Assembly: GCA_020402865.1 (NCBI GenBank)
Contig: JADBYT010000011.1
Location: forward strand, 62,001-126,000
Source: Bacteroidota bacterium
GTDB taxonomy: Bacteria > Bacteroidota > Bacteroidia > Palsa-965
Length of the DNA: 64,000 nucleotides
Direction: 5' to 3'
Below the pieces are notes generated by a model. It made no database searches, had not been told where the DNA came from, and saw nothing but the letters and a program-made list of their open reading frames with translations. The stretch's first letter is position 1. Every line of letters begins with the position of its first letter. Positions 1-64,000 of the stretch are shown here, in pieces. Made by a program: the position numbers and the translations under genes.

Positions 1-2
1 TC

Positions 3-398
3 AGCTATGTACCAGCCTTAGTAAACTGTACTTTCTTTGAAGCCTCAATTGCCCCCACACTTGTAGCGCAGGCAAACATTAGCCAAACAGCCACCGCACT
101 CAACGAATGCACAAACCCCAACCGCCTTGCAGCTGTGGAAGACAATGCACAGGTAGCCCTGCTCTATCCCAACCCGGCCAACCAGCAACTCATCACCGAA
201 ATTGTGCTGGGCGAAAATGAAACCGCAGAACTTGTGCTGCTCGACATGACCGGCCGCGTGGTGAAAACCGAAACACTCGGCAACCAGAGCGGCCGCATTG
301 GAACACAGGTTGGTGATTTGCCCGAAGGCATTTACCTCTGCATCATTCAAACCGCCACACGTAAACTGCTTGAGCAGAAAGTGGTGATTACACATTAG
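3..398 (+). CDS. T9SS type A sorting domain protein, C-terminal part (5' end outside window)
   Basis: The frame is open from the left edge, so only the last 131 codons are present and no start can be named. The final ~75 residues look like a type IX secretion C-terminal sorting domain: a YPNPA motif early, then a beta-rich stretch with LLDMTGRVVKTE, the LPEGIY motif, and a short basic end (KVVITH). In Bacteroidota this domain sends secreted proteins through the outer-membrane T9SS, after which it is usually cleaved. The function of the missing passenger cannot be judged. The residues before the domain are Ser/Thr/Ala-rich with two Cys and match nothing I recognise. The gene ends 6 bp before a palindromic repeat that opens the 42-bp tandem array. 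Confidence 0.85.
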   Translation, partial: SYVPALVNCTFFEASIAPTLVAQANISQTATALNECTNPNRLAAVEDNAQVALLYPNPANQQLITEIVLGENETAELVLLDMTGRVVKTETLGNQSGRIGTQVGDLPEGIYLCIIQTATRKLLEQKVVITH

Positions 399-404
399 TA
401 CTTT

Positions 405-449
405 CCGGTGGCTTCGATCCCCGCAGAAAATGCGGGACTCAGCCACCGG
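405..449. repeat. REP-like palindromic element at the head of the tandem array
   Basis: Perfect 9-bp outer arms (ccggtggct at 405-413, agccaccgg at 441-449) enclose a second inverted pair (cccgca at 420-425, tgcggg at 431-436). The same design, with almost the same sequence, occurs at 23425-23470. It sits just after a stop codon and could act as a transcript end, but there is no T-run. Confidence 0.8.
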
Positions 450-1114
450 AATCTAATGCCTCCCGGAGGCTCAGCTTGTCGAAGCCACCGGAATCAAATG
501 CATCACGGAGGCTCAGCTTGTCGAAGCCACCGGAATCAAATGCATCACGGAGGCTGAGCTTGTCGAAGCCACCGGAATCAAATGCCTCCCGGAGGCTCAG
601 CTTGTCGAAGCCACCGGAATCAAATGCCTCACGGAGGCTCAGCTTGTCGAAGCCACCGGAATCTAATGCCTCCCGGAGGCTCAGCTTGTCGAAGCCAACG
701 GAATCTAATGCCTCCCGGAGGCTGAGCTTGTCGAAGCCACCGCAAGCAAATGCATCACGGAGGCTCAGCTTGTCGAAGCCACCGGAATCAAATGCCTCCC
801 GGAGGCTCAGCTTGTCGAAGCCACCGGAATCAAATGCATCACGGAGGCTCAGCTTGTCGAAGCCAACGGAATCTAATGCCTCCCGGAGGCTGAGCTTGTC
901 GAAGCCACCGGAATCAAATGCATCACGGAGGCTCAGCTTGTCGAAGCCACCGGAATCTAATGCCTCCCGGAGGCTCAGCTTGTCGAAGCCACCGGAATCT
1001 AATGCCTCCCGGAGGCTGAGCTTGTCGAAGCCACCGGAATCAAATGCCTCACGGAGGCTGAGCTTGTCGAAGCCACCGGAATCTAATGCATCACGGAGGC
1101 TCAGCTTGCGGAAG
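443..1114. repeat. Tandem array, 16 copies of a 42-bp unit
   Basis: Units begin every 42 bp at 443, 485, 527 and so on to 1073, which makes exactly 16 copies over 672 bp. Differences are confined to a few positions (c/a in the middle, tct/tca, ctc/ctg). Because 42 is a multiple of 3, both strands stay open across the array and would encode 14-residue repeats (SKPPESNASRRLSL on +, FDKLSLREALDSGG on -). Each unit holds an imperfect inverted repeat (cggaggct ... aagccaccg) around cagcttgtcg, the core of the dispersed REP-like elements at 405-449 and 23374-23490. I read it as a local expansion of that element rather than a gene: neither frame has a signal peptide, a clear ribosome binding site or non-repeat protein sequence of any length. 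Confidence 0.9.
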
Positions 1115-1152
1115 CCAACGGGAAAGAGAAAATCAGACAGTTGCATTTTCAC

Positions 1153-1186
1153 ACAGCCGGAACAGCAGTTATGTTGTTCCGGCTGT
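1153..1186 (+). terminator. Perfect 12-bp hairpin, probable terminator
   Basis: Arms acagccggaaca (1153-1164) and tgttccggctgt (1175-1186) pair perfectly around a 10-nt loop. The following bases are only moderately T-rich, so termination is likely but not certain. It lies just after the tandem array. Confidence 0.5.
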
Positions 1187-1244
1187 TACATTATACCCAT
1201 ACTGGAGTATAATTCATAGAAACCATCATAAATAAAAAACAATT

Positions 1245-1409
1245 AGAGCCAGCTTATCATTTGTTTTTGAGATTTGTTTTGAGCGCATTTTTCCTCAGAC
1301 AAGGCGTGTTTTACAGGCGCTCCTTGGAGAGGATCGTCAAAAAACAGAACGCAGGATGAGAAAAAATGAGACGAAACAAAGCCAAAGGATGATAGATAAA
1401 CAGGCTCTT
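1245..1409. repeat. MITE-like dispersed palindromic element, copy 1
   Basis: This intergenic block resembles 11663-11819 over about 150 bp. Shared blocks in the same order are gacaa(g/a)gcg, aggcg, aacgcaggat, aaaaat near the right arm, acaaagcc(a/g)aagga and aaacag(g/c)ctctta. Copy 1 has outer ends agagcc (1245-1250) and ggctct (1402-1407), an arm pair 1273-1296 with 1355-1380, and a small central hairpin (ctcc/ggag). It has no ORF. The fold is conserved more than the arm sequence, which suggests a mobile palindromic repeat or a structured RNA. Confidence 0.65.
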
Positions 1410-1684
1410 AGTGTCCTCCTAAATTATTCAGAAAAAAAAGAAATGGTATCGAAATAATCAGTTCGACCTGAAAATAAAAATAATGCACAAAAAAATAAGG
1501 AGCGAACCTTAACTGCAATAAATTACCAACTGTTCCGGCTTTCCACTCCAAATGCTCGGGAAATAGTACATGTGAAAACATATTGACTCCTGCGCGTTTT
1601 CCGTTACAATCCGGGCTAATTATTCAATCCTTCAGGTGTTTCAAATAATATTTAAATAAAACAAATTTTTCCTTCCCTCAACCC
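1410..1684. other. AT-rich intergenic stretch, nothing recognised
   Basis: I see no ORF with coding character, no RNA gene and no strong hairpin here. It separates the dispersed repeat from the 3' end of the minus-strand transporter gene. Confidence 0.6.
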
Positions 1685-3151
1685 TCACCTGAACATCGTC
1701 ACCAGCATCGTCATCAGCGTAATAAGCACAATACCCGCCACATCAGCCGGCAGGCCGGCTTTATACATGTCGCGGCCGCGAATGCGGCGGCTGCTGAACA
1801 CAATGGTGTTGGGCGCGGTGGCCACCGGCAGCATAAAGCCGAGCGACGAGGCCAGCGTGGCCGGAATAAGCAGTTCGAGCGGATGCACACCCAGCGGTGC
1901 GGCCATGGCAAGCAGTATGGGCAGAATAAGCTGTATGCAGGCCACGTTGGAGGCAAACTCGGAAATGATAGCGATTACAATACACATGCCCAGCACCACC
2001 ACCGGCAGCGGAAAACCCTGCAGGCCCGAAAGGCTTTGCTTCAGCCACTCATTCAGTCCCGATTCCTGAAAGCCGAGCGAAAGTGCAAAGCCGCTGCCGA
2101 AAAGTAAAATCACATCAAACGGAATGCGCTCGGCTTCCTTCCACTGCAGCAGGTTGCGCCCCGGCTCGCTGCGCGAGGGCCAGAGAAACAACACCAGCGC
2201 CGCCAGCACAGCCGGTAAGGCATCCTGCATCCACCCGGCCTTGCTGCCAAACAACGAGGCCCAGCCCCGCAGCGTAAAACTGCCGAAATCAATATCGCTG
2301 CGAAAAAACCAGAGCAGCACCGTTACGGCAAATACGCCGCCAATTACCTTTTCTTCATACGTTAGTGGCCCCAGCTTCTGCTTTACATCCAGAAAATAAC
2401 TCCGCTCAATGTCAAGCTTCATATCGCGCTTTATGAATACCATGCGGAGAATGAAATACACCACCACCAGCAAACACACCGCTACAGGGAGCCCCCATTT
2501 CATCCATTCCACAAAATTCATGTCGGTGGCACCGGGAAATTCCTTGAGGTAGCGGCTGTAAAAAATCATGTTGGTGGGCGTGCCTACCAGTGTGGCCATG
2601 CCGCCAATGCTGGCCGCGTAAGCAAGACCAATAAGCAGCGCGGTGGCCAGACGCTGCCGCTCTTTTTCGCTGGTCATAAACTCTTCTACCTGATGCAGCA
2701 AGGCCAGCACAGCCGAAAGCAGCATCATTACCGTAGCGGTGTTTGATATCCACATGGAAATGAGAAACGCCGTAAGCATTACGCCCAGCAAAATGCCCGA
2801 TGGCTTTGTGCCCACCGCCAGCAGTATGCGCACGGCTATGCGCCGGTGAAGGTGCCAGCGTTCAACCGCAAAGGCCAGCAGAAAACCGCCTATAAAAAGA
2901 AAGATGATATCGTCCATGTAGCTTTGCGCCACCGGCTTTACGGCGGCTATGCCCAGCAGCGGAAGCAGCACAATGGGCAGCAGCGCAGTTACGGCAAGAT
3001 GCACCGGCTCGGTAAGCCACCACCAGGCCATCCACGCCACCACGGCTACCATGCGCGTTACTTCGGGGCGGCTGCTGTCTATATCGGCAAAGGCCAGAAT
3101 GAGCACCGCCAGCAACGGGCCGAGCAAAAGATGCAGTTTGGAACGATTCAT
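1685..3151 (-). CDS. SLC13/DASS-family sodium:anion (dicarboxylate) symporter
   Basis: The 488-aa product is a polytopic inner-membrane protein with about 11-12 hydrophobic segments. It has the layout of the divalent anion:sodium symporter family (CitT/SdcS type): a conserved SNTATVMML segment in the first half, the VGTPTNMIFYSR loop, and a second-half SEFASNVACIQLILPI segment that mirrors the first SNT motif. Those two segments form the sodium and carboxylate sites in known members. The frame is open further upstream, but the ATG at 3151 is preferred because it starts directly before the first membrane segment (MNRSKLHLLLGPLL) and because the upstream extension would overlap the divergent lipoprotein gene. 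The likely substrates are C4-dicarboxylates or citrate; the exact one cannot be read from sequence. Confidence 0.88.
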   Translation of the reverse strand: MNRSKLHLLLGPLLAVLILAFADIDSSRPEVTRMVAVVAWMAWWWLTEPVHLAVTALLPIVLLPLLGIAAVKPVAQSYMDDIIFLFIGGFLLAFAVERWHLHRRIAVRILLAVGTKPSGILLGVMLTAFLISMWISNTATVMMLLSAVLALLHQVEEFMTSEKERQRLATALLIGLAYAASIGGMATLVGTPTNMIFYSRYLKEFPGATDMNFVEWMKWGLPVAVCLLVVVYFILRMVFIKRDMKLDIERSYFLDVKQKLGPLTYEEKVIGGVFAVTVLLWFFRSDIDFGSFTLRGWASLFGSKAGWMQDALPAVLAALVLFLWPSRSEPGRNLLQWKEAERIPFDVILLFGSGFALSLGFQESGLNEWLKQSLSGLQGFPLPVVVLGMCIVIAIISEFASNVACIQLILPILLAMAAPLGVHPLELLIPATLASSLGFMLPVATAPNTIVFSSRRIRGRDMYKAGLPADVAGIVLITLMTMLVTMFR

Positions 3152-3152
3152 G

Positions 3153-3160
3153 TACTTTTG
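3153..3160 (+). promoter_or_regulatory. TACTTTTG -7 box for the lipoprotein gene
   Basis: This is an exact TAnnTTTG match ending 15 bp before the ATG at 3176. The start codons of the divergent genes (3151 minus, 3176 plus) are only 24 bp apart, so promoters here must overlap coding sequence. Confidence 0.55.
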
Positions 3161-3175
3161 ACAAAAATTTGACCC

Positions 3176-3514
3176 ATGTACAAACATAAACATCTTCTGC
3201 TCCTCATTTTCATTGCCCTGACCACCGGCGGTTGTTTCCTGAAGAAAAAAGAAACCGAAAAAACCACCGACTATGCCGCACAGGGTTATGTAAAGGCGTT
3301 TGTGGTGGATTATGAGCTCGACGGATGCCGGTGGATGCTGAGGCTCGACAACGAGGATCCGAACGACGATGACAAGAAAATGGAACCTGATTTTCTGTTC
3401 AGCGAATTTCAGAAAGACAGTTTGCCGGTGTGGCTCAAATACCAGAAAGAAGAGCGCATAAGCATTTGCATGGCCGGCGAAACGATTAAGGTAATCGACA
3501 TTAAAAAAAGATAA
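3176..3514 (+). CDS. Small hypothetical lipoprotein
   Basis: The 112-aa product begins with a short basic start, a hydrophobic stretch and a lipobox (TTGGC, Cys at residue 20), so it should be lipidated and anchored in the envelope. The mature part is charged, with a run of acidic residues around positions 58-66 and two short beta-like segments. I recognise no domain. It is divergent from the DASS transporter and ends 14 bp before fmt, with which it is probably co-transcribed. The gene has ordinary base composition. Confidence 0.75.
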   Translation: MYKHKHLLLLIFIALTTGGCFLKKKETEKTTDYAAQGYVKAFVVDYELDGCRWMLRLDNEDPNDDDKKMEPDFLFSEFQKDSLPVWLKYQKEERISICMAGETIKVIDIKKR

Positions 3515-3528
3515 CCGCAATTAGTATT

Positions 3529-4509
3529 TTGGAAATTTCAGAAAAAGCACGCGCGCTCCGTATTGTATATATGGGCACACCCGGTTTTGCCGTGGAACCG
3601 TTGAAAACACTGCTTGATGCAGGCTGCAATGTGGTGGGCGTAATTACTGCGCCCGATAAGCCGGCCGGACGCGGGCAGCAGCTTCAGCACAGCGATGTGA
3701 AGGCGTTTGCCTTAACACGTAACCTGCACATTTTACAGCCGGAGAAACTGAAGAACCCTGAATTTTTGCAGGAACTTTCTGCGCTCAAAGCCGATTTACA
3801 GATTGTGGTAGCATTTCGCATGCTGCCCGAAGTGGTGTGGAATATGCCGCGGCTGGGCACGTTTAACCTGCACGCTTCGCTGCTGCCGCGCTACCGGGGC
3901 GCCGCACCAATTAACCGCGCCATTATGAACGGCGATACCGAAACGGGCGTAACAACCTTTTTCCTGCAGCACGAAATTGACACGGGCAATATTGCCTTCC
4001 GCGAGGCATTGCCCATCGGCCACGACGAAACGGCCGGTCAGCTGCACGACAGGCTCATGCACACCGGCGCTGCACTGGTGCTTAAAACGGTAAACGCCGT
4101 GGCCGAAGGCAACTGCCCCGCTGTGCCGCAGCAGCAGTTTGTAAAGCCCGGCGAGATACTGCCCGACGCGCCCAAGCTCTTCCGCGAAGATGCTCACATC
4201 AACTGGCAGCTGCCTGCACAGCAAATCGTCAATCTGATACGCGGCCTGAGCCCCTACCCGGCTGCCTGGACCGAACTGCACAGCAGCCAGGCTCCTGCGC
4301 TGGGCTTAAAACTCTTCAAAGCACGTTTTGAGCCGGCCACACACCAGTTGCCAACCGGCACAGCAGTAAGCGAAGCAAACACGCTTAAAGTAGCTGTAGC
4401 GCAGGGATACCTATATATAGACGAACTGCAGGCCGCCGGGAAAAAGCGTATGCAAACGGTTGATTTCCTGCGCGGATACAGGCTTCCGCCCGATGCGGTA
4501 CTGAGGTAA
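3529..4509 (+). CDS. fmt: Methionyl-tRNA formyltransferase
   Basis: The enzyme transfers a formyl group from 10-formyl-THF to initiator Met-tRNA, which is needed for normal bacterial translation initiation. The 326-aa length fits the family. The N-terminal strand reads LRIVYMGTPGFAV. The catalytic motif NLHASLLPRYRGAAP places Asn113 and His115, and HEIDTG places Asp151, matching the known catalytic triad. A C-terminal OB-like domain follows residue ~210. No ATG precedes the first strand: the only ATG nearby (3571) would cut into it. The frame closes upstream at 3502-3504, so the TTG at 3529 is the best start, with ATT or ATA as other possibilities. Confidence 0.93.
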   Translation: MEISEKARALRIVYMGTPGFAVEPLKTLLDAGCNVVGVITAPDKPAGRGQQLQHSDVKAFALTRNLHILQPEKLKNPEFLQELSALKADLQIVVAFRMLPEVVWNMPRLGTFNLHASLLPRYRGAAPINRAIMNGDTETGVTTFFLQHEIDTGNIAFREALPIGHDETAGQLHDRLMHTGAALVLKTVNAVAEGNCPAVPQQQFVKPGEILPDAPKLFREDAHINWQLPAQQIVNLIRGLSPYPAAWTELHSSQAPALGLKLFKARFEPATHQLPTGTAVSEANTLKVAVAQGYLYIDELQAAGKKRMQTVDFLRGYRLPPDAVLR

Positions 4510-4732
4510 CGGTTACAGGGAAGCGATACTTCCGCCTTCGGAATTTCTACACATAAACGTTGAAACCGATACTATAAGCACAATACAGCGGCACACAAGC
4601 CGCAAAATAGCCGCTCACGCCACTTTCGGCTTTCGGCTGCCTTGAAAGCCGCAACAGCAGCCATTATCCCCTACACTTATTAACAAACCACCCTATTTAT
4701 CAACAAATCCGACGGTTTGTGAGGTGAAACAC
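4510..4732. other. Intergenic region between fmt and the first HU gene
   Basis: It holds a small hairpin just after fmt (ttccg/cggaa near 4531-4544) and an 8-bp inverted pair cggctttc (4627-4634) with gaaagccg (4644-4651). No ORF or RNA gene is apparent. The right end carries the HU promoter described separately. Confidence 0.4.
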
Positions 4733-4762
4733 TTGCACAGTAAGGAACTGCCATTATTTTTG
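4733..4762 (+). promoter_or_regulatory. Bacteroidota promoter TTG-N19-TATTTTTG for HU
   Basis: TTG at 4733-4735 and TATTTTTG at 4755-4762 are separated by 19 nt, which matches the phylum consensus for the primary sigma factor. The HU start codon is 46 nt further on. Confidence 0.75.
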
Positions 4763-4808
4763 CCACGTTCAGTAACAATCAATCTTTAACCAAACAAAAC
4801 AAAACGTC

Positions 4809-5084
4809 ATGAACAAAGCAGAACTGATCGACGCTATCGCTGGTGAGTCAAAACTTTCTAAGGCTGATGCCGGCCGTGCACTTGATGCAATGGTAGGTGC
4901 TGTAACCAAAGCCCTCAAAAAAGGTGACCGCGTGAGCCTCGTTGGCTTCGGTACTTTCTCAGTAACCAAGCGTGCTGCCCGCACAGGCCGCAATCCCCAG
5001 ACTGGCAAAGCCATCAAAATTGCTGCTAAAAAAGTAGCTAAGTTCAAAGCTGGTGCCGACCTGGCTAAGACCGTTAACAAGTAA
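4809..5084 (+). CDS. HU-family DNA-binding protein (first of tandem pair)
   Basis: The 91-aa product is a full-length HU: two N-terminal helices ([12 protein letters not shown]...) followed by the beta-arm region with GFGTFSV, the RxxRxGRNPQTG motif and a basic end rich in [13 protein letters not shown] dimers bend and compact DNA. A paralog of the same length starts 185 bp downstream; the two differ at scattered positions and each has its own promoter and terminator, so they are separately regulated. The upstream leader is A-rich (aaccaaacaaaacaaaacg), as is common for highly expressed Bacteroidota genes. Confidence 0.95.
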
Positions 5085-5118
5085 TTAAACGCCCTCAGGG
5101 CACTTGTTTACATCTAAA

Positions 5119-5156
5119 AAAGGCTGCTTCATGAAAATGAGGCAGCCTTTCTTTTT
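5119..5156 (+). terminator. Intrinsic terminator of first HU gene
   Basis: A 14-bp stem with one G-U pair (aaaggctgcttcat / atgaggcagccttt) closes a GAAA tetraloop and is followed by a T-run. Confidence 0.9.
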
Positions 5157-5203
5157 GTACGCACACTGTAGCAAAGAAAAATTACTGGTTTGTACGCATA
5201 TCC

Positions 5204-5233
5204 TTGCTTTTCTGCCAGGATCGGATAGCTTTG
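5204..5233 (+). promoter_or_regulatory. Bacteroidota promoter TTG-N19-TAGCTTTG for second HU
   Basis: TTG at 5204-5206 and TAGCTTTG at 5226-5233 have the same 19-nt spacing as the promoter of the first HU gene. The start codon lies 37 nt downstream after an A-rich leader. Confidence 0.75.
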
Positions 5234-5269
5234 TATTGTTCATTCATCCCACCAAAAAAACAAAACATC

Positions 5270-5545
5270 ATGAACAAAGCTGAACTCATTGAAGCGATTG
5301 CCTCAGAAACCAACCTGTCTAAAGCCGATGCCGGTCGCGCACTCGACGCGATTACCGGCACCATCACAAAAACGCTGAAAAAAGGCGACAAAATCAGCCT
5401 CGTTGGTTTTGGTACGTATTCGGTGAGCAAACGTGCAGCACGCATGGGCCGCAATCCGCAAACCGGCAAAGCAATTAAGATTGCCGCCAAAAAAGTAGCC
5501 AAATTCAAAGCCGGCACCGATCTCAACAAAACCATCAACAAGTAA
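5270..5545 (+). CDS. HU-family DNA-binding protein (second of tandem pair)
   Basis: This 91-aa HU aligns without gaps to the product of 4809-5084 and shares the [20 protein letters not shown] block. Differences fall mostly in helix 1-2 and before the arm (for example D/E at residue 8, TGTITK for VGAVTK, TYSV for TFSV). The frame is open further upstream, but the ATG at 5270 matches the family start and the leader of the first copy. The pair arose by tandem duplication; both copies keep the DNA-contact residues, so heterodimers are possible, as with E. coli HupA/HupB. Confidence 0.95.
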   Translation: MNKAELIEAIASETNLSKADAGRALDAITGTITKTLKKGDKISLVGFGTYSVSKRAARMGRNPQTGKAIKIAAKKVAKFKAGTDLNKTINK

Positions 5546-5562
5546 TTCCATTACTTTTCTGC

Positions 5563-5600
5563 AAACGGCAATGTTCGCTTTCGAACATTGCCGTTTTCTT
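5563..5600 (+). terminator. Intrinsic terminator of second HU gene
   Basis: A perfect 15-bp stem (aaacggcaatgttcg at 5563-5577, cgaacattgccgttt at 5582-5596) with a 4-nt loop is followed by ttcttt. Confidence 0.9.
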
Positions 5601-5633
5601 TTGCACACAGGTGAAACGGCTTTCGTAGCTTTG
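5601..5633 (+). promoter_or_regulatory. Promoter TTG-N22-TAGCTTTG of the ureohydrolase gene
   Basis: TTG at 5601-5603 directly follows the HU terminator. TAGCTTTG is at 5626-5633 and the ATG at 5652. Confidence 0.65.
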
Positions 5634-5651
5634 CGGCTGAATTTTTACCTT

Positions 5652-6716
5652 ATGACCAAAGCCGAAAAAATTGCCGCTTTCGACCCGAACAGCCCGGGCG
5701 ATCCCAATAGTTCCATTTATGGTTTGCCGTTTACCTGCGACGAAGCCGACACCGTGGTTGTGCCCGTGCCGTGGGACGTAACCGTATCGTACAGCGACGG
5801 TACGGCAAACGGACCGGAAGCCATTTTCGAAGCCTCGTTTCAGGTTGATTTGTATGATCCGTATGTGAAGGATGCCTGGAAATCGGGCATTGCCATTGAT
5901 GAACTGCCGGTGCGCGTAAAAGCAAAATCGGAGGAGCTTCGCGAAAAAGCAAAACTGTATATCGACGCCATCATCAACGGCGATGATCCCGGGCAAAAGC
6001 CCGAACTGAAAGCTATTCTCAACGCTGTAAACGCAGCCTGCGTAGAGCTCAACGGCCATGTAAACGACCGCACCGGCCACTGGCTCGATAAAGGCAAATG
6101 CGTGGCGCTGCTGGGCGGCGACCACAGCACACCCTTCGGCTTCTTCGAAGCACTGGCAGCACGCAACGAAAGCTTTGCCATTTTACAGATTGATGCGCAT
6201 GCCGATTTGCGCGAAGCATACGAAGGCTTCATCTTCTCACATGCGTCCATAATGTACAACGCGCTGCGCATTCCGCAAATCAGCAAATTAGTGCAGGTGG
6301 GCATACGCGATTATTGCCAGGCCGAAGCCGAACTGGTGGAAAACTCAAACGGCCGCGTGGTTACGTTTTACGACCGCGACATCAAGCAGGCAGCCTACAC
6401 CGGCCGCAGCTGGGCCGAACAGTGCAGCATCATTGTAAACGAGCTTCCGCAAAAAGTTTACATCAGCTTCGATATCGACGGACTTGATCCGAAGCTTTGC
6501 CCGAACACAGGAACGCCTGTGGCCGGAGGCTTTGAGTTTGAGCAGGCTGTATATCTCATGCAGCAGGTAGTGGAAAGCGGCCGCACCATTATTGCACTCG
6601 ACCTGAACGAAGTGGCTCCCGATCCCAACGGACTCAACGAGTGGGATGCCAACGTGGGCGCACGCCTTTTACAACGCATGTGCCACCTCATGGCACGTTC
6701 GCAGAAAAAGATTTAA
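5652..6716 (+). CDS. Ureohydrolase (agmatinase/arginase family)
   Basis: The 354-aa product has the binuclear manganese motifs of the family: GGDHS (155-159), DAHAD (Asp181, His183, Asp185) and SFDIDGLDP (Asp274, Asp276). These enzymes hydrolyse a guanidino group, releasing urea (agmatinase, arginase) or formamide (formimidoylglutamase). The segment after DAHAD (YEG...FSHAS.MYN) resembles agmatinase-like members, but substrate is not certain. The frame is open further upstream, but the ATG at 5652 is chosen because it lies just after the TAGCTTTG box and the upstream part overlaps the HU terminator. The N-terminal ~35 residues and a helical insertion at 85-130 make it longer than E. coli SpeB. 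The TrmH gene follows after 2 bp. Confidence 0.88.
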   Translation: MTKAEKIAAFDPNSPGDPNSSIYGLPFTCDEADTVVVPVPWDVTVSYSDGTANGPEAIFEASFQVDLYDPYVKDAWKSGIAIDELPVRVKAKSEELREKAKLYIDAIINGDDPGQKPELKAILNAVNAACVELNGHVNDRTGHWLDKGKCVALLGGDHSTPFGFFEALAARNESFAILQIDAHADLREAYEGFIFSHASIMYNALRIPQISKLVQVGIRDYCQAEAELVENSNGRVVTFYDRDIKQAAYTGRSWAEQCSIIVNELPQKVYISFDIDGLDPKLCPNTGTPVAGGFEFEQAVYLMQQVVESGRTIIALDLNEVAPDPNGLNEWDANVGARLLQRMCHLMARSQKKI

Positions 6717-6718
6717 TC

Positions 6719-7429
6719 ATGCAGCGATACAACAAGGCGCTGTATGATTACCTCATCGGCTTCATCAGCGAACAACGCAAAGAGAAATTCGAAAATTACA
6801 TCCTCAACCGCACACGCTATGTAACCGTGGCGGTTGAGGATATTTACCAGACACACAACGCCAGCGCCGTGCTGCGCAGTGCCGAGTGTTTCGGTATTCA
6901 GGATGTACACATTATTGAAAACCGAAACCGCTACCGCCCCAGTGCCGAAGTGGCAAAAGGTGCCGAAAAATGGCTCACCCTGCACTACCACAACAAGCAC
7001 GAAAACAACACGCAGGCCTGCATTCAGCATTTACGCAACGAAGGCTACCGCATTGTGGCCACTACCCCGCACGAACGCGATCAGATGATTTATGATCTGG
7101 ATGTGAGCAAGGGAAAAATTGCGCTGTTCTTCGGTACCGAAATTGAAGGAATTTCGGAGGAAGTACGCAACGAGGCCGATGAGTTTGTGAAAATTCCGAT
7201 GTTCGGATTTACCGAGAGCTTCAACATCTCTGTATCAGCCGCTATCTGTTTGTACGAAATCAAACAGAAACTCACCGATGCGTTGCCGTGGCAGTTATCG
7301 GAAACCGAAAAAGAAGATATCCTGCTTACCTGGGTAAAGCAATCGGTGCGTGAGCCTGAACTGCTGGAGAAAGAGTTTCAGAAAATCCTCAACACCGGAC
7401 TTCAGGCCGGCGAAGCAGAGCGCAGTTAA
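6719..7429 (+). CDS. TrmH/SpoU-family RNA 2'-O-methyltransferase
   Basis: The 236-aa product carries the three SPOUT knot motifs: motif 1 NASAVLRSAECFG (Asn47, Arg53), motif 2 FFGTEIEGIS (137-146) and motif 3 IPMFGFTESFNISVS (159-173). Family members use S-adenosylmethionine to methylate a ribose 2'-OH; the size and lack of an N-terminal rRNA-binding domain favour tRNA Gm18 methylation (TrmH). The start ATG is 2 bp after the ureohydrolase stop, so the two are co-transcribed. The gene is convergent with pdxH, with only 6 bp between stop codons. Confidence 0.9.
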   Translation: MQRYNKALYDYLIGFISEQRKEKFENYILNRTRYVTVAVEDIYQTHNASAVLRSAECFGIQDVHIIENRNRYRPSAEVAKGAEKWLTLHYHNKHENNTQACIQHLRNEGYRIVATTPHERDQMIYDLDVSKGKIALFFGTEIEGISEEVRNEADEFVKIPMFGFTESFNISVSAAICLYEIKQKLTDALPWQLSETEKEDILLTWVKQSVREPELLEKEFQKILNTGLQAGEAERS

Positions 7430-7435
7430 CCGCTG

Positions 7436-8089
7436 CTACGGCGCAAGGCGCGCGGTAATCCAGTGGCCTGCGGCATCTTTCTCGAAGCAGATACGATCGT
7501 GCAGGCGGCTTTCACGGCCCTGCCAGAACTCGAAATAATCGGGCTGCAACACATAACCGCCCCACCATTCGGGCCGCGGCACTTCCTGATTTTCGAAGCG
7601 TTTATCCATTGCCGCCAGCTCAGTATCAAGCACCAGACGACTGCTTATTTTGCTGCTTTGCGGCGATGTCCAGGCGCCTAAACGGCTGCCGCGCGGACGG
7701 CTGGCAAAATAGCTGTCGCTTTCGGCGGCGGTTTGCACAAGCAAACGTCCTTCAATGCGCACCTGCCGCTCAAGCTCGGGCCAGAAAAAAAGCATCGCCG
7801 CATGCGGATTGGCCGCTATTTCGTGCCCCTTGCGGCTGTTGTAGTTGGTGTAAAACACAAAACCGTTTTCGTCGAAATTGCGCAGCAGCACAATGCGCGA
7901 CGAAGGCCGGCCCGCCTGGCTTACGGTTGAAACCGCCATGGCATTGGGTTCGTTTACCTGCGCCTCTACAGCCGCTTTAAACCAGGTTTCGAACTGCTGC
8001 ACAGGGTTGCTGTGTACCATCGTTTCATCAAGCGTAAGCTTGGAGAAATCGTGGCGTAGTTTGTTTATGTAATCTCTTAAATTTTCCAT
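7436..8089 (-). CDS. pdxH: Pyridoxamine 5'-phosphate oxidase
   Basis: The enzyme oxidises pyridoxine or pyridoxamine 5'-phosphate to PLP with FMN and oxygen. The 217-aa length is typical. Family marks seen are SSRIVLLRNFDENGFVFYTN (FMN contact), NPHAAMLFFWPELERQVRIEG, the WTSPQSS loop, and the C-terminal EFWQGRESRLHDR motif. The start at 8089 (MENLRDYINKL) fits the family; an in-frame ATG at 8101 is also possible and would add four residues. A TAACTTTG box lies 23 nt upstream. Its 3' end nearly meets the convergent trmH-like gene. Confidence 0.95.
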   Translation of the reverse strand: MENLRDYINKLRHDFSKLTLDETMVHSNPVQQFETWFKAAVEAQVNEPNAMAVSTVSQAGRPSSRIVLLRNFDENGFVFYTNYNSRKGHEIAANPHAAMLFFWPELERQVRIEGRLLVQTAAESDSYFASRPRGSRLGAWTSPQSSKISSRLVLDTELAAMDKRFENQEVPRPEWWGGYVLQPDYFEFWQGRESRLHDRICFEKDAAGHWITARLAP

Positions 8090-8112
8090 AAACCAATTCA
8101 TCTGAACGAGTC

Positions 8113-8120
8113 CAAAGTTA
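8113..8120 (-). promoter_or_regulatory. TAACTTTG -7 box of pdxH
   Basis: Exact TAnnTTTG on the minus strand, placing a transcript start near 8106 and a leader of about 17 nt to the 8089 ATG. Confidence 0.55.
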
Positions 8121-8242
8121 CACACCGCAATGCTTCCACAGCTGAGCAGTGTGGTAAATAAAACTGACATCGGTTTGGTTAATGTGGAAAACAAAGCGTT
8201 AAACAAAAAAATACGGTCAGGGTTTTTGTTTATTTTGGGGTA

Positions 8243-8815
8243 ATGAAATTATTCCCGGCCAATACATTTACCCCTACTCAAGGCCGCCTGCTGGTAGCCG
8301 ATCCGTTTCTCGACGATGATTATTTCCGACGCGCCGTAGTGCTGCTCATCGAACACAACGAAAAAGGTTCGCTGGGTTTTGTGCTTAACAAACCGGTAGA
8401 GCTGCGCCTGCACGAAGTGATTGACGATTTTCCGCAGTACGATGAGCCTGTACATTTTGGCGGCCCCGTGCAGCGCGATCAGCTTTACTACATACACACC
8501 CTTGGCGATACCATTGAAGGCAGCATACAGGTAAGCAAAAACCTCTGGTGGCTGGGCGATTTTACACAGGTGCGCGAACTGCTTTCCGCCGGTATGCTGG
8601 GCCCGCACAACGTGCGCTTTTTTATTGGCTATGCCGGCTGGGAAGCCGATCAGCTGGAGCGCGAAATGAAAGACCGCTCCTGGTACGTGGCCCGCGCCTC
8701 ACACGAACTTATTTTCGACCGCCACTTCAACGAAAACTGGGGCCGTGTCATGCGAAGTATCAGCGCCGATCATGCCCTTATGGCTGGTTTCCCGGAAGAT
8801 CCTTCGATGAATTAA
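8243..8815 (+). CDS. YqgE/AlgH family protein
   Basis: The 190-aa product is a full-length member of the YqgE/AlgH (UPF0301) family. Characteristic segments are GRLLVADPFLDDDYFRRAVV near the N terminus, GSLGFVLNKP, VHFGGPVQ, and the C-terminal GYAGWEADQLERE followed by SWYVARA. The biochemical role of the family is not settled; AlgH was linked genetically to alginate control in Pseudomonas. The protein is soluble, with no signal peptide. It is monocistronic, divergent from pdxH and convergent with the patatin gene through a shared terminator. Confidence 0.92.
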   Translation: MKLFPANTFTPTQGRLLVADPFLDDDYFRRAVVLLIEHNEKGSLGFVLNKPVELRLHEVIDDFPQYDEPVHFGGPVQRDQLYYIHTLGDTIEGSIQVSKNLWWLGDFTQVRELLSAGMLGPHNVRFFIGYAGWEADQLEREMKDRSWYVARASHELIFDRHFNENWGRVMRSISADHALMAGFPEDPSMN

Positions 8816-8844
8816 CTTAAAGCCTGTTTAAATAATTGCAAACT

Positions 8845-8871
8845 AAACGCCAGCCCAAAAGGCTGGCGTTT
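8845..8871. terminator. Bidirectional terminator between yqgE-like and patatin genes
   Basis: A perfect 11-bp stem (aaacgccagcc / ggctggcgttt) around caaaa serves the two convergent genes. Confidence 0.85.
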
Positions 8872-8894
8872 ATTCATACTGCTACATACAACGC

Positions 8895-9929
8895 TTAGTC
8901 AAGCATACCGCTGGCCTGCAAAAACACATCCAGATCGGCCGTTTTGCGGGCAAACTCTTCTTTCGAAAGTGTGTCCCAGTAGTTCAGTGCATCCGGCGCG
9001 GCATTGTCCATAGCCGAATACTTCTGTTCTTTTACTTCCACGTTAAAGCGCAGGTAATTTGTTTTTTCAAGCAGCACCTGCTTCTGCACGTAGTCAGTGG
9101 TTTGGTTCACGCCATACATCATAATATCGAGCAGGGGCTGTATCCATTTCACCGCACTCATGCGCTCCGATTCACGAATGGAAAGCTGACCGTTGTAGCG
9201 CCCCGTGCCTACAGAAAGCACGTGTACATTGCTCAGCGTATCATCAATGCGGCGGTCGCCCACGTAATAGCGTGCATGTTTTATGAGTTCGGCAAGTGCG
9301 CCTATGCTCGGGTTGTTTATATACACACCGCCGTCAATACAGTTAAACTCGCGGTTGCCGTGTTTAAAATGGCAGGGTGGAAAATACGTAGGCCCGGCCG
9401 AGGTAGAACGGCAGGCATGAAACAAGGTAAAGTTTTCGTCTTCGGTTTCAAACGCTTCGCGGGTTTTGAAAAAGCGAGGCTCGTTATTGAAAATATCGTA
9501 GCTGCAAATGAGCACGGGTTTCAGCGTTTGCTTTAAACGCACCTCGCCCATTCGTTCGCGCAGCACGGCTTCAATGCCATCGGGCGCATAAAGTGTTTCG
9601 CCGCCCAGCACATAGCCTTTTACCTTGCGCCAAAGGCCGGGCCTGGGAAAAATACGCTGCCCGTCTTTCAGGTAAATATCAATAATGTCCTGCAGGTTAT
9701 ACTTCGGCAGCGATGGCCGCGTGGCATCCGGCACCGTAAGCGCCGCACTGATAAGACCACCCGTAGATGTACCGGCAATAATATCGAAATAACTGTACAG
9801 CGGCTTGGGCGAAAGCCCTTTGGCTTTGCGCTGCTCGTTTAAACGGATTTCAAGCAGTTGCAGATAACGCGCGGGAATAATGCCGCGCATACCGCCACCG
9901 TCGAGTGAGAGTATGCGAATGGGTTGCAT
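8895..9929 (-). CDS. Patatin-like phospholipase
   Basis: The 344-aa product has the patatin catalytic parts: the oxyanion loop GGGMRG (11-16), the nucleophile elbow GTSTG with Ser55, and the catalytic aspartate in DGG (Asp199). Such enzymes cleave acyl chains from phospholipids. There is no signal peptide or membrane segment, so it is probably cytoplasmic. Its size and start resemble the CapV-like patatins that serve as CBASS effectors, but no nucleotidyltransferase, Cap2/Cap3 or other defence gene lies beside it, so I treat it as a stand-alone lipase. Confidence 0.88.
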   Translation of the reverse strand: MQPIRILSLDGGGMRGIIPARYLQLLEIRLNEQRKAKGLSPKPLYSYFDIIAGTSTGGLISAALTVPDATRPSLPKYNLQDIIDIYLKDGQRIFPRPGLWRKVKGYVLGGETLYAPDGIEAVLRERMGEVRLKQTLKPVLICSYDIFNNEPRFFKTREAFETEDENFTLFHACRSTSAGPTYFPPCHFKHGNREFNCIDGGVYINNPSIGALAELIKHARYYVGDRRIDDTLSNVHVLSVGTGRYNGQLSIRESERMSAVKWIQPLLDIMMYGVNQTTDYVQKQVLLEKTNYLRFNVEVKEQKYSAMDNAAPDALNYWDTLSKEEFARKTADLDVFLQASGMLD

Positions 9930-10090
9930 GGATGTGTAGGGTGTGTTTGAGTGAATTTTAGGGCGACAAGATACAACCTGAGTGGCATGTATGGTGGAGA
10001 CTGTTGAAAATTTAGAGGCGGAAGTTTTGGGGGAATAGTTGGGGCAAACTGGTACAGATACAAAATACTACGCATATCAAAATTTGCATT

Positions 10091-10618
10091 TTACAATTTC
10101 TGCTTTGTATCAAACTGACTGGGATTATATGCATTAATGCGTTCTACTGAATTCACGATCAATAAAATCACCTCCTGCCATTCTTTCTGACTTAACGCAT
10201 AAAATTCATTGTAGAATTCCTGCTCCCTTATTGTATTCTTGCGCGCATCAAGTAAGTTCAGGTAGCGGTCGTTCATTATTTTTGTCCGGTATTCTGCTAT
10301 TTCAACATACGCGGTTTGCTCAAGCCCCACACTGTTTTCGTAAACTTTATTCCCCGCTTTATCTTTTGCAATCCAATGCAATCGTTCTTTATTCATGTAA
10401 AACGAAATTGTTTTTGCATTTTCAAACCAAAAGCCCAATGCGAAATAACCATAATACCCAATACCAACTATTGAAGCCGCAAATACAATTAAATAATTCC
10501 ACTTAAATTTTACAATCATTCCAAATATGACTAGTACAAATACTGCAAAAGACACAGTAAACCAAATACTTATTGTGATTAATCGTCCTTTGTGTTTCTT
10601 TAATTGAAATTCAAGCAT
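10091..10618 (-). CDS. Hypothetical protein with two N-terminal membrane segments
   Basis: The 175-aa product has a basic amphipathic start, two adjacent hydrophobic helices (about residues 13-36 and 41-62), and a soluble C-terminal part of mixed charge ending in a helical segment (about 140-165). The layout resembles small membrane-anchored YcxB-like proteins, but I cannot place it in a family. The gene is clearly more AT-rich than the preceding metabolic genes and its neighbour 10888-11658 is also an AT-rich orphan, which suggests an accessory segment. Its start is the ATG at 10618. Confidence 0.65.
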   Translation of the reverse strand: MLEFQLKKHKGRLITISIWFTVSFAVFVLVIFGMIVKFKWNYLIVFAASIVGIGYYGYFALGFWFENAKTISFYMNKERLHWIAKDKAGNKVYENSVGLEQTAYVEIAEYRTKIMNDRYLNLLDARKNTIREQEFYNEFYALSQKEWQEVILLIVNSVERINAYNPSQFDTKQKL

Positions 10619-10887
10619 GTTATTTCTTCTTGTGGCGAATTAGTTTTCACCAGATTGATTTGCAGGGTTTGTAAGAGGCTTGTAAAAATACATAATTGCA
10701 GAATTAACAAACTTCTTCGGTTTGACAGGGCAAAGCCTCTCAGGCATTGTGGCTGCAAGTTGCATATCTGCTCATGCAAAAGCATTGCGCTTTGTTTGTC
10801 GGGCCAATGAAGTAAACACTTGCCAGCTGTTTAAATACACAACAGTATAAAACGATGAAGCAATGCGGATGAAAAACTGACTATCTA

Positions 10888-11658
10888 TTATTTGGGTGAA
10901 GCCGGATAAATTATTTTCATTTTATGTATGGCGGTAATCTCATCAGTTGACTGTTCGTAATTGGTAACTCTCACTTCCACAATTCTGCCCTTTTTGTCTT
11001 TTGTCAGCAGATGCACCTTTCGTTCAGTATCATTACGGTACTTCTCGAACGAAGTATCGGTAAATGAAGATGTGGTTTTCAGATAACCGGGATCAGGAAG
11101 ATGAATATATTGATTCACGTATAGACTCAATGGTTCATCAAAGGAAAAGTAGCTCACATACCTGAATGCCGTATCACCAAACTGGTGATAATAAACCGAA
11201 TCGGTAAGTCTGCCGTTACTATATCTTGTTTTTGTATAGATATACTGGTTGGTTGTTTTGATGTGCCGTATCGTTGTGGTTTTTCCGTCAGTGCCCACAT
11301 AGTTTGTATCAGGTAAAAACTGACTGTGGTAATAAATTGGAATCAGATTTACTTTTTCGTCCGACTGCCAAATTGAAAACGACTCCTCGTCAACCCATGC
11401 GTATGCGGTAGAAGGGTGTACAAGTTCATTCTCTTTGTTTACCGTCCATGCGTCTGATTTTGCCTGCTGCGAACTAAGGTCGGTTACAATGATACGGGTA
11501 CCGGGCGGAAGCTCGCGGGCTGTAAGCAGTGCATGAAGTTCGGTTTTAAAAACAAGCAGGTTATTGATAACCACTTCTTCATCATAAAGAATACTCTGTG
11601 TAAATAATGGAATACACACGAGCAGAATTAGTATGCGGATTGCCGAAAAATGTTTCAT
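10888..11658 (-). CDS. Hypothetical secreted protein
   Basis: The 256-aa product starts with a signal peptide (MKHFSAIRILILLVCIPLF) and is otherwise beta-rich and soluble, with many Tyr, Thr and Asp residues. No domain was recognised. The frame continues upstream, but the ATG at 11658 is chosen because it begins the signal peptide and because the upstream part lies inside the dispersed repeat 11663-11819, whose arms are unlikely to be coding. That repeat therefore supplies the whole leader region and ends 4 bp before the start codon. Confidence 0.65.
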   Translation of the reverse strand: MKHFSAIRILILLVCIPLFTQSILYDEEVVINNLLVFKTELHALLTARELPPGTRIIVTDLSSQQAKSDAWTVNKENELVHPSTAYAWVDEESFSIWQSDEKVNLIPIYYHSQFLPDTNYVGTDGKTTTIRHIKTTNQYIYTKTRYSNGRLTDSVYYHQFGDTAFRYVSYFSFDEPLSLYVNQYIHLPDPGYLKTTSSFTDTSFEKYRNDTERKVHLLTKDKKGRIVEVRVTNYEQSTDEITAIHKMKIIYPASPK

Positions 11659-11662
11659 AATA

Positions 11663-11819
11663 CCTGTTTTTAAAACATCACTTTGTGATAAGTAAATTTT
11701 TTCTCCGACAAAGCGCTTTTCGCAGGCGATACTTAGATAGTATCGACAAGAAATACAACGCAGGATAGGGAAAAATCCACTTATCACAAAGCCGAAGGAA
11801 AAATTTAAACAGCCTCTTA
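11663..11819. repeat. MITE-like dispersed palindromic element, copy 2
   Basis: Long arms ctttgtgataagt... (11681-11706) and ...cacttatcacaaag (11768-11791) pair almost fully. A central hairpin cgatact/agtatcg (11727-11733 with 11739-11745) caps the fold. Internal blocks match copy 1 at 1245-1409. It lies directly upstream of the gene starting at 11658. Confidence 0.7.
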
Positions 11820-11843
11820 ACATTACCCATTTTTTCAACAAAA

Positions 11844-11871
11844 AAAACCGCCTCAAAAAAGAAGCGGTTTT
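11844..11871 (-). terminator. Terminator behind the phosphohexomutase 3'-end fragment
   Basis: Arms aaaaccgc (11844-11851) and gcggtttt (11864-11871), with A-run 11841-11847 giving a T-run on the minus strand. It is related in layout, but not in detail, to the terminator at 12945-12975 behind the intact gene. Confidence 0.75.
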
Positions 11872-11897
11872 AAATGTTTACAAAACTTCCAACTCCC

Positions 11898-12022
11898 CTA
11901 CCCCAGCAACGTCTTATGCGCTGCCTCCAGAATAGCAAATGCCTCCTCACGGGTAGCGGCCTCGGCGTAGGTACGCAGCACCGGCTCTGTGCCTGAGGCG
12001 CGGATCATCATCACCCAGCGGT
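11898..12022 (-). pseudogene. Duplicated 3' end of the phosphohexomutase gene
   Basis: This encodes the last 40 residues of the product of 12999-14405 (NRWVMIRASGTEP ... KTLLG) and the same TAG stop, with one extra Met codon. It is preceded in frame by a TAA and has no start, so it is a remnant. The synonymous sites are identical to those of the intact gene, which points to a recent or recombination-maintained copy. Confidence 0.9.
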
Positions 12023-12038
12023 TTTAGTCTTGAAACTT

Positions 12039-12894
12039 TTATCGCTTCTTTTTACTTTGTTTCTTGCTTCCCTTATCCAATTGCAATGCAGTCTTGGCAT
12101 TAAGAGAAGTCACCACCTTTTTGCCCGTTCTGGCTTCGAGTTCTTTAAAGAGCTACTTTAGCTACATTGCCACCTTGTTTTGCTACTTCTTTGCTTTCGT
12201 CGAAAGTGTTGGGCCTGATGGCTGCTGAAATGTCTTTTGCAGATGCTTCCGCAAGCATGTTCAATATAAGCTCTGTATTGGTCATGTTGTCGCGCAGATT
12301 TTCCTTTTTCAGACCTTTCAGAATTTTATATTCTTTTGTCGTTTTATCGCTCCATGCTTTAGTAATTATGTCAGTAAGTGTGGCAAATTGAATACCTTCC
12401 TTCAAGCCACGCTTTTTCCATTCATCCGTAAGTTCTTTTCTAATTTCAATACTTTTTAGTCGTTAATTAATCCAACTTTCAGAGTAGCCAAGATTCATGT
12501 ACTGTTCTAAAGCTCTATCGATTGACAGTTCAGGATCCTGCATTTCGTCTAACCGCTCAGCCGCTACCTGAGCCAGCCACAGTTTAAACGGCTCTGCTTT
12601 TGGCGAGGGAACAGACTGAATAAGACGAAAAAGTTGCTCTGTATCAGCGACATCAGTAAGATATAATTTACCGTCGGCCGACGGCATTTTCAGTTGACTA
12701 CAATTTGTAGCCAACTGACTTCCCTCAGCTTTAAGCCTTGTTTTCAGTACACTCCAATACTTTCTTGGATTTGGGCTGTTAGTCAATACAGCCACCACAT
12801 CCACAATGGAGATATACCACTTCTCCTGTTCAGCATCCCAAACAGACCTCACGTGTTTATCTTCAAAAACCTGTATTTGATTTTGTTTCTCCAT
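12039..12894 (-). pseudogene. Bro-N domain (phage antirepressor-like) gene, inactivated
   Basis: From the ATG at 12894 the product begins MEKQNQIQVFEDKHVRSVW and runs through an N-terminal Bro-N domain (WYISIVDVVAVLTNSPNPRKYW, LYLTDVADTEQLFRLIQ). The frame is broken twice. A TAA at 12463-12465 follows GYSESWIN, and the same frame then continues as RLKSIEIRKELTDEWKK, so one Gln-like codon (CAA to TAA) explains the stop. A second break at about 12145-12150 is an extra T: skipping it restores KELEARTGKKVVTSLNAKTA and an end at 12039. Intact relatives of this kind (about 280 aa, Bro-N at the N terminus) are common in Bacteroidota mobile regions; their function is unknown and the antirepressor name comes from phage homologs. 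Confidence 0.85.
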
Positions 12895-12932
12895 ATCTGA
12901 AATTACCAATGTATAAATGATACTGTACAAAT

Positions 12933-12940
12933 CAAACATA
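12933..12940 (-). promoter_or_regulatory. TATGTTTG -7 box ahead of the Bro-N pseudogene
   Basis: Exact TAnnTTTG match on the minus strand, 38 bp upstream of the ATG at 12894 and just after the phosphohexomutase terminator, so the cargo had its own promoter. Confidence 0.45.
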
Positions 12941-12944
12941 AATA

Positions 12945-12975
12945 AAGCCGCTCTTAAAAAACTCAAAAGCGGCTT
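12945..12975 (-). terminator. Terminator of the intact phosphohexomutase gene
   Basis: Arms aagccgct (12945-12952) and agcggctt (12968-12975) lie 24 bp after the stop codon on the minus strand. The sequence differs from the terminator behind the fragment (11844-11871). Confidence 0.75.
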
Positions 12976-12998
12976 CAAACTATCTACTTCCAACTCCC

Positions 12999-14405
12999 CT
13001 ACCCCAGCAACGTCTTATGCGCTGCCTCCAGAATAGCAAATGCCTCCTCACGGGTAGCGGCCTCGGCGTAGGTACGCAGCACCGGCTCTGTGCCTGAGGC
13101 GCGGATCATTACCCAGCGGTTCTCGTCGATAAAAAACTTCCAGCCGTCGAGATCGTCCACGCGGGCTACGGTGTAGTTGCCGAAGGCTTTGTAGGTGCCG
13201 TTTTTGCAGTTGGCTACGATGCGGTTTTTGTCGGCTTCTTCGAGGTGCAGGTCGATACGTTCGAAGGCGAAGGTGCCGGTAATGGCATATACTTCTTCGA
13301 TGAGGGCGTTGAGCGATTTGCCGCTTTTGGCCATGAATTCCCAGATGACAAGGCCCATCCAGATGCCGTCGCGCTCGGGAATATGGCCTTTTATGGCAAT
13401 ACCGCCCGATTCTTCGCCGCCCACCAGCACATCTTCCTTCACCATGATGCCGCAGATGTATTTGAAGCCGATTTTCACCACTTCGAGCGGCAAGCCATAG
13501 TGCTCACAGATGTTCTTAATTTTCACAGTGGTGCTGAACGCGGTGCACACTTTGCCGCGCATGCCTTTGTATTTGGCTAAGTAGTGAATGAGCAGGAGAA
13601 TGATGTGGTGCGAATCGACAAAATTGCCCTTGCTGTCGAACAGGCCGATACGGTCGGCATCGCCGTCGGTAGCGAGGCCCACATCAATATCGCCCGATTC
13701 GCGGATCACGCTGGCAAACTCTTCGAGGTTGCGCAGAATAGGCTCCGGCGCCTGTCCGTCGAAACTCGGGTTGTGCTCGCAATGCAGCAGGGTGGCATCG
13801 GGGAATAAACGACGGATTACATTTTGTCCGGCACCGTACATGGCATCATACGCCAGATTGAGGTTCGAATTGCGGATGGCATCGAGATCGAAGCTGGCTT
13901 CTACGTGGCGGATGTAATCGTCTTCGAGCGGCACAATTTTGAGCAGGCCCGAGGCTTCGAAATCAGCCAGTTTAAGACTGTCGAGCGGCGTTTCGGCCAC
14001 TTCGGGAATGAGCGGTTCAATTTCGGCAATGCCTTCGGGCGAAAGCGGGCCGCCGTAGGAAGCCTTGAGTTTATAGCCGTTGTACGACGGCGGGTTGTGA
14101 CTGGCGGTTACGATAATGCCCAAATCGGCACCGTAGTTGCGCGCACCGAGCGATACCATGGGCGTGCTCACAAAACCTTTGGCCAGATACACTTTGATGC
14201 CGTGGTGAAGCAGCACTTTGGCGGTGGTTTCGGCAAACAGATCGCCGGCAAAACGGCAGTCGTGTCCAACTACCACAGCGGCGCCGGGCTTTTGCTGCTT
14301 AAGCCATTTTACGGTGCCTTCGGTAACGCGGGCTACATTTTCAACGGTAAATTCTTTCGCTATAATGGCCCGCCAGCCGTCGGTGCCGAATTTGATCTGG
14401 TACAT
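12999..14405 (-). CDS. Phosphoglucomutase/phosphomannomutase (alpha-D-phosphohexomutase)
   Basis: The 468-aa product has the four-domain signature of the superfamily: phosphoserine loop TASHNP (Ser102), metal loop TDGDADR (Asp237, Asp239, Asp241), sugar-binding GGEESGG (319-325) and the C-terminal phosphate-binding RASGTEP. It interconverts sugar 1- and 6-phosphates; glucose/mannose versus glucosamine specificity is not clear from these motifs. Length is normal and the stop is intact. The gene lies 57 bp downstream of the ternary-system operon on the same strand and might be read through from it. Its last 40 codons are repeated at 11898-12022 beyond the Bro-N pseudogene. Confidence 0.92.
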   Translation of the reverse strand: MYQIKFGTDGWRAIIAKEFTVENVARVTEGTVKWLKQQKPGAAVVVGHDCRFAGDLFAETTAKVLLHHGIKVYLAKGFVSTPMVSLGARNYGADLGIIVTASHNPPSYNGYKLKASYGGPLSPEGIAEIEPLIPEVAETPLDSLKLADFEASGLLKIVPLEDDYIRHVEASFDLDAIRNSNLNLAYDAMYGAGQNVIRRLFPDATLLHCEHNPSFDGQAPEPILRNLEEFASVIRESGDIDVGLATDGDADRIGLFDSKGNFVDSHHIILLLIHYLAKYKGMRGKVCTAFSTTVKIKNICEHYGLPLEVVKIGFKYICGIMVKEDVLVGGEESGGIAIKGHIPERDGIWMGLVIWEFMAKSGKSLNALIEEVYAITGTFAFERIDLHLEEADKNRIVANCKNGTYKAFGNYTVARVDDLDGWKFFIDENRWVMIRASGTEPVLRTYAEAATREEAFAILEAAHKTLLG

Positions 14406-14462
14406 ACGTTTCAGTTTAAGGAGAGCAAAAATAGCGAAAAGCCCTGTTGGTTGGGCAGCGGT

Positions 14463-17400
14463 TTACAAACCCAGCGGCACATCAAGCACATGCAGCACAC
14501 CGCCCTGTTCGAGCCAGGCAATTTTGTTTCGTCCGGCGGCACTGAGGCTGATAAGTTCCTTACCCACCGGGCGGCGAAAAACCACGGGCATTTCGCCGTT
14601 TTCGTCCAGTTTGCACACCACCAGCTGGCCTTCGCGGTAATAAGCGATGTGTTTGTAGCTGATGAAGGTGATTTCACTCACAAACTCGCCCAAAATTTTG
14701 CGCCATACTTTTTGCGTGCCCGGCTGCACCACAAAAATATCGTGGTAGCCGGCCATGCAGCACATCGGGTTACTGTGATAGGCCGAAAACTGCAGGTTGT
14801 AGGCTGCATCGGGCAATTCAATAAAATCGGCAAGTGCGTTTGTGGTGTTTATTTTGAGGTGATAATTGAGGTAATTGCAATAAAAAAATCCATCGGCATA
14901 ATAGCCGTAAGAGGCAAACTGGCTGCCTTCGGTAAGTGCTTCGGGCGGGGCGTATTCGAAATGCAGGTCGAGTTGTTTGAGAAGTTTTCCTTCTTCCCAG
15001 TATTGCAGCGAAAGCTGGGGATGATAGAGCAGCACCCAGCAGGAGTTTTCGTGTTCGCCGGCCGAATAAGCCAGCAGCCTTTCGGGCAGGTAATCGAAAA
15101 ATACGGCTGCCAGCGCAGCCGGATGCGGCGAGGAGGCTGCCATGTAGCCGTTGCAAAGCACCTGCAAGGTGTGGCGGTTGCGGAGCTGTATTACATCGGG
15201 CAGGAGCGGATGATGCTGTATTTCGAGGTTTTCGACGGCTTCGGTAAACGGGTCGGTCCAGTTGAACTGCTCGGTTTCGCCGGAGGCACTGATGCGCACC
15301 ATGCTTAGTTTCTGCTCGGCTTCGCCCAGCGCCACCCAGTAGCGGCTGCCGGTAATGAGTTTGCGCCACAATACACCTTTGGGCAAATTGATGCGTTGTA
15401 TTTTCGACATTGCAGCGGGCTGCGGCGTGTGTATGCGGTTCTGAACAATGTAGCGGCTTGCATCGGCCTGCACGAGGCTGTCGCTGTGGGTGAAATGCGG
15501 CAGCTGGTTGAGTGCGGTGTGCTTGCCTTCGAGCGCCTGTGTGCTGATGAGGCGCAGGGCCAGTTGCTGCGCCAGGGCGGCATCAGCACTGTCGGGCGCG
15601 GCATGCTGGTAAATGAGCCTGAGCTGGTTGAGGAAAATTTGTTCCTGCTGCACTTTAAGGCCGGTCTGATAAAGCCGCTGCGCGGTGTGTGCGGCACTTT
15701 CGTCCTGCTCTGCCCGCAGGGCAATATAGCGGTGCAGGCAGTTTTCCTGCGGGTGCATGCTGTTCCAGCCCATGAGCAGCGATTCTTCGGCGGCGGCGGT
15801 GAGGTGCTGCTTATCGTGCTGCAGGCGGGCGGCTTCGAGGTAATTTTGCTGGGCCAGCGCCTGCTCTACGCAAAGCTGATACATGCTTTGCGCCTTTTCT
15901 TCGTGGGCCAGCATGCGGTAAAGGTCGCCGGCTTTTTCGTGCTGTTTCAGTTCGCGGTATTCTTCGGCGGCTTCGGCCAGCAGTCCGCCTTTTTCGAGGC
16001 ACTGTGCGGCCAGCAGCTGGTTTTTGATATGGTCTTTGTACAATGCAGCAGCTTCGCGGAAATAGCGGCCCTGTTCGAGCACGCTGGCCGCGCTGTGCAA
16101 ATCGCCGAGCAGGTGTGCATACACGTAAGCGGCTTTGCGGTAATCGCCTTTTTCGAGCAGCAGGTTGGCCTGCTTTATGTAGCGTTCGCGGAGTTTCTGG
16201 TAATGCTCGGCCGAGGTAAACGAACCGCCGCCGCCACGTCCGAGGCCGCCCAGACTGAAATCAGGCAAACCGCGCGAGAGACTGTCCCAGCCATTGTCGC
16301 CGCCGCGCCCTAAGTAATCGCTGTTCAGCGGCACGGCATACTGCAGACCTTCGTCGGGATTTTCGTCCATCATGCGCACCAAGCGGTCGAGCTCCGATTC
16401 GCGGCGCTTCTGCAACTCTTCCAGACTTCGCTGCACCCGTTCGCGCACACGCTGCCGCCAGCGGCTAAACCAGCCACGTTGTGCATTGGTGTCCGAAACC
16501 GCAGCAGCGTGTTGCGCCGCACCGCCACTGCCGCGCAGCCAGTTCATCAACCGCGAAAACCACGAAGGCCGCACAGCACGCGCAGGTTGTGGCGCAGATG
16601 CCCGGTTTCGCCGGTTTTCTATCACACCGTGCATCAACAGGCGGATTACAAAAAATGCAATCAGCAGCACAGGTGTAATGCCCATGCTTACCACACCGCT
16701 GCGCAGCAATAAAATCACGGCAAGAATACCGCCCGCCACAATCAGCCCAAGCAGAATATACATACCAAAATCGGCACTGCCATCCTGCCTGTTTGCTGCT
16801 GCTGCTTGCCCCGGGCGCACAGCCACATTGCGCCGCAACCGCCCGATAAGATGAAAAGCGAGCAATATTCCGCCTGTCCACAACGCCATTTTCCAAAGTG
16901 TGGCAAACGAAATCACATTAAACACCAGTAAAAGCACCAGCGCAATTCCACCCGCCCAAAGCAAAGCCATAAGCCACGGAAAATCAGTACTGCTGCCCGA
17001 AGGCTGTGCCGCAGCATTCTGCGGAGAAGACTGAGCGCCGGGCTGTAATTGTTCGGCCACTTTCGGATACAGCAACATCACCGCAACCGATACACCCAGC
17101 ACAAACCACATCCCTCCCGAAATCGTTCCCGTTACAAACACCTGCATCAGCGCCACACACAACAACACGGTGGTGATAAAAATGGTAAACGCATTTAGCT
17201 GCCGGAGATAGTTGAGCGACTGCAGTGCTGATTTTTTTTCTGTTACTACTTTACGGTACAAAGCCAGCAACAGCGCCGCCGATAAACCCAGCGTAAGTAT
17301 TATCATAGCCGCCGGATGCTGATACACGGCCACCTGCACAATGAGCAATACAAGCTGAACAGCCCCCGCCACAATGAGAATAATCCCCACCACAAGGCCT

Positions 17401-18260
17401 GCATTTTTCCAGCGTTTGCCTTTGTCTTCCTGTGTGGCAATAAAGCCAAACACCAGCAGCAGCACAATGGCCGAAACAATCCATAAAAACGCATCGCGCC
17501 AGCCCGGACGGTTGGCAATTAATCCGGCCACACTAAGCAGCGATAGATAAGCCACGCCCAGAAACGTAAACAGCTTTACCAAAAATGCGGCGGCCGTATT
17601 GTTGTCTTTGCTTTTACCACCCAGCATGCGGTTAACTAACCCGAGCAGGCCAAGCCTTAGCGTTTGCAGTCCGTCGGTTTGCCGGCTGCGTTCTTCGTTG
17701 CTTAAAATCTGCCGCAGGGGCTTTGCGCCAATTTCCTGCTGTACCTGCTGCATAAAATTATCGGCACTGGCGCGGGGCATGCCCACACTTTGCAGCGGCG
17801 GAAATTCCGGTGCGGGTGTAAGTGCTTCGTTCCAGTTGCCTTCGGCAGGCGCTGTACATTGCAGCAGCGGTGCAAACGAAAACGCATCGGTTGCATCAAA
17901 ACCAACCAGCCCGGCCGATGGATGAAACACCTGCACCGGATACAGCAAACGCTGTGCAAGTTCATCGGGCGTAAAAGCGGGTGTGAGTGTGGCCTGACAC
18001 GGAATAAAAAGTTTACCGGCCACACAGGTGTAGGGCGCAGCAATATCGGCTTCATCGGGCACGCGGCTGCCAAACACCACCAGCAGGCCCAGCGGCTCGG
18101 CCGTGCGCAGCGATTGCGGCACCACATACGCGCGCACCTCTTCCGAATCAAGTCCCCAGCCGCTCAGCGCGCGCAGCCACACAGCCGGATCGGCACTGCC
18201 GATAAACGCAGCGGCCACAGGTCCTGCCGGACGCGAAGCGGGATGTAAGGTCAGTTTCAC
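14463..18260 (-). CDS. MoxR-vWA-beta-propeller ternary system protein: membrane, TPR and propeller (bpX6-like)
   Basis: The 1265-aa product has four parts. Residues 1-170 form a soluble alpha/beta domain that I liken to the bpX6 domain of the MoxR-vWA-beta-propeller ternary systems. Residues ~222-395 and 428-545 hold about eight to ten membrane helices. Residues ~600-680 are charged then Gly-rich, followed by an alpha-solenoid of TPR-like repeats (~685-850, LLEKGDYRKAAYVYAHLLGD and similar). Residues ~950-1265 are beta-rich with repeated W/Y-containing blades, consistent with a propeller. The start is a GTG that overlaps the upstream stop (GTGA), implying translational coupling. It is the last gene of the five-gene operon. 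The bpX6 assignment is by architecture and context, not by alignment. Confidence 0.78.
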   Translation of the reverse strand: MKLTLHPASRPAGPVAAAFIGSADPAVWLRALSGWGLDSEEVRAYVVPQSLRTAEPLGLLVVFGSRVPDEADIAAPYTCVAGKLFIPCQATLTPAFTPDELAQRLLYPVQVFHPSAGLVGFDATDAFSFAPLLQCTAPAEGNWNEALTPAPEFPPLQSVGMPRASADNFMQQVQQEIGAKPLRQILSNEERSRQTDGLQTLRLGLLGLVNRMLGGKSKDNNTAAAFLVKLFTFLGVAYLSLLSVAGLIANRPGWRDAFLWIVSAIVLLLVFGFIATQEDKGKRWKNAGLVVGIILIVAGAVQLVLLIVQVAVYQHPAAMIILTLGLSAALLLALYRKVVTEKKSALQSLNYLRQLNAFTIFITTVLLCVALMQVFVTGTISGGMWFVLGVSVAVMLLYPKVAEQLQPGAQSSPQNAAAQPSGSSTDFPWLMALLWAGGIALVLLLVFNVISFATLWKMALWTGGILLAFHLIGRLRRNVAVRPGQAAAANRQDGSADFGMYILLGLIVAGGILAVILLLRSGVVSMGITPVLLIAFFVIRLLMHGVIENRRNRASAPQPARAVRPSWFSRLMNWLRGSGGAAQHAAAVSDTNAQRGWFSRWRQRVRERVQRSLEELQKRRESELDRLVRMMDENPDEGLQYAVPLNSDYLGRGGDNGWDSLSRGLPDFSLGGLGRGGGGSFTSAEHYQKLRERYIKQANLLLEKGDYRKAAYVYAHLLGDLHSAASVLEQGRYFREAAALYKDHIKNQLLAAQCLEKGGLLAEAAEEYRELKQHEKAGDLYRMLAHEEKAQSMYQLCVEQALAQQNYLEAARLQHDKQHLTAAAEESLLMGWNSMHPQENCLHRYIALRAEQDESAAHTAQRLYQTGLKVQQEQIFLNQLRLIYQHAAPDSADAALAQQLALRLISTQALEGKHTALNQLPHFTHSDSLVQADASRYIVQNRIHTPQPAAMSKIQRINLPKGVLWRKLITGSRYWVALGEAEQKLSMVRISASGETEQFNWTDPFTEAVENLEIQHHPLLPDVIQLRNRHTLQVLCNGYMAASSPHPAALAAVFFDYLPERLLAYSAGEHENSCWVLLYHPQLSLQYWEEGKLLKQLDLHFEYAPPEALTEGSQFASYGYYADGFFYCNYLNYHLKINTTNALADFIELPDAAYNLQFSAYHSNPMCCMAGYHDIFVVQPGTQKVWRKILGEFVSEITFISYKHIAYYREGQLVVCKLDENGEMPVVFRRPVGKELISLSAAGRNKIAWLEQGGVLHVLDVPLGL

Positions 18261-20743
18261 CGGTTGCGGAGGTTTTGCAGAAATGGTTCGAGACAGGTGC
18301 GCATAAATTCGCGCACATCAATACGTTTATGTCGATATTGCGGCGGTACAAACAGTGCATTACCGGCATACATGCCGTTTGAAATCCACACCGTTGTATC
18401 GGTTTCCGAAATACTCACGATTGAAAAATCAGGAATGCTTCTGTTCGCACTTCTGAAATGAATAAAGCCCCGGTGATCCTGAATAATCACACTGCCATCG
18501 GGCCATTCGGCCACACCGGTATCGGCGCGGTTGTAGGCCTGGAGCGGGGCAATTTCAAAGCGCTGCAGGTTTGCCGTACATACTATTTTTTTATCATAAA
18601 GCATTACCCGGTTGTATTGCTGCCGGTCCCAGCCCTGCGCTTCACGCCAGTACAACTTATCGTTTTCACACACCAGTACTTTCTGATCAGCAAACAAACG
18701 CCCCAGATCATCAAGCGCAAAAAACGACTGTGTATCAAATGCGCTGTAGCCGGGATTGATGCGTTTCTTTATCTCTTTTTTGTTGATTCCCGTTAAATGG
18801 CCGTGCGTACCGGTATGCCGGGCATCGTTATAAGCCATTCGCTTAACCGATCCCGATTGCACATCATACACTTCAGCAATACTTCCGTCCCAATTGGCAA
18901 AACCTTGTGCACACATCCACACCTGCTTGCCGTAAAAGCCCGGAATAATGAGTTCCTGCGTGTCATTTCCGGTAAGCGAAAACGAAAGCAGTCTGAATAC
19001 CTGATTTTCTTTATCGTGATAGCCGAGCACCAGTTCACCGTGTTCGGAGAAATGCCACAAATGAAAATTGCCCTGCGGCTTGTCGTGTTCATTCATGCAG
19101 GGATGCAGTTCGTAGCCAGCTACACCGGTGGTGTTTGGAAAGAAAAGAATGCGGCGGTTATCGTTAATTACCACAATGCCGTAAGCCGGGGCATAGTAAA
19201 AATCAGGTGCTTTTATTTTACAGCCTTTAGCGGCAAACAGCAATGGTATTTTTTCCTGTTCAAAAAATGACGGGAGTTGTTTGGTGTATTCGGGATAACT
19301 GCGGTTGGATCGTTTCTTTTTGCGGGTGTTGGGGAAATGTGCGGGCGTATTCTGCGTGATTTTCCTTTCGGGAAAAAGTAATTGGTCGAGGTCAAAGGTG
19401 GCGGCGAGAAGTTCTTCGCGGCCGGATGCCGAGCAGCGGTAAAGTGTAAAACGTCCGTTGCGGTTTACGGCAATAAGGTAGGCCAGTTTTTCCTGCACGG
19501 GCAGCAGCCGCGCCAGAAAATCGGGGTCGTGCAGCAGAGGTTCGGCGGTGATGAGGATGTATTCTTCGTCGGCCTTGCTGGTTTGACGGAGTATGTGCAG
19601 CAATGCATCGCCGCTGTGCAGGGCGGGTTGCAGTCGGGTGAGTGCGTTGCGCACGCCTTCGGGCGTATGCAGGGCCACAGGCTCGCTGCGTGTGCCGCCA
19701 AGCATAACAGCCTCGGTGCTGCTGATGTGTTTGTTTTGCTGCGCACAGGCTAATGCCGCCGCCACGGCAAACACGCGCGGCTTGCCCCAAAGCGGCAGCG
19801 AAGTATCAATAAGCAGGATGCGCCGCCGCTCGGGTGTATTGGGCGGCGATTCGCGGCGCAGGTACATGGCTTCGTTGTTGGCTAAACGCGCCATGAGCAA
19901 ATCGTCGTCGTTGGCCAGTTCGCTGAGCAGCAAACGATGCAGCGGCCCCCGGTTGCTGATGTCTGATACGCCGCCAAGCTGCTGATCATCGTTGCTTACA
20001 CTCAACGGCGGAATGCGGAATACTTTCAGAATAGCCTGCGTGAGGCTGGCAATACCTTCTGTTTCCTGTTCGTGTTGCAAACTGCCCAGCAGGTCTATCA
20101 CCGGCTCGGGACTGAGTTCCTGCAACGGCACGGGCAACTGCGCAAGACCGGTGTCGAGTATGTGTGCAAGCTGCTTGGGCGAAGTGATGCGTTTGCCGAG
20201 CGCTGCCAGTTGTGTAAACGTATGTTCAACTGCAGCCCGCGTCACAATCCCCTTTTTCAGAATCTGTTCATCATACCTGCCCGATTCAAACTCAGCCACA
20301 ATACCCGCTGCATCTTCCGCATGAATAGCAAACAGTTCGGGCAGGCTGCGCAGCAAATGCGTACGCGCTTTTCCGGTGCGGTAGCTTTCGGGAAGTAGAG
20401 CAATGTGTTTCAGAAACACAAAAGCATCTGCAGCCATACCACGCCCTTTATACATCGCTTCAAGCGAAGAGGAAACTTCTTTCCAGTGCCTTAATCCACC
20501 GGTAAACAACTCCTTCTTCAATTCCATCTCCTCCGGCGAAAGCCGGCAGGCCGCCAGCACAAACAACAAGGTATTTATATGCGGCAAACCCGAAGGTTGT
20601 ATCTCTTTCATTACCGCCAGCAAATCTTCGCGGTAAATAAGTGTCTCTTTATTTTCCCACTCTATCACTTTCAGCCCTTCGGCCCAATGCCAGCACCACT
20701 GCTGCGAAGCACCGAAATAATCAGCTGCTGTAATTTTTGTCAT
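18257..20743 (-). CDS. vWA-beta-propeller protein of the ternary system (degenerate MIDAS)
   Basis: The 828-aa product contains an all-helical N-terminal region (1-280), a von Willebrand A-like domain (~305-440) and a beta-rich C-terminal half (~500-828) with repeated strands ending in motifs such as VWMCAQGF and ILFFPNTTG, consistent with a propeller. The vWA strand reads ILLIDTSLPLWG: the DxSxS metal motif is DTSLP, so the third position is Pro and metal binding may be weakened. ATG 20743 follows a GAGG ribosome binding site 8 bp after the preceding stop. It overlaps the next gene by the GTGA junction. vWA proteins typically partner MoxR ATPases, one of which is encoded two genes upstream. 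Confidence 0.8.
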   Translation of the reverse strand: MTKITAADYFGASQQWCWHWAEGLKVIEWENKETLIYREDLLAVMKEIQPSGLPHINTLLFVLAACRLSPEEMELKKELFTGGLRHWKEVSSSLEAMYKGRGMAADAFVFLKHIALLPESYRTGKARTHLLRSLPELFAIHAEDAAGIVAEFESGRYDEQILKKGIVTRAAVEHTFTQLAALGKRITSPKQLAHILDTGLAQLPVPLQELSPEPVIDLLGSLQHEQETEGIASLTQAILKVFRIPPLSVSNDDQQLGGVSDISNRGPLHRLLLSELANDDDLLMARLANNEAMYLRRESPPNTPERRRILLIDTSLPLWGKPRVFAVAAALACAQQNKHISSTEAVMLGGTRSEPVALHTPEGVRNALTRLQPALHSGDALLHILRQTSKADEEYILITAEPLLHDPDFLARLLPVQEKLAYLIAVNRNGRFTLYRCSASGREELLAATFDLDQLLFPERKITQNTPAHFPNTRKKKRSNRSYPEYTKQLPSFFEQEKIPLLFAAKGCKIKAPDFYYAPAYGIVVINDNRRILFFPNTTGVAGYELHPCMNEHDKPQGNFHLWHFSEHGELVLGYHDKENQVFRLLSFSLTGNDTQELIIPGFYGKQVWMCAQGFANWDGSIAEVYDVQSGSVKRMAYNDARHTGTHGHLTGINKKEIKKRINPGYSAFDTQSFFALDDLGRLFADQKVLVCENDKLYWREAQGWDRQQYNRVMLYDKKIVCTANLQRFEIAPLQAYNRADTGVAEWPDGSVIIQDHRGFIHFRSANRSIPDFSIVSISETDTTVWISNGMYAGNALFVPPQYRHKRIDVREFMRTCLEPFLQNLRNR

Positions 20744-20751
20744 TACCTCAC

Positions 20752-21462
20752 TCACAACCACCCTCCTTTCTCACTCATGCGCCGCACCCCGCTGCGCGAA
20801 GCAGGCACACACATAATCTTCGGCACGGTTTCCATGCTGCCGTTGCTGTGCAGCAACACCAGTGCATCATTGTCGGGCACTAATTTTTTGATGAGTAAAC
20901 TTTCCAGCGCAGGCAGCTCCAGATCAAAACCCGCAGGCAGCAGCAGCGGGCCGCGTGCCCAGTATTCGGTGCCGGGCAGTGCGGGAAGAATATCGCCGCC
21001 CACCAGCACTTCTCCACTTTGCGAAGCCGCAAAAAACAAACGCGAAAGACGTATCTGCGGCGCCGTTTCGCAATACTCTTTCCACAGAAAAAAATTGGTG
21101 AGCAGCACACTGCTTTGCCGCGGCACTTCACTGGCTGCTAATTTTACTTCCACATGCGCATTCACCTGCCCCGCCATTGCCGACACGGGCAACTCCAGCG
21201 GAAACAACTCACCCAGCGGCTTCCAGTCAAGCTCAGGCAAACGGCTCACGGGCGTAATGTGCCCTTCGGGAAAAAGGAAATGATCGCGCCCCACCACCAG
21301 CCGCGCGTCAAAACCAATGTGCAGCAAACGCGCATCGGTTTCCTCCGCTTCGTCGCCAATCCACCACACACCGTTGTGCAATGCGCCCTTCAGCTGCGGC
21401 AATACGCGCACAGCGCCAAGCTCATGGCTGCGGTGTTGGGCAAGGTGGTAAATGCGTTTCAT
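20752..21462 (-). CDS. Ternary-system accessory protein (bpX-type)
   Basis: The 236-aa product has no signal peptide or membrane helix. It is beta-rich and contains GALHNGVWWIGDE near the N terminus and a long acidic-hydrophobic C-terminal part. I recognise no catalytic motif. The ATG overlaps the MoxR stop by one base (TGATG), and its own stop is 8 bp before the vWA gene, so it is translated as part of the set. In published descriptions of MoxR-vWA-beta-propeller systems small bpX proteins occupy this position; which numbered bpX family it belongs to cannot be settled by eye. Confidence 0.68.
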   Translation of the reverse strand: MKRIYHLAQHRSHELGAVRVLPQLKGALHNGVWWIGDEAEETDARLLHIGFDARLVVGRDHFLFPEGHITPVSRLPELDWKPLGELFPLELPVSAMAGQVNAHVEVKLAASEVPRQSSVLLTNFFLWKEYCETAPQIRLSRLFFAASQSGEVLVGGDILPALPGTEYWARGPLLLPAGFDLELPALESLLIKKLVPDNDALVLLHSNGSMETVPKIMCVPASRSGVRRMSEKGGWL

Positions 21463-22616
21463 CAGCTGGCCTGAATAATTTTCTGCCACAGCTCATCTAC
21501 GGGCTGCTGCACATAATTGCGCTGCACGTCGTTGGCAATCCATGCCGTGCGGCCGTTGAGGAAACGCAGGCGGTCTTTAATCACCGCACGCTCCGAAAAG
21601 CTTGTGTCGGGATTGTTCCATTGTTCGGCCAGCTGCACCACTTCGGCGTAAAGCGCTTCGGGATCGGGCCGCTCGTGCTGCTTTGCACGCGGATGGTGTG
21701 CCGCTTCGCTCTGGTCGTTTTCCACCACGGCGTTTACAATGCCTTCAATCAGTTCGCGCTGCTCATTGGTATCCCAGATGTAGCGCATCACCCACAAATC
21801 GCTCACCAGCGCCGTGTGGCGGTGGCAAAGCAGCGCACTGGCCGCAATGAGGCGTTGCAGTTTCACCGCGCGGCGGTCAGACACGGGCACACCCGCGTTG
21901 CGCAGCTGTGTAATGAGCTGGATAAATGCACTGCGCACCGGCTGCAGATCAACCGTAGCCAGTTGCTGCTGCAAAAACAGCACATCGTCTGCATCCAGCT
22001 GCGGGCGCGGCTTGCGGGGCTGCTTTTGTTCAATGGCCCAGCCGGCATCCAGCAGTTCATTCATCTGTTGCGGATCCACATAATCGCAGCGTACGCGCAG
22101 CAGGAAACGGTCAAAGAGTGCGCGCAGGGCTTCGTCTTCGGGCAGGTGGTTACTTGCGCCCACAATCATGAGCGCCGGCAAATCGCGCCGCTCGCGTCCG
22201 CGCCTGAACACGCGTTCGTTGAGCACCATAAGCATGCTGTTAAGAATGGCGCTGTTGGCATTGAGCAGCTCGTCGAGAAAAATCAGATTGGCCTCGGGCA
22301 GCATGCCTTCGGTGTTGGTGACCAGTTCGCCTTCGCGGAGTTTGCGGATGTCGAACGGACCAAAAATTTCGTTGGGCTCGGTGAAACGGGTAAGCAGGTA
22401 TTCGAACGAGCGGCCGTTGAGCGTGAGTGCCAGTTCGCGCACAAGCGCACTTTTGGCGGTGCCGGGCGGGCCGAGCAGAAAAAGATTTTCGCGCGCCACA
22501 AGGCTGATGCCCATGAGGTCGGCAATATCGTCTTTGCCCACAAAGGTATCTTTGAGGTGTTGCAGGGCGCGGTTCAGTGCTTCGGCCTGGGGCAGTGTGT
22601 CAGGCAGTGTGTTCAT
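21462..22616 (-). CDS. MoxR-family AAA+ ATPase
   Basis: The 384-aa product is a MoxR/RavA-type AAA+ ATPase. Walker A is GPPGTAKS (49-56), Walker B is LIFLDE (111-116) with Asp115-Glu116, sensor 1 lies in MIVGASNHLPED, and the arginine-containing segment ALFDRFLLRVRCD follows. The C-terminal third is helical. MoxR ATPases act as chaperone-like remodelling machines with vWA partners. The ATG at 22616 lies inside the upstream gene (17-bp overlap) and the stop overlaps the next start, so all members of the operon are translationally coupled. All nucleotide-binding residues look intact. Confidence 0.92.
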   Translation of the reverse strand: MNTLPDTLPQAEALNRALQHLKDTFVGKDDIADLMGISLVARENLFLLGPPGTAKSALVRELALTLNGRSFEYLLTRFTEPNEIFGPFDIRKLREGELVTNTEGMLPEANLIFLDELLNANSAILNSMLMVLNERVFRRGRERRDLPALMIVGASNHLPEDEALRALFDRFLLRVRCDYVDPQQMNELLDAGWAIEQKQPRKPRPQLDADDVLFLQQQLATVDLQPVRSAFIQLITQLRNAGVPVSDRRAVKLQRLIAASALLCHRHTALVSDLWVMRYIWDTNEQRELIEGIVNAVVENDQSEAAHHPRAKQHERPDPEALYAEVVQLAEQWNNPDTSFSERAVIKDRLRFLNGRTAWIANDVQRNYVQQPVDELWQKIIQAS

Positions 22617-23283
22617 TGGCTAAGGGTGCGGGCGGTTGAAGTAAATCGGTATCGAGTTCGGGCCAGAGCTGCAGGGCGTAATCGCCGAGTGCGGCTTTGA
22701 TGTGCTGATGCAGGGCAGGATGCGCGGCACGTTGTTTATCGTGCAGGGCAATGATGCGGTCGGCATAAAAAGTAAGCAGGCCGGTGTGTTGGGTGATGCT
22801 GCCGGGGTCGGGCGTGCTTTCGGTGGCAATGCCTGTGCCGGAGAGGGGCCAGTGCTGCGCCGTGTGGCGGATGCATTTTACAAGTACATCGCCCGGCGCG
22901 AGGCCGGCTGCCAGCTGATGCAGCCGGGGCAGGTGGCGCAGTACGAGGTCGGCGCTGTAGTGTGCTTCGGGTGTTTGTTCATCGGCAAAGGGTTTGAGCA
23001 GTTCAAGCACTTCGGCCTCTTCCACCTGCCGCAGCAAAGTGAGTTGCGCCGCGCGGTAAAAATGCAGTGCCGCCCAGTTGGCCGCTGCTTCGTGAAAAGC
23101 AGGCGCATCGGCCGGAACATGCAGCACATCAGCTGTATAAGCTTCGCGCAGCAAGGCAGAGGCCGTTTGCCAGTCGGTTTCACTCACCGGCAGCAACGAA
23201 TCATTCAGCACCGCATCGCCCGTTTCAAAAAGGCCATGCAGAAACTGCGTAAAAGGTGCTTCGGATGTGTGTTCGGCCGACAT
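22600..23283 (-). CDS. Helical accessory protein heading the MoxR-vWA-propeller operon
   Basis: The 227-aa product is almost entirely helical, acidic, rich in Ala, Leu and His, and has no signal peptide. It matches no enzyme family I know. It is the first gene of the coupled run 23283 to 14463 and overlaps the MoxR gene by 17 bp, so it is very likely a subunit or adaptor of the ternary system, comparable to the short bpX proteins seen beside MoxR in related operons. A near-consensus promoter (TATCTTTA) lies 36 bp upstream. Confidence 0.68.
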   Translation of the reverse strand: MSAEHTSEAPFTQFLHGLFETGDAVLNDSLLPVSETDWQTASALLREAYTADVLHVPADAPAFHEAAANWAALHFYRAAQLTLLRQVEEAEVLELLKPFADEQTPEAHYSADLVLRHLPRLHQLAAGLAPGDVLVKCIRHTAQHWPLSGTGIATESTPDPGSITQHTGLLTFYADRIIALHDKQRAAHPALHQHIKAALGDYALQLWPELDTDLLQPPAPLANEHTA

Positions 23284-23319
23284 CGTGTTAATGCGGGGTT
23301 AAGCTGTTTTCGGGTGTGG

Positions 23320-23327
23320 TAAAGATA
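23320..23327 (-). promoter_or_regulatory. TATCTTTA, near-consensus -7 box of the ternary operon
   Basis: Seven of eight positions match TAnnTTTG on the minus strand, 36 bp ahead of the first gene of the operon. Confidence 0.4.
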
Positions 23328-23373
23328 CCGATTCCCGACGGATTTGCATATCACGACATGGCTGCATCGTCCT

Positions 23374-23490
23374 GTGGCTTCTTCAAACTCAGCCACCTGA
23401 CTATGCAGCAATAGATTATGTGCTGCGGTGGCTTCGATCCCCGCAGAAATTGCGGGGACTCAGCCACCGCGACAAGCTCAGCCACCGGGG
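23374..23490. repeat. REP-like palindromic elements
   Basis: A first imperfect hairpin has arms gtggct (23374-23379) and agccac (23391-23396). A second, nearly the same as 405-449, has arms gcggtggct (23425-23433) and agccaccgc (23462-23470) around a ccccgca/tgcgggg pair. It is followed by gacaagctcagccaccggg, which is the core of the 42-bp repeat unit at 443-1114. Confidence 0.75.
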
Positions 23491-23499
23491 CATACTTGT

Positions 23500-24006
23500 T
23501 CAACGCTTTAAGGAGGGCAAGTCTGCAATGCGCTCATTTACACATTGTTCTTCTGCATACACGTTATTGATGTAGCGTAATGTATCGCCCGTAAATACTT
23601 TGCTTCCCAACTGATAACGTACCACCATGCCGTTAGAAAACCAGAACCGCTCATCTTCACCTTTCGTGTAGCCGGGACAATATTCCTGAGTTTTCGTATG
23701 TGTCTTTTTTTGCCGAAGTACAAACACAACTTTACCATTCATATAATAGGTTTCTGTTTGGGTACATGCACACTCACCACAATTCCGATCTATCAGCAAA
23801 CAATAATTGGTATCATTCGGGAAATAGTATCCTTTCAATCGCCCGCCGCAGTGTGTCAATCCGATGTATTCGTGACTAAGCAGTTTATCCTTTTTCAGTG
23901 CTTCATTTACGTGCAAATAGCACGCAGCCGCTTTTCGGGTTGCTGTTTCTGCCTGCTGAAATGCGATGCTAAGTGAGCAGATGAGGAGAATTACTAAGAT
24001 TCGCAT
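23500..24006 (-). CDS. Hypothetical Cys-rich secreted protein
   Basis: The 168-aa product starts with a signal peptide (MRILVILLICSLSIAF). The mature part has nine or more cysteines, including a CGECAC cluster near the middle, which suggests disulfides or metal binding outside the cytoplasm. I recognise no family. An upstream in-frame start (24063) would put a charged segment before the signal peptide and is less likely. TATCTTTA lies just upstream. The region from here to 24716 is more AT-rich than its neighbours. Confidence 0.65.
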   Translation of the reverse strand: MRILVILLICSLSIAFQQAETATRKAAACYLHVNEALKKDKLLSHEYIGLTHCGGRLKGYYFPNDTNYCLLIDRNCGECACTQTETYYMNGKVVFVLRQKKTHTKTQEYCPGYTKGEDERFWFSNGMVVRYQLGSKVFTGDTLRYINNVYAEEQCVNERIADLPSLKR

Positions 24007-24233
24007 GCAGGTAAAGATAACTTTTAGGATGTTGAAGCGGGTGTTTTTCCGGGGGTAAGTCACACTTTTATTTTAGGATAATTGACGGATAAATAGGGTG
24101 AAAAATCACAGCCGTTATTCCCCCTTATTATTATATGTCAACTAGTTACAATTATCACTGAAGTTACAAAAACTTACAGCTTAAATCGCATAGATTCATA
24201 TACTCAATTTTGCTCAAACAAAAACTAAAAACG

Positions 24234-24716
24234 ATGAGCAAAACATTAAAAATGCTAATTGCCCGCACCATCGCACCGGGCACACCCGTTCCTCCACAAG
24301 TAGCACTGAATATGGTTCAAGGCTACAAGAATGTGAAAAATTACAATGGTACTGAAACCATTTATTCTGATTTTGATATTAGAAAATTCAGAGCATTCTT
24401 TAGCTTATTTTCTGATGCTACCGGAATTCGTATCTACAATGCGTTAACAGCAACTAATCAACATTGCTTTTTGTTTGTTCCAATAAAGAATGTAGCAGCA
24501 GAGAATGAACCTCCCTGCTATGTTGAATTGGAGCCTGAGGGAATAGATATTGATGGTGATGATATTCCTGATTTTTATGTTTCAGCATTTAACTTTGGTA
24601 CACTTTGCCCGCCAAGTGGCAACTGTAATTGCGAGTGTGATGGCGTAAATGGCAATCCCACATCAATTGCGAAGCAGGTATATGGCAATTTATGCCCGCT
24701 ACCTCCTCAACCCTGA
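24234..24716 (+). CDS. Orphan protein with Cys cluster and Asp-rich loop
   Basis: The 160-aa product has no clear signal peptide. Features visible are an acidic loop DIDGDDIPD (calcium-loop-like) and a C-terminal cysteine cluster (CPPSGNCNCECDG). It matches nothing I recognise. The start at 24234 follows an A-rich leader (aaaaactaaaaacg); an earlier in-frame start at 24210 is possible. The gene and its ~220-bp upstream region are distinctly AT-rich, unlike the flanking genes, which suggests recent acquisition. It ends at a strong terminator shared with the mltG-like gene. Confidence 0.6.
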   Translation: MSKTLKMLIARTIAPGTPVPPQVALNMVQGYKNVKNYNGTETIYSDFDIRKFRAFFSLFSDATGIRIYNALTATNQHCFLFVPIKNVAAENEPPCYVELEPEGIDIDGDDIPDFYVSAFNFGTLCPPSGNCNCECDGVNGNPTSIAKQVYGNLCPLPPQP

Positions 24717-24724
24717 TTCAACAA

Positions 24725-24757
24725 AACTCCCCGCACCCAATTCGCTTGCGGGGAGTT
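24725..24757. terminator. Bidirectional terminator
   Basis: An 11-bp stem (aactccccgca / tgcggggagtt) with A-run and T-run flanks lies between convergent genes. Confidence 0.88.
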
Positions 24758-24761
24758 TTTA

Positions 24762-25805
24762 TTACCTGTTAATATTCGCTTTATCCAACGCTTTCTGATA
24801 CGCCTCTGCATTTTTTAAATGCTGATCGTAGCTGCTGGTGAATTTGTGGCGGCCGGTGCCATACTCGGCACACATGTAGATATAATTGTTGCGTTTGTAG
24901 CTGAGCACCGCATCAATACTTTCGGGCTGCGGCAGGCGGATGGGGCCGGGCGGTAAGCCTTTGTTGCGATACGTGTTGTAGGGCGAATTCACATCCAGAT
25001 CGCTGCGCAGCACACGTTGAATACTGAAATCGCCAAGCGCGTAAATCACAGTCGGGTCCGATTGCAGCGGCATGCCTTCGTTAAGGCGGTTCATGTAGAG
25101 ACCGGCTATGGTGGGGCGTTCATCGGCATAGCGGCTTTGCTCGGCTTCTACAATGGCGGCAAGTGTAATCACTTCGGTCTGACTAAGGCCAATGCTGCGC
25201 GCAAGCTGTTTGCGCTCGGCAGTCCAGAAATCCTTATACACCGCCGCCATGCTTTGCATAAATTCCTCGGCCGAAGTGTTCCATTTAAAGCTGTATTCGT
25301 CGGGCATGAACAGCGTCATTACATTGCTGCTGTTCAATCCGTATTTGCTGAGGTACGAATCATCATTAAGCAACTCCAGCAGCGCGGCCGAATCGGCTTC
25401 GAGCTTGCCTCCTACCCTGCCGGCTAAGTGCTCTTTTGTGCGCACACTGTTAAACGTAAACGTAACCGGCTCCTGCAAACCGGCGGCAAGCAGGTTAATG
25501 AGTTCGCGGTTGCTCATGCCGTCTTTAATGCGGTAGCGGCCGGGCTTTACGGTTTCAAACTTTTTGAGTTTGGCCATCCACTCAAACGAAGCGCGGTCTT
25601 TGATCAGCTTCTTTGTTTCGAGCAGCGCCATGAGGTCTTCCATGGTGCTGCCGGTGCGCACATACAAAAACTCAGGGCTGTGGTCTTTGGTTTGCACATT
25701 GCCGCGCAGAAACATATTCCAGCCCATCCAGCCGCCCGCAGCCAGTGCAAGCAGCAGCACAACAAGGATAATTTTTTTAACGGGTGAAGATGATTTGGAT
25801 GCCAT
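24762..25805 (-). CDS. mltG: Endolytic murein transglycosylase, MltG/YceG family
   Basis: MltG cleaves nascent peptidoglycan strands at the inner membrane and releases them from the synthesis machinery. The 347-aa product has one N-terminal membrane anchor (about 11-30) and a periplasmic YceG domain with AAIVEAEQ (catalytic Glu220), ERPTIAGLYMNRL and GMPLQSDPTVIYAL. The C-terminal segment NSPYNTYRNKGLPPGPI is also typical. The frame is open further upstream, but the ATG at 25805 lies 5 bp after the stop of the cytochrome gene and gives the usual short cytoplasmic head. The gene is second in an operon with that cytochrome lipoprotein. Confidence 0.92.
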   Translation of the reverse strand: MASKSSSPVKKIILVVLLLALAAGGWMGWNMFLRGNVQTKDHSPEFLYVRTGSTMEDLMALLETKKLIKDRASFEWMAKLKKFETVKPGRYRIKDGMSNRELINLLAAGLQEPVTFTFNSVRTKEHLAGRVGGKLEADSAALLELLNDDSYLSKYGLNSSNVMTLFMPDEYSFKWNTSAEEFMQSMAAVYKDFWTAERKQLARSIGLSQTEVITLAAIVEAEQSRYADERPTIAGLYMNRLNEGMPLQSDPTVIYALGDFSIQRVLRSDLDVNSPYNTYRNKGLPPGPIRLPQPESIDAVLSYKRNNYIYMCAEYGTGRHKFTSSYDQHLKNAEAYQKALDKANINR

Positions 25806-25810
25806 GCTAT

Positions 25811-27865
25811 TTACCGGTTCGGCTGTTTCAGCTGTTGCTGCAGCTGTTTGGCCTGCTGATTTTCGGGGTGTACGTTCAGACATTGATTTACTAACGCAAG
25901 TGCGGCGGCATTGTTGCCCCGGTAAAGCTGCAAACCGGCCATGTTAAGCAGCGCCTGATCATCGTCAGGATCATACCTGAGCGCGGTTTTGTAGCATTGC
26001 TCGGCTTTCTGGTCGTTGCCTTCGAGCAGCCAGAGGTAGCCGAGGTTGGTGTTGGCCTGCACATGTTTCGGATAGGCATCAAGCACCATCTGCAGCTGTG
26101 TGCGGGCTTCGAAATTCTTTTTGTTTACGGCCAGCACCAAGCCGTACTTGGCGCGGAAATCAGGATGAAACGGCGCAAGGTCGGCGGCTTTTTTGTAAAA
26201 GAGTTCGGCGGTTTGCGCATTGCCGGTTTTGTAATACGATTCGCCGATACGGTACGCCGCCCAGGCATGATGGTTATCCCAGCTTTCGCGCAGCAGCACA
26301 CTGTCTAAGGCCGTGCGCACACCTGTGCGGTTAACCAGCGCCACCACACCGGCAAAATCGTTGCGCAAAAAAGAAAGCTGCACAAGTTCGCAGAAATTGC
26401 TGCGTAAATCAGGCAAAAAGCGTTTGGCCGAATCCAGAAACTGCGGATCGGGCGTAAATTTCTCGTACTGCTGCAAATACGCCCGGCCCTTGGTTTGTGC
26501 CGAAGGGTTGGGATCATTCACCGCATACAAACCAAGAAACTTCTTTACATCAGCTGCCGTTTTTGCGCCTTCCGCTTTTGCATCCGCCGCCGGCCTTCTG
26601 ATCCAGTGATCGTGCACAGTGACATGCGGAATATCAATAGAACCCGAGCGCGGCATGTGACACGATACACAATCGTTTTGTGCCGCAGTTAGCGTTTTTA
26701 CCGGCGCATTGCAGCCATGCAGCTTACTCTTTGTGCTTCCCGGCGCATGGCAGCCCGTACAAGTAGCGTTGAATGTGGCCGAACCCGTTTGCTTTACCGT
26801 AATGTGCGGATTGTGGCAGGTTACACACGTAAAGCTGCTGCGGTACGGATGCAACTCATCCTGCACACCGCCTTTGGGCTGCGACTGCAAAAAGCAGGCG
26901 CTCATTTTCAACCGCTCGGCATGCGAAGCCATTATAAATTCATCTTCGGCACCCTCGTACTTGGGCATAAACACCGTCATCACCGAATTCAGTTTCATGC
27001 CGGGCTTAAAATCAAAAAACGATTTGCCCGGCTGCAGCACCGCATTGCCCTGTAAATGGCAACGCTGACACACATCAAACTGTAAATCAGGTTGCAGCTT
27101 GCCGGGGTTTACAATGGAGTAATCAATGAATTTGGACGTATCTACCAGATTGCCCGCCATTTTCTGCTGCACATGTATGGAGCCGGGCCCGTGGCAACGC
27201 TCGCAGGTAATGCCGTCGGGAATTTCGGTAAACTTATTCTCCGAACCTTTTACAAAACCGGGCAAGGTGTTGTGGCAACTCATACACTCCAAGCCGATCT
27301 TGCGATCAAACCGCGAGTTGTGCCCGTCTTCAAAACCCGGCGGCAGATCCCACTTGCCCTTTTGCGTGTAAAACGTCATGGGCATTTGAAACAGATAGCC
27401 GTTTACCGAATAAATGTGCGAATTGGTGTGTTGCCCCGAACCTACAATGTAATCCACCTGCTCGGTGCGTTTGTAAATCGTATCACGCCCATCGAGCCGG
27501 TATTCGCTGATAAACATTTTGCCGCCGCTGAAATAGCTGTGATACCAGAGGTTGCGGTACTTGTCGTAAATAGTGGAATTGTTTCCGAAACTGGCCGACG
27601 TTTTTGCCGTGTTGGCTGTATCAAACGAGCGGCCCATGCCGGTGTGAATGAACGTTTCGTAAATATTCTGGTGGCAGCCTTTGCAGGTGTTCATGCCCAC
27701 GTATTTGGCCGAATCGCTGTGGTTGAGGTAGGGACTTGAGGCGGCAACCGTATCGGCCGCAGGCTTTTTATCATCGCTGCCCGAACAGGCTGCCACTGCG
27801 GCAAGAAGCACACACAGCGCAAAAAACGGCCATGAAAAACGAAAAGTGAAAATGCGTTTGCTCAC
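25811..27865 (-). CDS. Seven-haem cytochrome c lipoprotein with C-terminal TPR domain
   Basis: The 684-aa product begins with a lipoprotein signal (VAAC, Cys27). It holds seven CxxCH haem-attachment motifs: CKGCH (61-65), CMSCH, CERCH, CQRCH, CVTCH, CTGCH and CVSCH. The C-terminal third (after about residue 510) is a TPR solenoid (repeats around YYKTGNAQTAELFYKKA and LLEGNDQKAEQCYKTAL). This layout is seen in periplasmic or surface multihaem cytochromes related to cytochrome c554; the electron partner is unknown. The start is GTG at 27865, the only reasonable start before the signal peptide. mltG follows after 5 bp. Confidence 0.88.
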   Translation of the reverse strand: MSKRIFTFRFSWPFFALCVLLAAVAACSGSDDKKPAADTVAASSPYLNHSDSAKYVGMNTCKGCHQNIYETFIHTGMGRSFDTANTAKTSASFGNNSTIYDKYRNLWYHSYFSGGKMFISEYRLDGRDTIYKRTEQVDYIVGSGQHTNSHIYSVNGYLFQMPMTFYTQKGKWDLPPGFEDGHNSRFDRKIGLECMSCHNTLPGFVKGSENKFTEIPDGITCERCHGPGSIHVQQKMAGNLVDTSKFIDYSIVNPGKLQPDLQFDVCQRCHLQGNAVLQPGKSFFDFKPGMKLNSVMTVFMPKYEGAEDEFIMASHAERLKMSACFLQSQPKGGVQDELHPYRSSFTCVTCHNPHITVKQTGSATFNATCTGCHAPGSTKSKLHGCNAPVKTLTAAQNDCVSCHMPRSGSIDIPHVTVHDHWIRRPAADAKAEGAKTAADVKKFLGLYAVNDPNPSAQTKGRAYLQQYEKFTPDPQFLDSAKRFLPDLRSNFCELVQLSFLRNDFAGVVALVNRTGVRTALDSVLLRESWDNHHAWAAYRIGESYYKTGNAQTAELFYKKAADLAPFHPDFRAKYGLVLAVNKKNFEARTQLQMVLDAYPKHVQANTNLGYLWLLEGNDQKAEQCYKTALRYDPDDDQALLNMAGLQLYRGNNAAALALVNQCLNVHPENQQAKQLQQQLKQPNR

Positions 27866-28034
27866 GTGTGATTGAAATGCCGGGGATAATAGTTGCCCTA
27901 AAATTACGGTTTATATGCCGGGAAAATGCAAGCCTGGTTTTGTTTTTTTAATGTTAATGCCCATTAAAAAAAGCGTTGACCGGTAATGAATTAAAAACCG
28001 CATTGCCAAGTCCGTAAGCGTGAAACCTGCATCG

Positions 28035-28042
28035 TACTTTTG
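28035..28042 (+). promoter_or_regulatory. TACTTTTG box abutting the DUF2490 start
   Basis: Exact TAnnTTTG match ending only 5 bp before the ATG at 28048. Either the transcript is leaderless or the second in-frame ATG (28057) is used. Confidence 0.55.
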
Positions 28043-28047
28043 AAACC

Positions 28048-28746
28048 ATGCGTCTGATGCGTTTATCATTTATCCTTTTGCTGTGCATTATGTTTCCGGG
28101 CTTTGCTTTACGCGCACAGCAGGCAAGTCTGGGCAGCTGGAACATTGTGCAGGTAAAATACGGCCTCACCGGCAAACTCAGTTTGTTTGCCGAAGCCCAG
28201 CTGCGTTCGTTGCGCTTTTACAATCACTTTCATTACTACGAATACAAAGGCGGTATCGAATACAAGGCCCTGCCCGGTTTGCGACTTGCACTCGGCGCAG
28301 GCGATTACGATACATACCGCGAAGGCGGCAATTTTGTTACGCCAAAAAACAACGATGAATTCCGCCTCTGGCCGCAGGTGCAGTTAAGCCAGCAACTGGG
28401 CCGCTTTACGGTTGAGCAGCGCTACCGCGCCGAGTTTCGGTTCACCTCAAACGGCTACCGCAACCGGTTCCGATATCGCCTCTCGCTGCTGTATCCGTTC
28501 GGGAAACCGGTAAACGGCATAAAGCCTTTTCAGCTTAGTGTAAGCAACGAATTGTTTTTCACCAACCGCGAACCCTATTTCGAGCGAAACAGGCTGGCGT
28601 TTAATTTCAACTACCGCATCACACCCAAACTTACACTCATGGCCGGCTATCTGCATCAGTTCGACTATCGCATAAACGACGAAACCGGCCGCGACTTTTT
28701 GCAGCTTGGCGTGTATGTGGAATTGAAGAGGAAAAGTACTCAGTGA
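28048..28746 (+). CDS. DUF2490 outer-membrane protein
   Basis: The 232-aa product has a signal peptide (cleavage near ALRAQ) and alternating amphipathic strands with the SLFAEAQLRSLRFY and YRAEFRF segments typical of DUF2490. The family is predicted to form an outer-membrane beta-barrel, with no defined role. ATG 28048 and ATG 28057 are both possible; the promoter position slightly favours the second. Its last 7 bp overlap the convergent acetyltransferase gene. Confidence 0.82.
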   Translation: MRLMRLSFILLLCIMFPGFALRAQQASLGSWNIVQVKYGLTGKLSLFAEAQLRSLRFYNHFHYYEYKGGIEYKALPGLRLALGAGDYDTYREGGNFVTPKNNDEFRLWPQVQLSQQLGRFTVEQRYRAEFRFTSNGYRNRFRYRLSLLYPFGKPVNGIKPFQLSVSNELFFTNREPYFERNRLAFNFNYRITPKLTLMAGYLHQFDYRINDETGRDFLQLGVYVELKRKSTQ

Positions 28747-29282
28747 CCTTTGCGCACAAGCTGCATCAGCAGTTCATCCACAAAATTATCGCCCACACGG
28801 ATCCAGTCTTTTTTAATACCGGTAATGAGGAATTTGTGACGCTGAAAAAGCATTACACTTTCTTCATTGTCAACCGTTACATTGCAGTAAAGCTGATGCA
28901 GATGCAGCACGTGATAGCAATACTGAATGAGCAGCGAAAGTGCTTCAGAGGCATAACCTTTTCCGCGGTCTTCTTCGTGTGCAATGAGTATGCCCACGCC
29001 TGCGCGCTGGTGGGCCGGATCAAAGTCGAACAGGTCAATGCAGCCTACATCCTTCCCGTCGCGCGTGGTAATCATCAGCCGCAGCTGTTTGTTCGTATGC
29101 AAATCAAGGTGCGAGCTGGCGATGTACTGCTCAAGCACAAAACGCGAAAACGGAGCAAGTGTGTTGCTGGCTTTCCAGATGGCCGGATCGTTTTCCCACT
29201 TGTATAATGCATCCACATCCTGCGGCTCAAGAGCACGCAGGCGGATTCGTTCACCAAGCAATAACTGGATCTGATGCGACAT
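28740..29282 (-). CDS. GNAT N-acetyltransferase
   Basis: The 180-aa product is a RimJ/RimL-SpeG-like acetyltransferase: RIRLRALEPQDVDALYKWENDP at the N terminus, the acetyl-CoA pyrophosphate loop HEEDRGKGYASEAL, and the C-terminal beta-bulge region NEESVMLFQRHKF. The acceptor could be a polyamine, a protein N-terminus or a small amine and cannot be chosen from sequence. It is the last gene of the minus-strand run that starts at 32443, 39 bp after its neighbour. Its stop lies within the end of the convergent DUF2490 gene. Confidence 0.85.
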   Translation of the reverse strand: MSHQIQLLLGERIRLRALEPQDVDALYKWENDPAIWKASNTLAPFSRFVLEQYIASSHLDLHTNKQLRLMITTRDGKDVGCIDLFDFDPAHQRAGVGILIAHEEDRGKGYASEALSLLIQYCYHVLHLHQLYCNVTVDNEESVMLFQRHKFLITGIKKDWIRVGDNFVDELLMQLVRKGH

Positions 29283-29321
29283 ACGATGATGCCAATATAC
29301 ACAAAATGTTTGGCTGCGAAC

Positions 29322-29837
29322 TTATTGCAACACCTCACGGGCAATTGCCCGGTCGATATCGGCGGCAGTGTACACGGGCAATTCAATCTCCGGCTGCTCC
29401 ACAAACACTGCTATACACGCCCCAAGCTGCTGCTGTTTCTGCAACAATGGCAGCAGTTCAAAAATGAAACCGGCTTCGGCTGCCTCTTCTACCCCCTGCG
29501 CCACCGCCAAACTGCGAAGCGGAGCCAGACAGGTCAGTCCGCCGGGACAGATGCGTGTATAAGCGGCAAAAATTTCACTCAGCTGCTCCCTTGCATCTGC
29601 TGAATGCGGTAAATTCCAGCGCACAAACAAAGCCGGAAACTGCCGTCGCTCAATAAGCCTGAAAAGTGATGAGCTGTCTTCGCCCTGCTGGGTTCCGCCT
29701 GTATGCAGCGACCAACAGGCATTTTCATGCAGCAGCAGCAGATGTGGCGGCGGACGATGTATGCGAAGAAGCACAATCCAGCTTCCCTCCTTTAGTTCGT
29801 CCCAATGCCGCAGCGGTGTAACAGCTAATTTCATCAT
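29322..29837 (-). CDS. Hypothetical cytoplasmic protein
   Basis: The 171-aa product has no signal peptide or membrane segment. It is Leu/Ala/Glu-rich, with a possible alpha/beta fold and a WDELKEGSWIVLLRIHRP strand near the start. I recognise no family. Two adjacent ATG codons (29837 and 29834) could serve as the start. It sits 31 bp after the membrane-protein gene in the dapF operon, which is the only clue to its role. Confidence 0.6.
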   Translation of the reverse strand: MMKLAVTPLRHWDELKEGSWIVLLRIHRPPPHLLLLHENACWSLHTGGTQQGEDSSSLFRLIERRQFPALFVRWNLPHSADAREQLSEIFAAYTRICPGGLTCLAPLRSLAVAQGVEEAAEAGFIFELLPLLQKQQQLGACIAVFVEQPEIELPVYTAADIDRAIAREVLQ

Positions 29838-29868
29838 GCAGCAGCAAAGTTATGCAAAGCAACACAAA

Positions 29869-30966
29869 TTACCGGCGCCCCTGCACAGCCGCCGGTTTAG
29901 CATTGCCCGCTTTGCCCCCGCCTTTAAACAACTCATTCCAAACCCCGATAAACGTAACGTGGTTAAGCGGAAATTCAAGAAACACATGCAGAAAACTGAG
30001 CAGAAACAGCACATTAAAACCAATGCTGTAATCCCACACATATAACCCCACAGCCAATGCCCAAAGCACACCAATGAGTACAAGACGCATTTTAGATACT
30101 TCGTGCCATTTAATGACTGTTGTTTTTGAAAACCAGTTGAGATAATGATACGTGTATGCAAAAGCAATAAAACGCATGATGGCCACACCCATGTCGGAAT
30201 TGTAAACGGCAAGTGAGCGGGCTTTAAATAAATCAGGTACCGTGCCGCCATAAGCCATTACAGCCTCAGGCGTATTGCTGAACATCAGTTTATAATCGTC
30301 ATCAAAAAGCGCCATGGTTTCCTGATTCAGTAACCTGAATTTTTCATAGGCCAGCGAGGCATATTCAGTAATCGGCATTGATTCGGGATGCAGAAACACA
30401 ATGAGCAGCGGACAAAGAACAAACACAATTACTGAAAGATATCCGCTGCGGCTTCGGCCTTTGAGTGCGCCGTAAAGCATAAAAATTCCGGTAAACACAT
30501 ACACATGCAGCAGCGTGGGCAGAAACACCGAGAACAACACAAAAAGTTCTTTGGAGATGAGTGCAGTAAGCGCAATCACTAAAAATACAAGCAACCGGTA
30601 AAAGGCCGATTTGATGAGCACCATGGCCAGCGCGCCCGCAAAAGCCACGTAGATAATTGACGTAGTAATGCCTTTGTGCAGTTCAGGGTCAATTTTTATT
30701 TTGGGAGAAATAAGATAGATAATCAGAAACAACACCACTGCCGCTACTGTGAGGAATACATAATCGTATTTACCTTTTGAAAAGAACCCGCGTTTCTGCA
30801 GCCACGAAATTTCGGTGAGGTAATGACCGGGCCCCAGCACGGCATACGAAAAAAGAAAGAGTTCAAAAGGTACGTAAAAAGCCACACCAAGTGCCAGAAT
30901 CATTAACCCGATATTGACGTAGTTAATTTTATCGGTGTTGGGAATGGATGAAACAGTACTGCTCAT
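29869..30966 (-). CDS. Polytopic membrane protein with conserved-looking histidines
   Basis: The 365-aa product has about eight to nine membrane helices. Histidines sit at helix ends in several motifs: GPGHYLTEISW, HVYVFTGIFMLYG, YTYHYLNWFSKT..IKWHE and HVFLEFPLNH. That pattern recalls integral-membrane di-iron or Brp/Blh-like oxygenases, but the similarity is by motif only and I do not claim it. The ATG overlaps the dapF stop by 4 bp (ATGA), so the two are co-translated. The C-terminal tail is Gly/Lys/Arg-rich. Confidence 0.7.
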   Translation of the reverse strand: MSSTVSSIPNTDKINYVNIGLMILALGVAFYVPFELFLFSYAVLGPGHYLTEISWLQKRGFFSKGKYDYVFLTVAAVVLFLIIYLISPKIKIDPELHKGITTSIIYVAFAGALAMVLIKSAFYRLLVFLVIALTALISKELFVLFSVFLPTLLHVYVFTGIFMLYGALKGRSRSGYLSVIVFVLCPLLIVFLHPESMPITEYASLAYEKFRLLNQETMALFDDDYKLMFSNTPEAVMAYGGTVPDLFKARSLAVYNSDMGVAIMRFIAFAYTYHYLNWFSKTTVIKWHEVSKMRLVLIGVLWALAVGLYVWDYSIGFNVLFLLSFLHVFLEFPLNHVTFIGVWNELFKGGGKAGNAKPAAVQGRR

Positions 30967-31745
30967 ACGGTAATTTCGCCTTGAAAAACAAATCGGGCCG
31001 GACCTTCCAGCCAGATATCATCAAAACCGCCATTGCGGCGGTGATAGTGTACATGCAAACTTCCGCCGGGTGTTTCCACCGCAATGCTGCCCGAATCGGG
31101 TGCAAAGCCATGCAGCGAAGCCGCCAGTGCAGCTGCCGTAACACCGGTGCCGCACGAAAGCGTTTCGTTTTCCACCCCACGCTCATAGGTGCGGACAAAA
31201 AGATTTTGTCCCATTACCTCTACAAAATTCACATTGGTGCCTTTTTCGGCATATGCCGCACTGTAACGCACCTCGCGCCCGGCCGCAAATACATTCAGAG
31301 CCGAAACATCACTCATAAACCGCACCACATGCGGCGAACCGGTGTCGATAAAATAATCGCCGCCTGTAAGTGAAGCTTCGTGCACATCGCTCATTTTCAA
31401 CTGCACCTGATCGTCATTGATAAATGCATGATGCGGGCCATCCACAGCAATGAACTTTATTTCGGAATCGGTCACTATACCCAGGTCAAACGCAAAACGG
31501 CATATACAACGCCCGCCATTGCCACACATCGAACTTTGTGCACCGTCGGAATTAAAATATACCATGCGGAAATCATAGCCCGGCTCATTGCGCAGCAGCA
31601 TCAGCCCGTCGGCTCCGATCCCGAAATGCCTGTCGCAAATATGCTCAATAAGTTTTTTATCGTGTTCGGGAAAAACATTTTCCCTGTCGTCAACCAACAC
31701 AAAATCATTTCCCGTACCCTGATATTTATAAAACCTGATTTGCAT
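30963..31745 (-). CDS. dapF: Diaminopimelate epimerase
   Basis: DapF converts LL- to meso-diaminopimelate for lysine and peptidoglycan synthesis. The 260-aa product has both catalytic cysteines in their motifs: MCGNGGRC (Cys74) and LSCGTGVTA (Cys198). The start FYKYQGTGNDFVLVDD is also typical. Length is normal for the family. It follows the anchored protein at 31751-32443 by 5 bp and overlaps the next membrane-protein gene by 4 bp. Confidence 0.96.
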   Translation of the reverse strand: MQIRFYKYQGTGNDFVLVDDRENVFPEHDKKLIEHICDRHFGIGADGLMLLRNEPGYDFRMVYFNSDGAQSSMCGNGGRCICRFAFDLGIVTDSEIKFIAVDGPHHAFINDDQVQLKMSDVHEASLTGGDYFIDTGSPHVVRFMSDVSALNVFAAGREVRYSAAYAEKGTNVNFVEVMGQNLFVRTYERGVENETLSCGTGVTAAALAASLHGFAPDSGSIAVETPGGSLHVHYHRRNGGFDDIWLEGPARFVFQGEITV

Positions 31746-31750
31746 GCCGC

Positions 31751-32443
31751 TTATCCGTTAATACGACTCAGCACTGATTCGTCAGACACCCGTTCATAAG
31801 GTTTATCTTTTGAAGTGTACTCAAGCCGGAACACACCAATGGGTGTTTTCATGTAAATCTGATTGTCGATTTTACTAAGCTGTATTTTGTCTTCGGGGGT
31901 AAAGCCAAACAGCACAAGACGGCTTCGCGTAAGGGTGTAATATTTTGTGTTCAACGGAGAACGCCAGTACTCCACAGTAATGTTTCGCGATGCTTCTTCG
32001 TGTACACCGGCTTCCTTGCGCATCACACTGTCGGTACCCGAAGACTGATCAAAATTGCGCAGTGGTACTACAGCCTGACCAATTATTTCATTTGTTCGCA
32101 GGTCAATGTCTTCATCGCCCGCCGGTCCGCCGCTTTCTGATCCGTCTGAAACGGCTGTAGAATCGGTTTCATTTATATTGGCAGCTGTATTGCCGGTTGA
32201 AGGGTTACGCTCGTTTTTGCGTGATGATTTTTCGCGATTGCCCGGTTTGGGTTTGTTTTTTTCGGCCGGCGCATCATCGTCTTTGCTGGTGAGCGATTTA
32301 TAGAATTCCATTTTCTGCACATACTCATCGAGTTTAAGCAGAAAAAAACCGCCGCCCAGCACGAGGCCCAGCAAGAGCCCGAGGAAAAAGACCTGAAGTT
32401 TATCGCGTACAAGTGAGAGCCGGAGTCGTGACCAGGTTTTCAT
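31751..32443 (-). CDS. Membrane-anchored hypothetical protein
   Basis: The 230-aa product has a basic start, one membrane helix (about 17-37), a long low-complexity linker rich in Lys, Asn, Ser, Glu and Gly (about 55-115), and a C-terminal soluble domain (about 150-230) with several strands. Topology suggests the linker and domain are periplasmic. No family recognised. It heads the dapF operon and has a good TATATTTG box upstream. Confidence 0.68.
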   Translation of the reverse strand: MKTWSRLRLSLVRDKLQVFFLGLLLGLVLGGGFFLLKLDEYVQKMEFYKSLTSKDDDAPAEKNKPKPGNREKSSRKNERNPSTGNTAANINETDSTAVSDGSESGGPAGDEDIDLRTNEIIGQAVVPLRNFDQSSGTDSVMRKEAGVHEEASRNITVEYWRSPLNTKYYTLTRSRLVLFGFTPEDKIQLSKIDNQIYMKTPIGVFRLEYTSKDKPYERVSDESVLSRING

Positions 32444-32463
32444 GCAGATGAGCTAATCGCATT

Positions 32464-32471
32464 CAAATATA
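32464..32471 (-). promoter_or_regulatory. TATATTTG -7 box of the dapF operon
   Basis: Exact TAnnTTTG on the minus strand, 20 bp upstream of the ATG at 32443. Confidence 0.55.
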
Positions 32472-32653
32472 CGATATTATATACTGCCTAAAACTGACAG
32501 TGTGCTGACGTAGTGACAGCCCTCCTGTCGTTTGGGCGTATTCGCCCGCCAATTCTTGTTAAATCGGGGTGAATGATATACGAAAGGAATAAAAATTGAG
32601 GTTATTTTTTGAAATTTGAAAACGCAATCTTTTTCTTAAAACATCATTAACCT

Positions 32654-34099
32654 ATGAACCGTAATTTGCTGCTTGCCTTCAGTTGCGCCGTTTTAGGTGG
32701 TGCGGCTGCACTCGGAATCAACCGGCTTCTTCCGCCGGCCGAAACCAATGCCTATAATTCGGCACCGCCGGCTACCCGCCTTGTTTCCTATTCCGGTGCT
32801 TCCGGTGTTGATTTTCGCGCGGCTGCCGAGCAAACCGTACATGCCGTGGTACACGTAAAAACAAAATTCACCACCCAGCAAACCTATATTGATCCCTTTC
32901 AGGGGCTGTTTTTCGGCAATGGCGGTATTCAAAGTGTGCCGCGTGAACAACAGGCCTCCGGATCGGGCGTAATCATTTCGGCCGACGGGTATATTGTAAC
33001 CAACAACCACGTAATTGAGCAGGCCGAGGAAATTGAAGTCGTGCTGAACGACAAACGCACCTTTTCGGCCACGTTGGTGGGCACCGATCCTACTACCGAC
33101 CTTGCCCTGCTGAAAATTGAGGAAAAAGGACTGCCGTTTGTGGCCTGGGGCAATTCAGACGATGTGAAGGTGGGCGAATGGGTGCTTGCGGTGGGCAATC
33201 CGTTTAACCTTACTTCAACCGTAACCGCCGGCATTGTAAGCGCCAAAGCCCGAAACATTAATATTATTGCCGGAAACGGCAGCGGAAACGGAGCGGTGGA
33301 ATCTTTCATCCAGACCGATGCGGCCGTAAATCCCGGAAACAGCGGCGGGGCCCTTGTTGATGTGCAGGGCAATCTGGTGGGTATCAACACCGCCATAGCT
33401 TCCCAAACCGGCTCGTTTTCAGGCTACTCCTTTGCCATTCCGGTTAATCTGGTACGCAAAGTCGTAACTGACCTCACCGAATTCGGCACCGTGCAGCGCG
33501 GCTACCTCGGCGTAAATATCCGCGATGTGGATGCCGCCCTGGCCAAAGACAAAGGCCTTAAATCAATAAAAGGCGTATATGTAACCGGCCTTATCGACGG
33601 CAGCGCCGCCGCCGATGGCGGACTTGAACCCGGCGATGTGATTACCCGCGTGGGCGATATTAACGTAAACAATGTGCCTGAACTTCAGGAGCAGATCAAC
33701 CGCTTCCGCCCCGGCGATAAAGTACCACTCACCTTTGAGCGGAATGGCAAACAGAAAACGGCGTCTGTTACACTCAAAAACAAAAACAACTCTACCCGCC
33801 TCATTACCAAAGACGATCCGGCCGCTGCCGTTGAATCGCTTGGCGGCACTTTCGAAACCATGGCCGGCGAAGACCTGAAACGCCTCGGCATTACCAACGG
33901 ACTTAAAATTTCAAAGCTGGAAAACGGTAAACTGAAAAGTGCCGGCATCCGCGAGGGCTTCATTATTACGTCCATCGACAAAAAAGCGGTTGGCTCGCCG
34001 GAAGAACTCAAGCAGATACTCGAAAACAAAAAAGGCGGCGTTCTTATCGAAGGGGTTTATCCCAATGGCATGCGCGCCTATTATGCGTTCGGTATGTAA
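32654..34099 (+). CDS. DegP/HtrA-type periplasmic serine protease
   Basis: The 481-aa product has an N-terminal membrane or signal segment, a trypsin-like domain with the triad His119 (TNNHV), Asp149 (TTDLALLK) and Ser230 (NPGNSGGAL), and two PDZ domains (about 290-375 and 395-475, the second with KSAGIREGFIITSID). HtrA proteases degrade or refold damaged envelope proteins. A Gln/Phe-rich loop (around FQGLFFGNGG) before the catalytic domain resembles the LA loop. The start at 32654 is followed by the signal segment. It has a terminator just downstream and precedes rpoD. Confidence 0.95.
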   Translation: MNRNLLLAFSCAVLGGAAALGINRLLPPAETNAYNSAPPATRLVSYSGASGVDFRAAAEQTVHAVVHVKTKFTTQQTYIDPFQGLFFGNGGIQSVPREQQASGSGVIISADGYIVTNNHVIEQAEEIEVVLNDKRTFSATLVGTDPTTDLALLKIEEKGLPFVAWGNSDDVKVGEWVLAVGNPFNLTSTVTAGIVSAKARNINIIAGNGSGNGAVESFIQTDAAVNPGNSGGALVDVQGNLVGINTAIASQTGSFSGYSFAIPVNLVRKVVTDLTEFGTVQRGYLGVNIRDVDAALAKDKGLKSIKGVYVTGLIDGSAAADGGLEPGDVITRVGDINVNNVPELQEQINRFRPGDKVPLTFERNGKQKTASVTLKNKNNSTRLITKDDPAAAVESLGGTFETMAGEDLKRLGITNGLKISKLENGKLKSAGIREGFIITSIDKKAVGSPEELKQILENKKGGVLIEGVYPNGMRAYYAFGM

Positions 34100-34107
34100 C
34101 AAATTCA

Positions 34108-34150
34108 GGCATGCTGCGTTTTACTTAAAGAAATGCAGCATGCCCCTTTT
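34108..34150 (+). terminator. Terminator of the HtrA gene
   Basis: A perfect 10-bp stem (ggcatgctgc at 34108-34117, gcagcatgcc at 34135-34144) is followed by ccttttaattt. Confidence 0.82.
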
Positions 34151-34325
34151 AATTTGAGGATCATAACAAGTTATTAACATTGATCCGTACCTGTTTTATG
34201 TGTAACAGTGCTCATTTTTTATTTCACTTATCGTTTAAATACTGTGTTTTATCGTGCAAATTCCCATAATTATTGAACTTTAAAGGGGTTTCAACGTTTT
34301 GTTTCAAACTTTAGATAACCAATCG

Positions 34326-34356
34326 TTGCCTTTCCCGTTAAAAGGGTGTAATTTTG
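34326..34356 (+). promoter_or_regulatory. Promoter TTG-N20-TAATTTTG of rpoD
   Basis: TTG at 34326-34328 and TAATTTTG at 34349-34356 match the consensus used by the sigma factor this gene encodes. The start codon is 71 bp further on, leaving a leader of about 65 nt. The DNA between the htrA terminator and this promoter (34151-34325) is AT-rich and holds nothing else I can identify. Confidence 0.72.
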
Positions 34357-34427
34357 CCGCGTCTTTTCAGATAAGGCACCGGTAACTTTAATTTAATCGT
34401 TCCAAGGGGGGACATTATTCGTCTGAC

Positions 34428-35291
34428 ATGAGACAGTTAAAAATCACCAAGTCGATCACGAACCGTGAAAGTGCTTCGCTCGACAAATACCTTCAGGAAA
34501 TTGGTCGTGAAGAGTTGATTACCGCTGAAGAGGAAGTGATGCTGGCCAAGCGAATCCGTGAGGGTGATGAAATTGCACTTGCCAAACTGGTGAAAGCAAA
34601 CCTCCGCTTCGTAGTTTCCGTTTCCAAACAGTATCAAAACCAGGGTCTCAGCCTTCCTGACCTTATCAACGAAGGCAACCTCGGTCTGATCAAAGCCGCC
34701 CGCCGTTTCGACGAAACCCGCGGTTTCAAATTCATCTCTTACGCCGTTTGGTGGATTCGTCAGTCAATCCTGCAGGCTCTGGCCGAACAGTCACGTATTG
34801 TTCGCCTGCCGCTCAACCAGGTTGGCTCGCTCAACAAAATCAACAAAGCCTACTCACGCCTCGAACAGGAGTTTGAGCGCGAGCCTACCGCTGAGGAACT
34901 CTCGCAGGTGCTTGACCTTCCGGAAGATAAAGTAGCCGATACCATGCGCGTATCCGGCCGCCACGTATCCATGGATGCTCCCCTGCTCAACGGCGAAGAC
35001 AACAGCCTGCTCGATGTACTGGTGAACCACGATTCGCCCCGCGCCGACCGCCTGCTGATGAACGAGTCGCTCCAGCGCGAAATTGAACGCTCGCTTTCTA
35101 CACTCACCGAGCGCGAGCGCGATGTAATCAAGCTCTTCTTCGGCATTGGCTGCCAGCACGGACTTACGCTCGAAGAAATCGGCGCTAAATTCGATCTTAC
35201 CCGCGAACGTGTCCGCCAGATCAAGGAAAAAGCTATCCGCCGCCTGCGTCACAGCAGCCGAAGCAAACTCCTTAAGGCTTATCTCGGCTAA
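34428..35291 (+). CDS. rpoD: Primary RNA polymerase sigma factor (RpoD/SigA, Bacteroidota short form)
   Basis: The 287-aa protein lacks the long region 1.1 of proteobacterial sigma70, as is usual in Bacteroidota. Region 1.2 ([16 protein letters not shown]), region 2 with the -10 recognition helix ([20 protein letters not shown]), region 3, and region 4 with the helix-turn-helix ([26 protein letters not shown]) are all present. This sigma reads TTG / TAnnTTTG promoters, which occur throughout the window, including in front of this gene. The upstream leader and the structured 3' region suggest post-transcriptional control, but that is inference. Confidence 0.96.
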
Positions 35292-35302
35292 GCATGACAC
35301 CA

Positions 35303-35407
35303 CTCAGAATCCCAATCTCTTCGTTGGACTTGATTCGGAAATGCTCATTTACACCAGTAAACTCCGCTTTCCGAATACAGCGTCCGCCTCAATCTTGAGA
35401 TTCTGAG
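35303..35407 (+). other. Possible structured 3' region downstream of rpoD
   Basis: An outer pair ctcagaatc (35303-35311) and gattctgag (35399-35407) encloses an inner pair ttcggaaa (35334-35341) and tttccgaa (35368-35375). It lies between the rpoD stop and its terminator, so it would be part of the mRNA tail or a separate small RNA. Confidence 0.4.
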
Positions 35408-35437
35408 CGATGTCATACAATGCACACATAGAAATCC

Positions 35438-35500
35438 AAACAGCCGCAATGAACCGGTAAGGCCATGCCCGCCCGCGCTTCATTGCGGCTGTTTCTTTTT
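35438..35500 (+). terminator. Terminator of rpoD
   Basis: A perfect 16-bp stem (35438-35453 with 35479-35494) encloses a 25-nt loop and is followed by ctttttac. Confidence 0.82.
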
Positions 35501-35537
35501 ACAATAACCAACAACTACCAAACAGACCTTTAACTCA

Positions 35538-37019
35538 ATGACACTCGACACGATGGAGCCAATCAAAGGCACTGCTGCGAAATCGTATGAAGCCGAACTT
35601 AACGAATGGATCGGTCAGGAACGCGCCGCGCTCGAACTCATCAGCCACATCGGTACACTCTGGTATGACAAATCGGTAGAGCTTATCATCTTCCGCAACC
35701 AGCTGATCGACCGCAGCGCCAGCGAAATCATGAACCTCCACCAGTATGCCAAAGACATTGTGAAACGCCCCATCAGCGTAAAAGATACCGCTGCACTGGC
35801 CCTCGCGCTCACTAAAATGGATCTGGCTCCTTCGCGTATGGACATTGGCCGCCTTTGCGCCGAGTGGACGGAAGAACGTGAGCAACACAGCGACATGACC
35901 GCGTTCCTCACCGCCAAACTGGGCGGACTCATGGGCGCAGAGAGCCATAAACTTACTCCTAAAGATGTCATTCTGTTTGGCTTTGGCCGCATTGGCCGCC
36001 TTGCCGCCCGCGAACTTATAGCACAGGCCGGAAAAGGCGAACAGCTCCGCCTGCGCGCCATCGTAACACGTGGCAACTCGGCCGAAGAAATTGTAAAACG
36101 CGCCGACCTGCTCCGCAACGACTCGGTTCACGGCCCGTTCCCCGGCACCATCATCGAAGACCTTGATAACAAAGCCCTCATCGTGAACGGCCACACCGTT
36201 TACATGATACACGCCAACAACCCGGAAGATGTGGACTACACCGCTTTCGGCATCAACGACGCACTGCTCATCGACAACACCGGCGTGTTCCGCGATAAAG
36301 CGGCCCTGAGCCGTCACCTGCAGGCCAAAGGCGTAGCTAAAGTGCTCCTCACCGCGCCCGCCAAAGACATCCCGAACGTGGTACACGGCGTAAACCAGCA
36401 TACGGTTGACACCAAAACCGACAGCATTTTCTCGGCCGCTTCCTGCACCACCAACGCCATTATGCCCATTCTCTACGTAGTAGAAAAAGAGCTTGGCGTG
36501 GTAAAAGGTCACATCGAAACCGTGCACTCCTACACCAACGACCAGAACCTGCTCGATAATTACCACAAGAAATACCGTCGTGGCCGCTCAGCCGCACTCA
36601 ACATGGTAATTACCGAAACCGGTGCCGAAAGTGCACTCAAAAAAGTACTGCCCCAGCTTTCGGGCAAGTTCACCGCCAACTCGGTGCGTGTACCTACCCC
36701 CAACGTGTCGCTGGCCATCCTCAACATTGAGGTGAAAAAAGAAGTGAGCAAGGACGATGTAAACAACATCGTTCGCCAGTATGCCCTCAAAGGCGATCTG
36801 GTGGAGCAGATTCAGTATGCCTTCTCCAATGAACTCGTGTCGAGCGATGTAATCGGCAACCCCTGCCCTTCCGTATTCGACAGCCAGGCCACCATCGTTT
36901 CGGCCGATAAAAAGAGCATCGTGCTGTATGTGTGGTATGATAACGAGTACGGCTATACCCGTCAGGTAATCCGCTTTGCGAAGCAGCTTGCCGAAGTGCG
37001 CCGCGCTACGTATTATTAA
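35538..37019 (+). CDS. Glyceraldehyde-3-phosphate dehydrogenase, long form
   Basis: The 493-aa protein has an N-terminal helical extension of about 140 residues and then a complete GAPDH: nucleotide-binding loop FGFGRIGR (147-154), active site SCTTN (Cys303), and the C-terminal YDNEYGYTRQV. The extended form is found in Bacteroidota and some other bacteria beside or instead of the ~335-aa glycolytic enzyme. Whether it works in glycolysis or gluconeogenesis and with NAD or NADP cannot be decided here. A second in-frame ATG at 35553 is an alternative start. It has its own terminator. Confidence 0.93.
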   Translation: MTLDTMEPIKGTAAKSYEAELNEWIGQERAALELISHIGTLWYDKSVELIIFRNQLIDRSASEIMNLHQYAKDIVKRPISVKDTAALALALTKMDLAPSRMDIGRLCAEWTEEREQHSDMTAFLTAKLGGLMGAESHKLTPKDVILFGFGRIGRLAARELIAQAGKGEQLRLRAIVTRGNSAEEIVKRADLLRNDSVHGPFPGTIIEDLDNKALIVNGHTVYMIHANNPEDVDYTAFGINDALLIDNTGVFRDKAALSRHLQAKGVAKVLLTAPAKDIPNVVHGVNQHTVDTKTDSIFSAASCTTNAIMPILYVVEKELGVVKGHIETVHSYTNDQNLLDNYHKKYRRGRSAALNMVITETGAESALKKVLPQLSGKFTANSVRVPTPNVSLAILNIEVKKEVSKDDVNNIVRQYALKGDLVEQIQYAFSNELVSSDVIGNPCPSVFDSQATIVSADKKSIVLYVWYDNEYGYTRQVIRFAKQLAEVRRATYY

Positions 37020-37041
37020 TCGGTTGGTAGTAAATAAATTC

Positions 37042-37078
37042 AAAACGCCTGTTGCTTTTGCAGCGGGCGTTTTTTATT
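37042..37078 (+). terminator. Terminator of the GAPDH gene
   Basis: A 14-bp stem with two G-U pairs (aaaacgcctgttgc / gcagcgggcgtttt), TTTT loop and T-run. A second small hairpin (actcatctc / gagatgagt, 37082-37112) follows. Confidence 0.85.
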
Positions 37079-37190
37079 AGAACTCATCTCGAAAAACAAT
37101 TTTGAGATGAGTCCAAAATAATTCACCACTTCCGGCGCAGTCAAAAGATCTTGTGAATGAAACGCCGGCATAAACAAAGCTTCATTCCAC

Positions 37191-37217
37191 TTGTTCCATG
37201 ATGAAGTTTTACCTTTG
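37191..37217 (+). promoter_or_regulatory. Promoter TTG-N16-TACCTTTG of ispH
   Basis: TACCTTTG at 37210-37217 is an exact -7 match only 6 bp before the ATG at 37224, with TTG at 37191-37193. The mRNA would have almost no leader. Confidence 0.6.
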
Positions 37218-37223
37218 TAAACG

Positions 37224-38453
37224 ATGAAAAACTTCAACATCCCGGAATTTTACCGCAGTCCGGTTATCGACCGGGTAAAAGCCCTGCGCAATACCCGCGA
37301 TCCGCGCCGCAAAGACAATACGCCCGGCATACTCGATTTTGGTTCGGTGCAGATTGCCATTGCGCGGCATTTCGGTTTTTGCTACGGGGTGAAAAATGCG
37401 GTGGAAATTGCTTTCCGGGCGGTTGACGAAAATCCGGGCAAGCGCGTGTTTCTGCTCAGCGAAATGATTCATAACCCCGAAGTAAACCGCGACCTGGTGA
37501 GCCGTGGCGTGAATTTTCTGATGAGCACCGACGGAAAAGAGCTTGTGCCTTTTTCCGGACTCACGCCAAACGATGTGGTGGTGATTCCGGCTTTCGGCAC
37601 CACGCTGCACATTGAAGAACGCCTGCGCGAAATTGGCATTGCACCTGAGAAATACGATACCACCTGTCCGTTTGTGGAGAAAGTATGGAAACGCTCGTCG
37701 GAACTTGGCGGCTCGTCGTACACCAACATCATACACGGCAAGCCCGGCCACGAAGAAACCCGCGCCACTTTTTCGCGCGCAGCTTCGCACGGACCGGCCA
37801 TTGTGGTAAAAGACATACACGAAGCGCAAAAGCTGGGCGCATTTATTCTCGGCCAGCTTACACGCGCCGAATTCGATGCGCTTTTTGGCAACCGCGTAAG
37901 CGAGGGCTTCAATCCCGATACCGATTTGCAGCGCGTGGGCGTAATCAACCAAACCACCATGCTGGCCACCGATACGCAGGAAATTGCCGACTACTTCAAA
38001 CAAATTATGACGCAGCGTTTCGGGCAGGCCGACGAGAAGCAGCATTTTGCCGATACGCGCGACACACTCTGCTACGCCACCAACGAAAATCAGGATGCCA
38101 CCTACGGCCTGCTGAACTGGAATGCCGACGTGGCACTGGTGATTGGCGGCTACAACAGCTCGAATACCTCGCACCTGGTGGAACTCTGCGAGCGCAGGTT
38201 TGCCACGTATTTCATCAAAGACGAAACGGAAATACAAAGCGCAGCCGCCATCGCCCACTTCGACCTGCACACGCACAGCATGCGCCACACCGAAAACTGG
38301 CTGCCGCAGGGAAATCCGGCCCGCATCATCATTACCAGCGGTGCCTCCTGCCCCGACAGTATTGTGGAGCGGGTAATGAATAAAGTGCTCAGCTACTACG
38401 CCACCACCCGCACAGCCGAAGAAGCTCTGCAACTGCTCGAAACGGCGTTGTAA
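37224..38453 (+). CDS. ispH: 4-hydroxy-3-methylbut-2-enyl diphosphate reductase
   Basis: IspH makes IPP and DMAPP in the last step of the MEP isoprenoid pathway using an Fe-S cluster. The 409-aa product is the long form of the family. The three cluster cysteines are seen in GFCYGVKNAV (Cys53), DTTCPFVEKVW (Cys148) and SGASCPDSIVE (Cys376). It differs from the ~310-aa E. coli enzyme by an N-terminal extension of about 40 residues and an insertion between the second and third cysteines. The ATG is directly behind a TACCTTTG box. Confidence 0.95.
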   Translation: MKNFNIPEFYRSPVIDRVKALRNTRDPRRKDNTPGILDFGSVQIAIARHFGFCYGVKNAVEIAFRAVDENPGKRVFLLSEMIHNPEVNRDLVSRGVNFLMSTDGKELVPFSGLTPNDVVVIPAFGTTLHIEERLREIGIAPEKYDTTCPFVEKVWKRSSELGGSSYTNIIHGKPGHEETRATFSRAASHGPAIVVKDIHEAQKLGAFILGQLTRAEFDALFGNRVSEGFNPDTDLQRVGVINQTTMLATDTQEIADYFKQIMTQRFGQADEKQHFADTRDTLCYATNENQDATYGLLNWNADVALVIGGYNSSNTSHLVELCERRFATYFIKDETEIQSAAAIAHFDLHTHSMRHTENWLPQGNPARIIITSGASCPDSIVERVMNKVLSYYATTRTAEEALQLLETAL

Positions 38454-38517
38454 TTCTTTCACCCTTTTTTGCACTTCTTGGCTTTTGTGGTTTTGACAAG
38501 GCTGCTATCTTGTCCGC

Positions 38518-39189
38518 ATGAAAAAGGGATTCTGGTTTTTGCTGCTTTCGCTTACGGCACTCGGACTGTTTGCATTTCAACTCCAACGCAGCATTCAGGT
38601 AAGCAGCATTGAAAAAAAAGCCGCTGTCACCGACAGCAATTACCACAACGGCGATCTTATTTTTCAAAGTTCAAATTCAGGGCAAAGCGCGGCGATTCAG
38701 CTGGCCACGCATTCCATTTATACGCATTGCGGCATTTTGTTTCAGGAAAACGGCAAGTGGATGGTGTATGAAGCTGTACAGCCCGTGCGCAAAATACCGG
38801 TTGAGCAATGGACCGCCAACGGACAAAACGGCTTTTACATCGTGCGCCGCCTCAAAAATGCCGATTCGTTGCTTACCGATACAAACGTAAAAGCCATGAA
38901 AGCCGCCGCCACCCAACGCCTCGGCCGCGATTACGATATTTATTTCAGCTGGGACGAAGAGCGCATGTATTGCTCCGAATTAGTGTGGAAAGTGTATCAG
39001 GAAGGTGCAAACGTGGAAGTGGGCACACGCAAACGCATGAAGGATTATGACCTTACTTCGCCCGTAGTGAAGAAAATTATGCGGCAGCGCTACGGCAACA
39101 AACCGCCGCTGAATGAGTACATGATTTCGCCGCAGGATGTGTTTGAGAGTGAATTGCTGGTGACGGTGAAAGAAGTGGGGAAGTTGTAA
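38518..39189 (+). CDS. YiiX/YebB-like NlpC/P60-family cysteine hydrolase
   Basis: The 223-aa product has an N-terminal signal or anchor segment (about 4-22) and a permuted papain-like fold: the NGDLIFQ start strand, catalytic His70 in IYTHCGILF, and the nucleophile Cys152 in MYCSELVWKVY. YiiX-like enzymes are thought to cleave amide or ester bonds in cell-wall or lipid substrates; the exact substrate is unknown. It follows ispH by 64 bp without a clear terminator between them. Confidence 0.88.
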   Translation: MKKGFWFLLLSLTALGLFAFQLQRSIQVSSIEKKAAVTDSNYHNGDLIFQSSNSGQSAAIQLATHSIYTHCGILFQENGKWMVYEAVQPVRKIPVEQWTANGQNGFYIVRRLKNADSLLTDTNVKAMKAAATQRLGRDYDIYFSWDEERMYCSELVWKVYQEGANVEVGTRKRMKDYDLTSPVVKKIMRQRYGNKPPLNEYMISPQDVFESELLVTVKEVGKL

Positions 39190-39236
39190 CCGTCAAAGTC
39201 CGTTTGAACTGACAGCTTATTCCTCTTACTATTGAA

Positions 39237-39674
39237 TTATTTCTTGATTTTCGAAATGGTTTTGCCTGCGGATTTTGAAGGCTTATCCATATCTTTTATA
39301 GAAAAATTAATGGCTTCCATAATAAGGGCCTTTACTTTTTCATTCCTGTAATCACCTTTTTTTTTCACATCAATATGCCGGATTAAATTACCCGTTCCGG
39401 TAAGTAATTTATGAGGGTCCTTCAGTAAAGTTCCTTTGTTGAATCCGAGATTGAGGTGGTTGGTGTAAATCGGCAGCATGCAAAACGCATCCGAGAGTTT
39501 TTCTGAAACAGAAAAAACAGCAGTGAGCGCATGGGTATGATAAAGAAGCTCATTGCTTTCGGGATGCAATTCTAAAATGTACTGTCTTAGATCGCAGAAC
39601 AGATCAATAAGCGACTCATCCTTTTGTTTGAGCAGGTGCTGAAAATCGGGGTGGATTTCTCTGCTGCTTTTCAT
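39237..39674 (-). CDS. DUF1801 domain protein
   Basis: The 145-aa product matches the DUF1801 (YdhG-like) type: helical start, NELLYHTHALTAVFSVSEKL, then NLGFNKGTLLKDPHKLLTGT and RHI, which are recurrent in the family. The C-terminal tail is Lys/Ser-rich. Function is unknown. Its ATG overlaps the VOC gene stop by 4 bp, so it is the second gene of a two-gene operon. Confidence 0.82.
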   Translation of the reverse strand: MKSSREIHPDFQHLLKQKDESLIDLFCDLRQYILELHPESNELLYHTHALTAVFSVSEKLSDAFCMLPIYTNHLNLGFNKGTLLKDPHKLLTGTGNLIRHIDVKKKGDYRNEKVKALIMEAINFSIKDMDKPSKSAGKTISKIKK

Positions 39675-40054
39675 CGTACAGGCTTTTCATATTGCATTGC
39701 ACATACAAGATTTCCTTCTGTATCCAAAAACTTAACAATCCAGCCTACATAAGGTATTGCGGTTTTGGGCATCACTATTTGTCCCCCGCAACCAATCACC
39801 TTTTCAATAATTTCATCCATATTTTCCACCGCGATGGTACATTCAAAGCCAATTACTTTTTCCTGCACGGGTGAATATGTTCTGGCTTGAAGTGCTCCGA
39901 TCAATTCGCCATGTGCTGATTTATCGGCTTTGATTTGCAGAAAATCACGCTGTCCGTATGAATTAAAGCCCCAGTCAAAGACGCCTTCATAGAACGATCT
40001 GGCCCGTTCAATATCATCGATATGTATGGCAAAATGAGCTAATTTGTTTGACAT
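39671..40054 (-). CDS. VOC-superfamily (glyoxalase-like) protein
   Basis: The 127-aa product has the paired beta-alpha-beta-beta-beta modules of the vicinal oxygen chelate fold: HFAIHIDDIERARSFYEGVFDW in the first half and FECTIAVENMDEIIEKVIGCGG ... FLDTEGN in the second. His7 and His11 are near the usual first metal ligand position. Members bind metals and act on varied substrates or confer resistance; no specific role can be given. It leads the DUF1801 gene with a 4-bp overlap. The 218 bp upstream (40055-40272) hold nothing recognisable. Confidence 0.85.
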   Translation of the reverse strand: MSNKLAHFAIHIDDIERARSFYEGVFDWGFNSYGQRDFLQIKADKSAHGELIGALQARTYSPVQEKVIGFECTIAVENMDEIIEKVIGCGGQIVMPKTAIPYVGWIVKFLDTEGNLVCAMQYEKPVR

Positions 40055-40272
40055 GTGAATGACGTATTGAGTGTATAAAGATTGTCCGATCTAGGAATTT
40101 CCATCAGGCAAACCCGATGGAATCAAAACGGATACAAGTAAATATAGAAAATTGAACCTATGCAGAATAAATAAAATCTTTCGGGATGAACAGAGATCAT
40201 AATCCCGAATAGTATCTCCGGGCGTATGATTGAAACAACAAGCGCTATTTGTATCTGAAATAATATATCTGG

Positions 40273-42177
40273 TTACCGGTAAGGCCGCACCTGCTTAAAA
40301 TACAACACCTCGCCATCAAACTTAAATTCAATATCCCACACCGCATTTTTGTCGGTGTAAAACTCCTGCACGGCTGCCACGCTTTGCCGGAGTTTCAGTA
40401 ACTGCGCATAGCTGAGCAGCGGGCCTTGCGGATGCAGGCTGCTGAAGCAAATGTATTTTGCGCTTACTTTATCGCTGAGCGGATTCATGTATTTGTTTTC
40501 GACAAGGATGAACTGCTCACATTGCACACTGTCGGGCGGGCTTACGGTAGATACATCGCCGAGTTGTGCGTTTACAACTATGCCGGGATAATCTTTGCGG
40601 TATATGTTTTTGGTGATGATGACACCGTTTACTTCTTCATCGGGAAAATTGCGGTGTGCAAGAATGCTCATGGCGGCGGTGCTTTCGTCGATACCGGCGA
40701 AGCGGCGTTCCTGATAGGCGCGGTAGTTGTACATTCCGGCCCACACTTTCAGGATGGCTTTATCAAGCGGCTTTTTTGCGTTGCCGGGCTGGCCGGTTTT
40801 GCTTTCGTAGAGGCCGGCACCGCTGAAACTGGCAAGATCTTCGGCATTGCTGCTGCTGCGGAAACGGTAGCTGCTGCCGCAATTGTTTTTACGTATTTGC
40901 AGTTCCACATCGCGCAGCAAGGCAGGCGAAACGGGAGTGCGTAAAATGGCTTCGCGGATTTGCCTGAGCAGCTCATTCATTTTTTCGGTTTCGTTGAGCG
41001 GACAGGCTTCAAGTTGGATCAGCAGAGGTGCTACGTTGGCGTTTTGCAGATGCTGGCGGTAGAAGTAAAACGGAATTACAAACGCGCCCTGCGGAATCTG
41101 AAACAGGCCTTTGTGCGTTTCTGCGATGCGCTGCAAATCGCTGAGTCCTTTTGCTTTGGTGCCGATATCAGCATTACTCAGGCTGCTGCACTGTGCAAGC
41201 GGAATGAGTTTTTGCAGCGAAGTGTGAAGAGGCAAAGCTATTTTCTTTGGCAGTGTGCCTAATGTGTTGCCGGGCAAAGCAGGCGTAATCCAGAGCGAAT
41301 CAGGCGTAACGTTAAGCTGCACATACTGCCCGTTAAGTTTTTCAAAACGCGCATCGCTGAACACATTCTGCAAATAAGCTGAAGGCATATTCTTATTGTG
41401 ACTCAGCACCTGAATATGACTGAGCGGCGTTTGAAAACAATCGCTGACTACCGCTTTGCACAACGGAATTTCAGCTGGTGAACCTTTTACCACCAGAATA
41501 TCATCGGGCAACACAGAAAGGAATTGCGCCTTCAGATCGTTGCAAAGCACAAGCCGCCCGGTACAACTGCCCGGCTGAATAAGCTGGTAGCTGAGTCCGG
41601 CATTGAGCGCATTGGGCGTAAGCGTGCGTATAGAAGGATGGGATGAAAAATAGCTGTGCGTAGTGTTGCTGTTAAGCAGTAAATAAAGATTATCCGCAAA
41701 CAATTTACTCGCACTCACCTTGCGGTACATCTCCGCAATCTGCACACTGTCTATTTCATCGGTACTGCTGAACTCAAGCACATACTGATTGGTGCGGCGC
41801 AAATAGTTGATGTTGGCCAGATAATAATTACGCGCACTCCCATAGTTTTCGACATTGAAAATAGCCAGCCCGAGATTATAGCCAAGCACCTTGCTGCAAA
41901 AATCGAAATGCAGCCGGTACATGTGCGAATTGATGAAGTAAATTTCCTTACGCTTCAGATCATACACTGCTTTCACACTCGTCACCGCTGGATAAGCCTC
42001 ATCAAGCGGCGCACCTTCGAAAGCAGCAAACTCCTCGTGCGAATCAATTGCATTCAGGTAAGCCGTTTTATTCGCGGCCACTGCCGAAGTACCTTTGAAA
42101 TGAAGGTATAGCTGCACACCCGCAAACAAAGCAGAGAGCGAAATAAACAGCGTAATGATCCATTTCAGTGTACTCAT
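40273..42177 (-). CDS. Membrane-anchored PEP/pyruvate-binding phosphotransferase-like protein, unusual domain order
   Basis: The 634-aa product has one N-terminal membrane helix (about 7-25), a central segment that resembles the swivelling phosphohistidine domain (PLSHIQVLSH, His254), and a C-terminal PPDK_N/ATP-grasp-like domain (about 335-634). In the latter I see KAKGLSDL (Lys341), IPQGAFVIPF, FRSSSNAEDLASFSG (Arg440) and VNGVIITKN. Canonical PEP synthases and rifampicin phosphotransferases have ATP-grasp first and phosphohistidine after it; here the order is reversed and no PEP-binding TIM barrel follows. The substrate is unknown. The two small membrane-protein genes upstream are coupled to it (4-bp overlap at 42174-42177). 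Confidence 0.78.
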   Translation of the reverse strand: MSTLKWIITLFISLSALFAGVQLYLHFKGTSAVAANKTAYLNAIDSHEEFAAFEGAPLDEAYPAVTSVKAVYDLKRKEIYFINSHMYRLHFDFCSKVLGYNLGLAIFNVENYGSARNYYLANINYLRRTNQYVLEFSSTDEIDSVQIAEMYRKVSASKLFADNLYLLLNSNTTHSYFSSHPSIRTLTPNALNAGLSYQLIQPGSCTGRLVLCNDLKAQFLSVLPDDILVVKGSPAEIPLCKAVVSDCFQTPLSHIQVLSHNKNMPSAYLQNVFSDARFEKLNGQYVQLNVTPDSLWITPALPGNTLGTLPKKIALPLHTSLQKLIPLAQCSSLSNADIGTKAKGLSDLQRIAETHKGLFQIPQGAFVIPFYFYRQHLQNANVAPLLIQLEACPLNETEKMNELLRQIREAILRTPVSPALLRDVELQIRKNNCGSSYRFRSSSNAEDLASFSGAGLYESKTGQPGNAKKPLDKAILKVWAGMYNYRAYQERRFAGIDESTAAMSILAHRNFPDEEVNGVIITKNIYRKDYPGIVVNAQLGDVSTVSPPDSVQCEQFILVENKYMNPLSDKVSAKYICFSSLHPQGPLLSYAQLLKLRQSVAAVQEFYTDKNAVWDIEFKFDGEVLYFKQVRPYR

Positions 42178-42497
42178 TTGCGTTTACGGATAATGACGAA
42201 CACAAAAAACAAAATCATCGGAATAAGCAAAAATCCATACAATGGTCTGTTCACTCCCATCATTAACGGCACAATAAACATGGGTGAATAAAGTACAATT
42301 GCAGTAGTACGAAGCCATTGCTTTTGTACAAAAAAGGAAATTATTCCCAGTACATGAGCTAAAATGAACCATATTAATAGTACAAATAGTCCAATTATAA
42401 TTGCATCGGGGATAAGTCCGCCTTTAGGAAAGCCGGCAAAACAAGGCATTGCCGAAATCAGCAGCAAAAGTAATGTAAGCCTGATTTTTGTTGACAT
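42174..42497 (-). CDS. Small membrane protein, paralog of 42517-42831
   Basis: The 107-aa product has a signal-like start ending PCFAG and three further hydrophobic segments, with the shared motif LIPD ... WFILAHVLGII and a C-terminal FFVFVIIRKRK. It aligns closely with its upstream neighbour. Its last 4 bp overlap the start of the PEP-binding protein, so the products may work together at the membrane. No family recognised. Confidence 0.7.
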   Translation of the reverse strand: MSTKIRLTLLLLLISAMPCFAGFPKGGLIPDAIIIGLFVLLIWFILAHVLGIISFFVQKQWLRTTAIVLYSPMFIVPLMMGVNRPLYGFLLIPMILFFVFVIIRKRK

Positions 42498-42516
42498 GCT
42501 TATTGAGTTAAGTAGC

Positions 42517-42831
42517 TTATTTCTTTTGCCTGATTATTAAGAACACAAAAAACAGAATGGGCGGAATTGCCAGTAAAGCCAACGGAAGATAAAGAAATCC
42601 CAACAGCAGCGGAACAAGCAACACTGGCCCGTAAAGTAAACCGGCAATTACTCTCACCCACAGCGTACGTGTAATAAAGCCAATTATGCCCAGCACGTGC
42701 GCCAGAATAAACCAGATTAATGCTCCCCAGAGCAACTCGTCGGGTATCAGATCGCCTTTTATTCCTCCGGCAAAACAGGGAATGGTAATACCAACAAGTA
42801 AAAAAAGCGTAAGGGTTAGTTTCTTTGTCAT
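42517..42831 (-). CDS. Small membrane protein, paralog of 42174-42497
   Basis: The 104-aa product has the same layout as its neighbour: PCFAGG cleavage site, LIPDELL, WFILAHVLGIIGF, and an FFVFLIIRQKK end. The two genes are 19 bp apart in tandem and probably arose by duplication. It is the first gene of a three-gene operon that ends with the PEP-binding protein. Confidence 0.7.
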   Translation of the reverse strand: MTKKLTLTLFLLVGITIPCFAGGIKGDLIPDELLWGALIWFILAHVLGIIGFITRTLWVRVIAGLLYGPVLLVPLLLGFLYLPLALLAIPPILFFVFLIIRQKK

Positions 42832-42942
42832 AACGGGGTTTTGAGCAAAGATGAAACTGTTTCGGCAAACGGGTATTAATTGGGGTGATAAATTTTGTTA
42901 AGTATGCTTTGACATGCTTAACAATGTTGTCCGCTTAACTGC

Positions 42943-42977
42943 AAAAAAAGCGGCATTCCCCTTACGAAAAATGCCGC
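42943..42977 (-). terminator. Duplicated helicase terminator (cassette far end)
   Basis: Arms gcggcatt (42950-42957) and aatgccgc (42970-42977), with an A-run at 42943-42949 that is a T-run on the minus strand. It is nearly identical to 44350-44384. Confidence 0.85.
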
Positions 42978-42997
42978 CTGAATTATCTCAAAAAAAC

Positions 42998-43049
42998 TTA
43001 CCACTTCTTCTTTTTGGCACCGCCGGCCGATTTTTTGCCGCCGTGCGTT
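42998..43049 (-). pseudogene. Duplicated 3' end of the DEAD-box helicase gene
   Basis: This encodes the last 16 residues of the helicase (THGGKKSAGGAKKKKW) and its TAA stop, identical at protein level, with two base differences from 44406-44457. Upstream the match ends abruptly. It has no start and is a remnant. Confidence 0.9.
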
Positions 43050-43108
43050 ATTCGATTCAATAAGTGTTCGTATCAGGAGCAGCATTTAAAAAAGGCGGCA
43101 AGTTCAAA

Positions 43109-43636
43109 TCATAAACTCAATTCAAGTTTATTTTTCACAAAACGGGCTTCTTTTTTCCTGATTTCGATGTTGTTTTCAAGCTCGTATTCTTGTTCCATAC
43201 GAATAAGTTTGAACCAAAATAATGCAGGAAAAATATTATTGGAATGAATCTCAAGCCGGATAATAAACCGATCATTGGGCTTAACACGTCCATTGATAAT
43301 CTGACTCAACTTTGTTTCATGGATATGTATTTCCTGCGCGAATTCTTTTTTCTTTTTATCAATGGTTTTCAAATACTCATTGAGAAAAAAAGTAAACGCT
43401 TTATCAGGAGTAAACTCATGCCCGTTAATATAATCTTCAATATGGTAGCGCAATTGCAGCAAACGGGATATCAAACGTTGATTATCGTTTGATTCAATCA
43501 TTTTCTTTTTTCGAAACGCAAGAAATTCCTTCTCTGCACTTTCTTTTTGCGCTTTGGTTAGTTCGGAAGGTAATATGTAAGCTTCGGCAATTGCTGAAGC
43601 TGTATGCTTACCTGTATTACTTTTTTGTTTCATCAT
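43109..43636 (-). CDS. Helix-turn-helix (XRE-like) protein, probable antitoxin
   Basis: The 175-aa product is helical. Residues ~95-140 read as a small HTH (EFAQEIHIHETKLSQIINGR), similar to HigA/XRE-type antitoxins, with long helical flanks before and after. The C-terminal part is highly charged. It follows the GNAT-like gene on the same strand by 81 bp. Two adjacent ATG codons (43636, 43633) could be the start. Strong AT bias and position inside the cassette suggest transfer. The antitoxin role is inferred from the pairing. Confidence 0.68.
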   Translation of the reverse strand: MMKQKSNTGKHTASAIAEAYILPSELTKAQKESAEKEFLAFRKKKMIESNDNQRLISRLLQLRYHIEDYINGHEFTPDKAFTFFLNEYLKTIDKKKKEFAQEIHIHETKLSQIINGRVKPNDRFIIRLEIHSNNIFPALFWFKLIRMEQEYELENNIEIRKKEARFVKNKLELSL

Positions 43637-43717
43637 TTCTCAACTTTTTTTCGACCAACGAATCTACTTCGTGTGTTGCAAAAATTAATCTGTATCAATA
43701 TTTATCGAAAAAGCATG

Positions 43718-44233
43718 CTACTCATCATCAAAATATTCATTTTCTCCCTGAACAATATCTTCCATTTCCAGGTATTCATAAATCAGTGAAATTGCTTCGT
43801 CCTGTTCTATTGCACATACCTGACTTTTTCCAATCTGTATCATTCTGTATTTCGTTACATAATGCCGAATCAGTCTTGTTTTTGCAACCAGTTTAACCCA
43901 TCCGTCAAATCCCCGTTTGATTGACAACCTACAGGCCCAGGCAATTAAACAACCAGCAATTCCATCTATTTTTTTTTCTGCCCCTACGTTCGGTTTCCCG
44001 GTTTCAAGTAATCGAATTTGAACTGCAAAGGATTCTGGAGAATTTACAACAGACATTAACCCCAGAATTTCTGCAGTATCTGTTCTGGACAGTTTATAAA
44101 TTTCATATTTTGCTTCTTCTCTCCATTTAAATTCAAACGCTCTATTTCCTCTCAGCTCTTTAAGTTCTTTAGCACTTAATAATGTGATTTCTCCCGGAAT
44201 AAATTCATTGGTTGCTAAATCTATTAATCGCAT
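43718..44233 (-). CDS. GNAT-like protein, probable toxin of the pair
   Basis: The 171-aa product has a C-terminal half with the layout of a GNAT acetyltransferase (IDGIAGCLIAWACRLSIKRG, then KLVAKTRLIRHYVTKYRM and an acidic end). The classical Q/RxxGxG/A loop is not obvious, so acetyl-CoA use is only a suggestion. GNAT proteins paired with small HTH proteins form one class of toxin-antitoxin systems that acetylate aminoacyl-tRNA. Here the putative toxin gene comes first. The 115 bp upstream are very AT-rich and contain TAATTTTA close to the ATG. Confidence 0.62.
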   Translation of the reverse strand: MRLIDLATNEFIPGEITLLSAKELKELRGNRAFEFKWREEAKYEIYKLSRTDTAEILGLMSVVNSPESFAVQIRLLETGKPNVGAEKKIDGIAGCLIAWACRLSIKRGFDGWVKLVAKTRLIRHYVTKYRMIQIGKSQVCAIEQDEAISLIYEYLEMEDIVQGENEYFDDE

Positions 44234-44349
44234 CGCCGCCTAAAATTACCCCACTAATTTACTAAATTAATAAACCTTATTTACAAAATAAATAAAAAAT
44301 AAAACATATCATTATCAACCACTTACCTCAAAACGACCTGAATAAAAAC

Positions 44350-44384
44350 AAAAAAAGCGGCATTCCTCTTACGAAAAATGCCGC
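44350..44384 (-). terminator. Terminator of the intact DEAD-box helicase gene
   Basis: Arms gcggcatt (44357-44364) and aatgccgc (44377-44384) with a T-run on the minus strand. Confidence 0.88.
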
Positions 44385-44405
44385 CTGAATTATCTCAAAA
44401 AAAAC

Positions 44406-46433
44406 TTACCACTTCTTTTTTTTGGCACCGCCGGCCGACTTTTTGCCGCCGTGCGTTTTGCCTCCGTCCATCAGCTTGCGCCAGTCGCCGCTGTCGCCTT
44501 CTTCTTTGCTTTTGCCGGCGCCGAAGCCTTTTCCTACGGGTTTGCTGTCTTTTTTATCGCCCCAGCTTTTGCCCCAGCTTTTCTCGGTTTTGCCCGAGCC
44601 TGTTTTGCTGAAACCACTGCTGCTGCCACCGCTCTTGCGATCGCCGAAACGGCTGCTGCGGTCGTCGTCGCGGCTTTTGCCGTAGGCCGATTTACGCTCG
44701 GTACCGAAGTCTTTGCGTGGCGGACGTTCGCTGCCGAAGTCTTTGCGGCGGGGTTTGCGTTCGCCACCGTCGTCGTCGCTGCCACCGTCGAAGCTGCGGT
44801 CTTCTTTATTTTCGGCTACGTTTACACGCACCTTTCGGCCGCGGTAGGCGTAACGGTCAAACGCCTTCACCACCGAATCAGGGTCGAGGGCAATGGTTTG
44901 CACGAACGAGAAATTATGTTTGAGTTCGATGCGGCCGATGTGATCGCGGCCCACATTGAGCTGATCACAAAGGATGCGCAGGAATTCGCCGGGATCAATG
45001 CCATCCATGCGGCCGAGGCTGAAGAAGAACGTGTGGCGGGCACCGTCCATCTCGCGGCGCGGCTCGCGCTCCATACGTTCGCCACGTTCGCCTTTCTGGC
45101 CACGCACGGGTGCGTTGAGGTCGGGCGCTTTGGCGTAGTCTGTAAGCAGACGGCTGAACTGCATGCCCACAATGCGCGACACAAGTTCTTCGCGGCTCAG
45201 GCCTTCAAGCTCTTCGAGCACCACAGGCAAATGTTCGCCAATGAGGCTTTCGTCCACTTCCGCATCGCGGAGTTTGGCGGCAAATGCCTTAAGTTGGGCC
45301 GCAGCCACATCGGCAGCTGTAGGCACGGGCATGTGCGGAATGGGTTTGCCCATAAGGCGCTCCAGCTGACGCAGTTTGCCGGTTTCCTTCATGTTGAGCA
45401 GCACAATGGACGAGCCGCTGCGGCCCGCGCGGCCTGTGCGGCCCGAACGGTGTGTATAGCTCTCCACCTCATCAGGCAACTGATAGTGGAATACGTGCGT
45501 AATTTCATCCACGTCGATGCCGCGTGCAGCCACGTCGGTAGCCACCAGCAGCTGCAGCGCACGGCCGCGGAAACGTTTCATTACATGGTCGCGCTGGGCC
45601 TGCGAAAGATCACCGTGCAGCGAGTCGGCCGTGTAGCCGTCGCGGATCAGGTGATCGGCCACTTCCTGTGTTTCCATACGTGTGCGGCAAAACACAATGC
45701 CATACACACCCGGATTGGCATCCACCAGACGACGAAGCGCCAGGTAACGGTCGCGGGCATGTACCACGCAATGGAAGTGACTGATCAGTCCATCGCCTTT
45801 TTGTACACCCTGCACTTTTACCGTTTGCGGATTTGTCATATACCGGCCCACAATGCGCGACACGCCCGCAGGCATGGTGGCAGAGAAAAGCCAGGTACGT
45901 TTTTCGGCCGGTGTTTCGGCCAGAATGGTGTCGAGATCATCGCGGAAGCCCATGTCGAGCATCTCGTCGGCCTCGTCGAGCACGGCAAAACGTACATCGC
46001 CCAGCTTAAGCGCACCGCGCTCAATAAGATCGAGCACGCGGCCGGGAGTGCCTACAATAATGTGTGTGCCATAGCGGAGTTCCTTAATCTGCACACTGAT
46101 GCTTGAGCCGCCATATACAGGCGTAATGCGCAAACCGTCGAGATTTACCGCAAACTTTTTAAGGTCTTCGGTAATCTGCAAACAGAGTTCGCGTGTGGGG
46201 CAAAGCACAATGGCTTGCGGCACACGGTCGGCAAGATCAATATGGTGAAGAAGAGGAAGACCGAAAGCGGCGGTTTTACCTGTTCCTGTGCGTGCCAGTC
46301 CGATAAAGTCGGATTCTGCAGCAAGGAGGAGCGGAATAGCCTGCTCCTGAATGGGGGTGGGCTGTGTAAAACCGAGTTCGGCTACAGCAGCGGCGAGTTC
46401 GGGCTTAAGGCCCAGCTCTGAAAATAATGACAT
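44406..46433 (-). CDS. DEAD-box RNA helicase, DeaD/CsdA type
   Basis: The 675-aa product has the full helicase core: the Q motif (GFTQPTPIQEQAI), motif I ARTGTGKT (47-54), DEAD at 153-156, SAT, and the C-terminal RecA domain with ARGIDVDEITHV and HRSGRTGRAGR. After the core comes a DbpA-like RNA-binding domain (about 475-550, RMDGIDPGEFLRIL) and a long basic, Gly/Ser/Lys-rich disordered tail. DeaD-type helicases unwind structured RNA in ribosome assembly and cold response. Length and stop are normal. The last 16 codons and the terminator are repeated at 42942-43049. A TACCTTTG box lies 19 bp upstream. Confidence 0.94.
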   Translation of the reverse strand: MSLFSELGLKPELAAAVAELGFTQPTPIQEQAIPLLLAAESDFIGLARTGTGKTAAFGLPLLHHIDLADRVPQAIVLCPTRELCLQITEDLKKFAVNLDGLRITPVYGGSSISVQIKELRYGTHIIVGTPGRVLDLIERGALKLGDVRFAVLDEADEMLDMGFRDDLDTILAETPAEKRTWLFSATMPAGVSRIVGRYMTNPQTVKVQGVQKGDGLISHFHCVVHARDRYLALRRLVDANPGVYGIVFCRTRMETQEVADHLIRDGYTADSLHGDLSQAQRDHVMKRFRGRALQLLVATDVAARGIDVDEITHVFHYQLPDEVESYTHRSGRTGRAGRSGSSIVLLNMKETGKLRQLERLMGKPIPHMPVPTAADVAAAQLKAFAAKLRDAEVDESLIGEHLPVVLEELEGLSREELVSRIVGMQFSRLLTDYAKAPDLNAPVRGQKGERGERMEREPRREMDGARHTFFFSLGRMDGIDPGEFLRILCDQLNVGRDHIGRIELKHNFSFVQTIALDPDSVVKAFDRYAYRGRKVRVNVAENKEDRSFDGGSDDDGGERKPRRKDFGSERPPRKDFGTERKSAYGKSRDDDRSSRFGDRKSGGSSSGFSKTGSGKTEKSWGKSWGDKKDSKPVGKGFGAGKSKEEGDSGDWRKLMDGGKTHGGKKSAGGAKKKKW

Positions 46434-46452
46434 TAGAACGTGAATCAGGGCG

Positions 46453-46460
46453 CAAAGGTA
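46453..46460 (-). promoter_or_regulatory. TACCTTTG -7 box of the helicase gene
   Basis: Exact TAnnTTTG on the minus strand, 19 bp upstream of the ATG at 46433. Confidence 0.55.
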
Positions 46461-46591
46461 CGCTTTTTAATCTGATATTCTGCATGTTATCCGTATCATC
46501 GGGCAAACTTCCGACCAATTGCGGGTTTTACCGGTTGAATGGTTTCTGGTTAAATCAGCGTGTGTCAATGCATTCGGCCATGTCGAACACT

Positions 46592-46599
46592 TATCTTTG
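46592..46599 (+). promoter_or_regulatory. TATCTTTG box abutting a lipoprotein start
   Basis: Exact TAnnTTTG match ending 4 bp before the ATG at 46604, which implies a leaderless or nearly leaderless mRNA. Confidence 0.55.
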
Positions 46600-46603
46600 C
46601 GGC

Positions 46604-47119
46604 ATGAAAATATTTTTTGCTGCTGCTGTTTTTTTGCTGCTTCACGCCTGCGCTTCTCCTTCCTCCCCTCCAAACCAAGATCGCGATTCAACACCCGTTG
46701 CGCCGGCTGCACCTGCTGTTAAAACAGTCACTATTGCCAATACAGGACTTAGTATTGATATTCCTTCCGACATGGAACTAAGCATTGCTCAGGATACCGC
46801 GTATGTATTTGCCAATATTTTCCCCAAAGACAAAAACCAGCATGATATTCTGGAAGTTTCACTCTATCTGGGACCAGCACCCAACCGCGATGTTCCAACG
46901 CAGAAACATACACGCAGCGAGTTGCAGGGATCATTACTTGGGCGCACGGTAAACTGGGTTACCTACTCTACTACGAACTGGCAGCATCAGGAAGTAATTA
47001 TTGATTACGATACCAAAAAGAAGCAATACCTGCACGTATGGTGTAATGGCCGTAATGCCGATGAACTTACGCGCGCAATGAATGTTATAAAAACACTGCG
47101 CGAAGAACCTGCCAAGTAA
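46604..47119 (+). CDS. Hypothetical lipoprotein
   Basis: The 171-aa product has a lipoprotein signal (LLLHAC, Cys16), then a Pro/Ser/Ala-rich linker and a beta-rich domain with TIANTGLSIDIPSDMEL, and a C-terminal helix (ELTRAMNVIKTLR). The domain layout recalls PsbP/DcrB-like lipoproteins, but that is only a resemblance. The frame is open upstream; the ATG at 46604 is chosen because it begins the signal peptide. The next gene follows after 1 bp. Confidence 0.75.
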   Translation: MKIFFAAAVFLLLHACASPSSPPNQDRDSTPVAPAAPAVKTVTIANTGLSIDIPSDMELSIAQDTAYVFANIFPKDKNQHDILEVSLYLGPAPNRDVPTQKHTRSELQGSLLGRTVNWVTYSTTNWQHQEVIIDYDTKKKQYLHVWCNGRNADELTRAMNVIKTLREEPAK

Positions 47120-47120
47120 T

Positions 47121-47561
47121 ATGAGCCACACCGAACGTAACCGCCTTCTGCTGTTTACAGCCCTTCTTCTTATCCAGCCCTTGCTGGGCATGTTGTTCAG
47201 CCCCGAAGCATTTGATGGATTTGCAGCGCGCATGCAGGTATATGCACACCTTACCATTAAACCATTGCCCAGCGACATGCCGCTGAGTTCGGCGATGGGG
47301 CCGGTACTGGCTTTGCTGGTGCTGCTCTGCGGTGTGGCCGGCATTGTACAGTTGCTGTGGCGCGGTAAAACACCCTTACTGCGCGCACTCTATATATTTA
47401 CGTTCATCTGGATTTTGCTGCGTGGCGGGCTGTATCTCATTATTCTCCCCGGCAGCGATGCACGTTTGCCGCTGCTTGCGGGGCTGGCTGCACTAACTGT
47501 GTGGGGATGGCTGAGTATGAAAGCCGGTAATCCGATGTTTCGCAGCAAACGCGGGGCGTAA
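47121..47561 (+). CDS. Small polytopic membrane protein
   Basis: The 146-aa product has four predicted membrane helices (about 8-24, 57-79, 87-106, 113-131) and a basic C-terminus. No family recognised. It starts 1 bp after the lipoprotein stop, so the two are translated together. The gene is convergent with cmk, with one base between the stops. Confidence 0.7.
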   Translation: MSHTERNRLLLFTALLLIQPLLGMLFSPEAFDGFAARMQVYAHLTIKPLPSDMPLSSAMGPVLALLVLLCGVAGIVQLLWRGKTPLLRALYIFTFIWILLRGGLYLIILPGSDARLPLLAGLAALTVWGWLSMKAGNPMFRSKRGA

Positions 47562-47562
47562 A

Positions 47563-48261
47563 TTACTCCTGCACTTCCAGCTTCATATCTTTCATCAGCT
47601 TCAATACAAAATCAAGCTGCTGTTCGCGGTTCAGCTCGCTGTTGTCGAGCACAACTGCATCGGGCGCCTGTGTAAGGGGATTTTCCTTGCGGTGCGAATC
47701 CTCATAATCGCGCATAAGCAGGTTCTGGCGCACATCGTCTAAACTTACCGGCTGGCCTTTGGCGCGCAGCTCGTCCACACGGCGCTGCACACGTACATCC
47801 ACATCGGCTGTCATAAACAGTTTCAGTTCGGCATCCGGGAACACGTTGGTGCCAATATCGCGACCGTCCATCACCACACCTTTATCAGCGCCCATACTGC
47901 GTTGCAGGGCAACCATGCGGCGGCGCACTTCTTTAATTTTCGAAACGGGGCTCACCAGATTCGATACTTCGAGGGTACGGATCTGTTTCTCCACGTTTTC
48001 GCCATTGAGAAAAGTATCCGATGAGCGTGAAGCCGGGTTAAACTGAAACGTGAGGTGGATATGATCGAGCGAGCGCACAATTTCGTCTTCTACAAAAGCG
48101 CCGTCTTTAATAATACCGTGTTGAAGGCAGTAAAGAGTCACTGCGCGGTACATGGCACCCGAATCCACATAATTATAGCCTAAACGGGCAGCAAGCGCAC
48201 GGGCTACTGTGCTTTTTCCGCACGATGAAAATCCGTCTATGGCTATGGTAATACGTTTCAT
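47563..48261 (-). CDS. cmk: Cytidylate kinase
   Basis: Cmk phosphorylates CMP and dCMP with ATP. The 232-aa length is normal. The P-loop reads GFSSCGKST (10-18), followed by YVDSGAMYRAVT, the GRDIGTNVFPDA motif and the LID/R-rich segment LLMRDYEDSHRKENPL. The start at 48261 fits the family exactly. It is monocistronic and ends next to the convergent membrane-protein gene. Confidence 0.95.
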   Translation of the reverse strand: MKRITIAIDGFSSCGKSTVARALAARLGYNYVDSGAMYRAVTLYCLQHGIIKDGAFVEDEIVRSLDHIHLTFQFNPASRSSDTFLNGENVEKQIRTLEVSNLVSPVSKIKEVRRRMVALQRSMGADKGVVMDGRDIGTNVFPDAELKLFMTADVDVRVQRRVDELRAKGQPVSLDDVRQNLLMRDYEDSHRKENPLTQAPDAVVLDNSELNREQQLDFVLKLMKDMKLEVQE

Positions 48262-48375
48262 GAATTCCGGTGCTGCAAGTTTACCAATTCCGGGGCGGTT
48301 TGCAAAGCAAGTTTAATTATGTTCGTTTGTGAATTTGTGTTATACTAGGCATCATATTATCCAATCAGCCATAAA

Positions 48376-49014
48376 ATGAGTCACAGTAACCAATTTGGAG
48401 CACGCACATCGGCAACGCCGTATATCCTTACCGAAAACACCATGCCCGGCATTGTGTCGTTGTTATTTTACAAAACATCAACCGGCAAGGCATTGTCAAA
48501 CCTGGCTGAAACGCTGCTGTTGGGGCCCTCGCCGCTGAGCAGTGCCGACCGTGAGTTTATTGCCTCGTATGTTTCCTGGCTCAACCGCTGCGATTTTTGT
48601 CATACCTCGCATTCTGCTGCAGCTGTTTGTCACAGCGCCGAAAACAGTACACATATTGAAGCCTACAAAAAAGATCCGGAGCAGATGCAGATCAGCACCA
48701 AGCTCAAAGCCTTGCTCAAAATTGCGGCACAGGTGCAACAAAGCGGGCGAAACGTAGAACCCGAACACATTGAAAACGCCCGTAAAGCCGGTGCAACCGA
48801 TGAAGAGCTGCACGATACCGTACTCATTGCCGCCGCCTTTTGTATGTATAACCGTTATGTGGACGGACTAAACACACCACTGCCCGAAAGCCGCGACGAG
48901 TACAAGGAAATGGGCGAACGCATGCGAAAAGGATATAAACTGCCGCCATTTTTTATCCGCTGGTTTATCCGCCGCAGTGAGCGTAAAAAAGCCCTGGCAC
49001 TGAGTCGAACATAA
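48376..49014 (+). CDS. AhpD/carboxymuconolactone decarboxylase-like protein
   Basis: The 212-aa product is mainly helical and has the AhpD-like active site RCDFCHTSH (Cys72, Cys75, His79). Members with this CxxC act as alkylhydroperoxidases or thiol-disulfide partners; many are annotated as peroxidase-related enzymes. The C-terminal ~40 residues are very basic, which is unusual and may hold it near membranes or nucleic acid. Monocistronic, with a terminator shared with the DUF4395 gene. Confidence 0.85.
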   Translation: MSHSNQFGARTSATPYILTENTMPGIVSLLFYKTSTGKALSNLAETLLLGPSPLSSADREFIASYVSWLNRCDFCHTSHSAAAVCHSAENSTHIEAYKKDPEQMQISTKLKALLKIAAQVQQSGRNVEPEHIENARKAGATDEELHDTVLIAAAFCMYNRYVDGLNTPLPESRDEYKEMGERMRKGYKLPPFFIRWFIRRSERKKALALSRT

Positions 49015-49019
49015 AAAAC

Positions 49020-49043
49020 GAGGGAAGCCCGAAAGCTTCCCTC
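49020..49043. terminator. Bidirectional terminator
   Basis: Perfect 9-bp stem gagggaagc / gcttccctc between the convergent genes ending at 49014 and 49077. Confidence 0.8.
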
Positions 49044-49076
49044 TTCTGTTGTTGCATACAAACAGAATCAACTAAT

Positions 49077-49535
49077 CTACCTTAAAAAAATGCGTATGTT
49101 TTTCAGCTGCTCCTGCAGCATATAGATTTTACATCCCACGCAAAAACCCGCCACCGATTCGAGTACGGCACAGGCCACCAGCATACCGCCGGTTAATGCA
49201 GTGAGAAAAAAATAATCGGAAAAAAGCAGTACACCGATAACCATACTGAATAACATGCCCAAACCAGCCGCAAAGCGTTTCGGACCAGCATTTACCGGCA
49301 CCGGCTGCTGACCGAGTGCATTGGAAATTTTTAAAGACAGAAAACGGAGCAGGCTGTACTGCGGGAAAGAAAATGCACGTACTGCAAAATCAAACGCCAG
49401 AAAAAACATTATCCACGGTTCAACAATAAATAACGACACGGCGGTAAGTGATACCACAAACGCGGCAATTATTCGCAACACGCGCTCATTTACGGTATCT
49501 GAATGTACAGGGCAATATTGGGCTGAAGAATCCAT
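49077..49535 (-). CDS. DUF4395 membrane protein
   Basis: The 152-aa product starts with a cysteine motif (YCPVHSDTVNERVLRI), which is typical of DUF4395, then four membrane helices and a second cysteine motif near the end (CVGCKIYML). The paired cysteines suggest a redox or metal role; members often sit near thioredoxin-like genes, but here the nearest redox gene is the convergent AhpD-like one. Function unknown. Confidence 0.82.
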   Translation of the reverse strand: MDSSAQYCPVHSDTVNERVLRIIAAFVVSLTAVSLFIVEPWIMFFLAFDFAVRAFSFPQYSLLRFLSLKISNALGQQPVPVNAGPKRFAAGLGMLFSMVIGVLLFSDYFFLTALTGGMLVACAVLESVAGFCVGCKIYMLQEQLKNIRIFLR

Positions 49536-49647
49536 GGGTTTGATTTAACGAATGCAAATATATATAATTCCTATTATTATTATAGGATTATTAGAAATAC
49601 AAAGATAACTAACTGGAAATGAATAAATAAAAGTGTCGAAAGCAAAA

Positions 49648-49678
49648 AAAGCGCACTTCCATAATGGAAGTGCGCTTT
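49648..49678 (-). terminator. Terminator of the large T9SS protein gene
   Basis: Perfect 14-bp stem (aaagcgcacttcca / tggaagtgcgcttt) with a 3-nt loop and T-run on the minus strand. Confidence 0.88.
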
Positions 49679-49694
49679 ACTCAATGAAGGAAAA

Positions 49695-52600
49695 TTACTG
49701 GCGGATAATCAGCATTTTCCGTGTGGCAATAATTTTACCGTCAATTACCAGTGAGTAGAAGTACACGCCTGAAGGCAATGTACCGCTGCTGAACTGTACT
49801 TTGTTGAAGCCTGTTTGCATGGAAATATTCTCCACTTCATCACCAACGGCATTCATCACTTTCAGTTGTGCGGAGCTGGCGTTATCGGCCACTTTGCAGT
49901 TAATAACTGTCATGTCTGAATACGGGTTGGGCATATTATCGAGGAGGATGCTTTCGAGCGGGCCGGCTGAGGGGAAGAGGCGTGCTTCTTCGTTAATCGG
50001 CTCCACATGGCGCTCGTAGGCTTTGCCTTTTACGAGATGCAGAATGAGTTGTGCCGAGAGTTGCTGGTAGCAGTTTACCGAAGCCACTTCTTCGAGCACC
50101 GAGAGCTGTGCGTCAGTAGCAAGGAACCAGTTACCGCCATTTTGCTTCACCGCCGACACAACCTCGTAATAACGCTGTCCGGCCGGTTCGGGATAGTTTG
50201 AAATTTTACGGGCAGCATCGTTGTAGCGGCCCAGTGCCAGACAGGCTTCAATGGCCAGTGCCTGATCTTCGAGTGTTTCGCTGGCTTCCCAGAGCGGAAG
50301 CTGCAGCAGCAGACCGGCTGCGGGATCAGTAAGTGCTTTTTCGATGTCGCCCGGAGGCGGGCAGCTTCCGGCCACACCGCATGAGGCCATGGCAATGGTT
50401 GACGAGTAGTTGGTGGGCACACTTCCGCTGCCGGCATAATATGCAAAACTGTTTATTGGCGAATAAATATGCCCGAATGCGCCCACCGGTGCGGCAAACG
50501 TATTTTTCACAGGTGCAGTACAGCCCGCACCCTGATCGGCAATGCTGCCCGATACAGTAGGACATACCACTATCTGATAGGTGGCCACCGTGTTAAAGGT
50601 ATTGCACTTTATTTGCAAGCCCGACGCCGCCGAACCATTATTGCCCTGCGCCTGCACGCACACGTACATATTGCCGATTGTGTTGTAGCTGATTTCGTTT
50701 GAAACCGAGTTCAGGCAGTTGTCGGCAATTACACCATACGTATTTTGCGGTGTGGCCGAAATGCCGGTAGCACTGTTTTGCGAAACTAAAAACGAAGTGG
50801 CATTGTTCATGCGGATGCCCCAGGTCGCATCACTAAAATTGGTAGTGGCTGCATTAGGCAGCTGATCTATCGTATTTCCGTTTACCGCCGAACCGCTTGA
50901 GTAGTTGTATGTCACACTACGCTGTACGTTCCGGAAAAGTGAATTGTACACGTAAGCCGCCTTGGTTACACCTGAAGTGAAATCGGCCTGTACGCCTTTG
51001 GTAAGGCCTTCAAATTCACTGCTTGCAATAACAGACGGGGGGAAAGAGAAATTGAACTGATCGTTCACAGTAAAAATGGCATCGAAACCCGTTACTCCTG
51101 TCCCCCGGTTATTGATGGAGTAAGAAGCCGTTGCGGTGTTTCTGAATTTACATCCCTGCACATTCACTCCTTTTAAATCCAGCATCGAAATGTGTGTGGT
51201 GGGAAGCACAGCAGCATCATTTAAAATACGGTTGGTTTCAAATACCGTATTCTTGAAATACGAATAGTTATTCGGCTCCGGCGATCCGGGCGCATGATAG
51301 GTAAGCATTTGTACCGAACGCCTGTTGTTGTAGAAAAATGCGTTTATAGTTTGTACAATGCCGCCTGTAAATGCCCAGTCCCAGCTTGTATTGGCATTTT
51401 TAATGGTAGTAATGGCTTCGTACGCATTTTCGATGGTGCCGTTGTTTACTACTACTTTACCTTGCGCTCCGGCTGTGTTTTGAGCGGCAGTGCTTGTTCC
51501 CCACACTTCAATTCCATACCACATATCGCCGCAGGCGTTGGTAATTTTGCCACCGGAATTTACATTCAGTGTGGCACCACGCTCAACGATGATACGCTTG
51601 TTTTTACTCATGTAAAGCGTTCCTGTAACGGTAAGCGTGGCACCGGGCTTCACGGTTATGTCGGTACCAATATACTTGTGCCCTGTCCAGGTGGTGGTTG
51701 CAGTTACATCGTATGAATTAATAGCCGGCAGCGGCGATTCCCAGATACCTCGTCCGTTGGTGGATACCCGAATCATGTTCTTACAGTTCTGAATTTCCAG
51801 ATTGGTTACCATAACCACCGGAAGCTGATTACTGAAACATTCCCAAAGTGCCGTTGTGGCATTATAGCGGTAAACACCAAAATCGGTCCCGATATACACT
51901 TCATCATTCGAACCATTCCGGTAAACCATCGAAATTACCGGACATGCAGGAAGTGAGTTATTGGTAATATCAGTCCAGTTTACACCACCGTTTACCGAAC
52001 GCAGTACACGGTTTACACCGGCATACAAACCAGGAGCCGTGCTGCTTTGCGCCCAGTAGCCATTCATTCCCACATACACTTCATCGGCATTAAATGCATC
52101 GGTAGTAATACTTGTAACCGCCGACCAGCTCAGCACCGACATGGCCGTTGCGCCTACATCAGTCCACGTAGTTCCGCCATCAACCGATTTGTAAAAACGT
52201 CCGGCAGTACTTGAACCATTCCATGTGGGGCCTCCTCTTGATACATAAATTGTATTTGAGTTTGCCGTAGCCACATGTATGGCATTGATGGCATCGCCGT
52301 TTGCGGGAAATCCGGTGAGGATTGTCCATGTAGTGCCAAAATCAGTAGAGCGTGCAAGCACACAATTTGCCGGAGAAGTTTGGCTGAATGCGGCATAAAT
52401 TGTGGCCGGCGCATTGGGATCGCTCACCACCGGCAAATTCCCGTTTGTAGTGCCCGAAGGAGCCGGACGGCTGCTGTAACAACCTGCCCCCGTATTGGTT
52501 GCACCACCTACGGAGCCGGCATTTGAGCAACCGTAGTAATTATTGGTCAGCGGATTAATTGTTCCCTGCCAACCGTCGTAATTCGATTTCTGCCGCCACA

Positions 52601-54338
52601 CGTTCGAGGCCCATTCAAAAGTGCCGTTATCCTGTGTACCACCCACAAGTAAACCGTAGTTTGATTCAGATCCGCTGAAATCATAAAACTGATTGATGGC
52701 TAATCCGGCACCATTCATATTCACCCAGTTGGCAGAAGTGTAGTTGTGAAGCGTGGTGGGGCTGCATACGGATTTGCCCACACCTCCGTCGCTTCCGATT
52801 ATTACCACGTCATTTCCTGCGCTGGTGCTTACTACCATGTGGCGGATATCGGCGTGTGTGTTTGAATTGGGCAGACATGCCGAGGTAGCCCAGTATTGCG
52901 ACATTTGCAGCCAGTTTGCACTTGTGAAGGTGTTGGATGCCGTGAGATTAATGTCATAAACCGTTGTTCCTGCCAGATACATGCGGCTTGCATTGATTTT
53001 CGAAAACTCCATTTCAAGCTTCCAGTAACCTGCACCAAGCTGGAATACGCCGTTTGCATTCATCGTGCCCACACTTGCAGTAAGCAGCGAAGGAGGGTTA
53101 ATCCGTTTTACAGTAACCGGATTACCGCCCACATTTTCGTCGGCATAAGCCACGTAAAAATCGGTTGTATTTCCGGGCTGCACGGCGGCGCAAATGCGTG
53201 TGGCAAATTGTCCGCTGCCAATTACTGTTGAAGTAATATCGGTAAACGAACCGGCAGAACCACCGGAGCCTGAGTAAAAAGCTTTGGCGGGATCAAAATT
53301 AAAAGCTCCCCATGCCGAACGGCTTGTGCATACGATAATTCGTGAGTTACTTACTCCGCCCGACCCGTTGATGATGTCAATATCACGGAATGTCCATACA
53401 AATCCCTGAGAGGTTGGCGGAGCCGTAATATCAAGCACCACGGTCCACGTGGGTGTGGCGGCGTTGGCGTTGGATGTGCGGAATATACGCCCGCCGGCAA
53501 GCACATACATGGTATTTGCATCCTGCGGATGAATAAGCACTTTAGTAACGCCGCCTGTCATTGCCACGCCGTTATCGTAGCTGGCAAGCGAGAGTATTTC
53601 TGTCCATGTGGTGCCGCCGTCGGTAGTACGCATAAGACCGAAACCGTATTGCCCGCCTGCACTGAAAGGCACACCATTATTAATTGCACCGATAAAAATG
53701 GTTGTGGGTGTGGTGGGATGTACTGCGATGGAAGATATACCGATACAGGGCATACGGCTTGGGTCGGTAAGACAGGCCCAAGAAGCGCCGTTGTTTACGG
53801 TTTTAAACAATCCGCCACCTGATGCACCGGCCAGTACTTCGCTGGGGTTTGCGGGATTTACATAAACGGCCGTAACCATACCCATAATGGGATTTGAGTA
53901 TGTTGCGGGGCCCACAAGACTCCATGCACCAAGCGATGCCGAGGTACAAATGTTTGGAGCGCCCTGTACGGTTGGATTTGAATTATCACCAATGCGTACT
54001 GACGGATTGTTTGCAGCCATTGCGCGCGCATACATGCCTGTATTGGCAAGCTCGCCGGGCGTGGCCCCGGTGCAGTTCATGCGGTCTTTCCAGTACCAGT
54101 CCCATTGTGCAAAGAAAATTTCTTCCGGATTTTCAGCCATGCCCTCGGCATGGTTGCGGCGTAACTGCCGCTCCCAGGGCTTTTCCGATTGTTCAACCCG
54201 GAGCAGATACTTTTCGCGCAAGTCGTAATAGTTGGGGGCCGGACCTGCCGGCGAGGCACTCTGTCCTTTCAGCAAAAAAGACAAAGCAATGCCAGGAACG
54301 AGCAGCGAGGCTGCCCGCATCAGCTTGGTAGTTTTCAT
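49695..54338 (-). CDS. Large secreted T9SS protein with BNR/sortilin-like repeats
   Basis: The 1547-aa product has a signal peptide (MKTTKLMRAASLLVPGIALS). The first ~850 residues contain several Asp-box (BNR) motifs such as TTDGGTTWTE, SVDGGTTWTD and SVNGGVNWTD, consistent with one or two sortilin/sialidase-like beta-propellers. The next ~450 residues are Asn/Thr-rich with repeated strands, suggestive of a parallel beta-helix. The end is a T9SS type A sorting domain (DNMPNPYSDMTVI, LPSGVYFYSL, KMLIIRQ). It is expected outside the cell or on the surface. No catalytic residues of sialidases were identified, so adhesion or glycan binding is as likely as hydrolysis. Monocistronic with its own terminator. 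Confidence 0.88.
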   Translation of the reverse strand: MKTTKLMRAASLLVPGIALSFLLKGQSASPAGPAPNYYDLREKYLLRVEQSEKPWERQLRRNHAEGMAENPEEIFFAQWDWYWKDRMNCTGATPGELANTGMYARAMAANNPSVRIGDNSNPTVQGAPNICTSASLGAWSLVGPATYSNPIMGMVTAVYVNPANPSEVLAGASGGGLFKTVNNGASWACLTDPSRMPCIGISSIAVHPTTPTTIFIGAINNGVPFSAGGQYGFGLMRTTDGGTTWTEILSLASYDNGVAMTGGVTKVLIHPQDANTMYVLAGGRIFRTSNANAATPTWTVVLDITAPPTSQGFVWTFRDIDIINGSGGVSNSRIIVCTSRSAWGAFNFDPAKAFYSGSGGSAGSFTDITSTVIGSGQFATRICAAVQPGNTTDFYVAYADENVGGNPVTVKRINPPSLLTASVGTMNANGVFQLGAGYWKLEMEFSKINASRMYLAGTTVYDINLTASNTFTSANWLQMSQYWATSACLPNSNTHADIRHMVVSTSAGNDVVIIGSDGGVGKSVCSPTTLHNYTSANWVNMNGAGLAINQFYDFSGSESNYGLLVGGTQDNGTFEWASNVWRQKSNYDGWQGTINPLTNNYYGCSNAGSVGGATNTGAGCYSSRPAPSGTTNGNLPVVSDPNAPATIYAAFSQTSPANCVLARSTDFGTTWTILTGFPANGDAINAIHVATANSNTIYVSRGGPTWNGSSTAGRFYKSVDGGTTWTDVGATAMSVLSWSAVTSITTDAFNADEVYVGMNGYWAQSSTAPGLYAGVNRVLRSVNGGVNWTDITNNSLPACPVISMVYRNGSNDEVYIGTDFGVYRYNATTALWECFSNQLPVVMVTNLEIQNCKNMIRVSTNGRGIWESPLPAINSYDVTATTTWTGHKYIGTDITVKPGATLTVTGTLYMSKNKRIIVERGATLNVNSGGKITNACGDMWYGIEVWGTSTAAQNTAGAQGKVVVNNGTIENAYEAITTIKNANTSWDWAFTGGIVQTINAFFYNNRRSVQMLTYHAPGSPEPNNYSYFKNTVFETNRILNDAAVLPTTHISMLDLKGVNVQGCKFRNTATASYSINNRGTGVTGFDAIFTVNDQFNFSFPPSVIASSEFEGLTKGVQADFTSGVTKAAYVYNSLFRNVQRSVTYNYSSGSAVNGNTIDQLPNAATTNFSDATWGIRMNNATSFLVSQNSATGISATPQNTYGVIADNCLNSVSNEISYNTIGNMYVCVQAQGNNGSAASGLQIKCNTFNTVATYQIVVCPTVSGSIADQGAGCTAPVKNTFAAPVGAFGHIYSPINSFAYYAGSGSVPTNYSSTIAMASCGVAGSCPPPGDIEKALTDPAAGLLLQLPLWEASETLEDQALAIEACLALGRYNDAARKISNYPEPAGQRYYEVVSAVKQNGGNWFLATDAQLSVLEEVASVNCYQQLSAQLILHLVKGKAYERHVEPINEEARLFPSAGPLESILLDNMPNPYSDMTVINCKVADNASSAQLKVMNAVGDEVENISMQTGFNKVQFSSGTLPSGVYFYSLVIDGKIIATRKMLIIRQ

Positions 54339-54546
54339 GGTGTGCGGTATAAGTGATTTAGGTGTGACCAATATATCACCTACATTTAGCCATTTACAAG
54401 TATTTACACCAGATCTGTTGATAAGTCATTAATTCCTGATATCTGTCAGTATGAAAAATGAACGTTCAGGAAAAATCATTAAACAAAAAATATGGAAAAG
54501 GATGTTCCGGAGAGAAACACCTTTTATGAAATGACAATCAGGGCTA

Positions 54547-55419
54547 TTATTTCTGCTGTGCAGCCAGTAATGTGTTTTGCAGCAGGCCGGTAATGGTCAT
54601 TGGCCCTACACCGCCGGGCACGGGTGTAATCCAGCTGCACTTGGGTGCCACATTTGCAAAATCCACATCACCATGCAGGCGGAATCCGCTTTTGGTGTCA
54701 GGGGCTGTGACCCGTGTGGTGCCCACATCAATTACAACTGCGCCTTCCTTCACCATATCGGCTTTAAGGAAATGGGGAATACCAAGTGCAGCCACGATGA
54801 TGTCGGCGCTGCGGGTAATTTCGGCCAGATTTTGGGTGCGGCTGTGGCAGAGTGTAACGGTGCAGTTTCCGGGTTCGGCATTGCGTGCCAGCAGCATGCT
54901 TACCGGCGAACCCACAATGTGGCTGCGCCCGATAACCACACAATGCTTGCCGGAGGTTTTGATCTGGCAGCGTTGCAATAGCTGCAGAATGCCGTACGGT
55001 GTGGCGGGCAGAAAACAAGGCAAATTAAGCGCCATGCGCCCCACGTTTACCGGATGAAAACCGTCCACATCCTTGCGCGGATCAATAGTCTCAATTACTT
55101 TTTGTGAGTCAATGTGTTTGGGAAGCGGAAGCTGCACAATGAAGCCGTCAATTTCAGGATTTTGATTAAGCAGATGAACCTGTTCAAGCAATTGGCCTTC
55201 GGTTACGGTATCTTCCAGTCGAATCAGTGTGGAGCGATAACCAATGCGTTCGCAGGCGGCTACTTTGGCATTTACATACGTTACGCTACCGCCATCGTTA
55301 CCCACCAGTATGGCAGCCAGATGCGGACGGCGAAGACCGGCTGCCACGCGGCGTTGTACTTCCTGTGCAAGTTCGTTTTGAATGGTAAGTGCAATCTGTT
55401 TGCCGTCTATAAGCTGCAT
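54547..55419 (-). CDS. folD: Bifunctional methylenetetrahydrofolate dehydrogenase/cyclohydrolase
   Basis: FolD converts 5,10-methylene-THF to 10-formyl-THF in two steps. The 290-aa product has [13 protein letters not shown] with the catalytic lysine, [24 protein letters not shown], the NADP-binding [11 protein letters not shown], and the C-terminal [10 protein letters not shown]. The ATG at 55419 gives the normal family start (MQLIDGK); a 10-residue upstream extension is unlikely. 10-formyl-THF is the formyl donor for Fmt, encoded at 3529-4509, though the genes are not linked. The 175 bp downstream hold nothing notable. Confidence 0.96.
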
Positions 55420-55606
55420 ACTTGGTTGATCGTGGTGGTTGGGCAGCAAAGATCACTATTTCCGGCCGAAACAGAGGTGGAGTTCCCGGCGAGTTTTACC
55501 GGTTTTTCCAACAGTTTGTTTTATTAAATCAGGGTTAATATCCCTGCTGTTTAAACAAAACCCGCTTCAGTGAGTTTACTTTGCATACCATTTCCAATTA
55601 CCACTC

Positions 55607-56416
55607 ATGGATATTCCTGATTTTACTTCCTCTGGCGTCTGGATAAGTCTGTTTACGCTCACTTTTCTGGAAATAGTACTTGGTGTGGACAACATCATTT
55701 TCATTTCCATTGTTACCGATAAACTTCCCCAGCACCAGCAGCGCCGGGCCCGGAATCTTGGGCTTACGCTTGCGCTGGTAATGCGTGTAATGCTGCTGTT
55801 TGCCATAACGTGGATGCTTCAACTGAAGGAACCTGTGTTTACGCTTTCATTTATGGAAGAGCCTAATTCGCCGGGAACACCTATTGGCATCAGCTGGAAG
55901 GATATTATTCTCATTGCCGGCGGTTTGTTTCTGCTGGCCAAAAGCACACTCGAAATTCACCGTAAACTCGAAAAATCAAAATCGCACGGAGCACAAGGCA
56001 AGTATGCCACTTTTACAGCCGTACTTGTTCAGGTAGTGCTTGTGGATATGGTGTTTAGTGTGGACAGCATTCTTACTGCCATTGGCTTAGTGGAGAATGT
56101 ATTAATTATGATTATTGCTGTTGTGGCCAGTATGGGTGTAATGCTTGCATTTGCCGGTGCAATTACCCGTTTTATAAACCGTCATCCGGCTATGCAGATT
56201 CTGGCACTTGCTTTCCTTGTGGCTATTGGCCTGGTGCTTATTGCCAATGGCTTCCACCAGAATTTCAATAAGGGATATATCTACAGTGGTATGGCCTTTG
56301 CGCTGGTGGTGGAAATGATTAATATACGTATGCGGCGAAATAATGAATCGGTAAAACTGAATACGCAGGGGGTGGATGTGGAGAAGGAAATAGATGAAAT
56401 GGAGGGCAAGACGTAA
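55607..56416 (+). CDS. TerC-family integral membrane protein
   Basis: The 269-aa product has about seven membrane helices and the two acidic motifs of the TerC family: LEIVLGVDNIIFISI in the first helix and VDMVFSVDSILTAIG in the middle. TerC proteins are associated with tellurite resistance and, in several bacteria, with metal (manganese) export during metalation of exported enzymes. The charged C-terminal tail (about 235-269) is cytoplasmic. Monocistronic and convergent with ffh across two REP-like hairpins. Confidence 0.9.
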   Translation: MDIPDFTSSGVWISLFTLTFLEIVLGVDNIIFISIVTDKLPQHQQRRARNLGLTLALVMRVMLLFAITWMLQLKEPVFTLSFMEEPNSPGTPIGISWKDIILIAGGLFLLAKSTLEIHRKLEKSKSHGAQGKYATFTAVLVQVVLVDMVFSVDSILTAIGLVENVLIMIIAVVASMGVMLAFAGAITRFINRHPAMQILALAFLVAIGLVLIANGFHQNFNKGYIYSGMAFALVVEMINIRMRRNNESVKLNTQGVDVEKEIDEMEGKT

Positions 56417-56527
56417 CTGTCCTTTCTCGACTGCGCTCGGAAGGACAGCGGCTTTGTGTGTTTTAACTGACTAAGGCAAAAGTTGAATGCACTGTCCTTT
56501 ATCGGCTGCGCTCGGAAGGACAGTGCA
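56417..56527. repeat. Pair of REP-like hairpins between terC and ffh
   Basis: Hairpin 1 has arms ctgtcctt (56417-56424) and aaggacag (56441-56448). Hairpin 2 has perfect 12-bp arms tgcactgtcctt (56488-56499) and aaggacagtgca (56516-56527). Both loops share tcg(a/g)ctgcgctcgg. The loop resembles the core of the other REP-like repeats in this window (tcgacaagctcag), so they are probably related elements. They also separate two convergent genes and may stop transcription. Confidence 0.8.
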
Positions 56528-56534
56528 TTAGTTA

Positions 56535-57869
56535 TCAGCGGCGCATTTTAGGCATATTGCGCATCATCTTCGCCATCTGCCCCTTATCACTCATCATGCG
56601 CATCATTTTGCGGGTATCTTCAAACTGTTTGATGAGGCGGTTAACTTCCTGAATGGTGGTGCCGCTGCCTTTAGCGATACGCTGACGGCGGTTACCGTTT
56701 AGAATTTCAGGATGCTCACGCTCTTCAGGTGTCATCGACTGGATAATTGCTTCGATGCTTTTGAAAGCATTGTCGTCGATATCCACATCTTTCAGTGCTT
56801 TGCCCACGCCGGGAATCATGCCCATGAGATCTTTGATGTTGCCCATCTTTTTGATCTGCTGAAGCTGGCCGAGGAAGTCGTTGAAGCTGAATTTGTTTTT
56901 GGCAATACGATCCTGCAGGCGTTTGGCTTCCTGCGCATCAAACTGCTCCTGAGCACGCTCCACAAGTGTTACCACGTCGCCCATGCCCAGAATACGGTCG
57001 GCCATACGCTCGGGGTAAAACACATCAAGCGCTTCCATTTTTTCGCCGGTACCTACAAACTTGATGGGTTTGTTGACTACCGATTTGATGGAAAGCGCCG
57101 CACCGCCGCGTGTATCGCCATCGAGCTTGGTAAGAATTACACCGTCGAAATCAAGGCGGTCGTTGAAGGCTTTGGCTGTATTCACCGCATCCTGACCGGT
57201 CATTGAATCCACCACAAACAGAATTTCGTGGGGCTGCACGGCGGCTTTCACGGCTGCAATCTCGTTCATCATCGCCTCGTCCACAGCCAAACGGCCGGCG
57301 GTGTCGATGATTACTACGGAATGGTTGTTTTTCTTGGCGTGTTCAATACCGCGTTTGGCAATAGCCACCGGATCTTTCACGTCGGGTTCGGCATACACTT
57401 CCACGCCAATCTGCTCGCCCAGCACTTTCAGCTGGTCAATAGCCGCCGGGCGGTAAACGTCGCCCGCCACAAGCAGCGGACTTTTGCCGCGTTTGGTTTT
57501 GAGCCAGTTGGCTAATTTGCCCGAGAACGTGGTTTTACCCGAACCCTGCAAACCCGACATAAGAATAACGGTAGGGCTGCCACCGAGTTTGATGTCGGTT
57601 TTCTCGCCCCCCATAAGGTCTTTCAGCTCATCATGGGTAATTTTAATGAGCAGCTGCCCCGGCGACACGGCCGTGAGCACGTTCAGGCCCATCGCTTTTT
57701 GCTTTACCTCATCGGTAAATTTTTTGGCTACCGGATAACTTACGTCAGCATCCAGAAGGGCTTTGCGCACTTCTTTAAGCGTTTCGGCCACGTTAATCTC
57801 GGTAATTTTACCGTCGCCTTTAAGTACTTTAAACGCTCTGTCGAGCTTATCGGAGAGATTTTCAAACAT
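56535..57869 (-). CDS. ffh: Signal recognition particle protein
   Basis: Ffh binds SRP RNA and signal sequences and delivers ribosomes to the membrane. The 444-aa product has the N domain, the G domain with GLQGSGKTT (from 106), DTAGR and TKLDGDTRGG, and the Met-rich M domain (MGNIKDLMGMIPGVG ... MMRMMSDKGQMAKMMRNMPKMRR). Length is normal. A TACCTTTG box lies 24 bp upstream. No SRP RNA gene was recognised nearby. Confidence 0.97.
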   Translation of the reverse strand: MFENLSDKLDRAFKVLKGDGKITEINVAETLKEVRKALLDADVSYPVAKKFTDEVKQKAMGLNVLTAVSPGQLLIKITHDELKDLMGGEKTDIKLGGSPTVILMSGLQGSGKTTFSGKLANWLKTKRGKSPLLVAGDVYRPAAIDQLKVLGEQIGVEVYAEPDVKDPVAIAKRGIEHAKKNNHSVVIIDTAGRLAVDEAMMNEIAAVKAAVQPHEILFVVDSMTGQDAVNTAKAFNDRLDFDGVILTKLDGDTRGGAALSIKSVVNKPIKFVGTGEKMEALDVFYPERMADRILGMGDVVTLVERAQEQFDAQEAKRLQDRIAKNKFSFNDFLGQLQQIKKMGNIKDLMGMIPGVGKALKDVDIDDNAFKSIEAIIQSMTPEEREHPEILNGNRRQRIAKGSGTTIQEVNRLIKQFEDTRKMMRMMSDKGQMAKMMRNMPKMRR

Positions 57870-57893
57870 CTTACGTCAAATTCAGAAGGAGTG

Positions 57894-57901
57894 CAAAGGT
57901 A
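57894..57901 (-). promoter_or_regulatory. TACCTTTG -7 box of ffh
   Basis: Exact TAnnTTTG on the minus strand, 24 bp upstream of the ATG. Confidence 0.55.
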
Positions 57902-57985
57902 AGAAACGGCTTTGGTTTTGGAAACTGCCGCAAATTCACCTTTGCCACTTACCAAATTTCCCCAATAACAGCCGGTAAAAACCGT

Positions 57986-57993
57986 TATTTTTG
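57986..57993 (+). promoter_or_regulatory. TATTTTTG -7 box of the envelope operon
   Basis: Exact TAnnTTTG match 48 bp ahead of the first gene (58042). Confidence 0.5.
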
Positions 57994-58041
57994 TCTAAAC
58001 GCAATTCACCCCTGAATTGCTCCTTCACTTATAAAAATTAT

Positions 58042-59703
58042 ATGCAGCGTTTCACATTCCCGGCATCTTTTCTTACCCTTATTGCGGCTGTTGTTGTATC
58101 TGTTTCAGCCTTACAGGCGCAAAACCAGCCTCTGCCCGCTCCTACCAATAAAGTATCCATTTCAAACGGTCCTGAAATAGAAGCACGCCGCTCGAGTTTA
58201 AGCGGTGTGGCCGGTTTTGATGAAACGGGCTATTACATTGTGCGCAGGCAAAAAAAAGCACTCTACCTCGAACGCCTGAGCAAAAGCATGGCCATTGAAC
58301 AATCGGTAAAAATTGAACCGCGTATCAGTTACAAGGGGTCAAAGGCTGCATTCAGCCAGTGCCGCATGTTTAACGGACACCTGTTTATGTTCTGGGTGGC
58401 TTCTGACCTGCGCACCTATACGCTTACCAATCTGGTGCAGGAAGTGGATAAGCAAACGCTTATGCCCGTGGGCAGTTTGCGGGAGCTGAATAAAATTGAA
58501 TTCCCGGGCCGCCGTTCCATGAACCGGGCTATTGGGTATGGTGGCGTTTCATCGGTAGTGACTTCGGAAGACGAATCGAAAGTGATGCTTACCCGTCCGG
58601 AAGAGCGTGAAGAGGAAGATTCGCCCACCAGCAATGAAAAAATCATTATCGAAGTTTACGATGATCAGCTCAATAAACTCTGGGAAAAAACGGTTACCAT
58701 TCCCCGGCCCCGCGATCAGTTTAACGTGCAGAGCATCCGTATCGAAAACGACGGTACCATCTACATCCGTGGAGCGGAATATCAGGAACGTGCTACGGCC
58801 CGCTCATCGCGCCGTTCGGGCAAACCTGATTTTGATTACTACATCTACCGCATTACCGAAAATGGCGGTGCGATGAAGGAAATTCCGGTAAATCTGGAAG
58901 GAAAATTTGTAACCGATGTGATAGCCACCACCGCCCTGAACGGCGATATTGTGCTGGCCGGTTTTTACTCTGAGCGCGGCACTTACAGCATCAAAGGTGT
59001 ATTTTATCAGCGCATGAGTGGCAGCTCCGAACAAATGGTGGCCAGCCGTATGACCGAGTTCGACAAAGCGTTTATTACGCAATATGCCTCGCAGCGCGAA
59101 GTCAAACGCATTGAAAAACGCGAACGCCGTGGCGAGGAAGCGGAGCTGTTTGAGTTTGACATGGACAAGTTTCTGCTCCGCGCCGATGGCGGAGGAACGC
59201 TCGTTGCGGAACAATATTATATGTATGTGGAAACCATTACCACTCCCGGAGCCAACGGACAAACCACCACACGCACAATCTATCATTACATCTACAATGA
59301 TATTCTGGTGCTCAATTTCAGTGCCGATGGTGAACTGGTGTGGAAATGTAAAATTCCCAAACGCCAGCACACCACCAACGATGGCGGCTACTATTCATCG
59401 TATGCGCTGATGGTGCAGGGCGACCGGTTGTTTTTTGTGTATAACGACAATCCGAACAACCTTACGCTGGAAGAAAACCAGGCGCCTGCCGACTTTAGCC
59501 GCAACCGTCGCGAGCTGGCTGTGGTGCTGGCCGAAGTGGATGCCGATGGGAAACTTACCCGCGAACTGCTTATTGCCACTGAGCGCGGCGATGTAATTGT
59601 GCGGCCCAAAGTATGTGAGCAAACCGGAGCCAATGAAATGCTGCTTTACAGCGAAAAGACATCGGTATTTCAGTTCAGCAAAGTAATTTTCAAAGCGCAA
59701 TGA
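58042..59703 (+). CDS. Hypothetical secreted beta-rich protein
   Basis: The 553-aa product has a signal peptide (cleavage near ALQAQ). The mature part is beta-rich with several Asp/Gly turns (for example YDDQLNKLWEKTVTI, RIENDGTIYIRG, NFSADGELVWKCKI), which resembles a large beta-propeller, but I cannot name a family. A charged helical segment (about 355-375, Arg/Glu-rich) interrupts it. The ATG at 58042 is preferred because it begins the signal peptide. It is first in a four-gene run with 4-bp overlaps or short gaps, all encoding envelope proteins. Confidence 0.72.
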   Translation: MQRFTFPASFLTLIAAVVVSVSALQAQNQPLPAPTNKVSISNGPEIEARRSSLSGVAGFDETGYYIVRRQKKALYLERLSKSMAIEQSVKIEPRISYKGSKAAFSQCRMFNGHLFMFWVASDLRTYTLTNLVQEVDKQTLMPVGSLRELNKIEFPGRRSMNRAIGYGGVSSVVTSEDESKVMLTRPEEREEEDSPTSNEKIIIEVYDDQLNKLWEKTVTIPRPRDQFNVQSIRIENDGTIYIRGAEYQERATARSSRRSGKPDFDYYIYRITENGGAMKEIPVNLEGKFVTDVIATTALNGDIVLAGFYSERGTYSIKGVFYQRMSGSSEQMVASRMTEFDKAFITQYASQREVKRIEKRERRGEEAELFEFDMDKFLLRADGGGTLVAEQYYMYVETITTPGANGQTTTRTIYHYIYNDILVLNFSADGELVWKCKIPKRQHTTNDGGYYSSYALMVQGDRLFFVYNDNPNNLTLEENQAPADFSRNRRELAVVLAEVDADGKLTRELLIATERGDVIVRPKVCEQTGANEMLLYSEKTSVFQFSKVIFKAQ

Positions 59704-60350
59704 AAAAGCTATTTCCGGTAATTTGTTTTTGGGTATTGATGGTGTTGCCCCAACTGGCCGGAGCGCAGTTTATCACCGTGGGGGTATCTCCGGGCATTGG
59801 TATAGCCAACTACGGCCGCCGTTCGGGGCCACAGCAGGCACAGGTAAACAACCGTTTTTATCCGGGCATTGCCATAGAAGGCAATTATATACTGCAAGGT
59901 TTTCCGTTTCCCATTTCGGGCTATAATAGTTTTGGAATCGGCATTTATTCAGCCGGGCGCGATTCGTTTTCGTTGCAGGATGGTGCGGGCACGGGAGGCA
60001 TACGCCGCATGCACATACGCGATTTTCAAATGCGTTACGGTTATGAGCTTCCGGCTGAAAACGAATTCTTTACCGCCTGGCTGGGCTGGAGTATCGGCTT
60101 CCGTTCCGGACGAAGTAAAATTACCGAAGCATGGAACAATCAGGGGCCGGTTGACCCGTCTTCCATAACCACCAGTCTTCGGGTACGTTCATTTACACTG
60201 GGCGTTCTGGCAGGTGCGATGTATGAATTTGAACACTTTTTCGTGTTTGCCCGTTATGAGTTTATGCTGAATCCGGCAAGCGCAATTTTTGGCAGCTATT
60301 CCCAGCATCAGTTTCATGCGGGCGTGTACTTGCCGGTATTTAATTTTTAA
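59700..60350 (+). CDS. Outer-membrane beta-barrel-like protein
   Basis: The 216-aa product has a signal peptide (cleavage near LAGAQ) and then alternating amphipathic strands rich in Gly, Tyr and Phe, ending in the aromatic VYLPVFNF typical of outer-membrane barrels. No named family. The ATG overlaps the preceding stop by 4 bp, so it is coupled to it, and the M48-like gene follows after 13 bp. Confidence 0.72.
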   Translation: MKKLFPVICFWVLMVLPQLAGAQFITVGVSPGIGIANYGRRSGPQQAQVNNRFYPGIAIEGNYILQGFPFPISGYNSFGIGIYSAGRDSFSLQDGAGTGGIRRMHIRDFQMRYGYELPAENEFFTAWLGWSIGFRSGRSKITEAWNNQGPVDPSSITTSLRVRSFTLGVLAGAMYEFEHFFVFARYEFMLNPASAIFGSYSQHQFHAGVYLPVFNF

Positions 60351-60363
60351 TGCATAAGAACAG

Positions 60364-62700
60364 ATGATGATTCGCAAGTTGTTTCTTGTAATGTTGCTTT
60401 CGGGCGCCTTGTTTCAAGCCCGGGCTCAGGAACTCACCGGGCCGGTAAATTTTTCGGTGTATCAGCCGCTGATTTGCCACGGCAGTATTCCGCAGGATAT
60501 TCTGCTCAACACGCGTGAAAAGGTTGAGCGCGACATGAAACGCTCGTCGCGTAACAATCCGGCAACCACCAATTACGAGCGTGAGGAGTTTTTGCTCAAA
60601 AGCAATTACCTGCTTGATCAGCTCATGGTAAGTGGTAAAGTACTCTTTGGCGATACGGTAACTACGTATGTAAACAGTGTTGCCGACCGGCTGCTGGCCG
60701 ATGAAGGCTCGTTGCGCCAGAAATTGCGCTTTTACTGCCTGCGTACCTCAGCGCCAAATTCGTTTGCCACTGAGCAGGGCATTATTTTCGTAAGCATCGG
60801 CATGATTGCCATGCTCGAAAACGAGGCACAACTGGCCTACATACTTGCCCGCGAAATTGCGCATTATGAAAAAAAGCACAATTCGAATTTCAACCTCACG
60901 TACGATCGTGTTTTTTCGCGCAATGAACGCGACCGGTATCAGAATGTGGAAGAAAGGCTGTTGTTGCTGGGCATGTATAATGCCGAAGAACAGGACCAAG
61001 CCGATATTGAAGGACTGAACCTGCTGCGCGAATCGGGCTACGACTGTGAAGCAGCGGCAGCGGCGCTTTACATGCTGCAATTTGGAAAACTCCCGTTTGA
61101 AGACCAGTATTTCAAACCCACCCTCCTTGAGCGGCCGGCTATGAAAATTCCCGCCCTGTATATGCCCGACAGTGTGCCCGCCTTCAACTACATGCAACTG
61201 AACAATTCAAACACCTATGCCGTGCAGCCGCGTCTGGCCGAGCGCCGTGCCGTGATTGAACGCAAAATTCAGCTGCTGGGCAACAACTGCGGCAACCGCA
61301 AGTTCGGCGATGATCTTGCCCATCATATCTACATGCGTAAAGTGTGCCGCTTTGAAACCGTACACTATCAGCTTACCGTGCGCGATTATGCCGGTGCTTT
61401 TATTAATGCACACACCCTGCTTGCTGCCGACAGCAACAACGCCTATCTCAAACTCTGCATTGGCAAAGCCTTGTATGGCATGACGAAATACAAAAATGCA
61501 GGCTCTTTCGGCTCGGTGGTTACTTCATCGCAAAAACGCGAAGGCCAGCAACAACGTGTGTATTCGCTGTTCAACAAACTCACGGCACCGCAATTGAACA
61601 TGATAGCCCTGCGTTATTTGTTTGATCTGAACAAGGAACAACCCTCGGAATACCTGGCTTCGCTTGTGAATGACCTGACTGATGATCTGCTCGATAAACA
61701 TAAAATAGTATTTACCGAGCTCTATGAACTAAAGCCTGTTACGCCTAAATCTGAAAACGACACTGTTGGACAGAACAAGCCGCAGCAAACTACCACAGGA
61801 GCCGAGGGGCAAACGTTCGTATCGAAGTACGAGAAACAGAAATTGCAACCCGCTAAACCAGCTACGGGTAAAGCTTCCGATAAGCCCGAAAACTCAAATT
61901 TTCATCTCTTTGCGTTTTTCGACATTATCAAAGATGCCGATGTGCAAAAACTGTTTGATGATGCTGCCGCTCGGGTAATTTACGAACAACAGCGCCGCGA
62001 GAAAGAAGCCGACCGTTTCAACCGCATGAGCCCCTACGAACAACGCCGCGAAATGCAGCGCCGCCGTCAGGCTAAATCAACCAATGCGGCACTGGGCGTA
62101 AACTCAGTGGTGGTAGTGGATCCGTTTTACTTTTATGCCGACGACCGTCGCGGACTGAAACTCATGAAATCAGAGGATCTTCGCCTGAAGTTTTGCGAGT
62201 CGATAGAAGAAACGGCCGGCGAAGCCAACCTCAAGGCCGAACTGCTTAACCCAAAATCGTTCACCGCCCGCGATGTGGATAAGTACAATGATCTCGCCGC
62301 AATAAACGACTGGCTGGGCGAACGCATGTCGCACGATAATGCCTTGAATATTATTCCGGTTGAAAGTGATGCGGCGCGCTCGGCAAGTACAAAATATAAA
62401 GCCGAACATATTTACATTACCGGCGTACTCACCTACAAACAGGTACGAGAAAATCGTGGCGCTGTACTGCTTTATTCACTGATTTTTTACCCGATGCTGC
62501 CTTTTGGTATAGCCTACGCCCTTACGCCCGAGCATGATACATATTACTATTCCATGGTTTACAACATCAACACCGGCGAAGAACGTATGAAACGGGTGGT
62601 GCATCTACATTCCAACGCACGAAACGGTTTCATTGTATCACAGATGTATGATACCATGTTGCAGATAAAAACCAAACCTGCCAGAAAAGCCCGCCAATGA
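60364..62700 (+). CDS. M48-like envelope protein with altered zinc site
   Basis: The 778-aa product has a signal peptide and, from about residue 90 to 240, the layout of an M48 metallopeptidase domain (TYVNSVADRLL ... NSFATEQGIIFVSIGMIAML ... AQLAYILAREIAHYEKKH). The zinc motif HExxH reads REIAH: residue 163 is Arg in place of the first His, while Glu164 and His167 remain. The usual downstream Glu of E-x-x-A-D is Gln210 (QDQAD). It may therefore be a pseudo-peptidase. The remainder is a helical repeat region and a Lys/Pro/Thr-rich linker (about 460-510), then a C-terminal domain with one hydrophobic segment (about 705-720). Its paralog starts at 63781. The stop overlaps the next gene by 4 bp. 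Confidence 0.78.
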   Translation: MMIRKLFLVMLLSGALFQARAQELTGPVNFSVYQPLICHGSIPQDILLNTREKVERDMKRSSRNNPATTNYEREEFLLKSNYLLDQLMVSGKVLFGDTVTTYVNSVADRLLADEGSLRQKLRFYCLRTSAPNSFATEQGIIFVSIGMIAMLENEAQLAYILAREIAHYEKKHNSNFNLTYDRVFSRNERDRYQNVEERLLLLGMYNAEEQDQADIEGLNLLRESGYDCEAAAAALYMLQFGKLPFEDQYFKPTLLERPAMKIPALYMPDSVPAFNYMQLNNSNTYAVQPRLAERRAVIERKIQLLGNNCGNRKFGDDLAHHIYMRKVCRFETVHYQLTVRDYAGAFINAHTLLAADSNNAYLKLCIGKALYGMTKYKNAGSFGSVVTSSQKREGQQQRVYSLFNKLTAPQLNMIALRYLFDLNKEQPSEYLASLVNDLTDDLLDKHKIVFTELYELKPVTPKSENDTVGQNKPQQTTTGAEGQTFVSKYEKQKLQPAKPATGKASDKPENSNFHLFAFFDIIKDADVQKLFDDAAARVIYEQQRREKEADRFNRMSPYEQRREMQRRRQAKSTNAALGVNSVVVVDPFYFYADDRRGLKLMKSEDLRLKFCESIEETAGEANLKAELLNPKSFTARDVDKYNDLAAINDWLGERMSHDNALNIIPVESDAARSASTKYKAEHIYITGVLTYKQVRENRGAVLLYSLIFYPMLPFGIAYALTPEHDTYYYSMVYNINTGEERMKRVVHLHSNARNGFIVSQMYDTMLQIKTKPARKARQ

Positions 62701-63530
62701 AACGCCTTATCCTCTTTCTTGCTCTCCTCGGTTCGTTGCCTGCGCTTGCACAGAAAACACCTGTGCCGGGTTTCCTTGGCAAACGTTTTTATGTGGGCGT
62801 AAATGCCAGCACATTCCTGCACTTTCAGCGCAATGAGGAAGATGTGGTACAGTTCGACAACTTTCCGCTCAACACCCGTTTCTCCTACAAAACAGAAGCT
62901 ACGATGAGCTATGTGCTCAACCGTAAAATTTCAACCGGACTCACGGTCACCTACGCAGAACAAAAAGCCTATTTCGGTATTCTTTCGGCAATGGTCATCA
63001 ACGCACCTCCGCCAATTCCTACCGACACGTTTGTAGCCAATGTGAGGCCGATAAGTCCGAATACTGAATTTGGCAGGGTGCAATATTCCTTTTACTCCGT
63101 TCAGGCACACATTAAAATTTTCAGACGTAATTTTATTGCCCCTGCAGGCCGCTACCACTATTTTGCAGCAGGCATATTGCGATACCAGCCTGTAACACTG
63201 GAAAAAGGCCAAATACAGCTTAAACTTACCGATAGCCTCTATAGTTCAATACCTGCGTTCACCCAACCACTAAAGAACAATGGCGCGTACACAACTTTCC
63301 GCTTAACCTATGCCATGGGCCGTATTACTCCGCTCAACAAGTTCATTTTTCTTAATACCTCATTTGGCATTAATCTTCACCTCGGCGGCGATTACAGAAA
63401 AGTAATTATTGACTCGGCATTCAATTCAGTGACCACTATTCAGGATGCAGTAATTACTGGCTTATATCAAAATCTTACACGCCACAATACCTTTGAGGTT
63501 AAAGTGGGATTAGGATTTTATGCGTTCTGA
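62697..63530 (+). CDS. Outer-membrane beta-barrel-like protein
   Basis: The 277-aa product has a signal peptide (cleavage near ALAQK) and amphipathic strands throughout, ending in the aromatic VKVGLGFYAF. It is a second barrel-like partner in the operon, translationally coupled (4-bp overlap) to the M48-like protein. It does not align with the barrel at 59700-60350 by eye. Family unknown. Confidence 0.72.
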   Translation: MKRLILFLALLGSLPALAQKTPVPGFLGKRFYVGVNASTFLHFQRNEEDVVQFDNFPLNTRFSYKTEATMSYVLNRKISTGLTVTYAEQKAYFGILSAMVINAPPPIPTDTFVANVRPISPNTEFGRVQYSFYSVQAHIKIFRRNFIAPAGRYHYFAAGILRYQPVTLEKGQIQLKLTDSLYSSIPAFTQPLKNNGAYTTFRLTYAMGRITPLNKFIFLNTSFGINLHLGGDYRKVIIDSAFNSVTTIQDAVITGLYQNLTRHNTFEVKVGLGFYAF

Positions 63531-63580
63531 TAGCTTACCCGGGGTTGATTTTTTACGATGTTTATTCACTGACCTAAGCC

Positions 63581-63612
63581 AACCGGCACTTAATCGCATT
63601 TAAGTGCCGGTT
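63581..63612 (+). terminator. Probable terminator of the envelope operon
   Basis: Perfect 12-bp stem (aaccggcactta / taagtgccggtt) with an 8-nt loop; the following sequence is T-rich but without a clean T-run. Confidence 0.65.
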
Positions 63613-63668
63613 CATATTTATAATTTGAGGCTTTATCGGCACCTGTTTCGATTTAAATAGTAAAATAT

Positions 63669-63676
63669 TATTTTTG
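63669..63676 (+). promoter_or_regulatory. TATTTTTG -7 box ahead of the second M48-like gene
   Basis: Exact TAnnTTTG match, 104 bp upstream of the ATG at 63781, which would give a leader of about 95 nt. Confidence 0.4.
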
Positions 63677-63780
63677 CAACAGCGTTAAGTAAGCTGTTTA
63701 TACAGAATATTTATTATTCCGAATACACTGTATTCATCAGCTGCCCAATTACAACTAACCCTGAATTCATTTCGGATATC

Positions 63781-64000
63781 ATGACATCTAAATTTTTTGC
63801 CGCGCTTGCGTTCTGGTGTATTGCCATTGTGCATACACAGGCGCAGAATACGTTTCAACCAGCCTTTGAGGTTGACTTTAACAATTATCAGCCGCTAAAG
63901 TGCTCAGGAAAAATTCCCGATGACATTCTGAAAAGTACCCGCGAAAAATACAACAGCGATTTAAAGGCTGAAAACAAACGCAGCGGCAGTGCGTACCGTG
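63781..64000 (+). CDS. Paralog of the M48-like protein, 5' part (3' end outside window)
   Basis: The frame is open to the right edge. The 73 residues visible start with a signal peptide (MTSKFFAALAFWCIAIVHTQA) and continue with NNYQPLKCSGKIPDDIL and STREKYNSDL, which line up with SVYQPLICHGSIPQDILLNTREKVERDM of the product of 60364-62700. It is therefore a tandem paralog, but separated by a terminator and its own promoter. Whether its HExxH motif is intact cannot be seen here. Confidence 0.82.
   Translation, partial: MTSKFFAALAFWCIAIVHTQAQNTFQPAFEVDFNNYQPLKCSGKIPDDILKSTREKYNSDLKAENKRSGSAYR

Follow-up and report, generated by a model that had tools for sequence, protein, structure and literature searches.

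Five genes on the minus strand of the window (the whole stretch of 64,000 nucleotides analysed here, from a Bacteroidota bacterium) are best explained as one operon for a MoxR-vWA-beta-propeller (bpX) ternary system, and we are nearly certain that this operon belongs to subsystem 4 of Kaur and colleagues (Kaur, Burroughs, Iyer and Aravind, 2020; PMC7159879). The third component of the window copy contains a membrane insert of nine predicted helices, which is a new observation and differs from what is found in the relatives examined both in position and in number of helices.

Operon organization and family assignment

The five ORFs run head to tail from 23283 to 14463, and the ORF check of the window recovered all of them where the initial annotation had placed five overlapping or nearly touching genes. 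The first gene (22600..23283) encodes a protein of 227 aa matching bpX4 (PF19920, E 1.9e-59), and the second (21462..22616) an AAA+ ATPase of 384 aa matching bpMoxR (PF20030, E 1.3e-100). They are followed by the genes for a bpX2 protein of 236 aa (20752..21462; PF19918, E 5.2e-54), for a vWA/beta-propeller protein with bpX0 in its N-terminal and bpX1 in its C-terminal part (18257..20755; PF19915, E 2e-20, and PF19917, E 2e-14), and for the third component, a protein of 1265 aa with a bpX3 domain (14463..18260; PF19919, E 3e-36). All matches were far above the Pfam cut-offs, and E-values of 2e-59 to 2e-14 across the five proteins (lower still for the ATPase) exclude chance. Every bpX profile that was sought therefore matched, and the products initially called a helical protein, a MoxR ATPase and a small bpX-type protein can now be named bpX4, bpMoxR and bpX2, respectively.

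The junctions read from the sequence include a 17-bp overlap between bpX4 and bpMoxR, a TGATG between bpMoxR and bpX2, and a GTGA between the vWA and bpX3 genes, as annotated before. The bpX2 ORF was listed as 20752-21489 (245 aa), and the likely start of the gene is the ATG at 21462, which gives the 236-aa product. The vWA/beta-propeller ORF, listed as 18257-20761 (834 aa), likely starts with the GTG at 20755; this codon has the Shine-Dalgarno sequence AGGAGG 6 nt upstream and makes another 4-nt GTGA overlap, so that the bpX2/vWA junction is probably coupled too. The 8-bp gap previously given for this junction holds only if the alternative ATG at 20743 is the start.

The beta-propeller subsystem of the MoxR-vWA ternary systems is a comparative-genomics proposal, and no experimental work on a bpX system was found in the literature searched, in agreement with the earlier remark that little such work exists. 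In the published set, the MoxR ATPase carries a GXXXTAKS P-loop, the vWA protein is divergent (in a subset also at its metal site) and ends in a propeller of about four blades, and a third component combines membrane, TPR and propeller parts; additional helical and alpha+beta proteins are present in a subset of the beta-propeller systems (PMC7159879). The window operon shares the components, the P-loop variant, the degenerate vWA metal site and the third-component architecture, and, because its proteins match the Pfam families of subsystem 4, it is a member of an already described kind. It differs in the nine-helix insert located between the bpX3 domain and the linker of the third component.

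In the window bpMoxR, the Walker A (GPPGTAKS, residues 49-56), Walker B (FLDE) and arginine-finger-like (ALFDRF) motifs are all intact, and the three motifs are invariant in 10/10 aligned relatives. The nearest solved structures are those of RavA (E 5e-51), the MoxR ATPase of E. coli whose partner, ViaA, is likewise a vWA protein; the two ATPase cores can be aligned along about 270 residues. Propeller, bpX2, bpX4 and bpX3 proteins are, to our knowledge, absent from the RavA-ViaA pair. In NCBIfam, the RavA equivalog score of the window ATPase (167.6 bits) was far below the cut-off of 681, and none of the operon proteins matched ViaA. The FtsH-containing MoxR-vWA ternary system (subsystem 3) has a similarly unusual P-loop and divergent vWA (PMC7159879), whereas the bpX operon, as judged from Pfam, lacks an FtsH-type second ATPase, Ubl-conjugation genes and a caspase-like effector; no AAA+ domain was detected by Pfam in the four non-MoxR proteins, and the operon thus has no FtsH-type third component. 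The NCBIfam and PADLOC scans of the five proteins returned no specific family, PADLOC giving at most a weak ATPase similarity.

The annotation of the fourth product as a vWA-propeller protein was upheld both by the bpX0 and bpX1 profiles and by an AlphaFold2 model (mean pLDDT 82) containing both folds. The modelled vWA domain (residues 309-456) has VIA as its best fold match (Z 11.2); its other matches include Rea1-MIDAS (Z 9.4) and Ro60, which is a vWA protein involved in RNA quality control. The modelled propeller blades lie at about 509-656, over about 145 residues (Z 8-9.7). As for the vWA metal site, the first Asp (319) is invariant in 69 sequences, the second position is Asp in only 15/69 and Ala in the window, and the third motif position is Lys, Arg or Pro; the window protein therefore has the divergent metal site described for the family.

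The third component and its membrane insert

Among 72 third components encoded by a single ORF, that of the window is the longest. It is composed of the bpX3 domain (residues 1-173), the membrane insert (about 216-565), a linker, a TPR solenoid (about 681-940) and a propeller-like region (941-1265). The excess length corresponds to the insert, about 350 residues (216-565, encoded by 16566..17615 on the minus strand) in which hydropathy predicts nine membrane helices. At the same hydropathy threshold, single-ORF relatives have 0-3 segments and split forms have four. The split forms, in which the third component is divided into two genes, occur in some Flavobacterium and in Chryseobacterium-like genomes (our family f4, which we infer to be Chryseobacterium/Weeksellaceae); their helices come after the conserved linker, whereas those of the window come before it. 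No counterpart of the insert was present in the other third components (71 relatives aligned), and no source for it was found in 11 genomes of the family (best E 0.04, with stops). The insert had no match in Pfam (best DUF5392, E 0.14) and contains no internal repeat.

The fold of the third component was read from a structure model of a relative (L068; 907 aa, pLDDT 85), which shows an N-terminal alpha/beta bpX3 domain, a long TPR-like solenoid and a C-terminal propeller (Z about 20). The C-terminal region of the window protein aligns with relatives over its full length, with an identity of only about 15%, and its propeller is for this reason a putative one. The earlier description of a giant membrane-TPR-propeller protein is thus borne out by the bpX3 match and the membrane helices and, for the TPR and propeller parts, by the model of the relative.

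Kaur et al. described the third component as a variable N-terminal region, a membrane segment, TPR and a propeller, and suspected the variable region of being an effector (PMC7159879). Because a polytopic module occupies this very region in the window, the window variant is a good candidate for asking whether the membrane is the target of the output. It is conceivable, although we consider it quite improbable, that the window copy works in a channel-like manner or by disrupting the membrane, with the nine-helix insert acting as an effector that would be opened or released by MoxR-vWA remodelling upon an infection or RNA-damage signal. If so, the operon would encode a new type of abortive-infection system, one that acts on the membrane and in company with retrons and RNA repair.

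The ordered operon, the intact ATPase and the vWA protein argue for a MoxR-vWA remodelling machine, which a polytopic subunit would here tie to the inner membrane, and our preferred reading, for which we see about an even chance, is that such a membrane-anchored machine acts in biological conflict. We infer that the products would form a complex, in which bpMoxR may be a hexameric ring by analogy with RavA, the vWA-propeller protein its co-chaperone and substrate arm, bpX2 and bpX4 obligate adaptors, and the bpX3 protein the client or output subunit, with the TPR solenoid and the propeller as presumable cytosolic scaffolds. In the window copy, the polytopic insert would anchor the machine in the inner membrane. 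Upon a trigger, the ATPase would then remodel the complex, and the membrane subunit would be released or reshaped.

The RavA structures as nearest solved relatives of the ATPase and the nine membrane helices of the window protein are also consistent with a dedicated chaperone, similar to RavA-ViaA or NorQ-NorD, that would mature or maintain an inner-membrane enzyme or envelope complex; the ATPase and the vWA protein would act on a membrane client, and bpX3 would be the membrane adaptor. Several well-studied MoxR-vWA pairs serve enzyme maturation, and this counts against a conflict role. Two reports, according to which RavA-ViaA acts at the inner membrane (PMC9489729) and NorQD drives metal insertion (PMC13036017), were also counted in favour of the chaperone. 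However, no conserved client enzyme gene is located beside the operon, the nearest neighbours mostly varying between genera, and patchiness inside a genus would be unusual for a respiratory maturase; altogether, we regard a dedicated chaperone as rather unlikely.

Distribution and neighbours in other genomes

When whole genomes were scanned with the MoxR alignment, at least 549 relatives were confirmed, and nine further genomes were added from a sample of the phylum Bacteroidota. The gene order bpX4, MoxR, bpX2, vWA, bpX3 is found in each of the 80 loci with all components (the best 80 of the at least 549, which were those kept). The mean identity to the window is about 63% for MoxR, compared with 34% for bpX4, 31% for bpX2 and 26% for the vWA protein, which indicates that MoxR is constrained and its partners are fast-evolving. 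Considering that the order is fixed in 80 loci from several Bacteroidota families while all partners except MoxR have diverged to 26-34%, the five proteins can be expected to work together.

The phyletic spread is patchy and mobile. In the phylum sample, bpX2 and bpX3 were found in the same 10/395 Bacteroidota genomes, and the bpX operon was found in 0/11 relatives from the genus and family of the window organism, six of which are at least 90% complete. A housekeeping operon was rejected on account of these counts. The MoxR tree has two deep clades, and Chitinophagaceae and Hymenobacteraceae are present in both; roughly, one clade goes with short third components (about 570-600 aa) and the other with long ones (about 860-990 aa). 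In addition, a complete bpX copy is carried by a 245-kb plasmid of Hymenobacter yonginensis. Horizontal spread is the simplest reading of this mixing of families and of the plasmid copy. Phage records contained only distant MoxR ATPases (at most 43% identity) and no phage-borne bpX copy. The operon GC is 51-60%, against 50% in the window, and gives therefore no clear signal of foreign composition.

The neighbours of the operon in other genomes include genes for phage defence and RNA repair, and this points to a possible role in surviving attack. A complete type XIII retron (RT_XIII, E 4e-183; WGR_XIII; SWIM_XIII, E 2e-231) was found in the Flavobacterium locus L058 (934-7456), where the SWIM gene ends 54 bp from bpX3; WGR and SWIM are at the same place in L140 and L143, while in Flavobacterium L126 (12-6540) and L138 (2-3826) the retron genes are at the opposite side of the bpX operon. 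In three Niastella (L080, 17085-20965; L083; L084), a SWIM-DUF5691-MoxR cluster begins on the same strand 46-87 bp downstream of the bpX operon, which places two MoxR systems side by side. The link to defence loci, which the initial annotation had proposed to check, thus holds for relatives, with type XIII retrons beside their operons, and fails around the window copy. Other recurrent neighbours are a T4 Rnl2-type ligase, an RLIG1-type ligase, cREC, a calcineurin-type phosphoesterase, an RNase T exonuclease and Band 7 in Flavobacteriaceae and Weeksellaceae, and the NAD-salvage genes NrtR and NAMPT, which flank the operon in Pseudarcicella, a Puia MAG and a Bacteroidota MAG.

It should be noted that the immediate neighbours are, in a census, mostly ordinary metabolic genes that mostly differ from genus to genus, and that the neighbour families were picked after the flanks had been viewed, with most of their hits in one clade. 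The random-window control (0/49) is accordingly a weak one and no fair test, because the families were chosen post hoc. Similarly, in the phylum sample 2/5 genomes with type XIII retrons also had bpX, a small number confounded by Flavobacterium. WGR, SWIM and RNA ligases are not mentioned for subsystem 4 in the main text of Kaur et al. (PMC7159879). The retron, RNA-repair, NAD-salvage and second-MoxR neighbours are reported here as new, although such links may have been published elsewhere. The leads obtained from the comparison are the obligate five-gene set, the type XIII retrons directly beside the operon in Flavobacterium, and the recurrent RNA-repair and NAD-salvage neighbours.

The same neighbours could point to a stress-response or RNA-damage remodelling machine that would be a partner of RNA repair and NAD salvage and would not block phages itself; the ligases, cREC, phosphoesterase, RNase T exonuclease, Band 7 and NrtR-NAMPT near relatives' operons all fit, as does Ro60 among the fold matches of the modelled vWA protein. 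The RNA-repair neighbours are, however, limited to Flavobacteriaceae and Weeksellaceae, and none was seen within the window; this possibility appears unlikely to us. It could also be argued that the neighbours simply accumulated as accessory genes at shared hotspots and that the function of the operon is unrelated to them, for example surface or community behaviour. The same Flavobacterium site does hold differing accessory genes in different species, and an enrichment of the system in multicellular forms has been published, though a weak one (118 organisms, 44 multicellular, P 0.0094; PMC7159879). Against this, several distinct nucleic-acid or NAD families recur beside the operon in separate orders, and we consider mere accumulation very improbable.

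The most likely role of the system is, in our view, a response to genetic parasites or to RNA or NAD damage caused by defence systems. Patchiness, mobility, fast divergence of the partners and the neighbours place such a conflict role ahead of a membrane-enzyme chaperone, with the balance for and against it nearly level; the operon encodes no toxic or nuclease effector domain, which speaks against it. The window copy also has no recognised defence gene at its side, a patatin-like phospholipase gene excepted, and this, like the missing WGR and DUF5691 matches in the window genome and the PADLOC result, weighs on the same side.

One further arrangement was observed in an Acidobacteriota MAG (Thermoanaerobaculia; L077), where an FG-GAP/ASPIC-UnbV gene (3465-7022, 1185 aa) is located between the bpX2 and vWA genes.

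Surroundings of the window copy

The window operon is flanked by a phosphoglucomutase gene downstream and by two AT-rich genes of unknown function and a YceG/MltG gene upstream, and no recognised defence system adjoins it. The window genome gave no match to WGR, DUF5691 or SWIM_XIII, and thus does not contain the type XIII retron set. In relatives, the phosphoglucomutase gene is on other contigs or away from a conserved block ending at the YceG/MltG gene; because the two are separated there, the operon is at a synteny breakpoint. A clean empty site was not obtained in relatives.

A patatin-like phospholipase gene (8895-9929; PF01734, E 4e-24) lies 4.5 kb from the operon. Closer to it, there is a perfect 124-bp direct repeat (11885-12008 and 12986-13109), the second copy of which is the 3' end of the phosphoglucomutase gene. 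The 977 bp between the two copies are AT-rich (40% GC), contain a Bro-N gene and resemble a small insertion that the phosphoglucomutase gene has recently acquired at its 3' end. On the other side, the intergenic region upstream of bpX4 (23284..23500, no strand assigned), which presumably contains the promoter, has copies of the REP-like sequence GGTGGCTGAG, with a match at 23376-23394. This match is related to a tandem array with a period of 42 bp and the REP-like sequence GGCTCAGCTTGTCGAAGCC, located at 439-1219 of the window.
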